Origin: Phormidium tenue FACHB-1052
GTDB taxonomy: Bacteria; Cyanobacteriota; Cyanobacteriia; Phormidesmidales; Phormidesmidaceae
Length of the DNA stretch: 64,000 bases
Direction of reading: 5' to 3'
NCBI RefSeq assembly: GCF_014696675.1
Contig: NZ_JACJQN010000005.1
Location: 1-64,000 of the forward strand
Shown: positions 1 to 64,000 of the stretch, piece by piece
Position numbering within the stretch: position 1 is the first letter of the stretch
Layout: each line of letters starts with the position of its first letter
Made by a program: the position numbers and the translations under genes
The notes under the pieces: model-generated
The model's database searches: none
Told to the model about the DNA's origin: nothing
The model's input: the letters and a program-made list of their open reading frames with translations, nothing else

Positions 1-66
1 CCTGAAAACGCTGAGGCTATGCTCCAGATTGCTATGGTTCGCATCATGCTCAGGCGCTTGGCTTAA
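1..66 (+). CDS. C-terminal end of a transposase (cut by window edge)
   Basis: An open frame enters from the left edge and stops at TAA 64-66. Its last residues read ENAEAMLQIAMVRIMLRRLA. A short hydrophobic, arginine-rich end of this kind is typical of IS5-type DDE transposases in cyanobacteria, where the last helix often reads like IAMIRLMLRRL. Only about 21 codons are visible, so family assignment rests on that tail alone. I cannot tell whether the element is intact to the left. No clear terminal inverted repeat can be assigned just downstream. Confidence 0.5.
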   Translation, partial: PENAEAMLQIAMVRIMLRRLA

Positions 67-204
67 TTGGCTACACCCCTACCCCTTTTCAAACGCCCTC
101 TAAGCGATTGCGCAGATAATAGCTTGCCTTGGTTCCTCGCTTGTTTGGGGACCATAGTACTGGTGAAAAGCTGAATGCCGAGGACGGAGACTTAATCCCT
201 ATAA

Positions 205-321
205 TCCAGGTACGGCTCATGTTAGCTGTCCACGACGAGTCCGGTTCAGCGGTTTTTGGGGCATCTGAATATTCTTTGTTGGCGACTCTTCGGGAATGTC
301 TACTTTTTCCGAGGTAAGGTC
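205..321. repeat. Degenerate direct repeat, left copy
   Basis: This segment aligns with 6264-6378 in the same orientation. Shared blocks include TTTTTGGGGCATCTGAA and a block ending in AGGTC, and I judge identity at roughly three quarters by eye. The two copies flank the 802-6171 phosphatase gene. On the minus strand this copy reads open to a stop (ending ..MPQKPLNRTRRGQLT), while the other copy has an indel in the same frame. That suggests remnants of the 3' end of a mobile-element gene, but the family is not recognised. Confidence 0.55.
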
Positions 322-469
322 ACCTTCTTCCTCATCACTTAAATTGACTTGTAGCAAGACCCTTAGCTCCTCGTAGACTACTGCGGTTAATCAGCTCAGA
401 GATGGAAGAGAAAAGTTTGATTGTATCTCCCTATCTATCCTGGCTAATATTCGAGCCTAGAAGCCACTC

Positions 470-605
470 GGTTAACCTTTTGATAAATCATTTTTGAATT
501 TACAGTGCCTTAAGAGGTTAAGGTAATCAGGCGGAAATAGCCAAAAAACCAGGCTATAGAATCTTTCTGCTCTAAAACATGAGACTTTAACCTTTAAATA
601 AAACT
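470..605 (+). promoter_or_regulatory. Candidate PhoB-type (Pho box) sites upstream of the mosaic phosphatase
   Basis: Three TTAACC-like words occur in the region: GTTAACCTTTT near 472, CTTAACCTCTTAAG on the minus strand near 514-527, and CTTTAACCTTTAAATAAAACTTAAAG-type sequence near 585-606, in which two TTAA cores lie about one helical turn apart. Cyanobacterial PhoB (SphR) boxes are built from direct repeats of CTTAACCT-like octamers. The match is partial and by eye. The gene downstream is a phosphatase, which fits, but this is inference. Confidence 0.35.
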
Positions 606-801
606 TAAAGACAAAGATAATTTAGCCCTAGATTAATTAACCAATACAGACCTCAGGCTTAATCTCCATCTTTGAACTTTTGTGGGATTATTCACTGTGG
701 AAATCGGGTCACGAGATATCTGCTGAGTCAAGGGCTTTGTAGAGAATTTTCATGCCTGTTTATAGAGTCTTGAAACGATTAACTAGGAGAACTTTTAGCC
801 G

Positions 802-3800
802 ATGGCTTTTGATACAACGCAACCCACCCAGGTGAGCGGGCTGAATGGCTACACGGTTGATCCTCTGATCACCATTGGCGACGAAATCGACGGCTACCTT
901 CCTCCTGGTATTCCCGACGGCATGGGGGCGATCGCCCTCAACGCAAACACCATCCGGCTGTTTGTTAACCACGAGCTAAGCAATACCGCTGGTTACGCCT
1001 ACACGCTGGAGAGCGGCGCAGAGTTAGCCGGGGCACGGGTCAGCTACTTCGACATCGATAAAACCACTCGCACAGTGGTGGATGCTGGGCTAGCCTACGA
1101 CACCATTTACAACCGCGCTGGCGCGATCGTAGACGACGCCACCGATCTAGAGTTTGGCGGCATCAACCGCCTCTGCTCGGCCCAGCTGATCAATGCCAAC
1201 CAGTTTGGCGAAAGCAATGGTTTTGCCGACGCCATCTTCTTTACCGGCGAAGAAACCGGGGGCGGCAGTGAGTTTGCCCTGGATGTGGCTACCGGCGAAC
1301 TTTGGGCGGTGCCCTGGCTGGGCCGCGCCGCCTGGGAAAGCGTCACCGAGCTTGACACCGGCACCACCGACAAAGTGGCCCTGCTGATCGGCGACGATCG
1401 CGAAGCCGCCCCACTGCTGCTCTACGTGGGCGAAAAAAATGCGGCTGGCGACGGCAGCTTCCTCGCTCGCAACGGTTTGGCTCAGGGCAAACTCTACGCC
1501 TGGGCACCCGATAGCGGCATCGATTCTCCCGACGATGAGGATATCGCCCCTGACCCCACCGGGTTCAACGGCACCGGCAACAGTCAGGCGGGTAGCTGGG
1601 TCGAATTGGACTACTACCGCCCCGATCTGGCCAGTGCCGATGGCGCTACCGGCTACGATGCCCAGGGCTTTGCCACCCAGGCCCAGCAAGATTCTCTCGC
1701 CTACGACGTGGCGGGGGCCTTCCAGTTTTCTCGGCCTGAGGATGTTGCCACCAACCCCGCAGACGGCACCCAGGCTGTGCTGGCTTCCACCGGTCGCGGC
1801 TCTCGCTTTCCCGAAGATAACTGGGGCACCACCTACAAAATTGATGTTGAGTTCAATGAGTCGGGCGATCCGCTGACCGCTCAGCTCGACATTCTCTATG
1901 CGGGTGACGATGCGGGCAGCGGCCAGTTTACAGGCCCCGACTTTGGCCTGCGCAGCCCCGACAACCTCGACTGGTCGGCAGACGGCAACATCTACATTCA
2001 AGAAGACCGCTCCACCGAAATCGATCCCTTCGGTGGCGCATCGGGTGAAGAAGCCTCGATCTGGAAGCTCGACCCCAACTCTGGCGACCTGACCCGCATT
2101 GCCCAGATCAACCGCACCACTGGCGTGCCCGATGGCCAAACCGATACCGCGATCGGTGACGTTGGCAACTGGGAATCCTCCGGCATTATCGATGTCTCGA
2201 CGCTGTTTGGCGAAGACCCCGGCGAGCTGTTCCTATTCAATACCCAGGCCCACAGTCTGCGCGGCGGCATCATTGACGAGGCGGGGCTGGTGCAGGGGGG
2301 GCAAATTTCCTTCCTGTCTGACCCGGCAGAAATCACTGGCTTTGCCTCTCTCCCTGCCGATACCTTTGCCGAAGGCCCGGATGCTGGTGGCAACGACGGT
2401 ACGGGCGCACCCATTTCAGGCAACGGGCGCACCGGCCCCTTCGATGGTCAGCCAGTGCAGGGCTTTAGCGGTGTGCAGTTTGCTCCCGGCGGCGATGGCT
2501 CGACCTTCTGGTTCCTCTCTGATAATGGCTTTGGCGCTCAGACCAACAGCGCAGACTACCTGCTGCGAATTTATCAGGCTGACCCTAGCTTGGCCGGGTC
2601 AGAAGGTGGGGATGGCAGCGTAGATATTCAAGGTTTTGTGCAGCTCAGCGATCCCAATAACTTGATTCCCTTTGACATTGTGAATGAGGGTACGAGCGAT
2701 CGCCTGCTCACCGGGGCCGACTTCGATGTGGAATCGTTTGTGATCGACGGCAACGGCGAGATTTGGATTGGCGATGAGTTTGGTCCCTACCTGCTGCACT
2801 TCAGCACCGAGGGTGTGCTGCTGGATGCGCCCATCGCCACCCCTAACGTCAACACCCTAAATACTCTTAACGGCCAAGATCCGCTGGTGATCGGCCACCG
2901 GGGCGCGAGCGGTGAACTGCCAGAGCATACGCTGGAGGCCTATAGTTTGGCGATCGCCCGGGGTGCTGACTTCATTGAACCCGACCTGGTGGCTACCAAA
3001 GACGGTGTGCTGATTGCCCGCCACGAGCCCATTCTGGGAGGCACCACCGATGTGGCCAGCCGTCCAGAATTTGCCGATCGCCAGCGCAGCGGCACCATTG
3101 ATGGCGTGCTGTACGAGAACGAGTTTTTTGCCTCCGACTTCACCCTGGCCGAAATCAAGACCCTGCGGGCAATCATGCCCCAGGGCTACCGCACCGATGC
3201 CTTCGATGGCGTATTCCAGATCCCGACCTTTGAAGAGGTGATCAATCTGGTTAAGCAGGTTGAGCTAGACACGGGCAAGAAAATCGGCATCTACCCCGAA
3301 ACCAAGCACCCCACCTACCACGACGATCTGGGTCTGTCGCTGGAAGAGCCGCTGCTGGCTACCCTGGAAGCCACTGGCTTCACCGACCCCAGCCGCATCT
3401 TCATTCAGTCCTTTGAGGTATCTAACCTAAAAGAGCTGAATACCAAGACCGACATTCCCCTGGTACAGCTGCTGGATGCCTATGATGTGGCGCTGGATGG
3501 CTCGCTCATCTACGAGGATGTGAATGCTCGTCCCTACGACTTTTCGGTGGCTGGCGACACCCGCACCTACGGCGATCTGCAAACTGCTGAAGGACTGGCC
3601 GAAATTGCCACCTACGCCGATGGCATTGGCCCCTGGAAGCGAATGATTGTTTCTGTCGAAGGCGTTGATGCAGACGGCGATGGCGCGGCTGACGATGTGA
3701 ACAGCGATGGAGCCGTCAACGATGCCGATAAAACGACGACGGCTCCCTCCACGCTGATCCCCGATGCCCACGATGCGGGGCTATTTGTCCATGCCTACAC

Positions 3801-6171
3801 CTTCCGCAACGAGGGGCGTTTTCTGGCCGCTGACTACCAGGGCAACCCCAACAAGGAGTATGAGCAGTTCATTGAGTTGGGGGTAGATGGTTACTTCACC
3901 GACTTCCCTGGCACGGGTGACCTGGTGCGCGATCAAATTACCAGTGACTTCGTCCGCTCTCCCCAAAACCCCGAGGTGCAGGCCACCACTGAGTTCGAGA
4001 CGCTGACAGGCGGTGCCCCCATCGTGATCGGCCACCGGGGCGCATCGGGTGAGCGACCTGAGCACACGCTGGAGGCCTACAAGCTGGCGATCGCCCAGGG
4101 GGCAAACTTCATTGAGCCTGACCTGGTCGTCACCAAAGACGGCGTGCTGATCGCTCGCCACGAGCCCATGCTAGGGGTGGTGGCGCTGAATCCCGACGGC
4201 ACCATTCAGCTGGATGCCAGCGGCAACCCCGTGCTCAACAGCACCGACACCAGCACCGATGTTTACCTGCGGGCTGAGTTTGCCGATCGCCTGACGGTGA
4301 AAAACCTGGACGGCGTTCTGCGGGGCGGCTGGTTTGCCGAAGACTTTACCCTGGCGGAGGTCAAGCAGCTCAATGCGATCGAGCGGATTCCGGCCATCCG
4401 GGGTACCGAGTTCAACAACGATGGCCTGAAGGTGCCTACCCTGGCCGAGGTGATCGACCTGGTGCAAGAGGTCGAGGCGGAAACCGGTCGCAAGATCGGC
4501 CTCTATCCCGAAACCAAGCACCCCACCTTCTTTGAGCAGCAGGGCTACAACACCAGTGAGCTACTGGTCGAAACTCTGGTAGCGGCAGGGTTCACTGACC
4601 CCAGCCGCGTCTTCATTCAGTCGTTTGAGGTGGCAAACCTGAAAGCGCTGAACGACACCATCATGCCCGCCGCTGGCATCGACATTCCCCTGGTGCAGTT
4701 GTTTGGCGGCAGTGGTCAGCCCTACGACTTTGTGGTGGCTGGCGATGCTCGCACCTACACCGATCTGTCTACCCCGGCAGGCTTGGCAGAAATCGCTGTA
4801 TACGCGACGGGCATTGGCCCTAACAAGCAGCGCATTGTGCCGCTGAGTACGGTGGATGCCGATGGTAATGGTCAGCCCGACGACCTAAATGGCGATGGAG
4901 CGATTAGCGATGGCGATCGCGTTACCGGCACCCCCACCACCCTGATTGCCGACGCCCACGACGCCGGATTGCTGGTACACCTCTACACTCTGCGGAATGA
5001 GAGCGTCTTCCTCCCCGACAGCTACGAGGGCAATCCCATCAATGAATACAAGCAGTTCATTGAACTGGGGGTAGACGGCTTCTTCACCGACTTTCCCGGT
5101 ACCGGGTTTACCGCCCGCAGCACCTTCATCGAAGAGCCTGCGGTGGCCAACCTAAATCGCTCCCAGGGTTTTGAAGGCATGGCCTTTAGCCCCGATCGCA
5201 CCACCCTCTACCCAATGCTAGAGGGCACCGTCGTCGGCGACCCCGCTGGCTCGCTACGCATCTACGAATTTGATGTAGCCAGCGCTGCCTACGAGGGCCT
5301 GGTCGGCCTCTATCAGCTAGAATCGACCCGCCATGCGATCGGTGACTTCACCCCGATCAACACCAATGAGTTCCTCGTCATCGAGCGCGACAACAACCAA
5401 GGTGAAGCCGCAGCGTTCAAGAAGATCTTCAAGGTTGACTTCTCTGCGGTCAATAGCCAAGGCTTCGTCAAGAAAGAAGAAGTAGTCGATCTGCTGACCC
5501 TAAAGGATCCCAACGATCTCAACGGCGACGGCAGCACCACCTTCGACTTCCCCTTCCAGACCATCGAAGACGTGCTGGTGCTCGATGCCGACACCATTCT
5601 GGTGGCCAACGACAACAACTACCCCTTCTCGGTGGGCCGTCCCCCCGCAATCGACAACAACGAAATCATCGAGATCCAGCTCGACAAGCCGCTAAATCTC
5701 GATCCTCGTTTGGGGGTATCTGGGTTGTCTGAGGATGCGGCTGTTGCCGAACTCATCGACCTGACTGGGTTCGATCGCGCAGTCGCAGTCAATGTCACCC
5801 TCGATCGCGAAGCCGCCTTCGACAACGTGCTCAAGTTCTACGAGACCGATGCTCTGGGCAGAGTAGGCGGCCTACTGCCTGGTGAAGCAGGCTATGAAGC
5901 TGCGGCTGCCGCCAACCTGCTCGATGCTGAGCTGTTTGTCGGCAATAACACCGCTGCCGACCTCACACTCACGCTGGCAGGTGGCAAATACTACGCCCCG
6001 GCGTTGCTTATCGACGGTAGCTCTACTCATTTGGCCACCATCGATGATGCCGCCCTGGGCAGTGTACGGATTCAGCGCGACGGCAATGTTTGGAGCTTTG
6101 AAGACCACACCGACAACGACTTTAACGACTTAATCGTAACCCTCAACTCCGTTGCGCCAGTCGTTGCATAG
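802..6171 (+). CDS. Giant mosaic phosphatase: PhoX-like + phytase-like domain split by two GDPD domains + DUF4114
   Basis: This 1789-residue protein combines several phosphorus-releasing domains. Residues about 1-510 resemble PhoX/DUF839 (NHELSN, FTGEE). Residues about 515-690 are the first half of an 'esterase-like activity of phytase' domain (GFSGVQFAPGG, WIGDEFGPYLLHF), and its second half resumes at about 1443-1600 (GFEGMAFSPD, FLVIERDN). Between them lie two GDPD domains starting near residues 694 and 1073, each with the HRGASGE..PEHTLEAY and EPDLV.TKDGV signatures. Each GDPD copy carries an aspartate-rich DADGDG-like Ca2+-binding insert. The C-terminus (about 1665-1786) looks like DUF4114. 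No Sec or Tat signal is present, so export by a type I system is likely. The start follows an AGGAGA site. Candidate Pho boxes lie upstream and a terminator follows. The substrates are probably phosphomonoesters and glycerophosphodiesters outside the cell (inference). Confidence 0.93.
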   Translation: MAFDTTQPTQVSGLNGYTVDPLITIGDEIDGYLPPGIPDGMGAIALNANTIRLFVNHELSNTAGYAYTLESGAELAGARVSYFDIDKTTRTVVDAGLAYDTIYNRAGAIVDDATDLEFGGINRLCSAQLINANQFGESNGFADAIFFTGEETGGGSEFALDVATGELWAVPWLGRAAWESVTELDTGTTDKVALLIGDDREAAPLLLYVGEKNAAGDGSFLARNGLAQGKLYAWAPDSGIDSPDDEDIAPDPTGFNGTGNSQAGSWVELDYYRPDLASADGATGYDAQGFATQAQQDSLAYDVAGAFQFSRPEDVATNPADGTQAVLASTGRGSRFPEDNWGTTYKIDVEFNESGDPLTAQLDILYAGDDAGSGQFTGPDFGLRSPDNLDWSADGNIYIQEDRSTEIDPFGGASGEEASIWKLDPNSGDLTRIAQINRTTGVPDGQTDTAIGDVGNWESSGIIDVSTLFGEDPGELFLFNTQAHSLRGGIIDEAGLVQGGQISFLSDPAEITGFASLPADTFAEGPDAGGNDGTGAPISGNGRTGPFDGQPVQGFSGVQFAPGGDGSTFWFLSDNGFGAQTNSADYLLRIYQADPSLAGSEGGDGSVDIQGFVQLSDPNNLIPFDIVNEGTSDRLLTGADFDVESFVIDGNGEIWIGDEFGPYLLHFSTEGVLLDAPIATPNVNTLNTLNGQDPLVIGHRGASGELPEHTLEAYSLAIARGADFIEPDLVATKDGVLIARHEPILGGTTDVASRPEFADRQRSGTIDGVLYENEFFASDFTLAEIKTLRAIMPQGYRTDAFDGVFQIPTFEEVINLVKQVELDTGKKIGIYPETKHPTYHDDLGLSLEEPLLATLEATGFTDPSRIFIQSFEVSNLKELNTKTDIPLVQLLDAYDVALDGSLIYEDVNARPYDFSVAGDTRTYGDLQTAEGLAEIATYADGIGPWKRMIVSVEGVDADGDGAADDVNSDGAVNDADKTTTAPSTLIPDAHDAGLFVHAYTFRNEGRFLAADYQGNPNKEYEQFIELGVDGYFTDFPGTGDLVRDQITSDFVRSPQNPEVQATTEFETLTGGAPIVIGHRGASGERPEHTLEAYKLAIAQGANFIEPDLVVTKDGVLIARHEPMLGVVALNPDGTIQLDASGNPVLNSTDTSTDVYLRAEFADRLTVKNLDGVLRGGWFAEDFTLAEVKQLNAIERIPAIRGTEFNNDGLKVPTLAEVIDLVQEVEAETGRKIGLYPETKHPTFFEQQGYNTSELLVETLVAAGFTDPSRVFIQSFEVANLKALNDTIMPAAGIDIPLVQLFGGSGQPYDFVVAGDARTYTDLSTPAGLAEIAVYATGIGPNKQRIVPLSTVDADGNGQPDDLNGDGAISDGDRVTGTPTTLIADAHDAGLLVHLYTLRNESVFLPDSYEGNPINEYKQFIELGVDGFFTDFPGTGFTARSTFIEEPAVANLNRSQGFEGMAFSPDRTTLYPMLEGTVVGDPAGSLRIYEFDVASAAYEGLVGLYQLESTRHAIGDFTPINTNEFLVIERDNNQGEAAAFKKIFKVDFSAVNSQGFVKKEEVVDLLTLKDPNDLNGDGSTTFDFPFQTIEDVLVLDADTILVANDNNYPFSVGRPPAIDNNEIIEIQLDKPLNLDPRLGVSGLSEDAAVAELIDLTGFDRAVAVNVTLDREAAFDNVLKFYETDALGRVGGLLPGEAGYEAAAAANLLDAELFVGNNTAADLTLTLAGGKYYAPALLIDGSSTHLATIDDAALGSVRIQRDGNVWSFEDHTDNDFNDLIVTLNSVAPVVA

Positions 6172-6203
6172 TTGATGTTGACAGCGTGAAGTTAAGCCTT
6201 CTA

Positions 6204-6236
6204 CCCCTGCGTTTGGTTAAGCGCAGGGGTTTTCTT
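6204..6236 (+). terminator. Rho-independent terminator after the mosaic phosphatase
   Basis: CCCCTGCG (6204-6211) pairs perfectly with CGCAGGGG (6222-6229) across a 10-base loop, and TTTTCTT follows directly. It starts 33 bases after the stop codon. Confidence 0.85.
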
Positions 6237-6263
6237 ACAGCAAAAGAAGTCTGGAGCATTGTC

Positions 6264-6378
6264 CAGATGTAGGTCATGCTAGCTGCCCATATCCGGCCTG
6301 GTTCAGTAGTTTTTGGGGCATCTGAACATTCTCCTTCGTGGGCGACCCTCAGGAGTGTCAACTTTTTTAGGTCAGGTC
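6264..6378. repeat. Degenerate direct repeat, right copy
   Basis: Homologous to 205-321 in the same orientation (see that entry). It fills the space between the phosphatase terminator and the stop codon of the metallophosphoesterase gene. Relative to the left copy it has at least one indel, which closes the minus-strand frame. Confidence 0.55.
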
Positions 6379-7242
6379 TTAGCCGCTTAGGGGGAATCGG
6401 AGATGGTTCTGATTGAATGAGTCGGCTCCGCTGCTTTTTTGCCCATCGGAAAACCGATGAGGGCCATCAAAGTTACCGACAAAAACCGTATGGGAAACCA
6501 AACTACCATTTCCCCAGATATGGAGTTGATAGGCAGGGGGCTCCATGACAAACTGGCTGGCAGTATCGGGCTGTAGATCGAGGTAGCCTTGATGGGCCAG
6601 ACTAGGCTGGGTGCTAGCGATCGTGCCCGCCCAACGACGATACATCACCCGATGCAAATGCCCACAGCTAACTCGCTCGACCTGACCGTGCTGAGCAATC
6701 AAGGCGGCTAAAGCATCGCGGCCATCAAGCCACCGTCGATCCATCCAAGGAATGCCGGTTGTGAACGGAGGGTGATGCATAAAGATCAGAGTAGGGGCCT
6801 CAGGGGCTCTCACCAGTTGGGCCTCTAGCCACGCTAGCCGCTGAGCATCCAGCCTGCCCGATTTTTCCCCCGGCAGCGTGTTGTCTAGCATAATCAGGCG
6901 GATTGGATAGCCGTCTACGACATAGCTCAGATGATCGAGGGAGTTAGCCAGGTAGTGATGATCGGCAAATACCTGGCGTAGGTTTGTTCCCTGGTCATGG
7001 TTCCCAGGCATCAGATAAATTGGAGCGCGCAGGTTGGCCAGCATTGCTCTTAGCTGTTGATAGTCGGCCAGGGTGCCCTGCTGGACTAAATCGCCCGTCG
7101 CCACGACTAGATCGGGTTGGGGGTTGAGCTGATTGAGATGGGCGATCGCAGCCTGCACCAGGGAATTCGTATCCACCACGCCGTAGGCCAGTGCGCCTGC
7201 CGACTGCCCATGCAGATCGCTAATTTGAGCAATCAGGGTCAT
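6379..7242 (-). CDS. Calcineurin-like metallophosphoesterase (CpdA/Icc-type) of the phn cluster
   Basis: A 287-residue metallophosphoesterase with all metal-binding motifs: DLH near residue 9, GDLVQQG near 51, GNHD near 80, HHPPF near 156 and GHLH near 194. Its ATG overlaps the stop of the HD-oxygenase gene by four bases (ATGA), so the two are translationally coupled, and it is the last gene of phnM-phnM2-HD-MPE. C-P lyase pathways need a phosphodiesterase (PhnP in E. coli) to open 5-phosphoribosyl 1,2-cyclic phosphate. No phnP is visible here, so this enzyme may fill that step. That role is inference; action on cyclic nucleotides or glycerophosphodiesters is also possible. Confidence 0.92.
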   Translation of the reverse strand: MTLIAQISDLHGQSAGALAYGVVDTNSLVQAAIAHLNQLNPQPDLVVATGDLVQQGTLADYQQLRAMLANLRAPIYLMPGNHDQGTNLRQVFADHHYLANSLDHLSYVVDGYPIRLIMLDNTLPGEKSGRLDAQRLAWLEAQLVRAPEAPTLIFMHHPPFTTGIPWMDRRWLDGRDALAALIAQHGQVERVSCGHLHRVMYRRWAGTIASTQPSLAHQGYLDLQPDTASQFVMEPPAYQLHIWGNGSLVSHTVFVGNFDGPHRFSDGQKSSGADSFNQNHLRFPLSG

Positions 7243-7799
7243 CGCGAATCCACCAGTTGGCAGGCTTTCTGGAGGCTGGGTAGGAAATGCTCTAAATCTG
7301 GGGTGTCTTGGTTGGGCACTTTTGCCAAATCATCCCAGCGGCGCAGTTGTACGGCCTGTTTTGCATAGGGTTGCTGGATAAAGGCAGTGGCAGCAGCCGG
7401 TGAAAACACGCCGCCCTGAAGTTCTAGGCTCCGTCTAGAAGTCGCCGATAGAGAATCCCAATAAGTCTCATCCACGGCGCAGAGGTAGCGTTTGGCCTCA
7501 ACATGGAGCTGAATTGGCCGGGTGACAGCGGTGGGAAACAGCGGCGCTAAAACCGGGATGGCGCAGTGTTCATGGCGATCGTCAAGGCCGCGCAGGGCCG
7601 GATCATCCCCCAGGTGATGCACCAGATGCCCCAGATCGTGGAATAGGCAAGCGGCGATCATCTCAGCAGATTGATCGGCCTGCTCAGCCAGGATGGCACA
7701 CTGGAGGGCGTGGTCGAGTTGGCTAACCGCTTCGCCGCCGTATTGGGCCTGACCCCGTTGGCGATAGAGATCGAGCAGAGTGATGAGAGAGGGTGGCAT
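7239..7799 (-). CDS. PhnZ-like HD-domain oxygenase, phosphonate-degradation associated
   Basis: This 186-residue HD-domain protein resembles the 'phosphonate degradation HD-domain oxygenase' group that includes PhnZ. PhnZ uses a mixed-valent di-iron centre to cleave the C-P bond of 1-hydroxyphosphonates. The sequence shows Y20-x2-E23, the pair that in PhnZ (Y24, E27) gates the substrate, followed by H30, the HD pair H54-D55, H58, and H76. The usual partner PhnY, a 2-oxoglutarate hydroxylase, is not seen in the window. The gene lies 12 bases after phnM2 and overlaps the metallophosphoesterase by four bases. The oxygenase call is from family features; the substrate is unknown. Confidence 0.85.
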   Translation of the reverse strand: MPPSLITLLDLYRQRGQAQYGGEAVSQLDHALQCAILAEQADQSAEMIAACLFHDLGHLVHHLGDDPALRGLDDRHEHCAIPVLAPLFPTAVTRPIQLHVEAKRYLCAVDETYWDSLSATSRRSLELQGGVFSPAAATAFIQQPYAKQAVQLRRWDDLAKVPNQDTPDLEHFLPSLQKACQLVDSR

Positions 7800-7811
7800 G
7801 GGGCAGAAAAA

Positions 7812-8978
7812 TTAGAGGGATTGTTTGACCGGCAGACCGTTGATGTACACCGCCCGAATGGCACTGGGTAACGGGTCATTTGGAGTTAGCAGGAGAAAAT
7901 CGGCATCGTAGCCAGGGGCGATTTTGCCTTTGCGATCGCCAATTTTGGCCGCTTTAGCCGGGTATTCGGAAACGCACTTCCATGCCTGCTCAAAGGGCAT
8001 TAGCCCTTGTTCGGCCAGTAGAAACGGCGCGTGGAACAGCGAGGGGTAGTGATAGTCAGAACAGAGGCAGTCTAGAACCTGGGCTTGAGCGGCTTCGGCA
8101 ACACTCATATAGCCAACGTGGGAACCGCCCCGCACCAGGTTAGGGGCTCCCATCAAGACGGCGGCTCCATAGGCGCGGGATGCTTCTGCTAGCGGGATGG
8201 AGGCCGGAAATTCTGCGATCGCCACTCCCCGCTCTCGACTTTTCGCCACATCGGCTGCCGTCTCATCATCGTGGGAAGCTACTGGAATACCCAACTGATG
8301 ACAGCGCTGCACCAAGTCTTCAAACTGCGCCAGACCCTCCTCCTGACGGAGACAGGCAGCTTGCACCAGCGCTAAAATCTCGGCTTCGGACAGCTTCAGC
8401 CGTTGACGTAGCCCCTTCGTATAGCGCTGTAGCGTTTCCTCATCGATCGCAGGCGGGAGGTGGTTATTGAGAGAAAGCAGCGTGACTTTGCGAGTGTCTA
8501 GCCAGTGGCACAGTTCGTCATAGTCAGCGGTGTTGGCCTGCTCGTGGCGAATGTGAATGCGACTATCGACCCGCAGTCCATGATCAGGTGCCGAAATTTG
8601 GTTAATTAGCTGCCGCGCCATCTCTCGGCTACGCAGCCCCGGTTCAAAGGAGTCGGTAATGGAGTAGAAAAAGGTCGTAATTCCTGCTCCCAGCAAAGCC
8701 AGATCGTTTTCCACCAGGGCCATATCCAACGGCAGGTTGACCCCAGGCCGAGGGCAAATCATGCGTTCAAACGCATCGCCATGAATGTCAACAATACCGG
8801 GCAGCAGGTGCAGGCCGGTGACATCGATCGCCACATAGCCACTAGGCTTGGCTGTTTGATCGACGGCGACAAATTTGCCGTCTTCAACCAGCACCGTTGC
8901 CGCGTTTAGCCAGCCGGTAGGCGTCAACACCGTTGCGCCCTGGAGAGCAAGTTTGGGTGTAGAGAGGGGCTGTTTCAT
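7812..8978 (-). CDS. Second PhnM-like amidohydrolase
   Basis: This 388-residue protein is a divergent paralogue of PhnM, the alpha-D-ribose 1-methylphosphonate 5-triphosphate diphosphatase. It keeps the amidohydrolase metal motif as DIHGDAFERMICPRPG, the SHDDET motif, and MGAPNLVRGGSHVG and SDYHYPS near the C-terminus. The canonical PhnM motif HTDNFE is changed to HGDAFE. It lies 32 bases downstream of the canonical phnM (9011-10141) in the same operon. It may process a different ribose-triphosphate phosphonate or a related intermediate (inference). Confidence 0.9.
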   Translation of the reverse strand: MKQPLSTPKLALQGATVLTPTGWLNAATVLVEDGKFVAVDQTAKPSGYVAIDVTGLHLLPGIVDIHGDAFERMICPRPGVNLPLDMALVENDLALLGAGITTFFYSITDSFEPGLRSREMARQLINQISAPDHGLRVDSRIHIRHEQANTADYDELCHWLDTRKVTLLSLNNHLPPAIDEETLQRYTKGLRQRLKLSEAEILALVQAACLRQEEGLAQFEDLVQRCHQLGIPVASHDDETAADVAKSRERGVAIAEFPASIPLAEASRAYGAAVLMGAPNLVRGGSHVGYMSVAEAAQAQVLDCLCSDYHYPSLFHAPFLLAEQGLMPFEQAWKCVSEYPAKAAKIGDRKGKIAPGYDADFLLLTPNDPLPSAIRAVYINGLPVKQSL

Positions 8979-9010
8979 GGCAGAAGGACAGAGTAATTAG
9001 ACATTCGTTT

Positions 9011-10141
9011 TTAGGCGATGCGCTGGCCCTGACGGCGGACGGAGGTAAAGCGGGGCACAACGCCATCGTGGTGGACGGTGACAAAGTCAGCCCGTTTGCC
9101 AACTTCGAGACTACCGCGATCGCCATCCAGGCCAATGGCTTTGGCCGGGTTTAGGGTAAACAACTGCATAGCTTTGTATAGAGGCTGCTGCTGCGCGATT
9201 AGGAACATCGCCTGCAGCAAACTCTGGGGGACATAGTCAGACGAGATGATATCGACCAGGTCTCGCTCGATCAGCTCCATGGCGGAAACGTTGCCAGAAT
9301 GGGACTTGCCCAAGATCAAATTTGGCGCACCCATCAATACCTGGAGGCCGTGGCTGTGAGCTTCTTTAGCGGCATCGAGGGTGGTGGGGAACTCGGCAAT
9401 TTCGGCTCCGTCCTGTAAAGCCTCCTGCACATGCTCAGGGGTGGCATCGTCGTGGCTGGCGAGGCAAATCCCATGCTTCTGGGTCAGGTCTACGAGCCTG
9501 CGGCGGTTTTCGTCGGCATGGCGCTGCTGGGCTTCGATGCGGGCTTGAATGAAGCCTTCCATTTCATCCGCCCCCACGCCGTGTTTGCCCTGGTAATACT
9601 CTTTATACTTCTCGACCTGGGCAAACTGCCGCTGACCGGGGGTGTGATCCATCAGCGAAATTAGCGACAGTAGGGGATGCTCGGCGTAGGTTGCCGCCAC
9701 GTCAAACACCTGCTCGTAGCCCAGTTCACAGCGCAGGTGGAGACGGTGATCGACCGCAAAGCGCCCGTCAATTTGGCCCTGATGAATTGTGTTGATCATC
9801 GGGTCAAACTGGGTCATGCGCATGGAGGTCGGGGTGATGTCTCCAACGGCGATCGCATCGCAGACCGTGGTAATGCCAGCCGCCGCTAAGTCGCGATCGT
9901 GGTATACCGCTGCCACATCCATTGGCCAGCGCACCTTGGGCCGGGGCGACAGCCGCTGCTCAAAGTTATCGGTGTGCAGCTCGACCAATCCGGGCAGCAA
10001 GTAATCGCCGTCGCCGTTGTGCCCTTGGGAAACAACGCCGGGCTGCACCTCGGCAATCATGCCATCCCGCACAACTAGCGTACCGAGCACCTCTTCGTCA
10101 GGTAGTTGTAAGCGGTAGTTGGTAAAAATAGTTTCGGTCAT
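9011..10141 (-). CDS. phnM: Alpha-D-ribose 1-methylphosphonate 5-triphosphate diphosphatase
   Basis: The 376 residues match canonical PhnM along their whole length: LLPGLVELHTDNFEQRLSPR, RCELGYEQ, SLMDHTPGQRQF, a YYQGK motif, SHDDATPEHV, LMGAPNLILGKSHSGN and ISSDYVPQS. PhnM removes pyrophosphate from the triphosphate made by PhnGHIL to give the substrate of PhnJ. It is about 100 bases from phnL, and an operator-like site (10178-10189) lies 36 bases upstream of the ATG. So phnM, phnM2, HD and MPE may form their own transcription unit, controlled together with phnG-L. Confidence 0.96.
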   Translation of the reverse strand: MTETIFTNYRLQLPDEEVLGTLVVRDGMIAEVQPGVVSQGHNGDGDYLLPGLVELHTDNFEQRLSPRPKVRWPMDVAAVYHDRDLAAAGITTVCDAIAVGDITPTSMRMTQFDPMINTIHQGQIDGRFAVDHRLHLRCELGYEQVFDVAATYAEHPLLSLISLMDHTPGQRQFAQVEKYKEYYQGKHGVGADEMEGFIQARIEAQQRHADENRRRLVDLTQKHGICLASHDDATPEHVQEALQDGAEIAEFPTTLDAAKEAHSHGLQVLMGAPNLILGKSHSGNVSAMELIERDLVDIISSDYVPQSLLQAMFLIAQQQPLYKAMQLFTLNPAKAIGLDGDRGSLEVGKRADFVTVHHDGVVPRFTSVRRQGQRIA

Positions 10142-10177
10142 GGGATACGCAATAGGGGCAGAATGACATCAGATACA

Positions 10178-10189
10178 TCTAGACATCTA
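10178..10189. promoter_or_regulatory. Operator-like site upstream of phnM (proposed PhnF site 1)
   Basis: TCTAGACATCTA occurs here and, identically, upstream of phnG (minus strand, 16562-16573) and upstream of phnC (22688-22699). GntR/HutC-family regulators recognise GT-N-TA-N-AC, and the other two sites contain GTCTAGAC; here the first base is A. The only HutC-type regulator gene seen is the linked phnF. Binding is inference. Confidence 0.65.
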
Positions 10190-10239
10190 TACTCATATCG
10201 GATCAAGATTAACTAGGCGTTATCGGAGCCCTAAGGTCT

Positions 10240-10968
10240 TTAGAACTGGAGGATGCGATCGCAAACTCGCTCTCTGACTTCGTCGTCGTGAAAAATGCCG
10301 ACCATGGCACAGCCCTGGGCTTTGCGGGCTTCAATCAGCTGCATCACGACCTCGCGATTGGCGGCATCTAGGGCCGAGGTCGGCTCATCCAACAGCAAAA
10401 TTGGGTAGCTGACCGAAAAAGCCCGCGCAATATTGACCCGCTGCTTTTCGCCCCCAGAAAACGTGGTGGGAGATAGCTGCCACAGTCGCTCGGGCAGGTT
10501 CAGTCGGGCAAAGAGGCTCTGAATTTTGTCATAGGCGATATCGGGGGCTATGCCTAAGTCCAGCAGGGGTTCTGCGGCCACTTCCAGCGCCGGTACCCGA
10601 GGAATCACTCGCAAAAACTGGCTGACATAACCGATGGTGTGCTGCCGCACGGCTAGCAATTGGTGGGGGGGAAGCTGGGGCAGATCAACCCAGTCGCCTT
10701 GATGTTTGACCCAGATTGAGCCCTTGTCAATGCGGTAGTTGGCGTAGAGTGATCGCATAAACGTCGATTTGCCAGAGCCAGATGGCCCCTGCAACGCCAC
10801 ACATTCACCCGCCTGCACCGTGAGGGAAACCCCCTCTAAAACCGGAATAGAAACTCCCCCTTGATGGTGCAAAACGAAGCGCTTGTAAAGCTCCTCGGCC
10901 CGGAGCATGGCCCCGGTGGGTGGCGCAACCGACAAGTGCGAATGATTCGATAGCAGCGATTGGGTCAT
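10240..10968 (-). CDS. phnL: C-P lyase complex ABC-type ATPase PhnL
   Basis: A 242-residue ABC ATPase-like protein with Walker A GPSGSGKSTF, signature FSGGEKQRVNIARAF, and Walker B ILLLDEPTSALD. It has the PhnL-typical HHQGG..IPVLEGVSL start and YVSQFLRVIPRV Q-loop. PhnL works with PhnG, H and I in making ribose 1-phosphonate triphosphate and is not part of a membrane transporter. It lies 42 bases downstream of phnK. An N-terminal extension of about 20 residues precedes the usual start, so MLRAEELYKRF could be an internal alternative. Confidence 0.95.
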   Translation of the reverse strand: MTQSLLSNHSHLSVAPPTGAMLRAEELYKRFVLHHQGGVSIPVLEGVSLTVQAGECVALQGPSGSGKSTFMRSLYANYRIDKGSIWVKHQGDWVDLPQLPPHQLLAVRQHTIGYVSQFLRVIPRVPALEVAAEPLLDLGIAPDIAYDKIQSLFARLNLPERLWQLSPTTFSGGEKQRVNIARAFSVSYPILLLDEPTSALDAANREVVMQLIEARKAQGCAMVGIFHDDEVRERVCDRILQF

Positions 10969-11010
10969 GGTTTAAGGGTGTCAATAACAGTAGAACGCGC
11001 GGCATTTCCC

Positions 11011-11781
11011 CTAGGGCATGAGGGTGGCACTCACCAACTGCTGTGTGTAGGGATGGTGGGGGTCATCGAGTACCTGATCGGTCAACCCGGTTTCGACGAC
11101 CTGACCGTTTTGCATCACCATCAGTCGATGGGCTAAAAGCCTGACGACACCAATATCGTGGGTCACCAAAATGACGCTGAGATGGAGCGTCCGCACCAAC
11201 GATCGCATCAGATCCAGAAGTTTGGCCTGCACTGAAACGTCTAACCCGCCCGTGGGCTCATCCATGAGCACTAGCCTCGGCTGCGTCACCAGAATGCGGG
11301 CGAGCTGTAGCCGCTGCTGCATACCGCCAGAAAAGGTGCTGGGCAGGTCATCCATGCGGCTGGGGGGAATTTCTACCTGGTTTAGCCACTGAAGGGCTTC
11401 GGCGCGAATATGGCCGTAGTGGCGATCGCCCACATCGAGCAAGCGCTCGCCAATATTGGCTCCGGCGGTGACGGTCATGCGCAGCCCGTCCCGAGGGTTT
11501 TGCTGCACAAACCCCCATTCGGTTTTCATCAGCTTGCGGTGGTGAACTTCTGGCAGAGTGCGCAGGTTAATGGGCTGACCGCTGCGATCGCAATACACCA
11601 TCTCTCCCGCGTCTACGGGAATGTGACCGGCAATGGCGTTTAATAAGGTACTTTTTCCCGATCCAGATTCGCCAATAATGCCTAGGACTTGGCCGGGGTA
11701 GAGATCGAAAGAGATGCGATCGCAGGCACAAAGCAAATCGTAGGCCTTGCTGAGATTGTTGATAGTTAGTAAGGGCTTCAT
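11011..11781 (-). CDS. phnK: C-P lyase complex ABC-type ATPase PhnK
   Basis: 256 residues with Walker A GESGSGKSTLLNAIAG, the PhnK/oligopeptide-type signature FSGGMQQRLQLARIL, Walker B LVLMDEPTGGLDVSVQ and the H-loop LVTHDIGVVRLLA. PhnK binds the PhnGHIJ core in E. coli. The gene starts 10 bases after the stop of the HEPN gene, which separates it from phnJ. No strong Shine-Dalgarno is seen before its ATG, so translation may depend on the gene upstream. Confidence 0.95.
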   Translation of the reverse strand: MKPLLTINNLSKAYDLLCACDRISFDLYPGQVLGIIGESGSGKSTLLNAIAGHIPVDAGEMVYCDRSGQPINLRTLPEVHHRKLMKTEWGFVQQNPRDGLRMTVTAGANIGERLLDVGDRHYGHIRAEALQWLNQVEIPPSRMDDLPSTFSGGMQQRLQLARILVTQPRLVLMDEPTGGLDVSVQAKLLDLMRSLVRTLHLSVILVTHDIGVVRLLAHRLMVMQNGQVVETGLTDQVLDDPHHPYTQQLVSATLMP

Positions 11782-11791
11782 GGCATTACAA

Positions 11792-13042
11792 TCAGGATAA
11801 TTGCTTTTCTTCTACAAAATTCTTCAAATCTTGACTTGTGTTGAATTGATTGTTTTTCGAGAGATCAAGCACCTTTATCATGAGCCTCATTGTGACCTCT
11901 CTCAGCACTAAGACATCCATTTCACCGATATTTATGCTTTTGCTTCCATGAACAATGTCATTTCTAATGTCACATATTCTACCGATCTTTTCTTTTAGTT
12001 CTTTTCTATGGCTTTTTGTTTCCTCTAAAATCATTGCTGCCCCGAAATCAATTGCTTGCTTCCCAGAGCCTAACAGCGTTTCTAGAGCAATTACTAAAAG
12101 CAGAAGCTGGTTTTCCAGGTCAGTCTGAATATGCGATTCTGATATCCAGTGCAAAAATCTAAGTATAGTTTTTTCAAATGGAGTCCGTTTAGCGTCTGAT
12201 TTAAGCAATATACTTGATAATTCGAAAACCCCTACCCGTCTAAGTTCTTCTTTAGTTTTAGATGTTATTTCGAAATCTGTTGTACTTCTTTCCCAGTTAC
12301 TCCTTGAGCCAGAAGATGACATTAGCAAAGCGATCCTTTTACCGCCTCTAGTATCTCCTGATATCCCTAATTCGACTTTCAACTTGCCAATGTGAAGACT
12401 GGGGAAAGCAGGGATGGCATAACGTAACACTTCCAAGGCTTTACTGGTCTCAATAACCGCTATTTCTTCTGCCTTTCTAGGTTCAGCGACAATCTCACAT
12501 AACGAACAAGCTTTTCCGGCGAAGTTATCAGTCAAATATTTGCGACTTGCTTCAATCAATTGAACCTTTTCTATTTCCGAATGCCTTGTGGATTCAATAA
12601 TTGTTTTTTTCTTGTCAAAGATTTCGGCAAGCCTGTTGCTCGTGATTGCCAAAAAAACTACTTTCCCTATTTCAAGAGATTTTTCTCGCTGTTCATCAAA
12701 AAATTGCATTCCTTTGACTGGGAGATAAACCGTCTGCTTAATGTTGTAATTCTGATATTTTTGATCTTCTTTGCTCAAGGCTTCTTCAACATCTCCAGCA
12801 TTTCCAGATAAGCCTACCTCAAGCAACGTATTCAGTTTTTTGACAACCTCATAACGCGAGAGCTTATCTTCCCACTCTTGCTCTAAGCTGGATAGTATGT
12901 TTTGATACTCTACCTGTGTCTCTTCATTCAGCGTTGAAATATCTGAGCTATTTCTTGATGCATTCCATATTCTTTTTGCAATGTTTTCTTTTTTCGCCGG
13001 GTTCATTTTAATTCGAGTTGATTTTAAAGTCTTGTGCTGCAT
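11792..13042 (-). CDS. HEPN-domain (Apea-like) protein inserted between phnJ and phnK
   Basis: A protein of about 416 residues, starting at ATG 13042; the frame continues into phnJ but that part is unlikely to be used, and ATG 13006 is an alternative. The C-terminal third (about residues 300-400) resembles Apea-like HEPN domains: a helix with LLLLVIALETLLGSG followed by IGRICDIRNDIVHG, which contains the HEPN R-x4-H ribonuclease motif near residues 360-365. The N-terminal part is unrecognised; it has one CSLC pair. The gene is visibly AT-rich, has no HIP1 octamers and uses codons unlike its neighbours, so it is probably a recent arrival. HEPN proteins are often toxins or antiviral RNases; no phosphonate role is known to me. 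Confidence 0.85.
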   Translation of the reverse strand: MQHKTLKSTRIKMNPAKKENIAKRIWNASRNSSDISTLNEETQVEYQNILSSLEQEWEDKLSRYEVVKKLNTLLEVGLSGNAGDVEEALSKEDQKYQNYNIKQTVYLPVKGMQFFDEQREKSLEIGKVVFLAITSNRLAEIFDKKKTIIESTRHSEIEKVQLIEASRKYLTDNFAGKACSLCEIVAEPRKAEEIAVIETSKALEVLRYAIPAFPSLHIGKLKVELGISGDTRGGKRIALLMSSSGSRSNWERSTTDFEITSKTKEELRRVGVFELSSILLKSDAKRTPFEKTILRFLHWISESHIQTDLENQLLLLVIALETLLGSGKQAIDFGAAMILEETKSHRKELKEKIGRICDIRNDIVHGSKSINIGEMDVLVLREVTMRLMIKVLDLSKNNQFNTSQDLKNFVEEKQLS

Positions 13043-13082
13043 GCTCAAACAATAACTATCTTTCTCGTTTTTGCGTCGTTTC

Positions 13083-13967
13083 TCAAAATAAAGATAGGTC
13101 TTTCTGCTGTCGCTGATTACAGTAGTCTGTGTCAGAGCAAATCCACAGGCGGCTACCCTGGTCATCTGTGACCACCTCATCGAGATAGGTGTCTGTCGCG
13201 CCGCAAAATTCGCAGGGTTGATCCCAGGTTTCAACGCTGAAGGGATGATCCTCAAAATCAAGGCTTTTGATCTTGGTGTAGGGAGGCAGGGCATAGATTC
13301 GCTTTTCTCGCCCCGCCCCAAATAGCTGTAGGGCAGGGTTCATGTGCAATTTAGGGTTATCAAATCGGGGAATCGGACTGGGCTTCATCAAGTAGCGATC
13401 GTGCACCATCACCGGATAGTCGTAGGCCATGGCAATGTGGCCAAAGCGGGTGATGTCTTCGTACAACCGCACATACATGGGGCCATATTCTTCCAGCGCG
13501 TGCATTTTATTGGCCTCGGTGCGAGAGGGTTCGATAAAATACAGCGGCTCTGGCATAGGCACCTGATAGACCATAATTTGCCCCTCCCGCAACGGCGTTT
13601 CAGGAATGCGGTGGCGCGTTTGAATCAGCGTGGCTGCCTCAGTGCGTTCGGTAGTGTTGACACCGCAAACCTTACGAAAGAACCGACGAATATTGACGGC
13701 GTTGGTGGTATCGTCAGCGCCCTGGTCAATCACCTTCAGGGTGTCTGACTGACCGATCACTGAGGCCGTGACCTGAATTCCCCCGGTTCCCCAACCGTAG
13801 GACATGGGCATTTCACGGGAGCTAAAGGGAATCTGATGCCCTGGAATGGCAACCGCTTTGAGGGCGGCTCGGCGAATGGAGCGCTTAGTCTGTTCATCTA
13901 AGTAGGCGAAGTTAAAGCCAGGTTCGGGGAGAGCTGGGGAGCTGGGCAATTGGGGCGAAAGGGTCAT
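13083..13967 (-). CDS. phnJ: Carbon-phosphorus lyase, radical SAM subunit PhnJ
   Basis: 294 residues matching PhnJ throughout (FNFAYLDEQTKRSIRRA, MPMSYGWGTGGIQVT, PMPEPLYFIEP). The C-terminus has C-x2-C-x21-C-x5-C, the spacing of E. coli C241, C244, C266 and C272: three cysteines hold the 4Fe-4S cluster and the fourth forms the catalytic thiyl radical. PhnJ cleaves the C-P bond of 5-phosphoribosyl 1-phosphonate, releasing for example methane and the cyclic phosphate. It lies 44 bases downstream of phnI. The downstream gene phnK is displaced by the HEPN gene. Confidence 0.97.
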   Translation of the reverse strand: MTLSPQLPSSPALPEPGFNFAYLDEQTKRSIRRAALKAVAIPGHQIPFSSREMPMSYGWGTGGIQVTASVIGQSDTLKVIDQGADDTTNAVNIRRFFRKVCGVNTTERTEAATLIQTRHRIPETPLREGQIMVYQVPMPEPLYFIEPSRTEANKMHALEEYGPMYVRLYEDITRFGHIAMAYDYPVMVHDRYLMKPSPIPRFDNPKLHMNPALQLFGAGREKRIYALPPYTKIKSLDFEDHPFSVETWDQPCEFCGATDTYLDEVVTDDQGSRLWICSDTDYCNQRQQKDLSLF

Positions 13968-14011
13968 GGGTCAACGGTTGGTAGTTGTTGAGAAAGTGAC
14001 GAAAAGAAGAT

Positions 14012-15271
14012 TTATGCTGGCACCTCCGATGGGGAGTGGGAATCAGGGGAAGTAGGATCAACTTTGGGAATCTCGGTCGAGGAGCCGTTGCTGGCAGATG
14101 GGGAATGACTCAGGCTGGATGCTGGGGAATCTGGAGCTTGCGGTGACGTTGGCTCAACGCCGTTTTGTTCTGCTTGGGCCTGGTCATAATTGCGCCGCAG
14201 CTGGCGAATCAGATTTAGCTCCGCCTGAAAGTCGATGTAGTGGGGCAGTTTGAGGTGCTGAACAAAGCCTTGGGCTTCGATATTGTCAGAATGAAATAAG
14301 ACAAACTCTTCATTCTGGGCTGGCCCGTCGATCGCCTCACCTAAATCCTTAGCCTGCAAGGCTCGGTCTACTAAGGCCATGGCCATGGCCTTGCGCTCGT
14401 TGTAGCCAAAGGTCAGGCCATAGCCCTGGGTAAACTGGGGCGGAATCTCCTTGCTGCCTTTGAACTGATTCACCATTTGGACTTCGGTAACCGAGATGTC
14501 GGCGATCGCCACCTCAAAGCCCAGTTCTTCAGGGCAGATCACAACCTCCACCTCACCCACCCGAATCTCCCCCGCAAAGGGATGATTTTTGCCGTAGCCC
14601 CGCTGGGTCGAGTAAGCCATCGACAGCAGGAAGCCTTCATCGGCGCGGGCCAGGTTTTGCAAGCGAGCGTCGCGGCTAGTAGGGGTATTAAGGGATTCGC
14701 GAGTAATGTCGAAGGGAGGCGAGACATCGGCAAGATCGTCGGATTTGGTTGCGCCGATTAAACCTTCTTGGGCCAGGGTATTTAGGACTCGGGGTGTGGC
14801 CGCGGGGGGAGGTGCGATCGCATCCCCTATTTCAGTGGTTGGTGCAGAAAACTGGTTATTTTCGGCAGCCAGTTTGAAGTCGAGCAGCCGATGGACATAA
14901 TCAAACGTGGGGCCAAGCTTTTGGCCGCCGGGGGCGTCTTTGAAGATCGCCGAAATGCGCCGCTGAATGTGCATGCGATTGGTCTCGATCGGTTCGCTGT
15001 AGTAGAGCCGGGGCAGGGTTGTCCGGTAGGCGCGGAGCAAGAAGGCGGCCTCCACTAAATCACCCCACGATTGCTTGATGGCCAAGGCGGCCAAATCGGG
15101 GTCGTACAGACTGCCCTCAGCCATCACCCGATTGACAGCCAGCTGCATTTGCTGCTTGATTTGCTCTAGCGATAGCTCTGGCACCGCCGGTTCGCCGCGC
15201 CGTTTGGCCATAAGCAAGGCTTCGGCGTTTTGAATCGCCTGTTCTCCACCTTTGACGGCAACATAGGGCAT
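14012..15271 (-). CDS. phnI: C-P lyase core subunit PhnI
   Basis: 419 residues. The start MPYVAVKGGEQAIQNAEALL and later motifs (YSEPIETNRMHIQRRISAIFKDAPGGQKLGP, SMAYSTQRGYGKNHPFAGEIRVGEVEV, NERKAMAMALVDRAL) are those of PhnI, the nucleosidase-like subunit. It displaces adenine from ATP to attach the phosphonate to ribose. It is longer than the usual 350-370 residues because of a C-terminal tail of about 45 residues rich in Ser, Pro and Asp, probably disordered. Confidence 0.96.
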   Translation of the reverse strand: MPYVAVKGGEQAIQNAEALLMAKRRGEPAVPELSLEQIKQQMQLAVNRVMAEGSLYDPDLAALAIKQSWGDLVEAAFLLRAYRTTLPRLYYSEPIETNRMHIQRRISAIFKDAPGGQKLGPTFDYVHRLLDFKLAAENNQFSAPTTEIGDAIAPPPAATPRVLNTLAQEGLIGATKSDDLADVSPPFDITRESLNTPTSRDARLQNLARADEGFLLSMAYSTQRGYGKNHPFAGEIRVGEVEVVICPEELGFEVAIADISVTEVQMVNQFKGSKEIPPQFTQGYGLTFGYNERKAMAMALVDRALQAKDLGEAIDGPAQNEEFVLFHSDNIEAQGFVQHLKLPHYIDFQAELNLIRQLRRNYDQAQAEQNGVEPTSPQAPDSPASSLSHSPSASNGSSTEIPKVDPTSPDSHSPSEVPA

Positions 15272-15401
15272 AGAATTCTCCGCAATTTAAGCGATTTCTC
15301 GATCTACAACTCGACTAAAAAACTGTAGCCATGCCTTTAAAAGCGCAATGATTCATGGAAGGCACGAGCTTTCTGCCGCTTGGGATTAGTCGGCAGATTC
15401 A

Positions 15402-15998
15402 TTACCACCCCTCCTGTTTGCCCGCGATCCGGGTCGTGCGCGGTAGGCCCAAAACCTGGCGATCGGCAAAACACCAGACGTCAAGCCCAAGGGGATAGTG
15501 AGCGGTCATCGCCTGCCACTGCTGCCAAAAGTCGGTGCTCAGGGGCGTTTGCAGGGTGATGGACTCTAAAATGCCTGGGCCTTGTAGGGTGGCAGACCCC
15601 GTTCCTTCCAGGGCTGGCAGCTGAATTAGCAGAGAGGTTGAGGCCTCTGGATAGGCTGCTGTGCCCCAGTTAAAGTCTTCCAGGTTGGGCATGGTTTCAA
15701 CATTATTAATTACGGCAAAATCAGCCGTTTGGGGCTGAGCCGTGAATCGGCACCCGGTGTGAAACACCAGCCAAGAGCGTGCGGATTCTGCAATATCCGG
15801 CTGTAGCCACACCGTTGTCTCCAAGTCGAGCAGTGTCAGGCAAGCCGCCGCGCAGCCAGGGTTTAGCCCCTCCGGTGGGGTCAGGGATGCGGTGGTTTGC
15901 TGGATGCCCGGTCGCGCCAAGGCATCTAGCAGCGCTCGAAAGGTTTGCTGAGCGTCATGGACGGGATCTTTGAATCCGGGGAGTTGGGTCGTGAGCAT
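15402..15998 (-). CDS. phnH: C-P lyase core subunit PhnH
   Basis: 198 residues, close to the family's usual length. It has the PhnH start LPGFKDPVHDAQQTFRALLDALARPG and the middle motif YPEASTSLLIQLPAL followed by LQGPGI. PhnH is a PLP-transferase-fold subunit of the PhnGHIJ core without known catalysis of its own. The gene is 59 bases after phnG and 130 bases before phnI; I see no promoter in that gap. Confidence 0.96.
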   Translation of the reverse strand: MLTTQLPGFKDPVHDAQQTFRALLDALARPGIQQTTASLTPPEGLNPGCAAACLTLLDLETTVWLQPDIAESARSWLVFHTGCRFTAQPQTADFAVINNVETMPNLEDFNWGTAAYPEASTSLLIQLPALEGTGSATLQGPGILESITLQTPLSTDFWQQWQAMTAHYPLGLDVWCFADRQVLGLPRTTRIAGKQEGW

Positions 15999-16057
15999 AG
16001 AGCAGGGACTATGGGGGCGTGAAATTTAGATTTTGTAGCGACGGGTGCTGCTCTGCT

Positions 16058-16528
16058 TTAAGCTTCTCCTCGCAGCAGGGTAAAGAAATTGACGCGGGTA
16101 GACTCTACCTCAGCCGCTTCAGCCACTCGCTGTTGGCGGGCAGCGGCTCGCAGCGGCTCGATTACCTGGGTTTGAACCTTGGCTTGCCAGTCAGAATGTT
16201 GCAGCAGGGCATCGCAAACGGCGGCGAGTTCAGCATGGCGCTGCGATCGCCCCGCCACATAGCCAAAACCCGAGATAGAGTCATCCCCAGCTTGCTCTAG
16301 CTGAACAACGCAGCGGGTTAGGGTGATTTCTCCCAGGTTGAAAGGCTGACCTGCCCCTTCTGCGCGGCCACGTACCATGGCCAAGCCAATTTCGGGCGAT
16401 CGCAAAAAGTGATACTCGGGCAGCGCCCCTAAGGTAGCGACCCGCTCTTCCAAAAGCGCCAGCGGTGCCTTGACCAGGGCCGATATCCACTCCGATCTTG
16501 ACTGGGCTTGGGCTGTGTCCACCATCAC
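16058..16528 (-). CDS. phnG: C-P lyase core subunit PhnG
   Basis: 156 residues with PhnG motifs: RSEWISALVKAP, YHFLRSPEIGLAMVRGRAEG.G.PFNLGEITLTRCVVQL, and SGFGYVAGRSQRHAELAAVCDALLQ. It is the first gene of the C-P lyase operon. A site identical in core to those before phnM and phnC lies 33 bases upstream of the ATG and overlaps a possible -10 (TATACA on the minus strand, about 16556-16561), which would suit repression by PhnF. Confidence 0.96.
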   Translation of the reverse strand: MMVDTAQAQSRSEWISALVKAPLALLEERVATLGALPEYHFLRSPEIGLAMVRGRAEGAGQPFNLGEITLTRCVVQLEQAGDDSISGFGYVAGRSQRHAELAAVCDALLQHSDWQAKVQTQVIEPLRAAARQQRVAEAAEVESTRVNFFTLLRGEA

Positions 16529-16561
16529 TTAACCAACCATTAACAGCAACTTAAATTTGTA

Positions 16562-16573
16562 TAGATGTCTAGA
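16562..16573. promoter_or_regulatory. Operator-like site upstream of phnG (proposed PhnF site 2)
   Basis: Plus strand TAGATGTCTAGA, the reverse complement of TCTAGACATCTA. The palindrome GTCTAGAC (16567-16574) fits the HutC-family consensus GT-N-TA-N-AC exactly. It sits 33 bases before the phnG start. Confidence 0.72.
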
Positions 16574-16634
16574 CGAATTATGGGGCATGATTAAGTAGAA
16601 TGCAATCCCTATTCCGTCGAGTTAGAGTATCGGG

Positions 16635-16674
16635 CTAGGCCTGCCGCAGATTGATCGTTTTTGGACAGGCCTAG
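16635..16674. repeat. Inverted repeat between phnG and the GspE-like gene
   Basis: CTAGGCCTG (16635-16643) and CAGGCCTAG (16666-16674) are perfect 9-base arms around a 22-base loop. There is no T-run on the minus strand after it, so a factor-independent terminator for the upstream GspE-like gene is possible but not typical. Confidence 0.5.
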
Positions 16675-16717
16675 GGCCATCGGCCCGACATGGTGCCGTT
16701 TTTCAGCAGGCCTTGTC

Positions 16718-18391
16718 TCATCCCAATCGCTGTACCAGGTGCAGCGGTTCCGGTTCCACAGTACTCACTAGTTTTAGAGCGCTTCTGGGCAGTACCCGCA
16801 GTACTTCCTCTAGGGTTGTGACTCCGGCCATGACTTTTTCAATGGCCGATGTGCGAAATGAGATCGAGTCGCTCTTGCTGAGGTGGCGGCGCAGTTGAGT
16901 CATGGTGCCATCGTAGATCAGCTCGCGCATGCGATCGTCCACCTCTAGCATCTCGACCACGGCTTCTCGACCCGAATATCCAGACTGGAAGCAGGCTGGG
17001 CACCCTCGCCCCCGTCGCCAGTTGCCCTTTTTGATTTGAGCGGCATCCAGTTGCAATATGGCTAGGAGTTCTGGGTTGGGCTGGGTGGGTTCAGCACAGT
17101 GGGGACAGATGCGCCGCACTAGGCGTTGAGCGACCACCCCCAAAAGGGCATCGCTGATTAACCCAGGATCTGGCCCAATGTCTTTAATGCGGGGAATTGC
17201 CCCAGCGGCATCGTTGGTGTGCAGGGTAGTGAACACCAGGTGGCCAGTGAGGGCCGCCCGAATGGCGGTTTCTGCGGTTTCGTGATCCCGCACTTCTCCC
17301 ACCATAATGATGTCTGGGTCTTGGCGCAGGATCGATCGCAGCCCCGCCGCGAAGGTCATGCCCGCCGCTTCGTTCACCTGGGTCTGGGTGATGCGGGGCA
17401 GCACGTATTCCACCGGGTCTTCCACCGTGACCACGTTGACATGCTCGGTGGCGATCGCCTGCAAACTGGTATAGAGCGTACTGGTTTTACCGGAGCCAGT
17501 CGGCCCGGTGAAAACAATGATGCCCTGGGGCTGTTCTAGCCAGGTTTTGTAAATTTTCAGCGCTTTGGGCGAAAACCCCAGCTTATCAATGGTGGTGAAG
17601 GGGTTTTCGCGGGGCAGCAGACGTACGACGGCCTTCTCACCGCAAACGCAGGGCAAGGTGCTAACTCGCATGTCCATACTCTGGTCGGCTTCGTTGTCGA
17701 CCTGGTATTTTTCCCCAATCCGGCCATCCTGCGGACGACGGCTGTCGGCAATGTCCATGTTGGCCATTACCTTCAGGGCCACCACCACCCGGCGGCTGAT
17801 CTCCCCTGGCAGCAGGGTAATATCGCGCAGTACTCCATCAATTCGGTAGCGCACCCGCAGCCCTTCTAGGGTCGGTTCTAGGTGAATGTCGCTGGCCTGG
17901 TGCTGTAGGGCGCTAGAAATGATCGCCTTAATCCGCTCAATTTGCCCCTCGGCCTTAGACAGAAATAGCTCAGTGGTTTCGCCAATGTCATCGGTCGATT
18001 GCTGGCCGGTGATTGGGTCTAGCAGACGGCTAGAGGTAATGCGAGTCAGGTCGGCGGTACGAGTGTGGTACCAGGCCCGATAGCTCTTGGCCGCAATGGG
18101 TAGGACTTTGACGGTCGTCAGGGTGCGATCGCCAATCGTCTCCAACACCTCAGGGGAAACGTCAACCGGGCTGCCCAGGTAAAAGCAGCTTTGCCACAGC
18201 AGCAGCGGCACAACCGGGGGCAGTTTTTGCCCCTGACAATACTGAAAAAAGCGACTACAAACCTCCTCATCCAGCAGGTCTAGTTTGAGGATGCCCTCGT
18301 CATCGCGCACCAGGCTGAGAGCCTCTTCACAGGAAATTTTTCCCTGTTTGAGCTGCTTCCAAGCAGAAACGGGCCAAGGTACGGTTTGCAT
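16718..18391 (-). CDS. GspE/PilB-family secretion ATPase
   Basis: 557 residues. The ATPase core has Walker A FTGPTGSGKTSTLY, the Asp box around VTVEDPVEY, Walker B LRQDPDIIMVGEVRD, the His box LTGHLVFTTLHTND, and the tetracysteine zinc site CPHC...CPAC. DIHLEP and GLRVRYRIDG precede it, as in type II secretion and type IV pilus extension ATPases. The N-terminus is shorter than in typical PilB, and no pilus or secretion gene lies next to it, so it is probably an extra paralogue rather than the main PilB. It precedes phnG in the same direction across 189 bases that contain an inverted repeat and the phnG operator. Confidence 0.93.
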   Translation of the reverse strand: MQTVPWPVSAWKQLKQGKISCEEALSLVRDDEGILKLDLLDEEVCSRFFQYCQGQKLPPVVPLLLWQSCFYLGSPVDVSPEVLETIGDRTLTTVKVLPIAAKSYRAWYHTRTADLTRITSSRLLDPITGQQSTDDIGETTELFLSKAEGQIERIKAIISSALQHQASDIHLEPTLEGLRVRYRIDGVLRDITLLPGEISRRVVVALKVMANMDIADSRRPQDGRIGEKYQVDNEADQSMDMRVSTLPCVCGEKAVVRLLPRENPFTTIDKLGFSPKALKIYKTWLEQPQGIIVFTGPTGSGKTSTLYTSLQAIATEHVNVVTVEDPVEYVLPRITQTQVNEAAGMTFAAGLRSILRQDPDIIMVGEVRDHETAETAIRAALTGHLVFTTLHTNDAAGAIPRIKDIGPDPGLISDALLGVVAQRLVRRICPHCAEPTQPNPELLAILQLDAAQIKKGNWRRGRGCPACFQSGYSGREAVVEMLEVDDRMRELIYDGTMTQLRRHLSKSDSISFRTSAIEKVMAGVTTLEEVLRVLPRSALKLVSTVEPEPLHLVQRLG

Positions 18392-18591
18392 AGCATCGGG
18401 CTCCTGAATATAAGCGTGATGAAAAACTGATCCAGCCCCACCAACTGCCAGAACAGAAACAGCTTCTCATTCTTGTTTTGAGTGACGGCGGGAGGAATAA
18501 CCAAAGGGTAAAGTAACCAGCCAGCTTGGGCAAAAACCAAAAGCTGGCTGGTAGGGGTTACGTCAGAACTGAGGTGATTGACTCAACACAG

Positions 18592-20121
18592 TTAAGCCGT
18601 TGCACCATTTAGTGCGATCGAGCGATTATCCGTCCGCCAAATACAGTACGTAATGCCAGATCCCTGGGCATTGACGTACATATATTTGCCGTTCTGAGAG
18701 AAACAGGCTCCGGCAAACTCGCTGGTACTACCCGGAATGATGTTGCGACAGAACTCAAACAAACCACCGCTAGCATCTACCCCAACCACCCGCTGGCTGA
18801 AATTGGGCGCGCCCGGTTGGCCGCCGCTGCCATCTTCACAGAGGTAGAGGGTGCCATCCCGCGCCACCGTAATGTTGTCGGGGCCATCCAAGAGGTTTTC
18901 ATTCGTCGATTCAACTACTAGGGTGACCGTTTCATTGCTGGGGTCATAGGCCCATACCTGCCCTTCGCCCTCATCCCCAGCATTGCTGCAAACCCAGTAG
19001 TGCTTGCCCTGGTGATACCAGGCACCCTCGCCCCGGTACCACGCGGCAGCTCCCTTAGCCAACGCTTCGTACCGCAGGGTATCTTCCGCTGGGTCAACAT
19101 CATCTAGCTTGACCCACTCCACGCGGAGGGGTTGCCCCAGAAAAGGTAGCAGGCTGCCCGAACCATTCGCGCCCAGACCACGGGTATCAACCCCGCTAAA
19201 GCTGCCGCCCCGGTCATTTGTTCCGCCAGTGGGAATTAAAGCCCCGGTGCAGTCAGAACGCTGCCCCGGCTTAATGACCATGGCATAGAGGTCACCCCCT
19301 TGCTGCAGATCGCCAAAGCCATTGGGTTTCCGCACCTTAGGCACGAACTTATAGTAGGCGCTATCGCCCCGATCTTCGGTTTCAAAGACATACCCACTCT
19401 GGGGATCAACCGAAACCGCTTCATGGTTCATGCGGCCCATCGCCACCAGCGGGATTGGGTCAACGGCTTGACCCAACTGGGAAGGAACCTCAAAGTTGTA
19501 GCCGTGCTTTTTGGTCACCCGCGGGTCAGTAGCCGGAGTGGCTACGTTTTCTTCCGAGGAAATCCAGGAACCCCAGGGGGTAGGGCCACCGGCACAGTTG
19601 CGGATGGTGCCGCTCAGGGAAACATAGTCCCGGACTACTAAACCGTCGCGATCAACTTCGACCGTGGTGGTACCGCCGCCGCCGCTGTTCAAAGAGCTAC
19701 CCGTGTAAGGGTCATACTGCTTACCGTTGGGCGCAACGGTGCCGCCGCCCCCAGGATTCCGCTCATGGTTACGCACCAGAATGTAGTTGCCGCTGCGGCC
19801 CTGAAACGCGGCCATGCCATCGTGGTTGCCCGGAACAATTGCACCGTCAGACATGACATCCCCACGAATGGAGATAGCGGTGTACTGAAACTTGTCGGGC
19901 AGGGTAATCAAGGGAGTGTTAGCCAGGCTCCCCAAACTTTTGGTGTTGTTGGGCAACTTAGGCGTGGGGGTGCCAAAGCCCGGCACTGTAAAGCTAGCGG
20001 TATTACAGGTTCCCTGGGCCATGGCCCGACGAGCATTTAGCAAGCCCATGGGGGCCACTGCTGTACCCGCTGCCGCCGCAGACATCAGCATGACAAACTG
20101 ACGCCGTGAGAAATTAGACAT
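18592..20121 (-). CDS. phoX: Tat-exported PhoX-family alkaline phosphatase
   Basis: 509 residues from ATG 20121, chosen because GGAGAAGGAG precedes it and because the Tat signal MSNFSRRQFVMLMSAAAAG starts there. The mature part matches PhoX/DUF839: NHERNPGGGGTVAPNG, GTIRNCAGGPTPWGSWISSEE, MGRMNHEAVSVDP, ETEDRGDSAYYKFVP and CSNAGDEGEGQVW. PhoX enzymes use a Ca/Fe cofactor and release phosphate from organic monoesters in the periplasm. It lies between the C-P lyase genes and phnF-CDE. A candidate Pho box is about 240 bases upstream. An ATG at 20184 in the same frame is less likely. Confidence 0.92.
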   Translation of the reverse strand: MSNFSRRQFVMLMSAAAAGTAVAPMGLLNARRAMAQGTCNTASFTVPGFGTPTPKLPNNTKSLGSLANTPLITLPDKFQYTAISIRGDVMSDGAIVPGNHDGMAAFQGRSGNYILVRNHERNPGGGGTVAPNGKQYDPYTGSSLNSGGGGTTTVEVDRDGLVVRDYVSLSGTIRNCAGGPTPWGSWISSEENVATPATDPRVTKKHGYNFEVPSQLGQAVDPIPLVAMGRMNHEAVSVDPQSGYVFETEDRGDSAYYKFVPKVRKPNGFGDLQQGGDLYAMVIKPGQRSDCTGALIPTGGTNDRGGSFSGVDTRGLGANGSGSLLPFLGQPLRVEWVKLDDVDPAEDTLRYEALAKGAAAWYRGEGAWYHQGKHYWVCSNAGDEGEGQVWAYDPSNETVTLVVESTNENLLDGPDNITVARDGTLYLCEDGSGGQPGAPNFSQRVVGVDASGGLFEFCRNIIPGSTSEFAGACFSQNGKYMYVNAQGSGITYCIWRTDNRSIALNGATA

Positions 20122-20641
20122 CGTACTCCTTCTCCTCTTCAAAGCATTAAAACTTACAGACCCTTGCAGGCCAAAGGTCACCAAACTTGCTCAGAGTTAC
20201 CCCTGCAAACCGGCCAAAAGTTTCTTTTAGCAAAGGCTATTTCATCTCTTTTATGGATGAGATAAATCCATAAATAGCAAGACGACAAATCCAAACAACG
20301 GTCATCTCGCGCAATCTTTTCTGTCAGCAATATTGACTCAATAAAGTATTAATTGCAACCAAGCTGAAGTTAAAGTTTGGTTAATTGAAAAATTTCTGAA
20401 TTGAATATTCGAGCTTCATGTCAATAGAATTTATTTCCTTAAGAATCCAGCTAAAGGTTAGTGGGTCGTCAAGGATTAATCCGAATTTGAATTGTAGAAA
20501 CGGAAAAATCTGTCGCACTCCATTTTGCAGGAGCAACGTTTGAGGACTATTAATTACATTAGAGTCGCTACAAACCGAAGCCCTAGTCAGTGATGCACGG
20601 GCTTGCCTGTAGCGTATTTCTGGCTAGTAAGCTGTAGCGCT
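20122..20641. other. 520-bp intergenic region upstream of phoX
   Basis: No gene is seen. The region is AT-rich, carries the strong ribosome-binding site of phoX next to 20121 and a candidate Pho box at 20355-20388, and probably holds the phoX promoter. The part near 20570-20641 is the 3' flank of the hypothetical gene ending at 20642. Confidence 0.6.
20355..20388 (-). promoter_or_regulatory. Candidate Pho box upstream of phoX
   Basis: On the minus strand the order is ATTAACCAAAC, then TTTAACTTCAG, then CTTGGTTGC. Three TTAAC-like words are spaced about 11 bases apart, as in PhoB/SphR boxes. The third repeat is weak. It lies about 235 bases before the phoX start, which implies a long leader if used. 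Confidence 0.4.
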
Positions 20642-21190
20642 TTAGTCGAGAGCATCAATTAACTGATCGTATTCCTCGGGGCTTAGACGACCTTGACGAA
20701 ACGCCGCATTCACTTGGACAGACGGGTCTCGGCTCACCAAAGGCGCTGCTGGTGCCTGGGCTAGCGTCGTTGAGGCCTGACCTTCACCGGTTGAGTCTAA
20801 CCCAAGCAAACCGTAGGAAGAATAGTAATATTGAGCAGTTTGAAGAGCACGCTGGCGATCGCTCAACCACTGTTCTCGAGAAACACTAAGACTAAAAACT
20901 GGCACTACCCGTCCGTTGATATGCCCTAAAACATCGATTTCAACTGAGCTTAACTGCGAATTTTGAGCAAAGGCTCTTGTAATCTCATCGACTGCTGCAG
21001 ATTGAGCTTGTCCATCCAACACACTCCGTGGGGGGGTGCCATAGACTTCTATAGTTACCGTTATGGGATCCGGACTTGCATGAACGGGTTGGCCTAGTAA
21101 AAATGCTTCAATAGCGGAGGCAAGCACTGCTGCGGCCAATAGTTTCTCTGCTACTTTTTTGAGATCTGAAACCATTAAAAAATTCAGCAT
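20642..21190 (-). CDS. Exported protein of unknown function
   Basis: 182 residues. A Sec-type signal is visible: KK near residue 11, a hydrophobic stretch LLAAAVLASAIEAFLLG and a likely cleavage after VHAS. The mature part has a mixed alpha/beta look with no known motif (TVTIEVYGTPPRSVLD, SSVEIDVLGHINGRVVPVFSL, a tail LSPEEYDQLIDALD). It is divergent from phnF. I do not recognise a family. MVSDLKK (21172) is an alternative start. Confidence 0.75.
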   Translation of the reverse strand: MLNFLMVSDLKKVAEKLLAAAVLASAIEAFLLGQPVHASPDPITVTIEVYGTPPRSVLDGQAQSAAVDEITRAFAQNSQLSSVEIDVLGHINGRVVPVFSLSVSREQWLSDRQRALQTAQYYYSSYGLLGLDSTGEGQASTTLAQAPAAPLVSRDPSVQVNAAFRQGRLSPEEYDQLIDALD

Positions 21191-21478
21191 AAAATGCTTC
21201 TGTCAATCAACAAGAACCAAATTCCTCAACGAAGGCATTTTTCCACTAAACGGGGACACGTTAGGTAAAAAAGCCGTTAAATCAACCCTATATTTCGTTA
21301 ACCTATGGGTTTTTATTTTGAGTAAATTACGTGTAATTACTGATTCGCTAGTGAGTAGCATCTGAAACAGTAAATTTTTCGTCAGCTTCGGATCCCGAAC
21401 ACAGAGTACCACCTGCGGCACGGCCACCTAGTTCTAGCAACGTCACAGGCGTTAGGGAGCCTTGGGCTGTCATCACCG

Positions 21479-22315
21479 ATGAATAACAATGAACAACTGC
21501 GGATATGGCTGTGCACCTCGACGGACTGCGATCGCCTGCCCTTGGGATACGACTATACTTATTTACGGCTTCTGTTTGAGCCCTACCGAATCAACATGCA
21601 TCAAGAAGCTCTGCCACTGTATTTGCAAATTGCCAGTCAGCTGCGTTGCAACATTCGAGAAGCTGTGTTTAAAGTCGGCGATCGCTTGCCGACAGAAACC
21701 GAACTCAGCGAGCGATTTGGGGTCAACCGCCACACCCTGCGACGGGCGATAGAGGTTTTGCGGCAAGAAGGCATTGTTGGTGTAGAGCGGGGCCGAGGCA
21801 CGTTTGTGATGGCGGATCCGATCGCCGTACCGATTGGCAAGCGGGTGCGCTTCAATGAATCTCTCAAAGCCCAATCGCTACAACCCCTGTGGCAGGTGCT
21901 GCGTATTGTCGAGATCAATGCCGATACCAGGCTGTCGAAACGGTTGGAGATTGATGTCGGAGCCTCAGTCCTATTATTTGAGCGCCTGAGTTCCATTGAC
22001 GATATACCGATCAATATTTCCAGCAGCTACTTTCCGGGCCAGCATTTTCCCAGATTAATTGACCACTGCCAGACCTATCGCTCTATTTCGAAGATGCTGC
22101 AGACGGAGTATGGCCGTGACCATATTCGCCGCAGCACGCGCGTTTCGGCCCGTCTAGCCCAGGCCAATGATGCACGATTGCTAAAAATGCCTGCTAATGG
22201 GCCAATTTTGTTATCTGAGTCGATTAATGTCGATCAAACGGGTGTGGTGATTGAGTACGGGGTCACCCGGTTTCGGGGAGACCGAATGGAGCTGGTGCTG
22301 GAAAATGAGGCTTAG
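21479..22315 (+). CDS. phnF: GntR/HutC-family regulator PhnF
   Basis: Up to 278 residues; a start at ATG 21596 (MHQEALPLYLQI) would give 239, the usual family length, so the first 39 residues are doubtful. The winged helix has LRCNIREAVFKVGDRLPTE, ELSERFGVNRHTLRRAIEVL, and GVERGRGTFV. The C-terminal UTRA ligand domain follows (RFNESLKAQ, LLFERLSSIDDIPI, IEYGVTRFRGDR). PhnF represses phosphonate-uptake and degradation genes in other bacteria. It lies beside phnC and is the likely binder of the three TCTAGACATCTA sites. A MITE is inserted right at its stop codon. Confidence 0.9.
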   Translation: MNNNEQLRIWLCTSTDCDRLPLGYDYTYLRLLFEPYRINMHQEALPLYLQIASQLRCNIREAVFKVGDRLPTETELSERFGVNRHTLRRAIEVLRQEGIVGVERGRGTFVMADPIAVPIGKRVRFNESLKAQSLQPLWQVLRIVEINADTRLSKRLEIDVGASVLLFERLSSIDDIPINISSSYFPGQHFPRLIDHCQTYRSISKMLQTEYGRDHIRRSTRVSARLAQANDARLLKMPANGPILLSESINVDQTGVVIEYGVTRFRGDRMELVLENEA

Positions 22316-22326
22316 TAGATGCCTGC

Positions 22327-22477
22327 GGCGTTGCTGAATTGAGGAATGAATCTGCAAAAGCAACGGTTACTGCATCGGCCCCCCAACCCCCCAATTTTGG
22401 GGGACTTTGAGGTTGTCTGGTTCCCCCCCAGAATTGGGGGGTTAGGGGGGCAAATCATACTACTGATCAGCAACGCC
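22327..22477. mobile_element. MITE-like element, copy 1 (between phnF and phnC)
   Basis: A 151-bp non-coding element with perfect 11-base terminal inverted repeats (GGCGTTGCTGA at the left, TCAGCAACGCC at the right). Its interior holds a long G/C-run hairpin (CCCCCAATTTTGGGGG and CCCCCCAGAATTGGGGGG). It shares its first 24 bases and its layout with 33537-33685. The 12-base flanks GTAGATGCCTGC (22315-22326) and GTAGATGCCGGC (22478-22489) match at 11 positions and look like a target-site duplication. Length and duplication size would fit mobilisation by an IS4-group transposase (inference). Confidence 0.8.
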
Positions 22478-22687
22478 GTAGATGCCGGCCTCTCTTTAAA
22501 TCTCCCAGGGCTAAAGGACTTTAAGCTTTTGACTGCCACTGGGATTGGGACTAAGGGGCAAAGCATGGCGGCGTTGAGCAGCGCTCCAAGAACCTTAAAC
22601 GGTTTTCTACGCAAGCTTAATCAACCTTGGGAAGGGTCTTAAACTGCCTGCTGGAATATGGCTATGGCTCGCTAGGGATCGTTTTTG

Positions 22688-22699
22688 TCTAGACATCTA
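22688..22699. promoter_or_regulatory. Operator-like site upstream of phnC (proposed PhnF site 3)
   Basis: TCTAGACATCTA, preceded by G to complete GTCTAGAC (22687-22694). It is the same 12-mer as at phnM and phnG and lies 30 bases before the ATG at 22730. Confidence 0.72.
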
Positions 22700-22729
22700 C
22701 ATAAATTGTTTGGCCATCAACATCCATCT

Positions 22730-23605
22730 ATGCCGGGCCATGATGTTCAACTGGGCCAATATATAGCCATGCGATCAGCTACGGAGAGTGCGTTGGAGGC
22801 TTCCTTTGCCGCCCCCGCTGTCAAGGTTCAGCAGTTATCTAAGTCTTTCAAGGGGCAACCTGCGCTCCAGACGGTGAGTTTGCAGGTTGGTATGGGGGAA
22901 ATGGTGGCGCTGGTGGGAGCTTCTGGTTCCGGCAAGTCTACTCTGTTGCGCAACTTGAATGCCCTACAGCTCGCTGAACAGGGCACCGTAGAAATCTTCG
23001 GCAGTCCGCTGCAGGTTGACGGTAAGCTGCATTCTAAGGCGCGTCAGCTGCGCAGCCAGATTGGGTTTATTTTCCAGCAGTTCAATCTGGTCAATCGTCT
23101 GACGGTGCTGGAAAACGTTCTGGTTGGCAATCTATCGCAAGTTTCGATCATGCGATCGCTCGTGCGGGGCTTTAGCCAACAGGAAAAACTGCGCGCGCTC
23201 AGTGCTCTAGAGCGAGTCGGTATCTTAAATCAGGCCTACAAGCGGGCGTCATCCCTATCGGGTGGTCAACAGCAGCGAGTGGCGATCGCTCGTTGTCTGA
23301 TGCAGGGAGCCAAAATCATTCTGGCCGATGAACCGATCGCCTCCCTTGACCCGGAGTCAGCCCGCAAGGTGATGGAGCTATTGACCCATCTAAACCAGGA
23401 GCAGGGCATTACTATCATCACCTCGTTGCACCAGGTGCAGGTGGTGCGCTGCTATTACAAACGTGCGATCGCACTGCGGGACGGCACCGTTCGATTTGAT
23501 GGTCATATCCATAGCTTAGATGACCAACAGCTCAATGCGATTTACGGTGCCGCCGCCGAGGAATTGGTTTTGAGCGGTCATGCCGAAGTTTTCTCAGCTT
23601 TTTAG
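22730..23605 (+). CDS. phnC: Phosphonate ABC transporter ATP-binding protein
   Basis: 291 residues from ATG 22730. ATG 22769 is an alternative; a TTG at 22685 would run through the operator and is rejected. Walker A GASGSGKSTLLRN, Q-loop FIFQQFNLVNRL, signature LSGGQQQRVAIARCL, Walker B KIILADEPIASLDPES and the H-loop SLHQV match PhnC. It energises uptake through PhnE with PhnD as the binding protein. It is the first gene of phnC-D-E, with 113 bases to phnD. Confidence 0.95.
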   Translation: MPGHDVQLGQYIAMRSATESALEASFAAPAVKVQQLSKSFKGQPALQTVSLQVGMGEMVALVGASGSGKSTLLRNLNALQLAEQGTVEIFGSPLQVDGKLHSKARQLRSQIGFIFQQFNLVNRLTVLENVLVGNLSQVSIMRSLVRGFSQQEKLRALSALERVGILNQAYKRASSLSGGQQQRVAIARCLMQGAKIILADEPIASLDPESARKVMELLTHLNQEQGITIITSLHQVQVVRCYYKRAIALRDGTVRFDGHIHSLDDQQLNAIYGAAAEELVLSGHAEVFSAF

Positions 23606-23718
23606 CAGCAGCCGATCCAGGGTTTCACCTGAGTGCTCCCAATCCAAGAGCTAAATCTCTTAGCCCGTAGCTAACTCATTCCCACAGTTCTAATTTGTAG
23701 TCTTGAGGATTTGCCACC

Positions 23719-24756
23719 ATGACATCTGCTTTAACCCAGTGGTCTGCCCGATTTTTTCTGGTCTTAGCCGGTACTGCTCTGATTGCAGGTTGCAGCACAA
23801 CCGGGCAAGACAATGCTGATGCCCCCGGTGAGGCTGCCGGTGCAACCTGTGCGCCAGAATTAGCCGAAATCGATTTCGGCATCATCTCCACTGAATCCCA
23901 AGCCAACCTTAAAACTCAGTGGGAGCCTTTCTTGGCCGCTATGGAAGCAGAGTTGGGTCGCCCCATCAACGGTTTCTACGCCACCGACTACGCTGGCGTC
24001 ATTGAGGCCATGGGCGCGGGCAAGATTCAGCTCGCCTGGTATGGCGGTAAGTCTTACATTGAAGCCGCGGCTCGTTCCGATGCCGAAGCCTTTGCCCAAA
24101 CCGTCAACTCAGACGGCACCAAGGGCTACTACTCTCATTTGATTACCAACAAAGATAACCCCATCCTTGAAAACGTTGATGTTGAAGCTGGCGACGGCGA
24201 TCAGTACGTTATCAAGAACGCCGCTGATCTAACCTTTGCCTTTAATGACCCCAACTCGACCTCGGGTTTTGTGGTGCCCAGCTACTATGTGTTTGCCAAA
24301 AATGGCATTAACCCGAATGAGGCTTTTGAAGAACTGCTGTTTGCGGGCAGCCATGAAGCCACAGCCCAGGCGATCGCCAATCAACAGGTAGATGTAGCGA
24401 CCAACAACAGCGAAAACCTGCTGAAACTTGAGCAAGGTGATCCAGAAGCCTTTGGGAATATCCAGATTATTTGGACATCTCCTGTCATCCCTAGCGATCC
24501 AGTCGCCTATCGGAATGACTTACCCGATTGCCTGAAAGACCAGTTTAAAGACTTCTTCTACAACTACAAAGATGCTGCGGTGCTAGAGCCCCTGGGCTGG
24601 CAAGGTTTTGACCAGGCCACTGATGCCGATTGGGATACTATTCGTGAGCTGGATCTCGGCCAAAAGATGATGGAAGTGCAGAACGACGCCAATCTGAGTC
24701 CTGAAGCGAAGCAGTCTCAGCTTGATGAGCTGAACAAGCAGCTCGAAGCTTTGTAG
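23719..24756 (+). CDS. phnD: Phosphonate-binding lipoprotein
   Basis: 345 residues. A lipoprotein signal ends at LIAGC (Cys25), so the protein is anchored at the outer face of the inner membrane. The mature part has PhnD/PtxB-type motifs: IDFGIISTESQANLKTQWEPFLAAME, YATDYAGVIEAM, WYGGKSYIEAA, FAFNDPNSTSGFVVPSYYVF, GSHEATAQAIANQQVDVATNN and WTSPVIPSDPVAYR. It binds phosphonates, or possibly phosphite or other phosphorus compounds. GAGGA lies about 10 bases before the ATG. Confidence 0.95.
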   Translation: MTSALTQWSARFFLVLAGTALIAGCSTTGQDNADAPGEAAGATCAPELAEIDFGIISTESQANLKTQWEPFLAAMEAELGRPINGFYATDYAGVIEAMGAGKIQLAWYGGKSYIEAAARSDAEAFAQTVNSDGTKGYYSHLITNKDNPILENVDVEAGDGDQYVIKNAADLTFAFNDPNSTSGFVVPSYYVFAKNGINPNEAFEELLFAGSHEATAQAIANQQVDVATNNSENLLKLEQGDPEAFGNIQIIWTSPVIPSDPVAYRNDLPDCLKDQFKDFFYNYKDAAVLEPLGWQGFDQATDADWDTIRELDLGQKMMEVQNDANLSPEAKQSQLDELNKQLEAL

Positions 24757-24853
24757 GAGGCCTAAATGCTGGGTTCATACCTGTATTCAGCACCTCTTCA
24801 ATAGAGTTGCCAAAGGGGTTATTTAGCGAATCCTATTTGGATGCATCCGGGTT

Positions 24854-24877
24854 GTAGGGGCATTGCACTGCCCCTAC
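24854..24877. repeat. REP-like palindrome between phnD and phnE
   Basis: GTAGGGGCA (24854-24862) and TGCCCCTAC (24869-24877) are perfect 9-base arms around TTGCAC. It lies in the 239-bp phnD-phnE gap and could attenuate transcription into phnE or stabilise the upstream mRNA. Confidence 0.7.
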
Positions 24878-24995
24878 GAGATTCCTATTTTGAACCGGGG
24901 TTTTCCAATGCGGATTTCGCATGATACTACCTACGAAAGCGCCCGAAGATCTGCCTGAATGTACCCGTTGCGATCGCACCTGACCTATTCACCCT

Positions 24996-25832
24996 ATGAC
25001 TGAATCTCCGGCTTCTATTTATCCCGATCAACTCGTCGCCTCTCCTGCGGCTCGCGATCTTTTGGCTAAAGAGCGCCCCCGAATTACCCCCGTTCGCATT
25101 GGCTACTTAGTTTTAGCGATCGCAATATTGATTTACGCAGGCCGACTTAGCGACCTGAGCTTTGTTGAGCTATTTCAGGGTAGCGGCACAATGGCGGAGT
25201 ACGTGACCCGATATTTTCCGCCTAACTTCTCTAACTGGCGGTCTTACCTGCAAGATACCCTCGAAACCGTGGCGATGGGTATTTGGGGCACGCTGCTGTC
25301 GGCCATTCTGGCGGTTCCCCTGTCAATTTTGGCCTCAAGCAACATTTGTCCCGCCTGGATTGTCTTTCCGGTGCGACGGCTTCTAGATACGATGCGAGCG
25401 ATTAATGAGGTTGTTTTTGCGCTCATCTTCGTGGTTGCTGTGGGCTTAGGCCCTTTTGCCGGAGTATTAGCGCTATTTGTTCATACCGCTGGCATCTTGG
25501 CAAAGCTGTTTTCAGAGGCGATCGAAGCGATCGAAGTTGGGCCTGTAGAAGGCATCCGCGCCACGGGGGCAAGCAAGGTGCAAGAAATTGTCTTTGGTGT
25601 CATTCCCCAAGTGGTGCCCCTGTGGACTTCGTTCACGCTTTACCGCTTTGAATCGAATGTGCGTTCAGCGGCAGTATTGGGAATTGTTGGCGCTGGCGGA
25701 ATTGGGGTTTCCCTTTACCAAAGCTTCCGCGCCTTTGAATATCAAGATGTTTGCGCCATTATGATTATTCTGATCGTAACGGTTGGTTTGATTGATACAG
25801 TTTCAGCTAGGTTAAGGCAGCACTTAGTTTAA
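24996..25832 (+). CDS. phnE: Phosphonate ABC transporter permease
   Basis: 278 residues with several membrane segments (IGYLVLAIAILIYAG, LLSAILAVPLSILAS, VVFALIFVVAVGLGPFAGVLALFVHTAG). The EAA-like loop reads EAIEVGPVEGIRATGASKVQEIVFGVIPQV, and YRFESNVRSAAVLGIVGAGGIG near the C-terminus is typical of PhnE. It forms the pore for PhnC/PhnD-driven uptake. Confidence 0.95.
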   Translation: MTESPASIYPDQLVASPAARDLLAKERPRITPVRIGYLVLAIAILIYAGRLSDLSFVELFQGSGTMAEYVTRYFPPNFSNWRSYLQDTLETVAMGIWGTLLSAILAVPLSILASSNICPAWIVFPVRRLLDTMRAINEVVFALIFVVAVGLGPFAGVLALFVHTAGILAKLFSEAIEAIEVGPVEGIRATGASKVQEIVFGVIPQVVPLWTSFTLYRFESNVRSAAVLGIVGAGGIGVSLYQSFRAFEYQDVCAIMIILIVTVGLIDTVSARLRQHLV

Positions 25833-25926
25833 TGGGCTGTAAGTCCGGTTGAAAGCTGGTCAGGGCTGGGCAGAATTTTAGGCGGGCATCCTGGCGGAGT
25901 CAATTATTTAGCACATTAAGCCTGGG

Positions 25927-26568
25927 ATGATCGTGACCATGCACCCTATCAAAGTCTTACCTGACGTCATGCTCCAGGCCAACGGCCCGATCGCTGAGAA
26001 GTTTTTACAGCAAGGGCTAAAGACATTTCACGAGGCTTGCCGCTGGACAAAAAAATTGCCCTACGCCGCCAACTCCAACAGCGAAAATTCTCTGATTTTG
26101 TTTGAGGAAGGCTACGGCAGCTGCACCGCTAAACACGGGGCGATCGCTCGCCTGGCTCAAGAACACAGCCTGCCGGTTCACAAAAATCTGGGGTTCTACC
26201 GTCTCGACGATGAGATTGTCACAGGGGTCAATGCGCTGCTACAACCCTATGGTCTAGACTTTATTCCTCAAATTCACTGTTTTTTGGTCTACGAAGACTG
26301 TTGGGTAGACCTGACCGAAGGTAACTGTAATGGGAAGAACAAAACCATCGAAGACTACGACTTTGTGCTTCAGGTCGCCCCTGACCTCTCTCAGGCCCAG
26401 CATCAAGCCTACTATCTAGAGTTTTTGCGGCGCTATGGAGCTTTCTCGCCCCGGTTAGCGGCATTGAATGACACTACGGTAATGGATCTGCTGGCGGCCT
26501 GCGATCGCCAACTCAAGCATCAGTGCTCCATTATGGCTGATGCCCTCAGTCTCGGCCAACCGGCTTAG
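25927..26568 (+). CDS. Uncharacterised protein with a possible transglutaminase-like Cys-His-Asp core
   Basis: 213 residues, no signal peptide. It has a possible papain/transglutaminase-like layout: GYGSCTAKHGAIARLAQEH (Cys at the start of a helix, about residue 64), IHCFLVYEDCWVDLTEGN (His near 118, Asp near 127). This arrangement is inferred by eye, not from a known family match. It lies 94 bases after phnE in the same direction and could be read from the phn transcript. ATG 25939 is an alternative start. Confidence 0.8.
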   Translation: MIVTMHPIKVLPDVMLQANGPIAEKFLQQGLKTFHEACRWTKKLPYAANSNSENSLILFEEGYGSCTAKHGAIARLAQEHSLPVHKNLGFYRLDDEIVTGVNALLQPYGLDFIPQIHCFLVYEDCWVDLTEGNCNGKNKTIEDYDFVLQVAPDLSQAQHQAYYLEFLRRYGAFSPRLAALNDTTVMDLLAACDRQLKHQCSIMADALSLGQPA

Positions 26569-27010
26569 AACCTATTCGAGAACAGATGGCCTATGGAAAC
26601 AGCAGCTATAGCTTGAAAGAGAACTAACTTGCAACCATCCCAAAATCAAAGAAAATCTCTGAAAGCCTTGCGGTTAGGGGTTTTCACCATTTAAGCGGGT
26701 GGGGGGAATCGAACCCCCATCATTAGCTTGGAAGGCTAAGGTTTTACCACTAAACTACACCCGCAAATCAGTTTTTATTTTACCACAACGGGCCTAGGAG
26801 CTGAGTTACTTGGGGGCCGCTCAAATATTGAGCCAGCTTAAACCCCCACACCTTTTGATGGATACGATACCAGATGCCCTGAACTAAATATTTATAATGA
26901 GGAGCCAGCACTATCTGTCACGAGGGGAAAGATTTGCCCTCTGTAGATTGCTAGGCCAGGTGTTGAGCGGTGTGTGGATGGTTTGCTGCTGTTGTCTAGA
27001 GGGTTAGAGT
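26569..27010. other. 442-bp region holding only tRNA-Gly
   Basis: Apart from the minus-strand tRNA-Gly at 26694-26764 I see no gene. The part between 26780 and 27010 has no clear regulatory motif. Confidence 0.5.
26694..26764 (-). tRNA. tRNA-Gly (anticodon TCC)
   Basis: A 71-nt cloverleaf on the minus strand. The acceptor stem GCGGGTG pairs with CACCCGC, the D arm contains TAGTTTAGTGGTAAAAC, the anticodon stem TTAGC/GCTAA encloses CTTCCAA (anticodon TCC), and the T arm is GGGGG-TTCGATT-CCCCC. The discriminator is T, and no CCA is encoded. Confidence 0.95.
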
Positions 27011-28036
27011 TTGCCTGTGCCTGTATCTGCATCGACAGCTTATCTATTGGTGTCCCATGGTAGTCGCGACCCCCGACCCGGCCAGGGCATGGAGCGGTTA
27101 GCCAGTTTCGTGCGATCGCACGAAACTGGCTGGAGAGGGCACAACCCCAGCCCTCCCGACGGTTCAGATATTCGTTTGGAGACTGTTGAACGGTCGGTCA
27201 CGGGGCGATCGGCGGCTAGCCAGGCGGCATCATTTCTGCGGCGTGCTCCAGCGTTAGACTGGCTGCGCCCTAGCATGACTGACCCCATCCGGGAAGAAGG
27301 CGGCATTTTTCGTAGCCGAGTATCTCAGCCTGAGACGGTGAATGGCCCGCTGGTGGGCACCGCCTGCCTTGAAGTTGGGGCTGTGCCGCTGCACCGGCAA
27401 ATTGTCGCCTTTAGCCGACGGGCCCAGGCCGCAGGGGTGCATCGAGTGCGGGTAATTCCCTTGTTTTTGCTGGCTGGCGTCCATGTGATGGAAGACATTC
27501 CGGCGGAGATCGAGCTGGCTCGCCAAGCGCTGCCGGGTCTAAACCTGGAGGTTTGCCCGCACCTGGGCAGCCATCCCGGTCTTATCGGTCTCTTGCGCCA
27601 CAAGCTGCGCACCACCGCCACCGAAGCGCTGATTGTGCTAAGCCACGGCAGCCGCCGCTCTGGGGGCAATGCTCCGATTTACGCCCTGGCTCAGGGGCTG
27701 GGGGGCATTGCTGCCTTTTGGGTTGTGGCTCCCAGCTTAGACACCCAGGTGATTCACCACATGCAAAGTGGGGTGCAGCGGGTGGCGATTTTGCCCTATT
27801 TCTTATTTGCGGGCAGCACCACCGATGCTATTACCCACCACACTGAGGATCTGGCCGAGCGCTTCCCGCAGATGGGCTTTCACCTACTGCCGCCGTTGGG
27901 GCCTTCGCCTGAGCTGGCCCGTCTGGTGATTGATCTCGCCCTCGATCGCATACCAACCAAGCCCCCGCAGGCGCTGGTGCCAATGCAGCGAGTGGCCTTT
28001 CGCCACGCAATTCACCCGTCGTCGCTGGTGTCCTAG
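27011..28036 (+). CDS. sirB: Sirohydrochlorin chelatase (SirB/CbiX family)
   Basis: 341 residues with two chelatase half-domains. The first starts YLLVSHGSRDPRPGQGMERLA, the second EALIVLSHGSRRSGGNAPI. Conserved metal-site regions are ACLEVGAVPLHRQIVAF, VIPLFLLAGVHVMEDIP and ILPYFLFAGSTTDAI. It inserts iron or cobalt into sirohydrochlorin, and the SUMT gene next to it supplies precox. Odd: about residues 35-115, between the first SHGSRDPR block and TACLE, look like an insertion relative to typical CbiX proteins, and it begins with a 32-bp perfect DNA palindrome (27100-27131). Whether the insertion is tolerated cannot be judged here. Confidence 0.9.
   Translation: MPVPVSASTAYLLVSHGSRDPRPGQGMERLASFVRSHETGWRGHNPSPPDGSDIRLETVERSVTGRSAASQAASFLRRAPALDWLRPSMTDPIREEGGIFRSRVSQPETVNGPLVGTACLEVGAVPLHRQIVAFSRRAQAAGVHRVRVIPLFLLAGVHVMEDIPAEIELARQALPGLNLEVCPHLGSHPGLIGLLRHKLRTTATEALIVLSHGSRRSGGNAPIYALAQGLGGIAAFWVVAPSLDTQVIHHMQSGVQRVAILPYFLFAGSTTDAITHHTEDLAERFPQMGFHLLPPLGPSPELARLVIDLALDRIPTKPPQALVPMQRVAFRHAIHPSSLVS
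27100..27131. repeat. Perfect 32-bp palindrome centred on a HIP1 site inside sirB
   Basis: The left half is AGCCAGTTTCGTGCGA, and the right half is its exact reverse complement, so the centre is GCGATCGC (27112-27119). It is in frame within the coding sequence and marks the left edge of the apparent insertion in the chelatase. Confidence 0.9.
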
Positions 28037-28129
28037 CAGGAGATTCTCTCACTTGGGTCAGCAACGGTCTACCCTAAGGGGGATGGCAAATTTATAAGCC
28101 TCGTTTGTTGTTTGGATTTGATCACGCCT

Positions 28130-28942
28130 ATGGTGTCGGCAGCTTCTCAGCCTACAGTCCAGCCCCAGGGAGGGCAAACCTACGGCATGGTTTACCTGGT
28201 CGGTGCGGGGCCGGGTGATCCGGGCCTGTTTACGCTGCGGGGCAAGGGGCTGCTAGAGTGCGCCGATGTGGTCATCCACGACGCCTTAGTGAGCGCGCCC
28301 ATTTTGGCCATGATTAACCCCCAGGCCACGGTGATCAACGCGGGCAAGCGGCGCGGTCGCCATTCTCTAGGGCAAGAGGAAATCAATCAGCTGATCATTG
28401 ATCAAGCCAGGGCTCACGCTGTGGTAGTGCGTCTCAAAGGCGGTGACCCCTTTGTATTTGGGCGTGGCGGCGAAGAAATGGCGGCCCTAGTGGCAGCCGG
28501 CATTGCGGTAGAAGTGGTGCCGGGCATCACGGCTGGAGTTGCGGTACCGGCCTATGCGGGCATTCCGGTCACCCACCGGAGCCAGAGTTCGTCGGTGACC
28601 TTTGTGACCGGCCATGAGTCGGCGGGCAAGTATCGACCGAGGGTGAACTGGCGCGCCCTGGCCCAGGGGTCTGAAACCATTGTGGTGTATATGGGCATTC
28701 ACAACCTGGGGACGATTACCGCCGAGCTGCTGGCTGCCGACCTCAGCGCCGACACCCCCGTGGCGCTAATTCGCTGGGGCACCTACCCGCAGCAAGAAAC
28801 GCTGATTGGCACGCTGACCACCATCGTGGCCCAGGTGGCAGAGACGGGGTTTGAAGCTCCGGCGATCGCCGTGATCGGCTCGGTGGTGAACTGGCATGGG
28901 GTCTTTGGCCACTGTCGCCCCACCGGCACCCTTTGGCCCTAA
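28130..28942 (+). CDS. cobA: Uroporphyrinogen-III C-methyltransferase (SUMT)
   Basis: About 270 residues from ATG 28130 (a TTG at 28112 extends it by 6). SUMT motifs: VYLVGAGPGDPGLFTLRGKGLL, VVRLKGGDPFVFGRGGEEM, VVPGITAGVAVPAYAGIPVTHR and GHESAGK. It methylates uroporphyrinogen III at C2 and C7 using SAM, giving precorrin-2 for siroheme and cobalamin. It follows sirB by about 90 bases, a natural pairing. A second SUMT is fused to HemD at 59041-60618. Confidence 0.94.
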   Translation: MVSAASQPTVQPQGGQTYGMVYLVGAGPGDPGLFTLRGKGLLECADVVIHDALVSAPILAMINPQATVINAGKRRGRHSLGQEEINQLIIDQARAHAVVVRLKGGDPFVFGRGGEEMAALVAAGIAVEVVPGITAGVAVPAYAGIPVTHRSQSSSVTFVTGHESAGKYRPRVNWRALAQGSETIVVYMGIHNLGTITAELLAADLSADTPVALIRWGTYPQQETLIGTLTTIVAQVAETGFEAPAIAVIGSVVNWHGVFGHCRPTGTLWP

Positions 28943-29022
28943 CCCTACAGCAGGGAATCTAGAGGGCACCCCAGATCGATACACTTGCGGTAAGTGCTAA
29001 CGTTTTCCGCGAGGTAATTGCT

Positions 29023-30336
29023 ATGGCCGGGGTGCCCACGCCAGGTCTAGACCTGATCAAAACCTTTGAGGGCTTGAGTCTACAAGCTTATCCAGACCCC
29101 AAGACCGGGAATTTGCCCATCACCATTGGCTGGGGTTCGACCCGTAATAAGAATGGTCAGCCCTTTAAGCTGGGCGATCGCATCACCCGAGAAGAGGCCG
29201 ACGAGTTGCTGATGATGCAGGTCGCCAACACCTACCTGCCGCCCCAGCAGCGCATTCCCGCTTGGTCAACGATGAATGACAACCAGCAGGGGGCAATTCT
29301 CAGCTTTGCTTATAACCTGGGCGCCTACTTTTTCGGGGCCAACGGTTTTGAAACCATTTCGCGGGTGCTGCGCAACCAGGAGTGGCGCAACCTAGAGGCG
29401 GCTCTCATTCTCTACCGCAACCCCGGCACCAATGTGGAAGAAGGGCTGCTGCGCCGCCGCCTGTCGGAGGCCAATGTGTTTTTGGCGGGCACGCCAGGGG
29501 TAGCCCTCAGCACCGCCGGGCAGCGGTATTTGGCCGGTGGCCGCACCCCCAGCGGCAACCGCTATCTGAGCCAAGAGGCCCAGACCTATCTGGCCAACCG
29601 GCCTACGGTGTCGGGCGGTGGCGGCGGTGCACCCGCTGCCCCAGGGCCACGGCTGCTGTCGCTTACCAACCCCTACACCAACGGGCAGGATGTGCAGCAG
29701 GTGCAGCAGGCGCTGGTGCGCTGGGGGGCGAATGTGGTGGCCGATGGCTACTTTGGCCCGGCGACGGCGATCGCCGTCGAGCAGTTTCAGCGATCGCAGG
29801 GTCTCCCCGCCGATGGCGTCGTTGGCCCCCAGACCTGGGCAAGGCTGCAACAGTCACCCCCCGCCCCACCCCCGGCCCAAAACCGGCTGCTGCGGCTCGC
29901 CAACCCGCTCACCTCAGGTAGCGACGTGCTGATGCTGCAACAGGCCCTCAGCCGTCAGGGCATCGCCGTCACCGCCGACGGCATCTTTGGCCCCGGCACC
30001 GATCGCGCCGTACGCCAATTTCAGGCCAGCCGCGGACTAACCGCCGATGGCGTTGTCGGCCCTGAAACCTGGACAAGGCTACAACAGCAGACCACCACCC
30101 CGCCTACCCCGACCTCGCCCTCCTTTATCCGAGTGCTGCGGTTGGCCAACCCCTATACCCGAGGCGACGATGTGCGGGCCGTGCAGCAGGCGATCGCCCG
30201 CGCCGGATTTTCGGTAGTGGCCGACGGCGTGTTTGGCCCCGGCACCGATCGCGCCGTGCGCCAGTATCAGGCCAGCCGAGGACTAGCCGCCGATGGCGTT
30301 GTCGGTTCCCGCACCCGCGCCAGCCTAGGCGTCTAA
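29023..30336 (+). CDS. GH24 lysozyme-like protein with three peptidoglycan-binding repeats
   Basis: 437 residues. Residues about 5-150 are a phage-type (GH24) lysozyme: GLDLIKTFEGLSLQAYPDP with the catalytic Glu in FEG, PITIGWGST, and GAILSFAYNLGAYFFGANGF followed by RNPGTNVEEGLLRRR. Three PG_binding_1 repeats follow near residues 207-275, 288-350 and 372-436, each with NP.T.G.DV..VQQAL...G and ADG.FGP.T..AV..FQ..RGL.ADGVVG, joined by proline-rich linkers. There is no signal peptide. It probably cleaves peptidoglycan as an autolysin or a captured phage endolysin. Confidence 0.93.
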   Translation: MAGVPTPGLDLIKTFEGLSLQAYPDPKTGNLPITIGWGSTRNKNGQPFKLGDRITREEADELLMMQVANTYLPPQQRIPAWSTMNDNQQGAILSFAYNLGAYFFGANGFETISRVLRNQEWRNLEAALILYRNPGTNVEEGLLRRRLSEANVFLAGTPGVALSTAGQRYLAGGRTPSGNRYLSQEAQTYLANRPTVSGGGGGAPAAPGPRLLSLTNPYTNGQDVQQVQQALVRWGANVVADGYFGPATAIAVEQFQRSQGLPADGVVGPQTWARLQQSPPAPPPAQNRLLRLANPLTSGSDVLMLQQALSRQGIAVTADGIFGPGTDRAVRQFQASRGLTADGVVGPETWTRLQQQTTTPPTPTSPSFIRVLRLANPYTRGDDVRAVQQAIARAGFSVVADGVFGPGTDRAVRQYQASRGLAADGVVGSRTRASLGV

Positions 30337-30851
30337 CAATCAAAACCGCTATGTTCGCCTAGACGCTTTCCAGATCACCCGATCTTCGTCCCCCAGCACC
30401 CCAAAGCTGGGGGAAACGAAATGAATCGTTTTGCCTTTTAGTCACGCGATTGTGACCCCTAAAAATTGTTTTTCCAACCCTAAAATGTTTGTAGTGATGG
30501 CCACTGTGCTGAGAATACGAATCGCTAGCCACTGACAACAACGGGTAGAGTCTCAGGGGAGAAGCAACAGGTAACTAAACGCTACAGCAGATCGCCTTTC
30601 AATCGCCTTCTCCAGTAGGCCAGCAGCGCCTGGCTTGTGTGGATTCTGAACAATTCGGCGCGTTGCGGAACATAAGTTGACCTTTCGGCTTCTAAGCTAG
30701 GGGGTTCAACCCATGGTGCAGCCTCTGCCAATGGACTGCGTTGGGTTTTGACTACAATTTGACGGCCATTCGGGCAAAAGGGCGGCGATCGCCTACAATC
30801 GATCTGCTAATTTGCCTATTTGTTCTGTAGGACTTGAGAGTGGCGGAATTT
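30337..30851. other. About 515 bp without a gene
   Basis: It holds a hairpin with arms CCCCCAGC (30390-30397) and GCTGGGGG (30406-30413), possibly a terminator for the lysozyme gene, though no T-run follows at once. No promoter could be fixed with confidence. Confidence 0.5.
30390..30413 (+). terminator. Hairpin downstream of the lysozyme gene
   Basis: Perfect 8-base arms CCCCCAGC/GCTGGGGG with an 8-base loop, 54 bases after the stop. A T-run is missing, so termination is only a possibility. Confidence 0.4.
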
Positions 30852-32219
30852 ATGTACAGCAGCTACCAATACAAGAAGAAGAAGTCGCGTCGCCGTTTGC
30901 GGTTGGCGCTGTTTCTTCTGCTGCTAATTGGCGTTCCTGTTGGCATTGAGCTGCTGACGCGACTGGTGGCCCACGCCACGGGCACCAGCGATCGCTTCAC
31001 CGCCAATCCGGCCTCTGATGTCATCGATGCCTACCACCTACGGTTTGTCAGTCGGGATGGGCAGCCCTACGCCGGACTGCCCAACAACGGCAAGTTGAGC
31101 GCGCTGCGCGATCCCCTGCTGGGCTATCGGCTGGCGGGCAATCAGCAGAGCAATTTTTGGCAGATCAACGACAGCGGCTTTCGAGACGACGAAGCCGTGC
31201 CCAGCACCAAGGCAGCGGGCGAGATCAGAATTTTTGTCCTCGGCGGTTCGACAGCCTTTGGCCAGCTCAGCTCCAATAACCAAACCACCTTTGCCAGCAA
31301 GCTAGAGACCCGGCTCAACGATCAAGTTGCCCAGCAGCGGGCTAACCCCGAGCAGTTTCAGCCTAGCTCGCTGCCCTTTCGGGCCGACCAGGTGCAAAGG
31401 GCCCTGGCGCTGCCGCCGCGCATTCGCGATGGGCAATATCGAGTGGTAAATGCAGCCGTACCCGGCTACGCATCGGGCAATGCGCTGGCCATGCTGACCC
31501 AGCGGGTTGCAGCCTACAACCCAGACTTTGTGGTGGTGATCGGGGGCTACGCCGACCTGATGTTGCCTAGCGCTGACCGGGGCAGCGATGTGCCAGGGCT
31601 AGAGCAATATTTGACTGGAGAAAGCCAGTCGTTAGGCGCTCAGCTCAGCGAGCAGACGCGGGCCTGGTTTGACCAGCTCTACGTAGTGCAGGGCATTAAA
31701 CGCTACGGGCTGCAACAGCAGCAGGCAGAGCCGCGCCTGGCAGAACCGCTCAATCTCTACTCACCCACTCTGGATGCTACCCTCAGCGATCGCCTGCCCG
31801 CTGATCAGGCCGAACTCGAACAGCGCATCGATCGCTACGGTCGTCACATGCGGCAGATGGTGAGCTGGGCCGCCGCCAATCAAAAGCGCCTCATTATCGC
31901 CATTGAGCCAGAAATCTCCAGCCGTAAGCCAGAGTCTCTGACTTCTGAAGAATCGGCAATTTTAGCCGAGCTAGACGATGCCTACCTAGAACAAATGCGC
32001 ACTGGGTTTGCTGGCTTAGCCGCCGTTGCCAACCAGGCCAAAACACAGTCGGCCAATGCTCAGGTATTGAATTTTTATCCGCTCTATGAAGACTTTGCGG
32101 GACAGGCATTTCAAAGCCCGGCAAGTCTGACCGATGAAGCCTATACGCTTATATCAGATCGACTCTATGGGGCGATCGCCAACCAAGTAGCCCTTCAACC
32201 CGAGCCCTATGGGCTTTGA
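30852..32219 (+). CDS. Membrane-anchored SGNH/GDSL-like protein
   Basis: About 455 residues from ATG 30852; TTG 30834 is also in frame. A lysine/arginine-rich start (YKKKKSRRRLR) precedes one membrane helix (LALFLLLLIGVPVGIELLTRL), so the bulk is extracytoplasmic. DSGFRDDE followed by RIFVLGGSTAFG is the SGNH block I signature. VVNAAVPGYASGNALAML and VVVIGGYADLM look like the later blocks. Such proteins may act as esterases on cell-surface polysaccharide, but the substrate is unknown. Confidence 0.85.
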   Translation: MYSSYQYKKKKSRRRLRLALFLLLLIGVPVGIELLTRLVAHATGTSDRFTANPASDVIDAYHLRFVSRDGQPYAGLPNNGKLSALRDPLLGYRLAGNQQSNFWQINDSGFRDDEAVPSTKAAGEIRIFVLGGSTAFGQLSSNNQTTFASKLETRLNDQVAQQRANPEQFQPSSLPFRADQVQRALALPPRIRDGQYRVVNAAVPGYASGNALAMLTQRVAAYNPDFVVVIGGYADLMLPSADRGSDVPGLEQYLTGESQSLGAQLSEQTRAWFDQLYVVQGIKRYGLQQQQAEPRLAEPLNLYSPTLDATLSDRLPADQAELEQRIDRYGRHMRQMVSWAAANQKRLIIAIEPEISSRKPESLTSEESAILAELDDAYLEQMRTGFAGLAAVANQAKTQSANAQVLNFYPLYEDFAGQAFQSPASLTDEAYTLISDRLYGAIANQVALQPEPYGL

Positions 32220-32703
32220 AATGCAAAGTAGAAAATCAGCCCCATCGGTTGCCTAAACCAACCATGAATTACCCATGCGGGAATGGTAGAACCGGCCCCA
32301 ATCTTCTTTTTCAAAAAGGTTATAAAAAGTCAATGGCTTCTTCCTATGTAGTGGAATAACTCAGACGACCTGAGTACATCGAGCGATCGCCCTCAGCGGC
32401 GACCTATACCCTTAACATTTATGCCGACGACTGTTGCTTGTTTGTTACAGGGCGCTTTTTAGGCGATCGCCCGATGGCAGAATGGTACGCTGCTGTTGGG
32501 CAAAGTTACAGCCTTGTTTAGGGCAAGCCACCTTGTAATCAAGCTATCTTGTCTGCACACCATCTAAAACCTTCAGTTTTTTTGATAGCGCATCGTCCTG
32601 TTTGATCATCTCTATTGAGAACGGCATAGCAATGGTTTTAGCGAATCAGAGCGACGTCTAACGAGGGGTGCCTACTTTCAAGAACTATTACATCTACCAA
32701 ACC
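32220..32703. other. 484-bp region without a recognisable gene
   Basis: Several HIP1 octamers are present (for example near 32384 and 32463). No open frame resembles a protein, and no clear promoter, terminator or repeat was found. Confidence 0.5.
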
Positions 32704-33486
32704 ATGTTGCATAAAAAAACAAACTTTTTGCTCTCAATCGCCCTATCAGCTCTGGGCTTGCCCCTACTACTAACACAGCCCAGCGAAGCTCAACAGCCCG
32801 CCATGGGTACTGTTCAAAGCTTAAATGTGGGCGATCGCGCCTGTTATGTCGAAGTGGCAGATAACCAGGGGGAAATTTTTACAGAATTTGCCGACTTTGA
32901 GATTTGTGAGCAAGATCTCGTCGGTCAGCAGGTACGATTCACCTATGAAATGGGCGACATTCAGGCGGCTTCGTGCCAGGGCAACCCTGAGTGCGCTGAC
33001 ACAGAAACAGTGATGCTGATTACCCAAGCCCAAGTTATATCAGAACCTCCTAACCCAGCAACACAGCCTGCCCTCAGCCGAGTGCAAGATTTGCCAGACG
33101 GCAACTACCGCTACTGGAACGGCACCCCTAGCAGCAGCATTGTCTCCGATGCGGCGCTACTGGCAAACGGCGGCGTCACCTTTACCTTTAGCAAGCGGGG
33201 CAGCGCGATTACAGGGGTCTTTGGCTATGTCGATGGGGAAGCCATTTGCGTGCAGGGCCAGGTAAGTGGCAATACGGTATCGGGCTTTGCGGTTCAAAAT
33301 TTGCAGGGGGCTAGAGTCTCCAGCGATGGAGAAACGTTTCAAAGTTTTGGCCCCAGCGGCAATTTGCAAGTGCGCCGAGGCCGCCAGGTTAGCCCCGATG
33401 TGGTGCGCTATGGCAGCGCCCTACTAAACCTCAATGGCCTCAACCGCATTAATGCAGGTAGCCGAATACCGCCTCGGGGCTGCTAG
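32704..33486 (+). CDS. Secreted protein of unknown function
   Basis: 260 residues from ATG 32704; an upstream GTG at 32668 would displace the signal peptide. The signal is KKTNFLLSIALSALGLPLLLTQPSEAQ, cleaved after EAQ. The mature part has an N-terminal OB-like section with cysteine pairs (DRACYVEVAD, DFEICEQDLVG, ASCQGNPECAD). A C-terminal domain starts near RVQDLPDGNYRYW and contains VTFTFSKRGSAITGVFGYVDGE, a pattern seen in several cyanobacterial secreted proteins. No function is known to me. Confidence 0.85.
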   Translation: MLHKKTNFLLSIALSALGLPLLLTQPSEAQQPAMGTVQSLNVGDRACYVEVADNQGEIFTEFADFEICEQDLVGQQVRFTYEMGDIQAASCQGNPECADTETVMLITQAQVISEPPNPATQPALSRVQDLPDGNYRYWNGTPSSSIVSDAALLANGGVTFTFSKRGSAITGVFGYVDGEAICVQGQVSGNTVSGFAVQNLQGARVSSDGETFQSFGPSGNLQVRRGRQVSPDVVRYGSALLNLNGLNRINAGSRIPPRGC

Positions 33487-33536
33487 AGACGTCGCTGACT
33501 CGCTCGACTGACGCAAATCTCTTGCGCAGATTGCGA

Positions 33537-33685
33537 GGCGTTGCTGAATTGAGGAATGAACCGGCAAAACCTTTAGCTGCTGCATGGCCCCCTAAATCCC
33601 CCAATGCTGGGGGACTTTGAGGCTCTGGCTCCCCCCAGCATTGGGGGGCTGGGGGGGGGAAATCATACTTGCATTAAGTAACGCC
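33537..33685. mobile_element. MITE-like element, copy 2
   Basis: 149 bp. Its first 24 bases are identical to those of copy 1 (22327-22477), and it has the same G/C-run hairpin core and the same ATCATACT near the right end. The right terminus ..TTAAGTAACGCC is a degraded inverted repeat of GGCGTTGCTGAA. The element is flanked by a perfect 10-base duplication CAGATTGCGA (33527-33536 and 33686-33695), direct evidence of transposition. Confidence 0.85.
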
Positions 33686-33762
33686 CAGATTGCGACGAGG
33701 GCTGCCATATGCATTGAGCTTGGGCATTCTAGTCATGCTAGTTATATGGAGGGGTTGCCCAA

Positions 33763-34398
33763 GTGTCGTTACTTATTGTCTTGCTGGTTGTGGGTGCAGT
33801 GGTTGTGGCCGGGTTAACGGTGCTCGCCAGTAGCCAAGGCGCAGCCAAACCATCTATCCCGGCTCGGGCGGCCTCTGACCAAGAGACCAATACAGCCCAG
33901 ACCTATACCTACAGTCGTCAAAAATCTCTATTTACCAAAGCTGAACTCAGCTTCTATCGAGCATTACAGGAGGCGACGACCGATCGGTATCAAGTCTTGG
34001 GCAAAGTGCGCGTGGCCGATGTGCTCAAACCCCAGACCGAAAACCGGAGCGACTGGCAGCGGGCGTTTAACAAAATCTCGGCCAAGCATTTTGACTTTGT
34101 GCTGTGCGATCGCGATAGTCTCAAGGTTTTAGCCGCCGTCGAGCTCGACGACAGCAGCCACCAGCGGGTCGATCGCGTCAAACGCGACGACTTTCTCAAC
34201 CAGGCCGTCAAGAGCGCTGGGCTACCCCTAATTCGCTTTCCGGTGCAGACCACCTACGATCGCGACGCCGTTCAGGACCACATTAGCCAAACGCTAGGAC
34301 TGCCTCAGACTGAGACCAAGCCAAAGGCCAAACTAGTCGAGCCTAGCGCCAAACCAAAGCCAAAGCCCAAAGCCAAAGTGCCTCCCACCAAACCCTAG
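33763..34398 (+). CDS. Membrane-anchored DUF2726 protein
   Basis: 211 residues from GTG 33763, chosen for the GGAGGGG site at 33748-33754. One N-terminal membrane helix (LIVLLVVGAVVVAGLTVLA) is followed by a DUF2726 domain: KSLFTKAELSFYRALQEAT, VLGKVRVADVL, FDFVLCDRDSLKVLAAVELDDSSHQR. The D-x(n)-E-x-D pattern resembles restriction-endonuclease-fold nucleases. The tail is a low-complexity run of K and P (KPKAKLVEPSAKPKPKPKAK). Confidence 0.9.
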   Translation: MSLLIVLLVVGAVVVAGLTVLASSQGAAKPSIPARAASDQETNTAQTYTYSRQKSLFTKAELSFYRALQEATTDRYQVLGKVRVADVLKPQTENRSDWQRAFNKISAKHFDFVLCDRDSLKVLAAVELDDSSHQRVDRVKRDDFLNQAVKSAGLPLIRFPVQTTYDRDAVQDHISQTLGLPQTETKPKAKLVEPSAKPKPKPKAKVPPTKP

Positions 34399-34527
34399 GC
34401 GACAGCGCCCTCCGCTGCGGCCCGATTCCTCCAGGTGTGCTTTATGCATTTTCTGTTAGGGTTGGCAATGGTGTTGAGATTTCAACATTGGGGTTGAATC
34501 CTCACCGATAGTATTGAATCCGCAACG

Positions 34528-35790
34528 ATGAAGCTACTCTGCATTAGCAATGGCCACGGTGAAGACGGCATAGCGGTTCGCATTCTCAAACAGCTACGCC
34601 GCATGCCCGGTGCGCCGACCCTGGCTGCGCTACCGATTGTGGGGGAGGGTCGCGCCTATGAAAAAGCGGGTATTGCCATCCAGGGGCCGACCCAAGCCAT
34701 GCCCTCCGGCGGCTTTATCTATATGGATCGCTACCAACTGTGGCGCGATTTGCAGGGAGGGCTGGTGGGGTTGACCCTGGCTCAGCTCAAAACCGCCCGC
34801 CAGTGGGCCAAAAGCGGCGGCAAAATTTTGGCGGTGGGGGATATCGTGCCTCTGGCGATCGCCTGGCAGAGCGGCGGCGACTATTGCTTTGTGGGCACCG
34901 CCAAGTCGGAATATTACCTGCGTGACGACACCCAGCGATTGCCGGGTCGCCCCCCGTTAGAAGGCTGGTCAGGCTCAGTTTACGTGCCCTGGGAGCGCTG
35001 GCTGATGGCGCATCCCCGCTGCCAGGGTGCCTTTGTGCGCGACCAGCTCACCGCTGATCTGCTGCAAAAGCGGGGGGTGCCCGCCCTCTACCCCGGCAAC
35101 CCGATGATGGATGATCTCGATACCAGCGCCGACAAGCTGGCCCGGCTCACCGCCAGCTTTGCCCCGGCACCAGCGGTGCTCACCCTGGCACTGCTGCCTG
35201 GCTCCCGCGCCCCCGAGGCCTTTGACAACTGGCAGCGGATGGTGAGTGCGATCGCAGCGGTCATGGACACCTTCGGCGATCGCCAGATCCGTCTGCTCGC
35301 CGCCCTCGCCCCCGCCCTCAACCTGGCCGCGTTTAAAGATGTCTTACTCGATGCGGGCTGGCAGCCTGTGGCTGGGGAAGCTCTCACGTTTCAGCGAAAC
35401 AATGGTGTGCTGGTGCTGACCACCAACGCCTTTGCGGAGTGCCTGCACCTGGCCGATGCGGCGATCGCGACCGCTGGCACCGCCACCGAGCAGGCCGTCG
35501 GCCTGGGCAAACCCGTCGTCACTTTTCCTGGCACTGGGCCGCAGTTCACCTACGCCTTTGCCGAGTCGCAGTCGAGGCTGCTGGGGCAGTCCATACTTTT
35601 GCTTGGCCAGCCCAGTGAGACGGGGGCGGCGCTGCAAGCCTGCCTGGCCGACGGCCCCCGTCTCCAGCGCATTGCCGAGAATGGTCGCCGCCGCATGGGG
35701 CAGCCGGGGGCAGCTAGGGCGATCGCCCTAGCCCTGCACCAGCACTATGCCGAGCCGCCCTACTCCGACGCTACGTCTTGGGCCACCTGA
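34528..35790 (+). CDS. Lipid-A-disaccharide-synthase-related protein (LpxB-like)
   Basis: 420 residues with SNGHGEDGIAVRILKQLRR, YMDRYQLWRDLQGGL, ILAVGDIVPLAIAW, YPGNPMMDDLD, LALLPGSRAPEA and ATAGTATEQAVGLGKPVVTFPGTGPQFTYAFAESQ. These fit the TIGR03492 LpxB-related family found in cyanobacteria and plastids. It probably transfers a sugar in envelope or glycolipid synthesis; it is not the true LpxB. Its 3' end overlaps the convergent carboxypeptidase gene by 31 bases. Confidence 0.9.
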   Translation: MKLLCISNGHGEDGIAVRILKQLRRMPGAPTLAALPIVGEGRAYEKAGIAIQGPTQAMPSGGFIYMDRYQLWRDLQGGLVGLTLAQLKTARQWAKSGGKILAVGDIVPLAIAWQSGGDYCFVGTAKSEYYLRDDTQRLPGRPPLEGWSGSVYVPWERWLMAHPRCQGAFVRDQLTADLLQKRGVPALYPGNPMMDDLDTSADKLARLTASFAPAPAVLTLALLPGSRAPEAFDNWQRMVSAIAAVMDTFGDRQIRLLAALAPALNLAAFKDVLLDAGWQPVAGEALTFQRNNGVLVLTTNAFAECLHLADAAIATAGTATEQAVGLGKPVVTFPGTGPQFTYAFAESQSRLLGQSILLLGQPSETGAALQACLADGPRLQRIAENGRRRMGQPGAARAIALALHQHYAEPPYSDATSWAT

Positions 35791-37166
35791 TTGCGGCTGG
35801 GGTCGCCGTAGCGAAACGGCCCTGTCTGCATCACTACCTTCGTTCGCATCTCGGCGGGCGCTTCTGCCACCCCCCAGTGCGCCTGAATCGCCTGCAATAG
35901 CTGGTCTTGCTGCACCCTCAGATCAGGGATATCCCAGCCCTTATTGATAATCGCAAACCACACCGGCCCTTTTTCGGCGGTGGGCACCATCCCCGCCAGA
36001 GCGCTAACCTCAGCCAGGCTGCCCGTCTTCACCGCTGCTGTGGGGGGAATGCGGCGATCGATGAGGGTGCCCACATCTTCTCCTGAGACGGGCAGTACGT
36101 CGGCCACCGAAAAACCCTGGCCGCTCAGCTCCCGCTGAATCGCCACCGTCATGGCCACCGCCGCCCGCGCCGACATCTGGTTATCGACCCCCAAGCCTGA
36201 CCCGTTGACCAGGCTGAGTTCACCCGGCGGTAATTCTGCTGCCGCTGTCGCTTTGGTCATCACTGGCTCCGGCCCGCCCGCTAAGCTAGCCACCATTTCC
36301 GCCATGACGTTGTTGCTGTAAATATTCATCGCCTTGAGCAGCGCCACCAGCGGCAGCGACTGATGCTGCACCACCCACTCCACATCGCTGGTCTCTAGCT
36401 CTGTCGCTGGCACCCAGCGGGCCGTACCGACAATGTCTAGGCTGGGCTGGGTTGTGTCCGGCGGCAGGTTGGCGTAGGCCTGGCGCGCCTCCCAGGGCCA
36501 GGTTGAGGCCGACATCGCCTGCTGCAAATCCGCCAGAGAATCCGCCTGCTCTTCCTCAAAATTCATGGTGAAGGAGCCGCTCACCAAAATCTCCCCGGTC
36601 ACCCGCTGAATGCCCAACTCTTGCAGGCGGTTGGCCAGCACAATGCCCTCTTCCCACACAAACAGCGGATCGCCACTGCCCTGAATCACCAGGTCGCCGT
36701 CGAGCACGCCATCGGGCTGAAGGGTGCCGCGCATGCCCACCCGAGTCTCGAAGCGGTGGTCGAGGGGCCAGGTTTTAAGGGCAGCCAGGGTGGTCGCCAG
36801 CTTAGTCAACGAGGCGGCAGGCATCAACACATCGCCCCGGTGCTCAGCGATCGCGCTCTGACCCACCTGAATCCAAACACCCTGGTCGGGCACTGACCAG
36901 CCCTGCCGCTGCAAGCCCGCCACATAGTCGGCCACGATCGCCTCGATTACCGGGTCGCGGGCCAGCTCCGCAATCCACGGCGACTGCCACTCAATTTGCA
37001 GCGCGGCGGGGTTGAGCCCAGATAGTTGCAGGGGCTTGGGTTCTCCCAGGCCTAAAAGGATTGAGAACAGGCCCAGGGGCAGGGCCGTTAGCGATAGGGA
37101 AGCCACCGATTGCGAATCCTCCACGCGGTGTAGCCCAATCTCGGGCGATACCCGACTAAGATACAC
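35760..37166 (-). CDS. dacB: D-alanyl-D-alanine carboxypeptidase, PBP4/S13 family
   Basis: About 468 residues from GTG 37166; the frame stays open to ATG 37376, but that overlaps the divergent hydroxylase gene, so the shorter form is preferred. Active-site motifs are present: S-x-x-K in PAASLTKLA, S-N-N in NIYSNNVMAE, and K-T-G in AAVKTGSLAE. The PBP4 inserted domain contains HRFETRVGMRGT and GDLVIQGSGDP. The N-terminus has a hydrophobic stretch (SLSLTALPLGLFSILLGLG) that can act as signal or anchor. It trims peptidoglycan in the periplasm. Confidence 0.92.
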   Translation of the reverse strand: MYLSRVSPEIGLHRVEDSQSVASLSLTALPLGLFSILLGLGEPKPLQLSGLNPAALQIEWQSPWIAELARDPVIEAIVADYVAGLQRQGWSVPDQGVWIQVGQSAIAEHRGDVLMPAASLTKLATTLAALKTWPLDHRFETRVGMRGTLQPDGVLDGDLVIQGSGDPLFVWEEGIVLANRLQELGIQRVTGEILVSGSFTMNFEEEQADSLADLQQAMSASTWPWEARQAYANLPPDTTQPSLDIVGTARWVPATELETSDVEWVVQHQSLPLVALLKAMNIYSNNVMAEMVASLAGGPEPVMTKATAAAELPPGELSLVNGSGLGVDNQMSARAAVAMTVAIQRELSGQGFSVADVLPVSGEDVGTLIDRRIPPTAAVKTGSLAEVSALAGMVPTAEKGPVWFAIINKGWDIPDLRVQQDQLLQAIQAHWGVAEAPAEMRTKVVMQTGPFRYGDPSRNQVAQDVASE

Positions 37167-37268
37167 CAGATGGTTGGCAGTGGGTGGGGAGATGGGGGTG
37201 AGGGGGGAAGGGAGAAGTAGTTCGGGATCTTTTAGGCTGTAGCTGTATTCTCTTTTTGACCGACGCCG

Positions 37269-37934
37269 ATGATTGTCTGCATTGCTGACCTGCTGACCCC
37301 AGATGAAGTCGCCCAGATTAAAGCGGGCTTGGCCCAGGCCGCGTTTGTGCCGGGGGAGACGACGGCGGGATGGCACGCCAAGCTAGTTAAACAGAACGAG
37401 CAGGCGGCTAAGCAGGCGGCGGTTGAGCCGTTGAAGGCGGTGGTACAGAATGCTCTGGTGCGAAATGCGCTATTTCAAGCGATCGCCTGCCCCCGCATCA
37501 TCCATTCCCTGCTGTTTAGCCGCTACGGAGTGGGGATGAGCTATGGACGGCACACCGACAATGCCCTGATGGGGGGCGCTAACTTCTATCGCTCAGATGT
37601 ATCGTTGACGGTGTTTTTAAGCGAACCGGACGACTACGACGGCGGCGAGCTGGTAATTGAGGGGGCCGACAGCGAGCAGCCCTACAAGCTGGCGGCGGGA
37701 AGCGCCATTGTTTACCCATCCACTACGCTGCATTGGGTGGAGCCGGTGGTGAGGGGCGATCGCATGGTGGCGGTGGGCTGGGTACAAAGCCTGGTGCGCG
37801 ATGCTGCTCGCCGCGAAATTCTCTTCGACCTTGAAACCGTGAAGCGTACCCTGTTTGCCCAAACCGGCAAAACCCCAGAGTTTGATCTGCTGACCAAAAC
37901 CACCGCCAACCTGCTGCGCCAGTGGGCTGAGTAA
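37269..37934 (+). CDS. PKHD-type Fe(II)/2-oxoglutarate hydroxylase (PiuC-like)
   Basis: 221 residues. The 2-oxoglutarate oxygenase triad is visible as GRHTDNALM (H-x-D) and STTLHWVEPV (distal His), with RGDRMVAVGWVQS binding the co-substrate. FLSEPDDYDGGELVIE and the C-terminal YNLLR-like end fit the PiuC/YbiX family. It is linked with iron uptake in other bacteria. It is divergent from dacB. It is not a PhnY. Confidence 0.92.
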   Translation: MIVCIADLLTPDEVAQIKAGLAQAAFVPGETTAGWHAKLVKQNEQAAKQAAVEPLKAVVQNALVRNALFQAIACPRIIHSLLFSRYGVGMSYGRHTDNALMGGANFYRSDVSLTVFLSEPDDYDGGELVIEGADSEQPYKLAAGSAIVYPSTTLHWVEPVVRGDRMVAVGWVQSLVRDAARREILFDLETVKRTLFAQTGKTPEFDLLTKTTANLLRQWAE

Positions 37935-37985
37935 GGGCACAGATCCTACTACTACATTGACCCCAGCACATACACTGCTGTAGGC

Positions 37986-38717
37986 CTATTCTTCCAAAGT
38001 GGATTTGGTCTCCAGGCCTGGGAGCAAAACTTCTGCTACCTCGGGAAAATGTCGTTTCATGCAGTTGTCACACACCCCGTGGGTGAAGCCGACATCTGAA
38101 TATTGCTGAATAAATGACTCCACAGTTGACCAATAGCCCTGATCGTTCCGAATGCCTTTGCAATAGGAGCAAATGGGAATTAATCCAGCTATCAGCTCCA
38201 TTTTTTCCAGTGCCTCAGCTAGTTGCGAAGACACGCGCTGTAGCTCTAACTGCATCACCACCTGGCGCGCCAGAGCTTCTAAAGTTTTGATTTGACAGGC
38301 GTCTAAAGTCCTAGGTTTTCTGTCAATCACACACAGCGTTCCTAGTGGCTGATCACCAGGAGAAATCAGAGGAACTCCAGCATAAAATCGAATACCCAGC
38401 TCGCCGGTCACTAGCGGATTGTTGGCAAACCGTTCGTCGTCGGCAGCATCATTCACAATCATGATGGCTGGGCTCAAGATGGCGTGGGCGCAGAAGGAAA
38501 CTCCTCGGCTGGTCTCTTGCGCCGTAAGACCGACCTTAGATTTGAACCACTGCCGCTCTGCGTCAACCAGGCTAATCAGCGCGATCGGCACATCGCAAAT
38601 GAAGGCGGCAAGCGAGGTGATGTCGTCGTAGGAAAGCTCAGCGGGCGTGTCTAAAACCTTATATTGCCTGAGCGCCTCAAGCCGATCAGCTTCTTGGGTA
38701 GGTGTGTTGGCTTGCAT
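37986..38717 (-). CDS. GAF-domain protein with a cysteine-rich tail
   Basis: 243 residues. The GAF domain covers about residues 25-165 (DDITSLAAFICDVPIALISLVD, RGVSFCAHAIL, FYAGVPLISPGDQPLGTLCVID). A short coiled segment leads to a C-terminal module LIPICSYCKGIRNDQGYWSTVESFI...HGVCDNCMKRHFPE, with two C-x2-C pairs. That tail occurs in many cyanobacterial and proteobacterial signalling proteins and probably binds zinc. No output domain is present, so it may act through a partner. Confidence 0.9.
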   Translation of the reverse strand: MQANTPTQEADRLEALRQYKVLDTPAELSYDDITSLAAFICDVPIALISLVDAERQWFKSKVGLTAQETSRGVSFCAHAILSPAIMIVNDAADDERFANNPLVTGELGIRFYAGVPLISPGDQPLGTLCVIDRKPRTLDACQIKTLEALARQVVMQLELQRVSSQLAEALEKMELIAGLIPICSYCKGIRNDQGYWSTVESFIQQYSDVGFTHGVCDNCMKRHFPEVAEVLLPGLETKSTLEE

Positions 38718-39011
38718 CAGATTGCTGCGATGGCCCTAGTCGATTGCATAAATCATTCTAAAAAGCTGGTTCAAGAGCATGTCACTTACGGGCGAAGACT
38801 TGACAGTGCTTAACGTGTGTTTTTTAGAAAAACTTGGCGCTACGGATCTACGTGCCTAAAGAGTCGGTCACGGGGTGACGCTTATCCGAGTCGAATGCCT
38901 TAAATAGGAAGGGGCAGTCAAGGTGACTACCACGCAAGGCAGAGATATACACACAACCATTAACAAAGTGTTACATTCATAAACATGAAGTCATATTAGA
39001 GAGACGTCATC

Positions 39012-39230
39012 ATGGATATTCGCCAAGAGTTACCCCTTGAGCAACAGTTCGAGCTTCGGGTGTTTGAAGAGCAAGTGCAATCGCTTTCCCCAGAAGATGC
39101 TCAAACTCTGCTCGTGCAGCTCAAAGAAGCAATGCTGTACCAGACCACCACGTTTCGCGAGATTCTAAAGAACACTTGGGATATTGGTAAAGGACCTGAC
39201 TCCCTGCGCGAAATCCTAGCAGAAGGATAA
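39012..39230 (+). CDS. nblA: NblA-family phycobilisome degradation adaptor
   Basis: 72 residues. ELPLEQQFELRVFEEQVQSL followed by SPEDAQTLLVQLKEAM and TTTFREILKNTW matches the NblA layout of two helices. NblA brings phycobilisomes to the Clp protease when nutrients are scarce. The protein is somewhat longer than typical NblA (about 55-65 residues) and has a divergent second helix, so a specialised paralogue is possible. The ATG is preceded by GAGAGA. No NtcA site (GTA-N8-TAC) is evident in the 294-bp upstream region. Confidence 0.85.
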   Translation: MDIRQELPLEQQFELRVFEEQVQSLSPEDAQTLLVQLKEAMLYQTTTFREILKNTWDIGKGPDSLREILAEG

Positions 39231-39292
39231 TTTCCCCGTTGGAAATGCCAATGATCTCAAGACAGTTCATGCCTAGCGCTCACACCGACAAT

Positions 39293-39337
39293 TAGCCCGG
39301 CTTCTTCCTTCTTGAATGTTTGGAAAAAGCCGGGCTA
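39293..39337 (+). terminator. Hairpin after nblA
   Basis: TAGCCCGGCTT (39293-39303) pairs with AAGCCGGGCTA (39327-39337), 11 perfect base pairs, 62 bases after the nblA stop. There is only a weak T-run, so it may also protect the mRNA 3' end. Confidence 0.6.
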
Positions 39338-39469
39338 GAGTCTTGTCGGGCATCCACAGTCCATAGCGCTATTTCACGCTGGGATAAATAATTCCGCAGC
39401 GGCAGTTGGAAAAGATAATTGTCGAACTGCCCACCTAAACTTTGACTATCTAAATAACTTGAGAACTAC

Positions 39470-40252
39470 CTACGATCGCTGCAAAGCCAGCACTTGATCA
39501 GAGGTCATGGGTTCGGCGGTCATGGTGTAGAGCACGCCCTCCCGCACCGAAACCAGGTTTAAGTAATACTCGGCTTCGCCGGGCTTGCTGACGGCATATA
39601 CCCGCACCCCAGAGTCTATCGACAAGACTTCGCCGGTGACGTTGCTCACGGTGTAGCCCTGGGATTCGAGCTGCGCTTCTAGATCGCCTGCGGCACTGCG
39701 CCAGCTGCTGCTCACCGGGCTGCGCCAGCAGTCGGCCAGCCCTTCGCAGGCGGCCTGAGCCCCATCTAAATGGGGAAAGTTGGCATAAAGCGCAGGCGGG
39801 GCAGGCGGGTCTACGACGGGTTCGGGGGGAGGAGTTACAGCGGGTTCTGGGGTCTGCGCTACGGGCTGAGGCGATGGCTGGGGCTGAGCGGCAGAAATTG
39901 GTGGCGGTGTTGGAGCCTGGGGCGCAGCCGGAGGAGGTGCAGCAGTTGTATCTGGCATAGGCTCCGCTGGGGTCACAACTGGAGGCGCTTCTACGGTGGA
40001 CGGCAGCACGGTTAGGGTGACATCGTCTAGCGGTGGAGGCGTTTTTACTAGGTCTTCTGCCAGGGGGGGAGCCGGATTTGAGTCGGGGATGACTAGGGCT
40101 AGCAAGACACCATGGGCGGCGAGGGAGGCGATCGCACACCCTATTCCCAGCCACGACCGCGATTTGCAGGGCAAGCTCCACGGGAAGCGCCCCTGGGGCT
40201 TGGATACGGGGCGGCGTAGGGAGAAGGGCGGGGTAGTTAGTCTGGGAGTCAT
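39470..40252 (-). CDS. TonB-like membrane protein with proline-rich linker
   Basis: 260 residues. A cytoplasmic basic start is followed by one membrane helix (GIGCAIASLAAHGVLLALVI) and a Pro/Ala-rich linker of about 90 residues, as in TonB. The C-terminal part (about 165-260: LYANFPHLDGAQAACEGLADCWRSP, LEAQLESQGYTVSNVTG) does not show the usual TonB beta motif. It lies divergent from the iron-binding protein gene futA, which suggests a role in iron uptake (inference). Confidence 0.85.
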   Translation of the reverse strand: MTPRLTTPPFSLRRPVSKPQGRFPWSLPCKSRSWLGIGCAIASLAAHGVLLALVIPDSNPAPPLAEDLVKTPPPLDDVTLTVLPSTVEAPPVVTPAEPMPDTTAAPPPAAPQAPTPPPISAAQPQPSPQPVAQTPEPAVTPPPEPVVDPPAPPALYANFPHLDGAQAACEGLADCWRSPVSSSWRSAAGDLEAQLESQGYTVSNVTGEVLSIDSGVRVYAVSKPGEAEYYLNLVSVREGVLYTMTAEPMTSDQVLALQRS

Positions 40253-40558
40253 TGTCGAAAGGTTGCGATCGCAGATGCGGTTAAGCTAACAAGACTTATT
40301 CTTCATTGGCCATTCTAAAGCTATTCTTCTCTAGTCTCAAGCCCTTGCCTGTAGGGCACTGACTCAGTAGCAGAGACATCGGCGAAGCGCAAGGGTATTG
40401 CGACCATCCGCCACAGGGCTAAGCTAAAATGCGGCATTATCAAGAAGCGGTCGCATTAAGCGATACAATTCAACTTGACATCTCAATGCTCTGGGGCCAT
40501 CCGGTTGGAGTTGCCTAGGGATTTAGTTGAGATTTAATTTTTGGAGGTAAACAACCCT
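40253..40558. other. 306-bp divergent region between the TonB-like gene and futA
   Basis: It must hold promoters for both genes. A strong Shine-Dalgarno GGAGGT sits at 40543-40548 for futA. I could not assign a Fur box with confidence. Confidence 0.4.
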
Positions 40559-41632
40559 ATGAGATTAGGAAGACGTGCATTTTTAGGAGCCGGTGCTGCC
40601 GCCGCCGCTGTAACCGCAGGCTACCTGCGCCAGCGCCCTGCCAGCGCCCAGTTTGGCTTTCGCCGTGGCCCGGTAATTAATCTCTATTCTGCTCGCCACT
40701 ACGACACCGACGACCAGATCTACACTGGCTTCCGAGAAGCGACGGGCATTCGCGTCAACGTGGTTGAGGCCGAGGCCGACCAGTTGATCGAGCGCATCAA
40801 GAGCGAGGGCGAAAACAGCCCCGCCGACCTGCTTATGACCGTAGATGCTGGTCGCCTCTGGCGCGCTGAGCAAGAAGACATGTTCCAGCCGGTCACCTCA
40901 TCGATACTAAACGAGGCGATTCCCGAAAATCTGCGCCACCCCGACGGGCTGTGGTTTGGCCTGACCAAGCGGGCGCGGGTGCTGGTGTACAACAAAGACA
41001 CCGTTGACCCCGCTGAGCTATCGACCTACGAAGATCTGGCCGATCCCAAGTGGCGCGGGCGGATTCTGGTTCGCAGCTCGACCAATATTTATAACCAGTC
41101 CCTGGTTGGGTCGATGATTGCCGCCCACGGAGCCGAAGACACCGAAGAGTGGGCGCGGGGCCTGGTGGCCAACTTTGCCCGCGATCCTGAAGGGGGCGAC
41201 AGCGACCAGATCAAGGCCGCAGCGGCTGGGCTGGGCGATGTTGCCATCTCTAACACCTACTACTTTGCTCGCCTGGCCAAGTCTGACAAGGCCGAGGAAC
41301 AGGCGATCGCTGAAAAGATGGGCGTGTTTTTCCCCAACCAGGGCGATGGCGCTAACGGACGCGGCACCCACGTCAACATCAGCGGTGCCGGGTTGGTCAA
41401 GACTGCGCCCAATGCTGAGGCGGCGGTGAAGTTCCTGGAGTATCTGGCGAGCCCCGAGGCCCAGCGCATCTTTGCCAATAGCAACAACGAGTACCCCGTA
41501 GTGGCAGGCGTTGATGTTGACTCTGTGGTGGCAGGCTTTGGCGAATTTAAAGAAGACCCGCTGAATGCCTCGGTGTTTGGCAGCAACAACCCCGAAGCCC
41601 TGCGCATCACCGATCGCGCCGGTTGGAAGTAG
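40559..41632 (+). CDS. futA: Iron(III) ABC transporter substrate-binding protein FutA
   Basis: 357 residues from ATG 40559, chosen because GGAGGT lies 10 bases upstream and because it begins a Tat signal ([21 protein letters not shown]). Family motifs: [41 protein letters not shown], and [27 protein letters not shown]. The tyrosine residues typical of Fut iron binding are present. It captures Fe(III) in the periplasm for FutB. FutB is encoded about 5 kb away on the other strand; FutC is not in the window. Confidence 0.95.
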
Positions 41633-41660
41633 GGTTCTCGCTTTAGGGGTCTCTTGCTTT

Positions 41661-41724
41661 AGGGGTCGGGTGCCTAGCTGTGTTGTAGAGGCTTTGCTTC
41701 TAAAGTGGCAGGCACCCGACCCCT
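41661..41724. repeat. Long-arm inverted repeat after futA
   Basis: AGGGGTCGGGTGCCT (41661-41675) and AGGCACCCGACCCCT (41710-41724) are perfect 15-base arms with a 34-base loop. It starts 28 bases after the futA stop and may end or stabilise the transcript. Confidence 0.7.
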
Positions 41725-41737
41725 TTAATGGATCTTG

Positions 41738-42012
41738 ACGGCCAAGCTCTGAGACTCAACTATGAGGGTGGGAGACTCAAGGCCGAGATCCTAAGACTCG
41801 ACGGTAAGGCGATCGCACCTCAATCCCCAAGATTTAAACCTCGGAAGCGAGGCCACGATTCTCACAGTTGAGACAAAAAGTCTCGACGGCGAGACTCACA
41901 CTCTCGCGGGTCAACATAGATAGACTCAAGCCTGAGTGTTTTAGCCTCGACGCTGAGTCTCAGCGCTTCGCCCTTGAGGATCAGAACCTCAAGCGGCTAG
42001 GGCCGAGCCTCG
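41738..42012. repeat. Degenerate tandem array with a 21-bp period
   Basis: A CTC core recurs at 41755, 41776, 41797, 41819, 41840, 41861, 41882, 41903, 41925, 41946, about 41967, 41988 and 42009: a 21-base step with two 22-base exceptions, 13 units in all. Most units read CTC-gAcGgc-GAG, a small inverted repeat. In one frame per segment the plus strand spells a heptapeptide repeat such as LDGETHT, LTVETKS, LDAESQR. The two 22-base steps and a stop break the frame. It overlaps the 3' end of the hypothetical gene at 41997. Confidence 0.75.
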
Positions 42013-42485
42013 GCCATCACGTCTACTTTCTCGGCTTTTTGACGCATAGACTTAAAGCGCTCGCCGAGCTGGGCGGCGACGGCTTTGAGACCGGGCTGAC
42101 GCTTGGCGGCGGCTTTGACATAGTCATAGACGCTGAGGCTGCTGGTCATGGCTTCGCTGCCGACGGCTAGTAGGGTGTCGTCAACCTTTTCGGTCATCTG
42201 GCGCAGGTTGAGGCGCAGTTCGCTCAGCACGGTGGCAAGTTGGTAGTCGCGGGCTAGCTCGGCGGTGTCGAAGCTGGCGGGCAAAATATCGGGGTTGGCC
42301 TGGGCGGCGGTGAGGCTATTGCTGACAAAGGCCAGGCTTTTATCGCCCATTTTGTAGAGGCGGCGACGCTCTTCGGCGGTGAGGTTGACCAAGAACGGCA
42401 TCTTTTGCTGAATGGTAGCCAGGGCAGCTTTGATTTCGTTGAGGTCTGCGGTAGACAGGTCGGCACTGATGTTTTGGTATGGCAT
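41997..42485 (-). CDS. Conserved hypothetical protein
   Basis: 162 residues from ATG 42485 (the frame extends to 42542). Features: ISADLSTADLNEIKAALATIQQKMPFLVNLT, RRLYKMGDKSLAF, LRQMTEKVDDTLLAVGSEAMTSSLSVYDYVKAAAK and a basic C-terminus. It is all-helical with no signal or membrane segment. I believe similar proteins occur in other cyanobacteria and in Bacteroidetes, but I know no function. Confidence 0.85.
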   Translation of the reverse strand: MPYQNISADLSTADLNEIKAALATIQQKMPFLVNLTAEERRRLYKMGDKSLAFVSNSLTAAQANPDILPASFDTAELARDYQLATVLSELRLNLRQMTEKVDDTLLAVGSEAMTSSLSVYDYVKAAAKRQPGLKAVAAQLGERFKSMRQKAEKVDVMAEARP

Positions 42486-42626
42486 AGGTAGAGCACCGTT
42501 GCGATGGTTAAGGTGGCAAATGACGGCCATCTGCCATTGCAATAAGGTGCCCAGGGGCTGAGGGGCGATCGCCAGGGCAACTCCATCTGTAAGAGGAGAG
42601 CTTTGGGCCTGTGCCTAGGAAGAGAG

Positions 42627-42749
42627 CTATTCAATGCGATCGGGAATTTTGGGTTGGGCGGCTTGATAGTGGGTTTCGCAGAGCCAGAGGTAGTCGCCAG
42701 TGTAGGTCGCTACGGCTATAAAGTTTCCACATCTCTTCAAGCACCCCAT
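42627..42749 (-). CDS. Tiny cysteine-containing ORF overlapping the NACHT gene end
   Basis: A 40-residue frame: MGCLKRCGNFIAVATYTGDY followed by LWLCETHYQAAQPKIPDRIE. Its ATG (42749) lies 10 bases inside the 3' end of the NACHT gene in another frame, so it could be translated by coupling. C-x3-C and C-x2-H suggest a small zinc-binding fold. GAGAG lies just before the ATG. The amino-acid composition looks protein-like, but 40 residues can arise by chance. Confidence 0.35.
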   Translation of the reverse strand: MGCLKRCGNFIAVATYTGDYLWLCETHYQAAQPKIPDRIE

Positions 42750-45700
42750 TCTCTCAATAGAACATTCCTTCCTTCTGCCATCCATTGCTTTGCTTTTTTC
42801 TTGTCGTCGGTAAAAATCCTAAGGTGCTCCAGATGCTTTAAGGGGGAGAGGTCGCTCACCTGCGTTTGGGATAAGTGCAATTCACTAAGCTGTGCGAGGG
42901 TACTCAAGGGCGAGAGATCGATCACTTGAGTTTGATCCAAAGACAAGAAACTAAGCTGTGCGAGGGTACTCAAGGGTGAGAGGTCGCTCACCTGCGTTTG
43001 ATCCAAAGACAAGTTACTAAGCTGTGCGAGGGTACTCAAGGGTGAGAGATCGATCACTTGAGTTTGGTCCAAATACAATTCGCTAAGTTGTGCGAGGGTA
43101 CTTAAGGGCGAGAGGTCACTCACCTGCGTTTGGGATAAAGATAAGGTTTTGAGCTGTACGAGGGAACTCAAGGGCGAGAGGTCGCTCACCTGCGTTTGAT
43201 CCAAAGTCAAGTTACTGAGCTGCATGAGGGTACTCAAAGGCGAGAGGTCGCTCACCTGCGTTTGATTCAAAGACAAGTGACCCAGCTGCATGAGGGTACT
43301 CAAGGGCGAAAGGTCGCTCACCTGCGTTTGATCCAAAGACAAGTGACCCAGCTGCGTGAGGGTACTTAAGGGCGAGAGGTCGCTCACCTGCGTTTGATCC
43401 AAAGTCAAGTTACTGAGCTGCATGAGGGTACTCAAGGGCGAAAGGTCGCTCACCTGCCCTTGGGATAGGAACAAGTTACTGAGCTGCGTGAGGACACTCA
43501 AGGGCGAGAGGTCGCTCACCTGCATTTGGAATAAAAATAAGGAACTGAGTTGTGTAAGGGCACTTAATGGCGAGAGATCTTTCATCTGAATTCGGAATAA
43601 AAACAAGTAACTGAGCTGCGTGAGGACACTCAATGGTGAGAGACTGCTCACCTGCGTTTGGCTCAAAAATAAGTAATTAGCATGAGATAAAACTTGGGAT
43701 AGATAGATGTCACGATCAAAAACATTCCATCCTTGACCGAGCGCTTGACCTACTCTGAATTGATCTGACTCAAATGTTGCTTTTGCATACTCTGCCAAGG
43801 TCTCCATCGCGCTGCGAGTCCCTATTCTGATCAGAGCTTCAATACAATTACTTGCTTCCTCAACCGAATATGCAGCGTTATAGATTAAGAGAGGCACTAC
43901 TTCATTGCCTGCTCTCACTACCATAGCCACTTCATCGTCATCCTTAGGTGGCATCAGCAATTTTGCAGAAGCCAAAACTGAAGCACGAGTCTTGGGAGGA
44001 ACTGTTACCGCTGTTTCTAAACAAGCAACTGCCAACAAGTGTAAAAATTGGCAATCTTCAGGGTTGTTATTCCCGTGGGCAATCAAAAATTCTAAAAGCC
44101 TTTCGCATTCTCTAGGTCTAGCCAAGCCTGCTGCTGCAATGATAGCTTCGCGCCACTGATCATCTGAAGTCTTTTGCAGCAGTTCTTCCAAGCAGTCATC
44201 GCGCAAAATTGCCTCTGCAGCCAAATACTCTTGAAACGTGCGGTGGGCAAAGTCTATTTGACCCACTACAGGTTCACGTAGGAGCGCTGCTCGATCAACA
44301 AATAATTCTCGAATTTGCCTGCCAGTTACAGTTTCAGGTAGGCTTGTGTTTTTTAGTTCTAGCTGAAAATGGTTGTCTACCCGGTCAACCTCTAAGCTTG
44401 AAAGATTTAAGCGCATAAACTTTAAAGCTAGGCTGCGTAGCAGTTCTAGCTTTTGTGTTTCATTTAGCCCGACTTGATATGTTTCATCTAACGAGATTTC
44501 TCGTCCAACATCTCGCCGATTCAGTAGCATATCAATACATTCTTGGTAGAGTTGTAACCTCGCGCTTGGCAAGGTTTCTAGCCTCTCCCGATGTAGAGCG
44601 CAAATCATTGCACAGAGCAATGGTGTCGAGGCCAATCGCTGGAGTTCAGGTCGCTGTCGCAGCTGACGAATAAGCTTCTGTGCTGTTTGCTCAAGATTTT
44701 GCTCTAAATCCAGTGGTGAGTCGCCTAGCGCTTTATGCCATTGGGTTACAAACGCCTCTACCTTAGTTGGCGTCATTGGCTCTAGCATGAGATTTTTAAA
44801 GTCGTGAGTACCGAGCCAGTCTTCCCAGGCTTGCCAAACATCGCCCTCCGCAGTCTTTAGCCCAGACGGTCGAGAAGTGACAACATAGGTCGCGTAAGGA
44901 AAATCTCGTACCAAATCTTTTAAGGCTTCAAAAAAGTCTTCTCGGGCTTGCCTAGGCAACTCATCTACCCCATCAATGAGCACCAGCGCCTGTCCTCGAT
45001 CTAAATACTTGTGTACCCACCCCTTTGGCATCTGCGCTGCAATATTTTTAGCAATTAACGCCGGGAACTTTTCAGGGGGTGGAAACTCGTCCCCAATCAG
45101 ACTACGCAAGCGAACAAAAAACGGAATTTTAACATTCCAGTTTATGAGTTTTCCTTTAAAACTCTGGCTCGCTGCCCGCACTGCCAGCCATTGCATCAAA
45201 GTACTTTTACCTGCCCCCGCACCCCCACGGATCATTAGTCGCCGACAGTCACATATAGCCTCATCGACCTGGCTTAATACTCTCCTTTGCTCCCTGTCTG
45301 GCAATTCGCCATCTATATCGTGATGACCCGCTTTTAAGACCTTGGTCGCACTTTCTTCATCGTCGTTATCCACGATTCCACTCGCCGATAGCGTAACGTA
45401 AGCCATACTCAGGCTTTGCTGGCTCGTTAAACGATCCATGCGGGGCAGGCCAAACACCTCCAAACGATCTAGTTCGTCTCCCACCACCTTGCGATATCGT
45501 TCTACAAAGGCATCCTCTGCTTGAATCGCTAGAGCGCGCTCTAGCCCCAACTCTCTAGCGAGGGCTTCTAACCGCTGCAACATTTCGGCAGTTTTTGCTT
45601 GCTCATACCCCTCTACCGCAGGTGCAGCCTCAATCAATCGCCGACTCACCATGGCTATGGTCTGCTTATATATCGCCTGCTCAGCCGCTGAAAAATCGCG

Positions 45701-46087
45701 GTCTACCCCTGGATTTACCTCTATCAGGTGCTGCTCTAGCGTTGCTGCATCAAAATTCATGTCTGCTAGGCCTGCCTGAGTCAATCCAGCTGAAATTAAT
45801 GTTTGAGCTAGCCCCAACAAAATTGCATCACGGCTGTTTATTGTCACCTGCCTGTCGCGTCCCTTAAACAGCGGACGAATATCGTTCGCCATTTGCTGAG
45901 CAATTTTCGTCACCTCCGGTGATTTGCTAAACCCATCCGCTTCAAGCTTTAGCAAATCACGAGACACTGTACCCATGGTCTTGGGTATAACTGCATTAGC
46001 CACCTTCGATTTAACATCGAAAGCCGCCAATAACCCTTGTGCCAGAGGTGGCCCAACAACTTTGAGAACAAGCAAAGACGTTGACAT
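42737..46087 (-). CDS. NACHT-LRR protein (bacterial NLR-like, probable antiphage sensor)
   Basis: 1116 residues. Residues about 1-270 form a helical N-terminal domain (LVLKVVGPPLAQGLLAAF, RDFSAAEQAIYKQTIAMVSRRLIEA). A NACHT ATPase follows, with Walker A GGAGAGKSTLMQWLA near residue 288, Walker B ALVLIDGVDELP near 369, and ATYVVTSRPSG; FAHRTFQEYLAAEAIL lies in its C-terminal helical part. After a HEAT-like helical section (about 640-790) come 13 LRRs of 22 residues (797-1087) with consensus QLSxLxLDQTQVSDLSPLSTLx. Bacterial NACHT proteins have been shown to be antiphage NLR relatives; here the LRRs would be the sensor. No C-terminal effector is recognised. A toxin-antitoxin pair is divergent upstream. 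Confidence 0.92.
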   Translation of the reverse strand: MSTSLLVLKVVGPPLAQGLLAAFDVKSKVANAVIPKTMGTVSRDLLKLEADGFSKSPEVTKIAQQMANDIRPLFKGRDRQVTINSRDAILLGLAQTLISAGLTQAGLADMNFDAATLEQHLIEVNPGVDRDFSAAEQAIYKQTIAMVSRRLIEAAPAVEGYEQAKTAEMLQRLEALARELGLERALAIQAEDAFVERYRKVVGDELDRLEVFGLPRMDRLTSQQSLSMAYVTLSASGIVDNDDEESATKVLKAGHHDIDGELPDREQRRVLSQVDEAICDCRRLMIRGGAGAGKSTLMQWLAVRAASQSFKGKLINWNVKIPFFVRLRSLIGDEFPPPEKFPALIAKNIAAQMPKGWVHKYLDRGQALVLIDGVDELPRQAREDFFEALKDLVRDFPYATYVVTSRPSGLKTAEGDVWQAWEDWLGTHDFKNLMLEPMTPTKVEAFVTQWHKALGDSPLDLEQNLEQTAQKLIRQLRQRPELQRLASTPLLCAMICALHRERLETLPSARLQLYQECIDMLLNRRDVGREISLDETYQVGLNETQKLELLRSLALKFMRLNLSSLEVDRVDNHFQLELKNTSLPETVTGRQIRELFVDRAALLREPVVGQIDFAHRTFQEYLAAEAILRDDCLEELLQKTSDDQWREAIIAAAGLARPRECERLLEFLIAHGNNNPEDCQFLHLLAVACLETAVTVPPKTRASVLASAKLLMPPKDDDEVAMVVRAGNEVVPLLIYNAAYSVEEASNCIEALIRIGTRSAMETLAEYAKATFESDQFRVGQALGQGWNVFDRDIYLSQVLSHANYLFLSQTQVSSLSPLSVLTQLSYLFLFRIQMKDLSPLSALTQLSSLFLFQMQVSDLSPLSVLTQLSNLFLSQGQVSDLSPLSTLMQLSNLTLDQTQVSDLSPLSTLTQLGHLSLDQTQVSDLSPLSTLMQLGHLSLNQTQVSDLSPLSTLMQLSNLTLDQTQVSDLSPLSSLVQLKTLSLSQTQVSDLSPLSTLAQLSELYLDQTQVIDLSPLSTLAQLSNLSLDQTQVSDLSPLSTLAQLSFLSLDQTQVIDLSPLSTLAQLSELHLSQTQVSDLSPLKHLEHLRIFTDDKKKAKQWMAEGRNVLLREWGA
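42827..43684 (-). repeat. 13 tandem 66-bp repeats encoding LRRs
   Basis: 858 bp made of 13 units of 66 bp. The half encoding QVSDLSPLSTL is almost invariant at the DNA level, while the codons for the xxLxLxQ positions vary. Units near 43060-43450 are nearly identical, which indicates recent duplication or gene conversion. Copy number is likely to vary between strains. Confidence 0.9.
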
Positions 46088-46216
46088 TATGCAAAACCTT
46101 CTCTACCGCCTCAGTTATAGCCCGCCCATCCCGTTTGCGGGCCACCCGTGCTGGCTACCGCACCACAACTCCTGCCAGTGCTACGATCAACCCATCTAGC
46201 CTGTGCACCAAAACCC

Positions 46217-46435
46217 ATGCCTGAACCGACCTCAGCCTTTCAAAAAGCCATTGATGCGGTCGAGTCTCTTTCCCTTCAAGATCAAGAGGCTGTGCTCACC
46301 CTGTTGCAAAAACGCATCGCAGACCAGCGCCGCAAAGAACTCAGCCAAAGCGTTACCGAAGTTCGTCACGAGTTTGCTCAAGGCAACGTTCAGTTCGGTT
46401 CAGTTGACGATTTCATGGCAGGTCTAGACGATTGA
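46217..46435 (+). CDS. Antitoxin of a RelE/YafQ-type pair
   Basis: 72 residues from ATG 46217; the frame extends further upstream but lacks a suitable start. SAFQKAIDAVESLSLQDQEAVLTLLQKRI is a helical start, and the C-terminus EVRHEFAQGNVQFGSVDDFM is typical of short antitoxins that wrap a RelE-fold toxin. It overlaps the toxin gene by four bases (TTGA). The NACHT gene starts 129 bases away on the other strand. Confidence 0.85.
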   Translation: MPEPTSAFQKAIDAVESLSLQDQEAVLTLLQKRIADQRRKELSQSVTEVRHEFAQGNVQFGSVDDFMAGLDD

Positions 46436-46716
46436 GACGCCTTGCCTGGACACCAAGATCGCAGCGGGCCTTCAAACGCCTGGTCAAGCGAAACCCACAA
46501 CTCAAACAGACCATCCGACAAACCCTAGAGCTGTTAGTTCGAGACCCCTTTGAGCCATCGTTGCGAACCCATAAGCTCTCTGGAAGCTTAGAAGATGTGT
46601 GGTCATGCTCGATCGATTACAAACTCCGCATCCTATTTGAATTTGTAGACGATCCAGAAATGCATGAGCAAGCCATTCTTTTGCTCAATCTCGGCTCACA
46701 CGACGAAGTGTACTGA
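46432..46716 (+). CDS. RelE/YafQ-family mRNA interferase toxin
   Basis: 94 residues starting at TTG 46432. Family features: RRLAWTPRSQRAFKRLVKRNPQLKQTI, LELLVRDPFEPSLRTHKLSGSLEDVWSCSIDYKLRILFEF and a C-terminal ILLLNLGSHDEVY. The toxin would cleave mRNA on the ribosome and be neutralised by the preceding antitoxin. The LxxHKLxG..W and RI-F residues for catalysis are present. Confidence 0.9.
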   Translation: MRRLAWTPRSQRAFKRLVKRNPQLKQTIRQTLELLVRDPFEPSLRTHKLSGSLEDVWSCSIDYKLRILFEFVDDPEMHEQAILLLNLGSHDEVY

Positions 46717-46736
46717 ATAGTAGGGTTCCTACCTGC

Positions 46737-48398
46737 TCACTTCCCTTCGTTGGCGATCTGCTTGCTCAGCCACAGCACCGGCAGCAGCCCCACCAAAATG
46801 ATCGCCAGCGCCGGGGCCGAAGCCTCAATCAGCCGCTCATCGGCGGCATATTGATAAACCCGCACCGCCAGCGTGTCAAAATTAAACGGGCGAATAATCA
46901 GCGTCGCGGGCAGCTCCTTCATCACATCCACAAACACCAGCATGGTGGCCGTGAGCAAGCTACTACCCAGCAGCGGGCGATGAATTTTCATCAGCGTTTG
47001 GTTAGGGGTTTGCCCCAGACTGCGGGCCGCATCATCCAGCGAGGGCTTAATTTTGCCCAACCCCGCCTCGATCGCCCCAAAGCTCACCGCCAAAAACCGC
47101 ACCAGGTAGGCAAACAGCAGCGCAATAATCGTGCCGCTCAGCAGCAGCCCAGTCGAAAAGCCAAACGTCTGCCGCATCCAGGCATCGATCGCATTGTCAA
47201 ACTGCGCCAACGGAATCAGCGTGCCCACCGCAATCACCGCCCCCGGCACCGCGTAGCCCAGATTGGCCCCCTGCACCGACAGCTTGAGAAACGACGTGCC
47301 GTTGAGCCGCAGACCATAGGCCATCACCAGCGCCAGCAGCACCGCCAGCACCGCCGCCAGCACCGCCAGCACCAGGCTGTTAAATCCCAGCACCACAAAG
47401 TCGCCGTTGAGAGTGTCTTCGGCATTGCGAATTGTCATCCCCAGCAGCAGTCCGGTGGGGATGATCAGCCCCAGCAGCACCGGGGCAGCGCAGGCCAGCC
47501 AGGCCCCCACCGCCCTCAGCCCGCCCAGCCCATAGCGCGACTGCGAAATCGTGCGGGCCATGCCCTGGTAGTAGCGAGCCCGACGACGCGATCGCTGTTC
47601 CAGCACCACCAGCGCAAAGATAAACAGCAGCAGCACCGCCGACAGCTGCACCGCCGCCGGGCGATCGCCCATACCAAACCAGGTGCGATAGATGCCCGTG
47701 GTAAAGGTCGAGACGCTGAAGTAGGCCACCGTGCCAAAGTCGTTCAGGGTTTCCATGAGGGCCAGGGCGGTGCCAGCGGCGATCGCCGGTCGAGCCAGGG
47801 GCAGCGCCACCGACCGAAAGCTGCTCCAAGGGCCGCAGCCCAGACAGCGGCTGGCCTCCAGCGTCGCGGTTGACTGCTCCAGAAACGCCACCCGCGCCAG
47901 CAGATACACGTAAGGGTACAGCGTCAGGCTAAACAGCAAAATCGCCCCCTCAATCGAGCGAATGTTGGGAAACCAGTAGTCGGTGGCCTGCTGCCAGCCA
48001 AACAGGCCGCGCAGGGCCGTCTGCACCGGGCCAAAGTACTCCAGCGTGTCGGTATAGACGTAGGCGAGGATGTAGGTGGGAGCCGCCAACGGCAGCAGCA
48101 GCAGCCACTCAAACCAGCGCCGGCCCCAAAACTGGCAGGTGCTCACCAGCCAGGCGGTGCTCACCCCGATCGCCAGCACCCCCAGCCCCACCCCCACCAT
48201 CAGCATCAGCGAGTTGCGAATATATTCGGGCAGCACCGTCGCCGCCAGATGCCCCCAGGCATCGCTGGAGTTAGTAAACAGGCTGGCGAGAATGATTGCC
48301 ACCGGCAGCAGCATCACCAGGGCGATTAGCCCCACGCTCAGCGTCCAGCCGTCGGGCCGTGGTAGTGAGGCTTTCCAGGGGGCACCGAGGGATTTCAT
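46737..48398 (-). CDS. futB: Iron(III) ABC transporter permease FutB
   Basis: 553 residues from ATG 48398 (TTG 48407 adds three). It has about 12 membrane segments in two halves, each with an EAA-like loop: EASRCLGCGPWSSFRSVALPLARPAI and DDAARSLGQTPNQTLMKIHRPLL. The LPLAAPTYILAYVYTDTLEYFGPVQ segment is typical of FutB/FbpB. It carries Fe(III) across the inner membrane. Its partner futA is separated by the defence-like insert. Confidence 0.95.
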   Translation of the reverse strand: MKSLGAPWKASLPRPDGWTLSVGLIALVMLLPVAIILASLFTNSSDAWGHLAATVLPEYIRNSLMLMVGVGLGVLAIGVSTAWLVSTCQFWGRRWFEWLLLLPLAAPTYILAYVYTDTLEYFGPVQTALRGLFGWQQATDYWFPNIRSIEGAILLFSLTLYPYVYLLARVAFLEQSTATLEASRCLGCGPWSSFRSVALPLARPAIAAGTALALMETLNDFGTVAYFSVSTFTTGIYRTWFGMGDRPAAVQLSAVLLLFIFALVVLEQRSRRRARYYQGMARTISQSRYGLGGLRAVGAWLACAAPVLLGLIIPTGLLLGMTIRNAEDTLNGDFVVLGFNSLVLAVLAAVLAVLLALVMAYGLRLNGTSFLKLSVQGANLGYAVPGAVIAVGTLIPLAQFDNAIDAWMRQTFGFSTGLLLSGTIIALLFAYLVRFLAVSFGAIEAGLGKIKPSLDDAARSLGQTPNQTLMKIHRPLLGSSLLTATMLVFVDVMKELPATLIIRPFNFDTLAVRVYQYAADERLIEASAPALAIILVGLLPVLWLSKQIANEGK

Positions 48399-48660
48399 AA
48401 CCAGCAATTATTGCTACCCATTCCTTTTAGCACAGAACGAAACCCTGCCCACCCACCGCGTCAGGATTCAAAAGCCTTCTATAGCAAAAGAAGGACTTTG
48501 GGCTGATTGGGGCCGCACATAGCCCGAGTTTTCGTTACTGAAGTATGCTTTGCAGAGAGTTCCTGCGGGGCCAGGTTAGCCCCCGCCAAGCCACCCCAGG
48601 CCAGGGTGCGAATTTCGCCCCTCGCCCTCCAGAGCCCAACTGCCCGTTGCCGATCTGACT

Positions 48661-49785
48661 ATGGATATTCTCAATCTTTTAACCCGTCTGCTGCTGTGGC
48701 TTGGCATCGGCTACTTTTTGTGGTGGGTGCTCAAAAAATTCATTCCCGCCAACTTTTTAACCTGGTTCGGCGGCGCGATGATCTTGGCGCTGATTGCGGG
48801 GGCGTTTTTATTCCCCGACGACAGCACCATTGGGGTGTTTTGGCAGTTTTTGGTGTTTCCGCTGACGCCCCTGGGCGGGGCGATTACGCTGCTGGCGCTA
48901 TCGTTAAGCGACGGCATGAAAAAGGTGAATGGGCGCATGGTAACTGCGGCGCTGCTGATCTTGTTTTTTGCCAGCATGCCGCTGATTGCGCGGGCATTGG
49001 TCAACCATTCTGAGCAGTCGGTGCAGCGGGCCTACGCCAGTCAGCAGCGACTGTGTAGCGACATCTGCCCCGCGATCGATCAAGTGCCGGTCGATCGAGC
49101 CGTATCAATTGTGGTGATTGGCGAAAACGCTGACGCCTACCGCCTGACCAACGCCCTCAACAGCCGCATCGACGCCGACAACCCCCTCGACCCGGCGCTG
49201 GTGGCCCAGCTCAACAGTGCCGCCAATGTTTACAACCGCATTGGTGCGGCCCGCCCCTACGTCACCGTTACCGCCGGGCCTCGGTTTGGCACGGGCGAAG
49301 AGCAAGAACCCCTCAGGCAGGCGATTCGTCAGCAGTTGGTGGGTCGGGGGGTGCCCTCAGAGAGCATTCGGGTTGAGGCCACGGGCACCGATGTCCACGC
49401 CGCAGTGGTTGACCAGAGAGATTTTTTGACCGAGCAAGGATTGTTTACTGCGCCTGTGCGCGCGAGCCGCTTTGACACGACCCGCACCAACCGCGACGCC
49501 AACCGGGTGGTGCTGGTGGCCCCCGCTTTGACCATGCGCCGCGCCGCCCTGGCCTTTGAGAACGAGGGCATTCAGGTGGTGGCGGCCCCCACCGAGCTCT
49601 ATAGCACCCCTAACCTAGAAAACCGCGATACCCTGGCCAGCCTGGCCGACCTGGCCCCCAACGTCAACGCCCTGGCGCTAACCACGCGCTACTGGGGCGA
49701 GCTGCTGAGCGCCATCTACTACTACCTGCGAGGCTGGCTGCCCCCCTTTAGCATGCAGTGGGACGAGGTAGTTGAGACAATCTAA
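48661..49785 (+). CDS. Membrane protein with a DUF218 (YdcF/ElyC-like) domain
   Basis: 374 residues. Four membrane segments at the N-terminus (LLTRLLLWLGIGYFLWWVL, GAMILALIAGAFLF, LGGAITLLALSL, AALLILFFASMPLIARAL) are followed by a periplasmic DUF218 domain: RAVSIVVIGENADAYRL, NVYNRIGAARPYVTVTAG, GVPSESIRVEATGTDVHA, RVVLVAPALTMRRAALAFENEGIQVVAAP. DUF218 proteins such as ElyC and SanA affect envelope integrity or vancomycin tolerance. Confidence 0.9.
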   Translation: MDILNLLTRLLLWLGIGYFLWWVLKKFIPANFLTWFGGAMILALIAGAFLFPDDSTIGVFWQFLVFPLTPLGGAITLLALSLSDGMKKVNGRMVTAALLILFFASMPLIARALVNHSEQSVQRAYASQQRLCSDICPAIDQVPVDRAVSIVVIGENADAYRLTNALNSRIDADNPLDPALVAQLNSAANVYNRIGAARPYVTVTAGPRFGTGEEQEPLRQAIRQQLVGRGVPSESIRVEATGTDVHAAVVDQRDFLTEQGLFTAPVRASRFDTTRTNRDANRVVLVAPALTMRRAALAFENEGIQVVAAPTELYSTPNLENRDTLASLADLAPNVNALALTTRYWGELLSAIYYYLRGWLPPFSMQWDEVVETI

Positions 49786-49856
49786 TGGCCCGTGCTGTGC
49801 CTCCAATGCGTCCCTCCAAATTCGTCTAGGATAGGGGGGCAATTAGGGCGGATGTT

Positions 49857-51605
49857 ATGGCGCGATCGCAGCTACAAAAACTGGGTACCTACCTCAGACC
49901 CCACTGGCGGCAGACGGCCCTGGGGGTTGTTGCACTCTTTATTGTGAACTTGGTCGGCGTGTGGATACCGCTGCTGATTCGCAATGGCATCGACGAGCTT
50001 CAGGTCACCTTCAGCTTTGACCGGATCATGTACTACGCGCTGCTGGTGCTGGTGCTGGCCTCGGTAATGTGGGTGATTCGCATGGTGTCGCGCATTACCC
50101 TGTTTGGGGTGGGTCGCCAGGTGGAGTTTGACCTCAAGCAGCGCATCTTTCAGCACCTGCTGGGCATGGAGCCCGCCTACTTTGGCCGCAACACCGCCGG
50201 GGAGCTGATCAGCCGCGCCACCAGCGATGTGGACAATATTCGCCGCCTGCTGGGCTTTGCAATTTTGAGTCTGGCCAACACCCTGTTTGCCTACGCCCTG
50301 ACGGTGCCGGTGATGCTGTCGATCAGCGTGCGGCTGACGCTGATTTCGCTGATTGTCTACCCGCTGATGCTGGTGCTGGTGCAGACCTTTAGCGATCGCC
50401 TGCGCAACGAGCAGCTCCATGTGCAGGAGCGCATCTCCGACCTCAGCGACCTGATTCAAGAAGACATGAGCGGCATTGCGCTGATCAAAATCTACGCCCA
50501 AGAAGAAAATGAGCGCCGCGCTTTTAACCACCGCAACACCAGCCTGCTCGACGCCAACCTGAAGCTGGCCCGCACCCGCAACATGCTGTTTCCGCTGCTG
50601 GGGGGGCTGGCCAGTGTGAGCCTGCTGGTGATTTTGGCCACGGGGGCGGGGGCGATCGCCGAGGGGGTGATCACTGTGGGCGATTTTGTGGCCCTGCTGC
50701 TGTACGTCGAGCGGCTGGTGTTTCCCACCGCCCTGCTGGGGTTCACCATCACCGCCTACCAGCGCGGCGAAGTCAGCATCAACCGCATCGAAGAAATCCT
50801 CGATGCCGAACCTGAGGTGCAGACGGCCACCACTGCCATCCCCCTACCCCTAGAGCAGGTCAAGGGCAGTCTAGAGGCCCGTCACCTCAACTACGCCTAC
50901 CCCGACAGCAAAGTTCCGGCGCTGGATGAGGTCAATTTTAAGATTGCACCGGGGGAGCAAATTGCGATCGTCGGCCCGATTGGCTCGGGCAAATCGACCC
51001 TGGCCAACGCCTTGCCCCGCCTGCTCGACATCGGCCCCGGCCAGCTCTATCTAGATGGCTACGACGTGACCGAGCTGCCGCTTGCCGATTTGAGACGGGC
51101 GATCGCCTACGTGCCCCAAGACAGCTTTTTGTTTAGCACCAGCATCAACAACAACATCCGCTACGGCGAACCCATGATGGAGTTCCCCGAGGTGCAGTAC
51201 GCCGCCAAGCAGGCCCAGATGGATGAAGAGATTCAGAACTTTCCCCACCACTACGACACCATCGTCGGTGAGCGCGGCATTACCCTCTCTGGGGGGCAGC
51301 GGCAGCGTACCGCCCTGGCCCGCGCCCTGGTGGTCGACGCCCCTATTCTGGTGCTCGACGACGCCCTCTCCAGCGTCGACAACCGCACCGCCACCGCTAT
51401 TCTCAACGCCCTCTCGGAGGGCACTCAGCAAAAGACGGTGCTGTTTATCTCACACCAGATGTCTGCTGCCGCCACCGCCGATCGCATCTTTGTAATGGAT
51501 AAAGGGCGCATCGTGCAGCAGGGTCGCCACCGCGACCTGGTGCAGCAGCCGGGCCTTTACCGCAACCTGTGGGAGCAGCACCAGCTGGAGTCCGTATTGC
51601 AGTAG
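49857..51605 (+). CDS. ABC exporter, fused membrane and ATPase domains
   Basis: 582 residues. Six membrane helices (about 20-310) with the exporter motif MEPAYFGRNTAGELISRATSDVDNIRRLLG lead to the ATPase domain: Walker A GPIGSGKST, signature ITLSGGQRQRTALARALVV, Walker B ILVLDDALSSVD and the H-loop FISHQ. It resembles homodimeric multidrug/lipid exporters of the MsbA/LmrA/MdlB kind; the substrate is not known. Confidence 0.94.
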   Translation: MARSQLQKLGTYLRPHWRQTALGVVALFIVNLVGVWIPLLIRNGIDELQVTFSFDRIMYYALLVLVLASVMWVIRMVSRITLFGVGRQVEFDLKQRIFQHLLGMEPAYFGRNTAGELISRATSDVDNIRRLLGFAILSLANTLFAYALTVPVMLSISVRLTLISLIVYPLMLVLVQTFSDRLRNEQLHVQERISDLSDLIQEDMSGIALIKIYAQEENERRAFNHRNTSLLDANLKLARTRNMLFPLLGGLASVSLLVILATGAGAIAEGVITVGDFVALLLYVERLVFPTALLGFTITAYQRGEVSINRIEEILDAEPEVQTATTAIPLPLEQVKGSLEARHLNYAYPDSKVPALDEVNFKIAPGEQIAIVGPIGSGKSTLANALPRLLDIGPGQLYLDGYDVTELPLADLRRAIAYVPQDSFLFSTSINNNIRYGEPMMEFPEVQYAAKQAQMDEEIQNFPHHYDTIVGERGITLSGGQRQRTALARALVVDAPILVLDDALSSVDNRTATAILNALSEGTQQKTVLFISHQMSAAATADRIFVMDKGRIVQQGRHRDLVQQPGLYRNLWEQHQLESVLQ

Positions 51606-51731
51606 CGCCAGGCGGTTGGCTCCTGACAACATGGTTTCTATCCACCGCTCACGCTAAGTTTTCAAATTGCGAGAATGGAGAAGTTCACTGCATCAGGGCG
51701 CGGCTTGTAGTCGCCCTCAGGAGGACTCACT

Positions 51732-52118
51732 ATGACCATTCAGCTGGATCACACGATCGTATCGGCCCACAACCGAGACGCGTCAGCGCAGCTCCTCGCC
51801 GAGTTGCTGGGTGTTCCCAGCGGGGCGGCACCCGAAGGGCCATTTTTTGCGGTGTATATCAACGACGGCTTAACTTTCGATTTCATTCAAACCGATCAGC
51901 CGTTCCCAATTGAGCACTACTGCTTTCGGGTTGAGGAAGCCGAGTTCGATCGCATCTTGGCCAGAATTGAAGCCGCTGGCATTGACTATCGCAGCACGGT
52001 TCGCGGGGCTACCGACAGGCAAATTAACACCGACTACGGCGGCAGACTGATCTACTGGAACGAACCCGAAGGGCATCAGTGGGAAATGCTGACGGTCAGC
52101 TATGCCCGCCAGTCTTGA
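51732..52118 (+). CDS. VOC (glyoxalase/bleomycin-resistance fold) protein
   Basis: 128 residues. IQLDHTIVSAHNRDASAQLLAELLG starts the fold, and FDFIQTDQ, HYCFRVEEAEFDRILARIEAAGIDYRS and GGRLIYWNEPEGHQWEMLTVSYAR complete it. The conserved metal ligands (H near 6, H near 60, E near 119) are present. The substrate is unknown. GGAGGA precedes the ATG by about seven bases. Confidence 0.9.
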   Translation: MTIQLDHTIVSAHNRDASAQLLAELLGVPSGAAPEGPFFAVYINDGLTFDFIQTDQPFPIEHYCFRVEEAEFDRILARIEAAGIDYRSTVRGATDRQINTDYGGRLIYWNEPEGHQWEMLTVSYARQS

Positions 52119-52150
52119 TGCCTTCCGTAGGCAGTGAAGCTTCAGGCAAA

Positions 52151-52858
52151 TTACTGCTCTGGTTTAGGCGGCTCGTCGAGGTGATCGGGGTTTAGCGCCT
52201 TGCGGGTCAGGTTGGTGGTGTACCACCCGGCAGAGAGCGCCAGCATAGCCCCACCGCCTTGCAGCGCCAGTTTTTCGGCGGTGAGCCCCTCGTGAAACAG
52301 GGCAACGCCAAAGGAGCCCAAATAGACGTATAGCGTGATCACCGGCAGCATGCCCACCCAGGAGAAAAAGCAGTACTGCCAAAAGTTCACCTTGGTGCAG
52401 CTAAACCCATAGTTGAGCAGGTTGGATGGCACCAGGGGGGAGAGCCGCGTCAGCAGCAAAATCTTCCAGCCTTTTTGACCGACGGCGTGATCGAGGCGAG
52501 CAAAGCCGGGGTTTTTGGTCATCCAGCGCTTGATGCGATCGCGCGCTAAAGTACGCCCCACCCAAAAACAGGCGATCGCCCCCAGAGTGTCAGCCACCGA
52601 AGCCACCACAATGCCCTGCACCAAACCAAACACGGCCCCGGCCACAAGGATAAGTACGATGTTCGGTAGGCCAAACACAGTCGCCAGCAAATACACCACC
52701 ACAAAGGCTGGAGCCGCCCACCACCCCAGCGAGTTAAGCCAGCTTTCGGTACTCACAAACCAGTCTTGCAGCGGCAGTTGACTGCTCAGCAGCGCCACAA
52801 CTACGCCTACCCCGACCAACAGCCAAAACCTTCGGCTCCGCAAAATTGTCAATTTCAT
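52151..52858 (-). CDS. TVP38/TMEM64 (DedA-like) membrane protein
   Basis: 235 residues from ATG 52858; the upstream frame to 53068 is unlikely to be used. Family features: IVLILVAGAVFGLVQGIVVASVADTLGAIACFWVGR, LLLTRLSPLVPSNLLNYGFSCTKVNFWQYCFFSWVGMLP. These proteins are lipid scramblase-like. It is convergent with the VOC gene and divergent from the HAD gene. Confidence 0.92.
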   Translation of the reverse strand: MKLTILRSRRFWLLVGVGVVVALLSSQLPLQDWFVSTESWLNSLGWWAAPAFVVVYLLATVFGLPNIVLILVAGAVFGLVQGIVVASVADTLGAIACFWVGRTLARDRIKRWMTKNPGFARLDHAVGQKGWKILLLTRLSPLVPSNLLNYGFSCTKVNFWQYCFFSWVGMLPVITLYVYLGSFGVALFHEGLTAEKLALQGGGAMLALSAGWYTTNLTRKALNPDHLDEPPKPEQ

Positions 52859-53062
52859 ACCTGTCAGATCCCATGCCAACAGGGACAGGCTGGGGGAATG
52901 GTTAACTTTAATCAGCGATCGCAACTTTCGCCGTCTGCCTTGAGAAACGTAAGCGTTGCAGACAACCTTAGTATGGATGCCTGATACACTCCTCCCTCGG
53001 AAGATGTAAGCCCATGGCTTTCCTGTCAAGATGGGACAACTTAAGCTGGAGCAGGAGTCGGC

Positions 53063-53737
53063 ATGCAACTCGATGGCGTCATTTTAGATATTGATGGCAC
53101 GCTGGTTTTGAGCAATGATGCCCATGCCCAGTCCTGGGTTGAGTCCTTTGCTAGCCAAGGCTATGAGGTGCCCTACGACCAGGTGCGATCGCTGATGGGC
53201 ATGGGCGGCGATCAGCTCATGCCCAAGCTGATTCCTGAACTCAATGAGGCATCAGAACCCGGCAAGACAATCGCCAGCGATCGCAAAGCACTGGTCTTGA
53301 ATGAGTATGTGCCCCACATAAAGGCTGCCAATGGTGCGCGATCGCTAGTCGAAAAAATGCTGGAAGCTGGCCTGCACGTCGTGATTGCTACCTCCGCCAG
53401 CCCAGAAGAACTGGAGGTCATGCTCAAGATTGCCGAGGTAGACGATCTGCTGCACGAAGCCACCACCTCCAGCGATGCCGAAAATTCCAAGCCCGCCCCC
53501 GACATTGTTGAAGCCGCCGTCAAAAAGGCCCAGCTCGCGCCCGATCGCATGGTGATGCTGGCTGACACCCCCTACGACATTGAGGCAGCGGGCAAAGCCG
53601 GGGTGAAGGTGATTGCCGTGCGCTGCGGCGGCTTTAGCGATCAGGAATTAGAAGGTGCGATCGCCATCTACGACGACCCCGCCGACTTGCTGCACCACTA
53701 CGATCGTTCTCCCCTGGGGCAAGCCGCAGCGGGTTAA
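53063..53737 (+). CDS. HAD-superfamily hydrolase (phosphoglycolate phosphatase-like)
   Basis: 224 residues. HAD motif I is VILDIDGTLVLSN (D-x-D-x-T form), motif II VIATSASPEEL, motif III KPAPD and motif IV MLADTPYDIEAAGKAGV. The cap domain (about 20-85) is of the helical type. It probably acts on a small phosphorylated sugar or glycolate; I cannot fix the substrate. Confidence 0.92.
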   Translation: MQLDGVILDIDGTLVLSNDAHAQSWVESFASQGYEVPYDQVRSLMGMGGDQLMPKLIPELNEASEPGKTIASDRKALVLNEYVPHIKAANGARSLVEKMLEAGLHVVIATSASPEELEVMLKIAEVDDLLHEATTSSDAENSKPAPDIVEAAVKKAQLAPDRMVMLADTPYDIEAAGKAGVKVIAVRCGGFSDQELEGAIAIYDDPADLLHHYDRSPLGQAAAG

Positions 53738-53928
53738 CCCCGATCGAGGAAGGTCTTCGAGGAGGTCGCTACACTCAAGCTATAGCTGTGTCGAGCCGTC
53801 TTTTATGAAACTGGGCCAGAGTCTGCTAGTTGTGGGGGTTGTGGTGATCGGGGTGGGGGCGCTGCTCTTGTGAACCTACAGCGCGGCCTTGTCCCCTATG
53901 TGCCCGATGCCCTAAAGCGGAGCGATAT

Positions 53929-54588
53929 TCAAATTCCGGTGCGGCGGAACTGATAGCACCATCCTTGCTCATCAAGCCCTGGCAAGGGCAGTTCCCCCAT
54001 CAACGGCGAAAGCTGAATGATGTAGCTGACCAAAGTCGGGTTGCCCGCCTCATCATAGGCATCATCCAAATCATCAAAGTCCTGATTGTCGGGATTGTCA
54101 TTGAAGTGAATGCGCGCCGTCATGCTGGTGGCATAGGCGTAGACATCGACCCGATAGGTGGCGGGGGGCACCTCAATCACCTGGAAGACCTCGTAATGCT
54201 GATCGGCAGGACGCCCAGAAATGGCGTGAACTAAGTCATCGGCATAGCCTCCTCCACAGAGCAACACCAGCTTGCCACAGGGAATCGCTAACTTCCAGGT
54301 AAATCGCCCTAACCAACTGCTCTGTTCCGGCTCCGTCAAATCTCCCAAAACAAACAGAGTGCTTCGATCTAGCGCACAGTCACCGTCGAAGGCGAGGGGA
54401 ATGCAAACCCCCTGCCTGAGTAGGGGTTCAATCGTCGCTGGGGTGCTATCTAAAATGGTCTGGGAAAGCACCGTTGGATCTAGCCCACTGCCACCCAAGC
54501 TACTCGAAGTCAGCAGGTAGCCCCCGCCATCGCAGAAAAAGTTCGGTGAAATGGGAACGCGGCGGGGAGAAGTTGGCGCATCGATCAT
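53929..54588 (-). CDS. Hypothetical protein
   Basis: 219 residues from ATG 54588; the frame runs further upstream, but that would overlap the methyltransferase gene at 54835. It has CDGGGYLLTSSSLGGSGLDP, a repeat of CGGGYADDLV, and an acidic stretch FNDNPDNQDFDDLDDAYDEAG. I recognise no domain. It is between two unrelated genes and convergent with the HAD gene region. The GC and codon pattern is like that of its neighbours. Confidence 0.65.
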   Translation of the reverse strand: MIDAPTSPRRVPISPNFFCDGGGYLLTSSSLGGSGLDPTVLSQTILDSTPATIEPLLRQGVCIPLAFDGDCALDRSTLFVLGDLTEPEQSSWLGRFTWKLAIPCGKLVLLCGGGYADDLVHAISGRPADQHYEVFQVIEVPPATYRVDVYAYATSMTARIHFNDNPDNQDFDDLDDAYDEAGNPTLVSYIIQLSPLMGELPLPGLDEQGWCYQFRRTGI

Positions 54589-54834
54589 GGGGAAATTTGC
54601 AAGCAGGATCTTAGTAAAACTATAGCCACCGCCCTCCCAGCACAACGCACCAGCCAGAAGGTTAAGCCCGCCATCGCGATCGCCAGGGTGGTGGTCGTCA
54701 ACCCCGATTACCCTACTGCGGCAGGTTTTAGTGGCCCTTGACCACTTATAGCGACCAGCTAGACCCGTTCGGCGGTCTTCCCCCTGGTTCCTCGCAATCC
54801 GGTACAGTAAGCCTAAACCCTCCTTACCACGTCC

Positions 54835-55779
54835 ATGACCACGACCAAACTCAAGCCCGATTGGGTCGGCGACGATCTGCTCTCGCGCCTCGTCAACCGC
54901 GCCATTCAAACCCCGGCCCTCTACGCGCTGATGAAGCGCCAGGCCCGCCAGGTGTTGATCAAAACCGCCGAAAAAAATGGTGTGCCCTGGCGGCAAACTT
55001 GCATTGACCTTGATCGGCCCGAAATGCGGCAGCGATTGGCCGAGATCACCAATCCAGCGGTGGTCTACCCCGACTATTATCAGGTGCCTTTCCACGCCTA
55101 CAGCGAGGGCAACCTCTGCTGGCAAGCCGCCTTTGAAGCTGCCCCCGCCACCTACGCCATGGCCCTGCGCGTTTGGCCCCAGGAAGACATGTCCTGGCAA
55201 GAAGCCCAGGCTCGCCTGCGCCAAAGCTTTCTAGATGTGCTTGACCAGCACGGCACCGCCGAGGTGAACGACATTCTAGATGTGGGCTGCTCCGTGGGCA
55301 TCTCCACCCTCAGCCTGCACCGCCACTACGCCCAAAAAAATCCGGTGCGCACCGTGGGGCTAGACCTGTCGCCCTACATGCTGGCGGTGGCTCAATCCCA
55401 GGATGCCAACGGTGAAATTGCCCAGTGGATGCACGGGGCGGCAGAAGCAACCGGCTTTGCCGATGCGTCTTTTGATGTGGTAGCTATGCAGTTTGTCACC
55501 CACGAGCTGCCCCGCACCGCCACCCAGGCGATTTTTGCCGAAGCCCTACGGGTGCTGCGGCCCGGTGGTGCGATCGCCATTGTTGACAACAACCCCAAAT
55601 CGCCCGTAATTCAAGCCCTGCCCCCGGTGCTGTTTACGCTGATGAAAAGCACCGAACCCTGGAGCGATGACTATTACACCTTCGATTTAGAAGCCGCTTT
55701 AGTAGAGGCTGGCTTTGAGTCACCCATCACGGTACCCAGTGACCCCCGCCATCGCACCTTGGTAGCACGGAAGGGGTGA
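54835..55779 (+). CDS. Class I SAM-dependent methyltransferase
   Basis: 314 residues. Motif I is ILDVGCSVGISTLSL near residue 148, followed by VGLDLSPYMLAVAQ, FDVVAMQFVTHELPR, ALRVLRPGGAIAIVDNNPKS. An N-terminal part of about 130 residues (YYQVPFHAYSEGNLCWQAAFEAA) is typical of a cyanobacterial/plant group of methyltransferases. The substrate is unknown. Confidence 0.93.
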   Translation: MTTTKLKPDWVGDDLLSRLVNRAIQTPALYALMKRQARQVLIKTAEKNGVPWRQTCIDLDRPEMRQRLAEITNPAVVYPDYYQVPFHAYSEGNLCWQAAFEAAPATYAMALRVWPQEDMSWQEAQARLRQSFLDVLDQHGTAEVNDILDVGCSVGISTLSLHRHYAQKNPVRTVGLDLSPYMLAVAQSQDANGEIAQWMHGAAEATGFADASFDVVAMQFVTHELPRTATQAIFAEALRVLRPGGAIAIVDNNPKSPVIQALPPVLFTLMKSTEPWSDDYYTFDLEAALVEAGFESPITVPSDPRHRTLVARKG

Positions 55780-55982
55780 GGGGGTAAGGGGCGCAACGCT
55801 TATGGCTGGGGCAACCTCTGTAGTGCTGACAAAACCAATCCAGACAAAGTGCGTCCGTAGAAATGCGGGTAGAATAGGCTCAGTGCTGGCGTGGAACACC
55901 TTGCCTTTGCACAGGGTTGGCGATCGCAACTCCAGTTCCCAGACCGCCATCCGCACAGCCTCAGTAGCAGCAGGGATAAACC

Positions 55983-56432
55983 ATGGGTGAATGGCTCGAT
56001 CACAGCGTATTAGTCGATGTCGATGTACCAGTAGAAACCTCCTGGGATCTGTGGTCTGACCTGGAGCAAATGCCCCGCTGGATGAAGTGGATTGACTCCG
56101 TCAAAATCTCTGACGCTGACCCCGAAATTTCAGAATGGAAGCTGGCCTCGCGGGGGCTAGAGTTTACCTGGCGCTCTAAGATCACCAACTTGATCACCCA
56201 CCAAATCATTCAGTGGGAGGCGATCGACGGGCTGCCCAACCGGGGAGCGATTCGCTTTTACGGCAAGGACGGCCAGTCCACGGTTAAGCTCACCGTGTCG
56301 TATTCGGTGCCCGCCGTCATCAAGTGGATGGATGGGTTGTTCCTGGGTCGATTGGTCGAAGCTACGCTGCAAGACGACCTCAACCGCTTCCGCGACTACG
56401 CTATGGCGAACAAACAGCCCCCCGCGGCCTAG
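55983..56432 (+). CDS. SRPBCC-family (polyketide cyclase/START-like) protein
   Basis: 149 residues. SVLVDVDVPVETSWDLWSDLEQMPRWMKWIDSVK is the classic start of the SRPBCC fold; FTWRSKITNLITHQIIQWEAIDGLPNRGAIRFY and a C-terminal helix LEATLQDDLNRFRDYA-like follow. It probably binds a hydrophobic ligand. It ends six bases before the next gene. Confidence 0.92.
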   Translation: MGEWLDHSVLVDVDVPVETSWDLWSDLEQMPRWMKWIDSVKISDADPEISEWKLASRGLEFTWRSKITNLITHQIIQWEAIDGLPNRGAIRFYGKDGQSTVKLTVSYSVPAVIKWMDGLFLGRLVEATLQDDLNRFRDYAMANKQPPAA

Positions 56433-56437
56433 GCACC

Positions 56438-58513
56438 ATGGGCCTTACGGTAGAGCAGCTCCCCATCCCGGCCCTAGCGGCAGGCTTTCACCACAGCTGG
56501 CAGGCGCTAACTAGCGTGCTGGAAACTCTACCTGGCGAGCAACGCTTGCCCTACGCCACGCTGCTGCTCACCCGTCTGATTGCCGTGGCGGCTCTACAAC
56601 AGCGGGGCTACCTGAGCGGTGACGAGTGGTATTTGCACAACCAGTTTGGCCAAAGCCAGAAGCGCGAGCTGGATGGGTTCTTTTCCCAAGTGCTGCAACC
56701 TCTCTGCCAGCAGGGGTTTACCCTACCCGCTGAGGAGCGCCCTCCGGTTTTGCAACAGCGGTTTGGGCCGCTGCCCTTTTTGCCCACGGGGCCGTTTCGG
56801 TTTACCGAGCTAGATCAGCGCTGGGGCCATATTCCCCTGCCCGATGCTGCCTTTGAGCCGGCTCTGCACTGGCTGGCCGACCTAGCGGCGGTTCCCGCTG
56901 GGCTAGATGCGGGCTTGGGTGTGCTGCTAGAGCAGGCGGTCAATGGTCATGACGGAGCCGCGATCGCAACGCCAGAGCCGCTGCTAAGGGCGCTGTGCGA
57001 TCGCACTATCCACGCCACGCTGCTCGACCGAGCCGAGGCACTGCTCGGGCGTCGCCATCGCTCCACTGAACAGCTTTTAAAGGAGCTTTCCCCTGACGCA
57101 GCCGGAGCGCTGTTGGCAGAGCTGGGGCAGCTCACCCTGCTCGACCCCGCCTGTGGTTCAGGGCGCTTTCTGGTGGCGGCGCTCAATCAGCTGATGGAGT
57201 TGGCCCTGGGATTGCGGGCGATCGCCATTCAAGATTCGGCCAAAACTGTGCCCAACTGGGCCAAACCATCCCCCCAAAACCCCACCCTAGGCCTCTACCA
57301 ACACCTGACCACCCACGTTCTCTACGGCCTTGATCTGTGGCCCCCGGCGGTAGAGCTAGCTCGGCTGCAGCTATGGCTCCAGGGCATGCAGCACACCAGC
57401 CAACCGGCAGAACTCACCGCATTACCTGACCTAACCCTGACTGTACTTCACGGCAACGCTCTGGTCGGTCTAGTACGCGTCGATGACGAACGATTTGACC
57501 AGGTGCAGCCCCGGCGCGGCGCTAAAGACCCAGAACAAGCCGCCCCGCTCCAGGGCAATCTACTCCAACCCTTGATCGCCGACAGTTACCAGTCTGTGCT
57601 AGTTGATCGCCAGGTGCGGCTGGAGCATTACCGCAGCCAGACCCAGCTGTTAGCCGAGGTGGGCAGCGTGCCCGCCTACGCCCAGACCGACTTTTTGCGC
57701 GATCGCCTCGACGAACTCAACACCATTGCCCAGAGCAAGCTCACCCACCTGCTGTGGAGTGAGGGCAGCCAACAGCTAGGCCTGCGGGTGCCCGATCCGA
57801 CGGGCGATCGCCCCACTCGCCCCCTCAGCCAGACTGATGTCGATGCCACTCAGCCCTTCCATTGGGGGTTCTATTTTCACCAGCAGCTGCGCGACCAGGG
57901 CGGCTTCGACATTGTGCTCAGCCACTTCCCTCGTGGGGCCGTAGAGGCGACCCAGACCGGCTTTGTGGAACGCTATGCCACCCTGTTTGAGCAAAAGAAC
58001 GTGGCTCCCTCTACTTTTCAGCACAACCGCCAGCCGGTGCTCACCATTGACCCCGATCTCACCCAGGCCTGGGCCGAGTACCGAGGTCAGTTCACCTGGC
58101 TAAACAACTACCTGCGCCGCTCTGACCAATATCCCCACAGCAGCTCCGGGCCTGAGGGCTTGAGCCAGGGCCGACTCTCCTGGTCGCGGTTGTTTTTGGA
58201 ACGCAGCCTGCAATTGTTGCGGCCTGGCGGTCGCTGCGGGGCTTTGCTCGACCCCTTTTGGGCACAGAGTAACAGCGCACCCCTGCGCCACTGGCTCCAG
58301 CGCCAAACCGATCTAGCCACGGTGCTCGACCTGTCAAATCACCAAAAGCTCTGGCCCGATGTGCCCTCTCGCACAACGCTCTGTGCGCTGTGGCTGCGAC
58401 ACCAGGGGCCGACTCAAGGCAGCCCCTACGCCGCCTATGCCAAGCCCGATACGGCCTTAGCGCCGACAGCTCTAGCGGGCGTGCTGCAACGCCTCATCCA
58501 CCTGGCGGAATAG
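56438..58513 (+). CDS. DNA-methylase-like protein with a lost NPPY motif
   Basis: 691 residues from ATG 56438. It has the N6-adenine methylase motif I as LLDPACGSGRFLVAALNQL (near residue 230) and YGLDLWPPAVELARLQLWLQGM after it, in the style of Type IIG/Eco57I enzymes. The catalytic motif IV, normally NPPY or NPPW after 'FDIVLG', reads FDIVLSHFPRGA here. Methyl transfer is therefore doubtful. The tail after LDPFWAQSNSAPLRHWL ends at LQRLIHLAE and overlaps the convergent coaE by 42 bases. The protein is shorter than full Type IIG enzymes. A degenerate or re-purposed DNA-binding protein is likely. Confidence 0.88.
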   Translation: MGLTVEQLPIPALAAGFHHSWQALTSVLETLPGEQRLPYATLLLTRLIAVAALQQRGYLSGDEWYLHNQFGQSQKRELDGFFSQVLQPLCQQGFTLPAEERPPVLQQRFGPLPFLPTGPFRFTELDQRWGHIPLPDAAFEPALHWLADLAAVPAGLDAGLGVLLEQAVNGHDGAAIATPEPLLRALCDRTIHATLLDRAEALLGRRHRSTEQLLKELSPDAAGALLAELGQLTLLDPACGSGRFLVAALNQLMELALGLRAIAIQDSAKTVPNWAKPSPQNPTLGLYQHLTTHVLYGLDLWPPAVELARLQLWLQGMQHTSQPAELTALPDLTLTVLHGNALVGLVRVDDERFDQVQPRRGAKDPEQAAPLQGNLLQPLIADSYQSVLVDRQVRLEHYRSQTQLLAEVGSVPAYAQTDFLRDRLDELNTIAQSKLTHLLWSEGSQQLGLRVPDPTGDRPTRPLSQTDVDATQPFHWGFYFHQQLRDQGGFDIVLSHFPRGAVEATQTGFVERYATLFEQKNVAPSTFQHNRQPVLTIDPDLTQAWAEYRGQFTWLNNYLRRSDQYPHSSSGPEGLSQGRLSWSRLFLERSLQLLRPGGRCGALLDPFWAQSNSAPLRHWLQRQTDLATVLDLSNHQKLWPDVPSRTTLCALWLRHQGPTQGSPYAAYAKPDTALAPTALAGVLQRLIHLAE

Positions 58514-59065
58514 GGTGGGCAAGTCGGCGGAGTTGTCGAGCGCCACATCGGCTAACGCCACCTTGCCTACCAAGGGCATCTGGCTGTGAATGCGGGCGGT
58601 GGCCTGCTCAGCCGTCAAACCGCTGCGTTCCATCAAGCGCTGGCGTTGGCGCTCAAATGGACAGGTCACCACCCAAATTTCGCTCACCTGACCGACCAGG
58701 TTGGCCTCAAATAATAGGGGAATGACTTGCACGACGACAGGAGCCTCGGTCAGTTTGGCCATTGCTGCCTCGAAGTGCCGTCGCACCACCGGGTGAATCT
58801 GCTGCTCTAGCCAGGCTTTTTCGGCGGGCTGGTTAAAGATGATTTCCCCCAGTTTTCCCCGGTTCAGGGTGCCGTCGGCATGCAGCAGGGATGATCCATA
58901 GCGGGTGGCGATCGCCCCCAACGCCGCCGCCCCCGGCTCCACCGCCTGGCGAGCGTAGATGTCGGCATCTAGCACGGGCAGGTGGTGGACTCGCGCCAGG
59001 TAATCCGACACGGTTGATTTGCCGGTGGCAATGCCCCCGGTTAGCCCGATGATGCGCTGGCCCAT
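58472..59065 (-). CDS. coaE: Dephospho-CoA kinase
   Basis: 197 residues with the P-loop IGLTGGIATGKSTVSDYLA at the start, DADIYARQAVEPGAAAL, and PLLFEANL followed by VVTCPFERQRQRLMER. It phosphorylates dephospho-CoA in the last step of CoA synthesis. Its start lies 25 bases inside the 3' end of cobA-hemD (59041-60618), so the two are coupled. Confidence 0.96.
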   Translation of the reverse strand: MGQRIIGLTGGIATGKSTVSDYLARVHHLPVLDADIYARQAVEPGAAALGAIATRYGSSLLHADGTLNRGKLGEIIFNQPAEKAWLEQQIHPVVRRHFEAAMAKLTEAPVVVQVIPLLFEANLVGQVSEIWVVTCPFERQRQRLMERSGLTAEQATARIHSQMPLVGKVALADVALDNSADLPTLFRQVDEALQHAR

Positions 59066-60618
59066 GCGGCGATCGCCTCCGTTAGCCCGTCTAAGGTATA
59101 TTCCGCTGGCTCAATATCCACCCGGCCCAAAATCTCGTGGCAGCTGTCTGAGGTTTTGGGGCCAATGGAGGCGATCGCCACCCCTTTTAGCACCTCGCGC
59201 CAGCCCGCGCCCAAGCCCTGTTCCAAAAGCTGCGCCGTATGCACGACGGTTTTCGAACTGGCAAAGGTGATCACATCCACCCGGCCCTGCTTTAGCGCTG
59301 CTAGGGCACCGGCATCGGGAACCTCTGGACAGCCCGACTCGTAGGCGGCCACTTCTACCACCTCAGCCCCGGCGGCAGTGAACTCCTGCACCAGCACTTC
59401 CCGTCCGCCGCTTTCCACGCGGGGGAACAGCAGCCGCTGCCCCGCCACGGCTTCAGGAAAATGATCGACCAGGGAGTCGGCCACAAAATCGGGCGGGATA
59501 AAGTCCGGCACCAGCCCCCGTTTTTTCAACACCGCCGCTGTTTTGCGGCCCACCACGGCAATTTTGAGCCCACTTAAGGCGCGCAGATCCTTCCCCTGAT
59601 CCAACAGTCGATCGACGAAGAAATTCACCGCATTAGCAGAGGAGAGAATTAGCCAATGGAAGGTGGGGAGGGCCGCGATCGCCCCATCTAGCCCGGCCCA
59701 GCTTGAGGGCGATCGCATCTCCAAAGCGGGGAGATCGACCACTGTGGCCCCCTGGGCAGTGAGCAGGTCGGCAAAGGCGCTGGATTGCTCGGTGGCGCGG
59801 GTGATGAGGATGGTCTTCTGGGTGAGGGGTAAGGGGGTGAGGGGGTGGTGGGGTGGAGAGTTTTGAATTTTGAACTTTGAATTTTGAGTTGGCTCAGATA
59901 CAGCCAAGTACCGACGCAGTCGTACAACTTCCCCAAACACCATCACACAGGGCGACAGCGTTTCACCTCGCGTCACCTGGTGAATGGTGAGCAGAGTACC
60001 TTCCCACACCTGCTGTTGGAGGTGACCACCCCAGCGGATGATAGCCACGGGCATATCGCCTCGGCAACCATTTTGACGCAAGCGGTGAACAATCTCTTCA
60101 AGGTGGCGGCTGCCCATCAGCAGCACTAGGGTACGCAGGCGGGCCAGGGTGGGCCAGTCGAGCAAATCAAGATCGTGGGCGGTAAAGACGCCAAAGCCGT
60201 GGCTCCACACCGGGTCGGTGAGGGGAATGCCCGCCAGCAGCGGTGCTGCCAGAGCGGAGGAAACACCGGGCACCACTTCCACCGGGCAGCCTGCCTCGTG
60301 CAGCGCTTGCACCTCGGCAGCGGTGCGACCAAAAATAAAGGGGTCGCCGCTTTTGAGCCGCACGACCTGGCGACCTTCGAGGGAGAGTTTCACCAAAAGC
60401 TGGGTGATCTCGCTCTGGGGTGGGCTGGGCTGTCCGCCGCGTTTGCCGACATTGATGCGATCGCACCCCCTCGGCAACAACCCCAACAGCCCCTCATCCA
60501 CCAGCGCGTCGTACACCAGACACTCGGCCCGCTGCAATAGATCACGCCCCCGGAGGGTGAGGTAGTCGAGACTCCCCGGCCCGGCCCCAATAATATAGAC
60601 AGTCCCTGGCTCAGTCAT
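59041..60618 (-). CDS. Fused uroporphyrinogen-III C-methyltransferase / uroporphyrinogen-III synthase
   Basis: 525 residues. Residues 1-245 are SUMT (YIIGAGPGSLDYLTLRGRDLL, VVRLKSGDPFIFGRTAAEV, VVPGVSSALAAPLLAGIPL). Residues about 270-525 are HemD (KTILITRATEQSSAFADLL, FHWLILSSANAVNFFVDRL, VDVITFASSKTVVHTAQLLE). The linker QNSKFKIQNSPPHHPLTPLPL is encoded by a repeat that looks like an intergenic cyanobacterial word (59825-59890). The fusion makes uroporphyrinogen III and methylates it. A separate SUMT is at 28130-28942. Confidence 0.95.
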   Translation of the reverse strand: MTEPGTVYIIGAGPGSLDYLTLRGRDLLQRAECLVYDALVDEGLLGLLPRGCDRINVGKRGGQPSPPQSEITQLLVKLSLEGRQVVRLKSGDPFIFGRTAAEVQALHEAGCPVEVVPGVSSALAAPLLAGIPLTDPVWSHGFGVFTAHDLDLLDWPTLARLRTLVLLMGSRHLEEIVHRLRQNGCRGDMPVAIIRWGGHLQQQVWEGTLLTIHQVTRGETLSPCVMVFGEVVRLRRYLAVSEPTQNSKFKIQNSPPHHPLTPLPLTQKTILITRATEQSSAFADLLTAQGATVVDLPALEMRSPSSWAGLDGAIAALPTFHWLILSSANAVNFFVDRLLDQGKDLRALSGLKIAVVGRKTAAVLKKRGLVPDFIPPDFVADSLVDHFPEAVAGQRLLFPRVESGGREVLVQEFTAAGAEVVEVAAYESGCPEVPDAGALAALKQGRVDVITFASSKTVVHTAQLLEQGLGAGWREVLKGVAIASIGPKTSDSCHEILGRVDIEPAEYTLDGLTEAIAAWASASSG

Positions 60619-60624
60619 GGTGCA

Positions 60625-61683
60625 TTACGCAGCTTGGGTTAACCGGGTTAGGGCGGCGATCAGGGCGTGGTTTTGTTCCTCAGTGCCCACCGAAATTCGC
60701 AGTTTGTCGTCTAACCGGGGTTGTTTGAAGTAGCGTACCAAAATGCCCTGCTCTTTTAGGGCCAGATATAGCTGCTCGGCGTTGCCCTGGGGCGGCGTGG
60801 CCAAAACAAAATTGCCGTGGGAATCGAGCACGGTGAACCCTAGCTGCCGCAATTCTTTGGTCAATGCCGCCCGTGAGGCTTTGATCTTGGCTACACAGGC
60901 GTTTTTGTAGGCCTGATCGCGGATGGCTGCTGTGCCTAGGGCGATCGCAAGAGCATCCACGTTATAGCTGTCTTTCACCTTAAATAGCTCAGCCAACAGC
61001 GCCGGATTAGCCACACCAAACCCCAGCCGCAGCCCCGCCAGCCCATAGCCTTTGGATAAGGTACGCAGCACCACCACGTTGTCAAATTCCTGCACCAGCG
61101 ACAGCGCCGAACCCTCGGCAAAATCTACATAGGCTTCATCCACCACGACCAAGCCTGCGGCCTGTTGCGCCAAGTCTCGCAGGTCAGACAGTGCCACCAC
61201 GTGGCCCGAGGGGCTGTTGGGCGAAGCGATGAACGTAATCGCCCCCTGGGCCGCCACCAGATCCTTTAAAGGAAACTGAAAATCGTCGGGATAGGGCACC
61301 TCGACCACGGTGGCAGGTTGCAGCGCCGCCAAGGTGCGATAGAGCACGTAGGTCGGGGTGGGGTAGACAATTGGTCGGGCTAGATCGTCCGCACAGGCGC
61401 GCACCAAAAGATTCAGCAGGTCATCGCTGCCGTTGCCAACAATGACCCAGTCCGCCGGTACGCCCAGAACTTCGGCGATCGCTTGGCAAAAGTTGCGGGC
61501 AAAGGGGTCAGGATACCGCCTGAGCAGCTCAGGTTCGACCTGCCGCAGCACCTCGATCACCTGGGGCGACGGCGGGTAGGGGTTCTCGTTGGAGTTGAGC
61601 TTGATGATGTCAGTGCCGGGGCGGGGCTGTTCTCCGGGCACGTAGCCAGCCATCGCGGCGATGTTGGGGCGAACGTAACTCAT
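60625..61683 (-). CDS. hisC: Histidinol-phosphate aminotransferase
   Basis: 352 residues of the aspartate-aminotransferase fold I family: IIKLNSNENPYPPSP, VGNGSDDLLNLLVRAC, VVVDEAYVDFAEG and the PLP-lysine loop LRTLSKGYGLAGLRLGFG. It catalyses the transamination of imidazole acetol phosphate in histidine synthesis. It is 6 bases upstream of cobA-hemD in the same direction. Confidence 0.94.
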   Translation of the reverse strand: MSYVRPNIAAMAGYVPGEQPRPGTDIIKLNSNENPYPPSPQVIEVLRQVEPELLRRYPDPFARNFCQAIAEVLGVPADWVIVGNGSDDLLNLLVRACADDLARPIVYPTPTYVLYRTLAALQPATVVEVPYPDDFQFPLKDLVAAQGAITFIASPNSPSGHVVALSDLRDLAQQAAGLVVVDEAYVDFAEGSALSLVQEFDNVVVLRTLSKGYGLAGLRLGFGVANPALLAELFKVKDSYNVDALAIALGTAAIRDQAYKNACVAKIKASRAALTKELRQLGFTVLDSHGNFVLATPPQGNAEQLYLALKEQGILVRYFKQPRLDDKLRISVGTEEQNHALIAALTRLTQAA

Positions 61684-61765
61684 TTACGGCTAAATCGTAG
61701 GGATCAGAGTACTTCCTGTGAAATGCTGGATCACAGAAATTTAACCTGTCGAGGCAAGGTTTGAT

Positions 61766-62428
61766 ATGTTGACCTTTTACCATACCCCGCTGTCGGTTAA
61801 CTCTCGCCGAGTCTGGGTGGCGCTTCTAGAGAAGAATTTACCCTTCGAAGCCATTGTGATGAACCTGGGAGGCGACCAACTTCAGCCCGAATTCTTGAGC
61901 CTCAACCCCTTTCACCACATCCCCGTGCTGGTTGATGACGGCTTTAGCGTGATCGAATCCTTCGCCATTCTGGACTATCTGGAAGCGAAATACCCCACAC
62001 CGTCGCTGCTGGCCACAACTCCAGAAGCTGTCGCCACCATGCGTATGGTCGAAATGGTGACGGTGAATGAGCTGGTGCCCGCCATCAATCCACTGATCAA
62101 AAAAATGATGGGCTTTGGCCAAGAGTCTGACGATGCGATCGCCCAGGCCAAGCAAAAGGCCGAGGTGGTGCTCAAGTTCTACGCCGACAAGCTGGCTGAT
62201 CAGTCCTTTTTCTGCGGCGAACAGCTCACCCTAGCCGATGTGGTGGCGGGCACCTTTGCCCCCTGGTTTGAGCAGTTGGGCCTACCCATGACCGACTACC
62301 CCACCCTGCAAACCTGGACTAGCCGCCTGATGGAGCGCCCCGCCTGGCAAACGACTCAACCTACGGCACGGGAACTAGCAGCGTTTCGCGATCGCATGAA
62401 AGAGCGCATGGCCGCCCAAGGGCAATAG
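61766..62428 (+). CDS. Glutathione S-transferase
   Basis: 220 residues. The thioredoxin-like N-terminus has LSVNSRRVWVALLEKNLPFE and VLVDDGFSVIESFAILDYLEAKYP, with the conserved SNAIL/ES-type motif. The helical C-terminal domain contains FCGEQLTLADVVAGTFAPWFEQLG. It probably conjugates glutathione or acts in redox protection. It is one base from the following GT39 gene (TAGTG). Confidence 0.94.
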   Translation: MLTFYHTPLSVNSRRVWVALLEKNLPFEAIVMNLGGDQLQPEFLSLNPFHHIPVLVDDGFSVIESFAILDYLEAKYPTPSLLATTPEAVATMRMVEMVTVNELVPAINPLIKKMMGFGQESDDAIAQAKQKAEVVLKFYADKLADQSFFCGEQLTLADVVAGTFAPWFEQLGLPMTDYPTLQTWTSRLMERPAWQTTQPTARELAAFRDRMKERMAAQGQ

Positions 62429-63840
62429 TGATTCGTCGGGTGCCTCTCTGGGGTTGGATGCTGGGGTTGGGGGCGATCGCCCTCAGCCTGCGTCTGACTG
62501 GCCTGGGCCGCATCCACGGGCTGGTCTTCGATGAGGTCTACTACGTCCCCTTCGCGATCGACTATTTGCAGGGAACGCCCAGCTTCGATGCTCATCCCCC
62601 CCTGGCCAAATACCTGATCGCCCTGGGCCTTTGGCTTGGTCAATGGCCCGCCTCCTGGCTAGGTTGGCCCACGGTGGAAGTAGAGGGTGCTCTGGTCAGT
62701 CCGATTGCCTTTCGCTGGCTGAATGCGATCGTGGGTGCGACGGTTCCGGTACTGTTGGCAGCTCTGGCCTTTGCCCTCAGCTATGGATACCGGCCCCAGC
62801 GCCGTCACACCTTCGCCCTCCTGACCGGATTGCTGATGACAGTGGAAGGGCTGACTCTAGTCGAGTCGCGCCTAGCATTGATCAATATTTATGGGCTGGC
62901 CCTGGGGCTATTGGGGCAGTGGGCCTCGGTCAGGGCGGGGCAGGCTGAGCATCCCTCGCGCTGGCGCTGGGTAGCAGGCCTCGCCCTGGGGGCTGCCGTC
63001 AACGTGAAGTGGAACTGGGCTGGGCTGTGGCTGGGTCTGCTGCTGTGGGAAGTTTTTACAATCGGCGGGGAAGCCCCTCTCCCTAAATCCCGCTTCCCAG
63101 GGGAGATAAACGTTGAAGTTCCCTCTGGCTCCCCTTCTCCCTGGGGGATAAGGGGCTGGTGGCTGAGGGGCAACCCCTGGTGCAGAAGGGTGATCTACCT
63201 GGGCGTGATTCCCCTAGCGACCTACCTACTGCTGTGGCTGCCCCATCTGGCGCTGACAGGCGAATCGCTAGGGGGCATTCACCGTCGCCTTTGGGCCGCT
63301 CACCAATCGATCGCAGCGGGGGCGGGCCACGATTACTGCTCGCCGTGGCACAGCTGGCCGTTGATGGTGCGCCCGGTAGCCTACTTTTACGAACGGACTG
63401 GCCAAGGCGCAACGGCTATAGCCACGACCATTCACGCCATGGGCAACCCAGTGCTGTGGTGGCTGGGGACAGCGGCGATCCTAGCCCTGGGGCTGGGCTG
63501 GCTGAGTCGGCAACTGACGAGTAAAAATCGCTGGGTCGGGTCGCCAAGCAATGCCGTGGTGCCGTTTATTCTGCTGAACTACCTCACTAACTGGTTGCCC
63601 TGGGCGCTGGTGAGCCGCTGCACGTTTCTGTACCACGCCATGGGGATGGCGGCATTGAGCACCCTGGGGCTGGCCTGGCTGATGGCGCAGTGGTGGCAGA
63701 ATCCTCGCGATCGCCCCCTGACCCTGGTGCTGCTGGGGGCGATCGCCCTCAGCTTTTGGTTCTGGCTCCCCCTCTACCTGGGCCTGCCCCTCTCACTAGA
63801 AGCGCTCCACCGCCGCTGGCTGCTGCCGGGGTGGATCTAG
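62428..63840 (+). CDS. GT39-type membrane glycosyltransferase (PMT family)
   Basis: 470 residues from GTG 62428, overlapping the GST stop codon by one base. The PMT signature DEVYYVPFAIDYLQGTPSFDAHPPLAKYLIALG and about ten membrane segments are present. It would transfer a sugar from a polyprenyl-phosphate donor. Odd: residues about 213-250 (FTIGGEAPLPKSRFPGEI through GIRGWWLRGNPW) look like an in-frame insertion of a short repeat, encoded near 63060-63180, between two membrane helices. Confidence 0.92.
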   Translation: MIRRVPLWGWMLGLGAIALSLRLTGLGRIHGLVFDEVYYVPFAIDYLQGTPSFDAHPPLAKYLIALGLWLGQWPASWLGWPTVEVEGALVSPIAFRWLNAIVGATVPVLLAALAFALSYGYRPQRRHTFALLTGLLMTVEGLTLVESRLALINIYGLALGLLGQWASVRAGQAEHPSRWRWVAGLALGAAVNVKWNWAGLWLGLLLWEVFTIGGEAPLPKSRFPGEINVEVPSGSPSPWGIRGWWLRGNPWCRRVIYLGVIPLATYLLLWLPHLALTGESLGGIHRRLWAAHQSIAAGAGHDYCSPWHSWPLMVRPVAYFYERTGQGATAIATTIHAMGNPVLWWLGTAAILALGLGWLSRQLTSKNRWVGSPSNAVVPFILLNYLTNWLPWALVSRCTFLYHAMGMAALSTLGLAWLMAQWWQNPRDRPLTLVLLGAIALSFWFWLPLYLGLPLSLEALHRRWLLPGWI

Positions 63841-63849
63841 CCGGTTGTC

Positions 63850-64000
63850 TCAATATCCGTGTTCCGCCAAAAATTCTAGAGAGACACTGCCTCCGGTTGT
63901 GGCCTGCTCTTTGCCCCCCATAAACTTCTCTACATACTTGCCCAGCACGTCGCCCTCTAGGTTTACGGCCTGGCCGGGGCGCAGGTGTTGCAGCGTGGTC
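63850..64000 (-). CDS. ribE: Riboflavin synthase alpha subunit, C-terminal end (cut by window edge)
   Basis: The minus-strand frame entering from the right edge reads LQHLRPGQAVNLEGDVLGKY, then VEKFM and a short tail, and stops at 63850-63852. VNLEGDVLGKY is characteristic of riboflavin synthase (RibE/RibC), which joins two lumazines to make riboflavin. Only about 49 codons are visible. Confidence 0.85.
   Translation of the reverse strand, partial: TTLQHLRPGQAVNLEGDVLGKYVEKFMGGKEQATTGGSVSLEFLAEHGY

Follow-up and report, generated by a model that had tools for sequence, protein, structure and literature searches.

A Phormidium tenue NACHT-LRR receptor with concertedly evolving sensor repeats at a site of receptor exchange

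NACHT proteins with LRRs have already been reported from bacteria (Kibby et al. 2023, as cited in PMC12169576) and termed bona fide bacterial NLRs, and the bacterial NACHT proteins tested defend against DNA and RNA phages (PMC12169576). These anti-phage bNACHT proteins are built like the receptor described here, with a central NACHT, an N-terminal domain and a C-terminal sensor. However, the tested bNACHTs described in that paper end in SNaCT or NCH1 domains, those of clade 6 use nucleases as effectors, and none among those described there carries an LRR array under concerted evolution, unlike our receptor.

In fungi, the HNWD genes het-d and het-e and the ANK and TPR NLRs show homogenised tandem sensor repeats, copy-number variation and concerted evolution, and fungal NLRs with high internal conservation show diversifying selection on the binding face (PMC4986451, PMC12222747). 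The gene studied here and its orthologues share the copy-number variation and the concerted evolution, and may in part share the homogenisation and the selection on the face. However, the fungal proteins are eukaryotic, build their sensors from WD40, ANK or TPR units instead of LRRs, and include known allorecognition receptors; the HNWD genes of Podospora are such an allorecognition system (PMC4986451, PMC12222747). The sole LRR case under this regime that is mentioned is a sea urchin NLR (PMC12222747).

Two further bacterial systems are related in design. NACHT sensors diversified by DGRs (PMC10907252) likewise join a bacterial NACHT to a C-terminal sensor that is subject to special diversification, and are found in multicellular bacteria, but in them reverse transcription alters a C-type lectin fold, while the receptor here recombines LRR units. 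The bacterial LRR-Roc-COR proteins (Roco/AP-GTPase), for which rapidly evolving LRRs are described (PMC8195603), likewise couple an LRR receptor to an NTPase switch and occupy the same chromosomal site in two related genomes, see below. However, they have a GTPase instead of a NACHT, their LRRs are N-terminal, and the proteins are overall non-homologous to the receptor.

The locus lies in the first 64,000 nucleotides of contig NZ_JACJQN010000005.1 of Phormidium tenue FACHB-1052, here referred to as the window. The source genome (G000; 5.8 Mb, 36 contigs) has 25 places that match the NACHT model, and the receptor is its sole NNH1 protein. Coordinates of the features are collected in Table 1.

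Table 1. Features of the receptor locus, in window coordinates.
Feature	Position	Strand	Remarks
Substrate-binding-protein gene (iron ABC type by resemblance)	40541..41632	+	Right flank of the exchange site; conserved
p181, 162 aa	41997..42485	-	Next gene, same strand as the receptor; predicted all-helical; conserved start MPYQNIS
NNH1-NACHT-LRR receptor gene, 1116 aa	42737..46087	-	Intact open frame; Pfam NNH1, NACHT, LRR_4
LRR sensor array, 13 units of 22 aa (66 bp)	42803..43660	-	Residues 810-1095; LSPL-anchored units
NACHT NTPase	44729..45244	-	Residues 282-453; PF05729, E 8e-18, over cut-off
Walker A, GGAGAGKST	45200-45226	-	Residues 288-296
NNH1 (NACHT N-terminal Helical domain 1), putative effector/signalling part	45545..45961	-	Residues 43-181; PF22733, E 2e-20
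Antitoxin of toxin-antitoxin pair	46217-46435	+	Pair spans 46217..46716
RelE/YafQ-like toxin of toxin-antitoxin pair	46432-46716	+	Divergent neighbour of the receptor
futB-like ABC permease	46737..48407	-	Left flank of the exchange site; conserved; 25 of the 28 genomes representing the genus have it

The NACHT-LRR gene proposed from the sequence alone is a single intact open reading frame on the minus strand, in which the NACHT match is accompanied by a C-terminal match to LRR_4 (E 6e-26, Pfam). The N-terminal region, which the sequence-only reading could not recognise, is by its Pfam match the named family NNH1. The NACHT domain has intact Walker motifs (Walker B is LVLIDGVDEL), both unchanged in all five orthologues, and the LRRs are C-terminal, as expected of a bacterial NLR. 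Its domains are those of a bacterial NLR, in which the helical NNH1 would be the putative effector or signalling part, the NACHT NTPase the switch and the LRRs the sensor, and the NLR-like architecture that had been suggested is supported.

No PADLOC family matched the receptor at E values up to 0.01, and a catalogued defence system, be it Avs or another STAND anti-phage system, was rejected on this basis. Strong NCBIfam matches to internalins reflect the common LRR type only and lie far below the cut-offs; as NACHT and NNH1 are also present in the protein, an internalin was rejected too. A sequence search of the PDB with the N-terminal and NACHT part gave NLRC4 as its sole match, a weak one (E 0.0096). 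AlphaFold2 modelled this part with low confidence (pLDDT about 25-60), and the effector step proposed below is therefore without structural support.

The LRR part is modelled as a regular strand-turn solenoid with pLDDT mostly 80-92. A strand is predicted at unit positions 18-22 in every unit (residues 827-831, 849-853 and onward), and from the LRR fold positions 18, 20 and 22 are predicted to point outward on the concave sheet, with leucines 19 and 21 facing the core. TRF describes the DNA as a 66-bp tandem array of 12.7 copies with a score of about 800, in agreement with the thirteen LRRs counted from the sequence alone. However, the almost uniform DNA claimed for the QVSDLSPLSTL half was not found. 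With the capping unit left aside, DNA identity between the units of the window array is 62-94%, averaging 78%, and protein identity is 55-95%, averaging 75%, and the QVSDLSPLS half occurs in 10 DNA variants among 12 units. Synonymous divergence within the array is dS = 0.64, and a recent origin is suggested just for pairs like 4/7 and 5/6 (94% DNA identity). The orthologous array of G011 is much more uniform, with a mean DNA identity of 91%, dS of 0.05 and some units the same in all 66 bases, and dS in the G007 array is 0.09. Recent duplication of the repeats, as first proposed, thus holds for these two relatives but not for most repeats of the window. Against the HNWD-type threshold of >85% repeat identity over at least 100 aa (PMC4986451), the window array with its mean of 75% falls short and the G011 array, at about 85%, is borderline.

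When the whole genomes of 59 relatives were searched, orthologues turned up in four congeners out of 27 (G014, G018, G011 and G007) and nowhere else, and of the 28 genomes that represent the genus, 5 encode NNH1. The named carriers among the relatives are the unclassified filamentous cyanobacteria CCP3 and CCT1. All four orthologues, one of which is cut by a contig end, lie at a common locus beside futB and are 79-84% identical overall. The non-repeat part is 80-90% identical among orthologues, with dN/dS of 0.10-0.15 in the NACHT core. Outside the genus, NNH1-NACHT proteins with C-termini that are LRR-like, as judged by eye, occur in G257 and G086, and the architecture must therefore predate the genus. 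The repeats of the protein from the distant genome G257 (L094) look diverged; homogenised repeats are therefore not automatic.

Comparing the window genome with these four relatives, one genome per species, we count 13 units in the window, 12 in G014, 15 in G011 and 6 in G007. The assembly of G018 breaks within the LRR array, with 12 units on one contig and a partial plus four further units on another, so that this array probably has at least 16 units, provided that the two contig ends do not overlap. A fixed repeat number and sequence in relatives, which would have refuted the sequence-only reading, was not found: the five orthologues range from 6 to at least 15 units.

The repeats evolve in concert. 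For 89% of the 57 units in the five arrays, the nearest repeat lies within the same array, compared with 21% when labels are shuffled and 41% as the largest shuffled value. Two repeats that share an index in different species are as distant as randomly paired ones, and orthology by position is lost in every pair of arrays. The repeats resemble their own array and not the matching position elsewhere, and it follows from this clustering and the lack of positional orthology that the arrays were rebuilt after the receptor lineages separated. The turnover of sensor repeats suspected from the sequence is supported both by this and by the copy numbers, and the combination of repeat-number variation and concerted evolution is the one that characterises the HNWD regime.

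Variation within the units concentrates at positions 17, 18, 20 and 22, and only 2 of 7315 four-position sets are equally variable. This bears out the claim that variability falls on the xxLxLxQ positions that would face a ligand. The face ratio relates non-synonymous change at these four positions to pS of the whole unit, with bootstrap ranges over units. As a simple pairwise count on recombining repeats with few synonymous sites at the face codons, this ratio is 7.2 (4.7-13.3) in G011, 5.0 (3.5-7.4) in G007, 1.6 (1.3-1.9) in G018, 1.0 (0.8-1.4) in the window and 1.0 (0.6-1.5) in G014. At the remaining 18 unit positions, pN/pS is 0.2-0.6 across the arrays. For G011, G007 and G018 we read this as probable diversifying selection at the face, for which the evidence is strong, although not formal, while in the arrays of the window and G014, where the face changes at the synonymous rate, it reads as constraint that is at least fully relaxed. 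Analysed by repeat position as the sequence-only reading had suggested, face diversification is hence supported in three of the five arrays, which do not include that of the window.

Mutagenesis by a DGR was considered as a source of this variation, as NNC codons, which would fit adenine mutagenesis, are common at positions 18 and 22. However, third-base constancy is expected after recent homogenisation, and a DNA search of the whole genome for a template matched the array itself only, with no second copy of the repeat DNA. The DGR was therefore rejected.

The receptor alleles have a different history from the genes around them. Flanking genes of G000 and G011 have dS of 0.21-0.26, whereas the NACHT cores of this pair differ by 0.77; for G018 and G007 the corresponding values are 0.20-0.26 and 0.73. 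The closest NACHT cores instead belong to G000 and G014 (dS 0.48) and to G011 and G018 (dS 0.45). As the divergence of the NACHT contradicts that of the flanks, divergent receptor alleles must have crossed species boundaries while keeping to one fixed site, presumably through recombination in the flanking DNA.

Whole genes are also replaced at this site. The NACHT-LRR gene lies between both flanks in G000, G011 and G014, and G007 and G018 share the futB side only. In G012, only 304 bp without any gene separate futB from the substrate-binding-protein gene. The site is taken by LRR-Roc-COR proteins (PF08477, PF16095) in G019 and G008, by a 779-aa LRR protein in G021, and in G013 by several other genes, none of them an LRR gene. 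Since futB dS to the window genome is just 0.20-0.24 in G012, G019, G008 and G021, the contents of the site change over a short time scale. The toxin-antitoxin pair (PF15738, E 2e-7; TIGR02385, E 2e-9) is found at the site in G007 and G018 and is absent from G014 and G011, and it is probably not part of the receptor system. An operon with the RelE-type toxin was rejected, as the toxin is divergent and missing in G011 and G014.

The gene next to the receptor, p181, matches no Pfam family, and its predicted structure (pLDDT 70) has no match in the PDB at E <1. We inspected its relatives at 31 places, nearly all within the genus; these belong mainly to five chromosomal sites and hence are not independent. 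A NACHT/NB-ARC STAND gene is the neighbour at 15 of these places, a restriction-modification or DNA-methyltransferase gene at 6, LRR-Roc-COR at 2 and none of these at 8. The expectation for a NACHT neighbour is well below one in ten per 10-kb stretch, a rough figure taken from the 25 matches in 5.8 Mb. Within one site, p181 hardly varies from genome to genome although the adjoining gene differs: it is 99% identical in G000, G011 and G019 despite the different receptor. The immune-type genes swapped beside it are NACHT-LRR, LRR-Roc-COR, NACHT-HEAT, NACHT-pentapeptide, NACHT-GUN4, NB-ARC-TPR and restriction-modification genes. An obligate partnership with the NACHT is ruled out, as G014, G007 and G018 have the receptor without p181 at the site. 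A constant p181 beside a changing neighbour marks exchange sites, and p181 may act as a partner or a landing-site gene. That this undescribed family of predicted helical proteins of 160 aa, found at five or more swapped sites, is the shared partner or landing-site gene of one receptor-exchange system is a tentative idea to which we give well under even odds. If it is true, the p181 system and the recombining LRR arrays would together provide the bacterium with an exchangeable receptor repertoire.

We suggest, with a probability of roughly 0.6, that the gene encodes an NLR that senses a variable ligand, whose sensor is diversified by recombination of units together with selection, and whose alleles, as well as entire receptors, are exchanged at one site. 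In this model, the LRR solenoid would use its concave side to recognise a variable protein, which probably belongs to a phage or some other mobile element. Binding would lead to nucleotide exchange in the NACHT and to oligomerisation, and the clustered NNH1 domains would then stop the infected cell from growing or kill it. Recombination among the 66-bp units would change their copy number and spread unit types, selection would retain the scaffold and favour new residues at the face, and whole alleles and whole receptors are swapped between species at the one chromosomal site. The analysis shows the architecture, the intact NTPase motifs, the differing copy numbers, the concerted evolution, the focus of change on the face, the exchange of alleles, and the replacement or absence of the receptor at its site. 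Of the proposed steps, ligand binding by the LRR face has support in the pattern of change; the ligand itself, oligomerisation, the effector output and a role against phage are inferred by analogy with the tested bacterial NACHT proteins.

The same machinery could have another target than a phage product: like the fungal het-d and het-e NLRs, it might distinguish kin from non-kin filaments, or sense the protein of a rival or a host protein modified by invaders. Here, the fungal HNWD genes are the closest evolutionary match, and their sensors recognise HET-C variants (PMC12222747). The relatives of the organism are filamentous, and deep exchange of alleles between species would fit any recognition locus under negative frequency dependence. 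However, the bacterial NACHT proteins tested to date defend against phage (PMC12169576), and the cargo at the paralogous sites includes restriction-modification systems; we regard kin or rival recognition as the leading alternative, although clearly less likely than the first reading.

Less probable again is an explanation without adaptation, in which the x-positions of the LRRs are unconstrained, slippage and conversion are mechanical, and nothing more than drift in the sensor of an ordinary STAND protein is at work. The arrays of the window and G014 change at the face as neutral sites would, tandem repeats recombine in any case, and the distribution is that of an accessory gene. However, face pN exceeds pS in the other three arrays with bootstrap ranges above 1, the diverged-looking LRRs of L094 show that homogenisation need not occur, and strong purifying selection on the core with intact motifs indicates a gene that is not decaying. 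That the differences in repeat number are artefacts of short-read assembly in a tandem array, of the kind documented for fungal NLR repeats (PMC12222747), is very improbable: in spite of the broken array of G018 and the 550 contigs of the G007 assembly, the arrays of G014 (12 units), G011 (15) and G000 (13) are spanned by contigs of 1.38 Mb, 217 kb and 267 kb, and neither the concerted evolution nor the variability of the face hinges on precise unit numbers.

We found no report of a bacterial NACHT-LRR protein with homogenised, copy-variable and face-diversifying repeats in a literature search that covered few subscription papers. Bacterial NLRs are usually assumed to sense conserved phage proteins, while plant R genes and fungal het genes are known for an arms-race mode. 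The turnover of the face, together with the exchange of alleles and neighbours at one site, suggests that bacteria also use the arms-race mode, an idea that can be tested directly because nature provides five arrays on a single conserved core.

The protein p181, encoded downstream of the NNH1-NACHT-LRR receptor gene, represents an undescribed family of about 160 aa that is predicted to be helical. At five chromosomal sites its members are adjoined by exchangeable STAND, Roco or restriction-modification genes, and the neighbor is a NACHT or NB-ARC gene in 15 of 31 places, which lie mainly in these five sites and are hence not independent.

Coordinates of p181 genes and neighboring features (G000 is the source genome; G008 and G024 are other genomes)
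Feature	Location	Strand	Remark
p181, window copy	41997-42485	-	
p181 paralogues	G000:C36:75462, G000:C1:76645, G000:C32:162325		
RelE/YafQ-like toxin + antitoxin	46217-46716	+	adjoins receptor gene
SMEK-NB-ARC-APAF1_C-TPR	L058 (G000:C36:70000-82000), 6312-10148	-	1278 aa
Trypsin-NB-ARC-TPR	L083 (G008:C8:81500-92000), 5875-8853	-	
NACHT-GUN4	L066 (G024:C455:22500-33500), 2852-5266	+	GUN4 E 5e-31

Each of the last three genes in the table adjoins a p181 paralogue. At the glycogen-debranching site matching L058, G019 and G021 (L056, L057) carry a metallophosphoesterase-NACHT-LRR gene. At the site matching L083, congeners (L081, L082, L084, L064) have NB-ARC-TPR without the protease. Elsewhere GUN4 is known as a porphyrin-binding domain.

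The RelE/YafQ-like pair is found at the receptor site in congeners G007 and G018 and is missing from that site in G011 and G014. Beside its Roco gene, G008 retains the remains of an antitoxin and also has a VapBC-like pair.

The NACHT model matches 25 places in the whole source genome, and the STAND repertoire is large for a 5.8-Mb genome.
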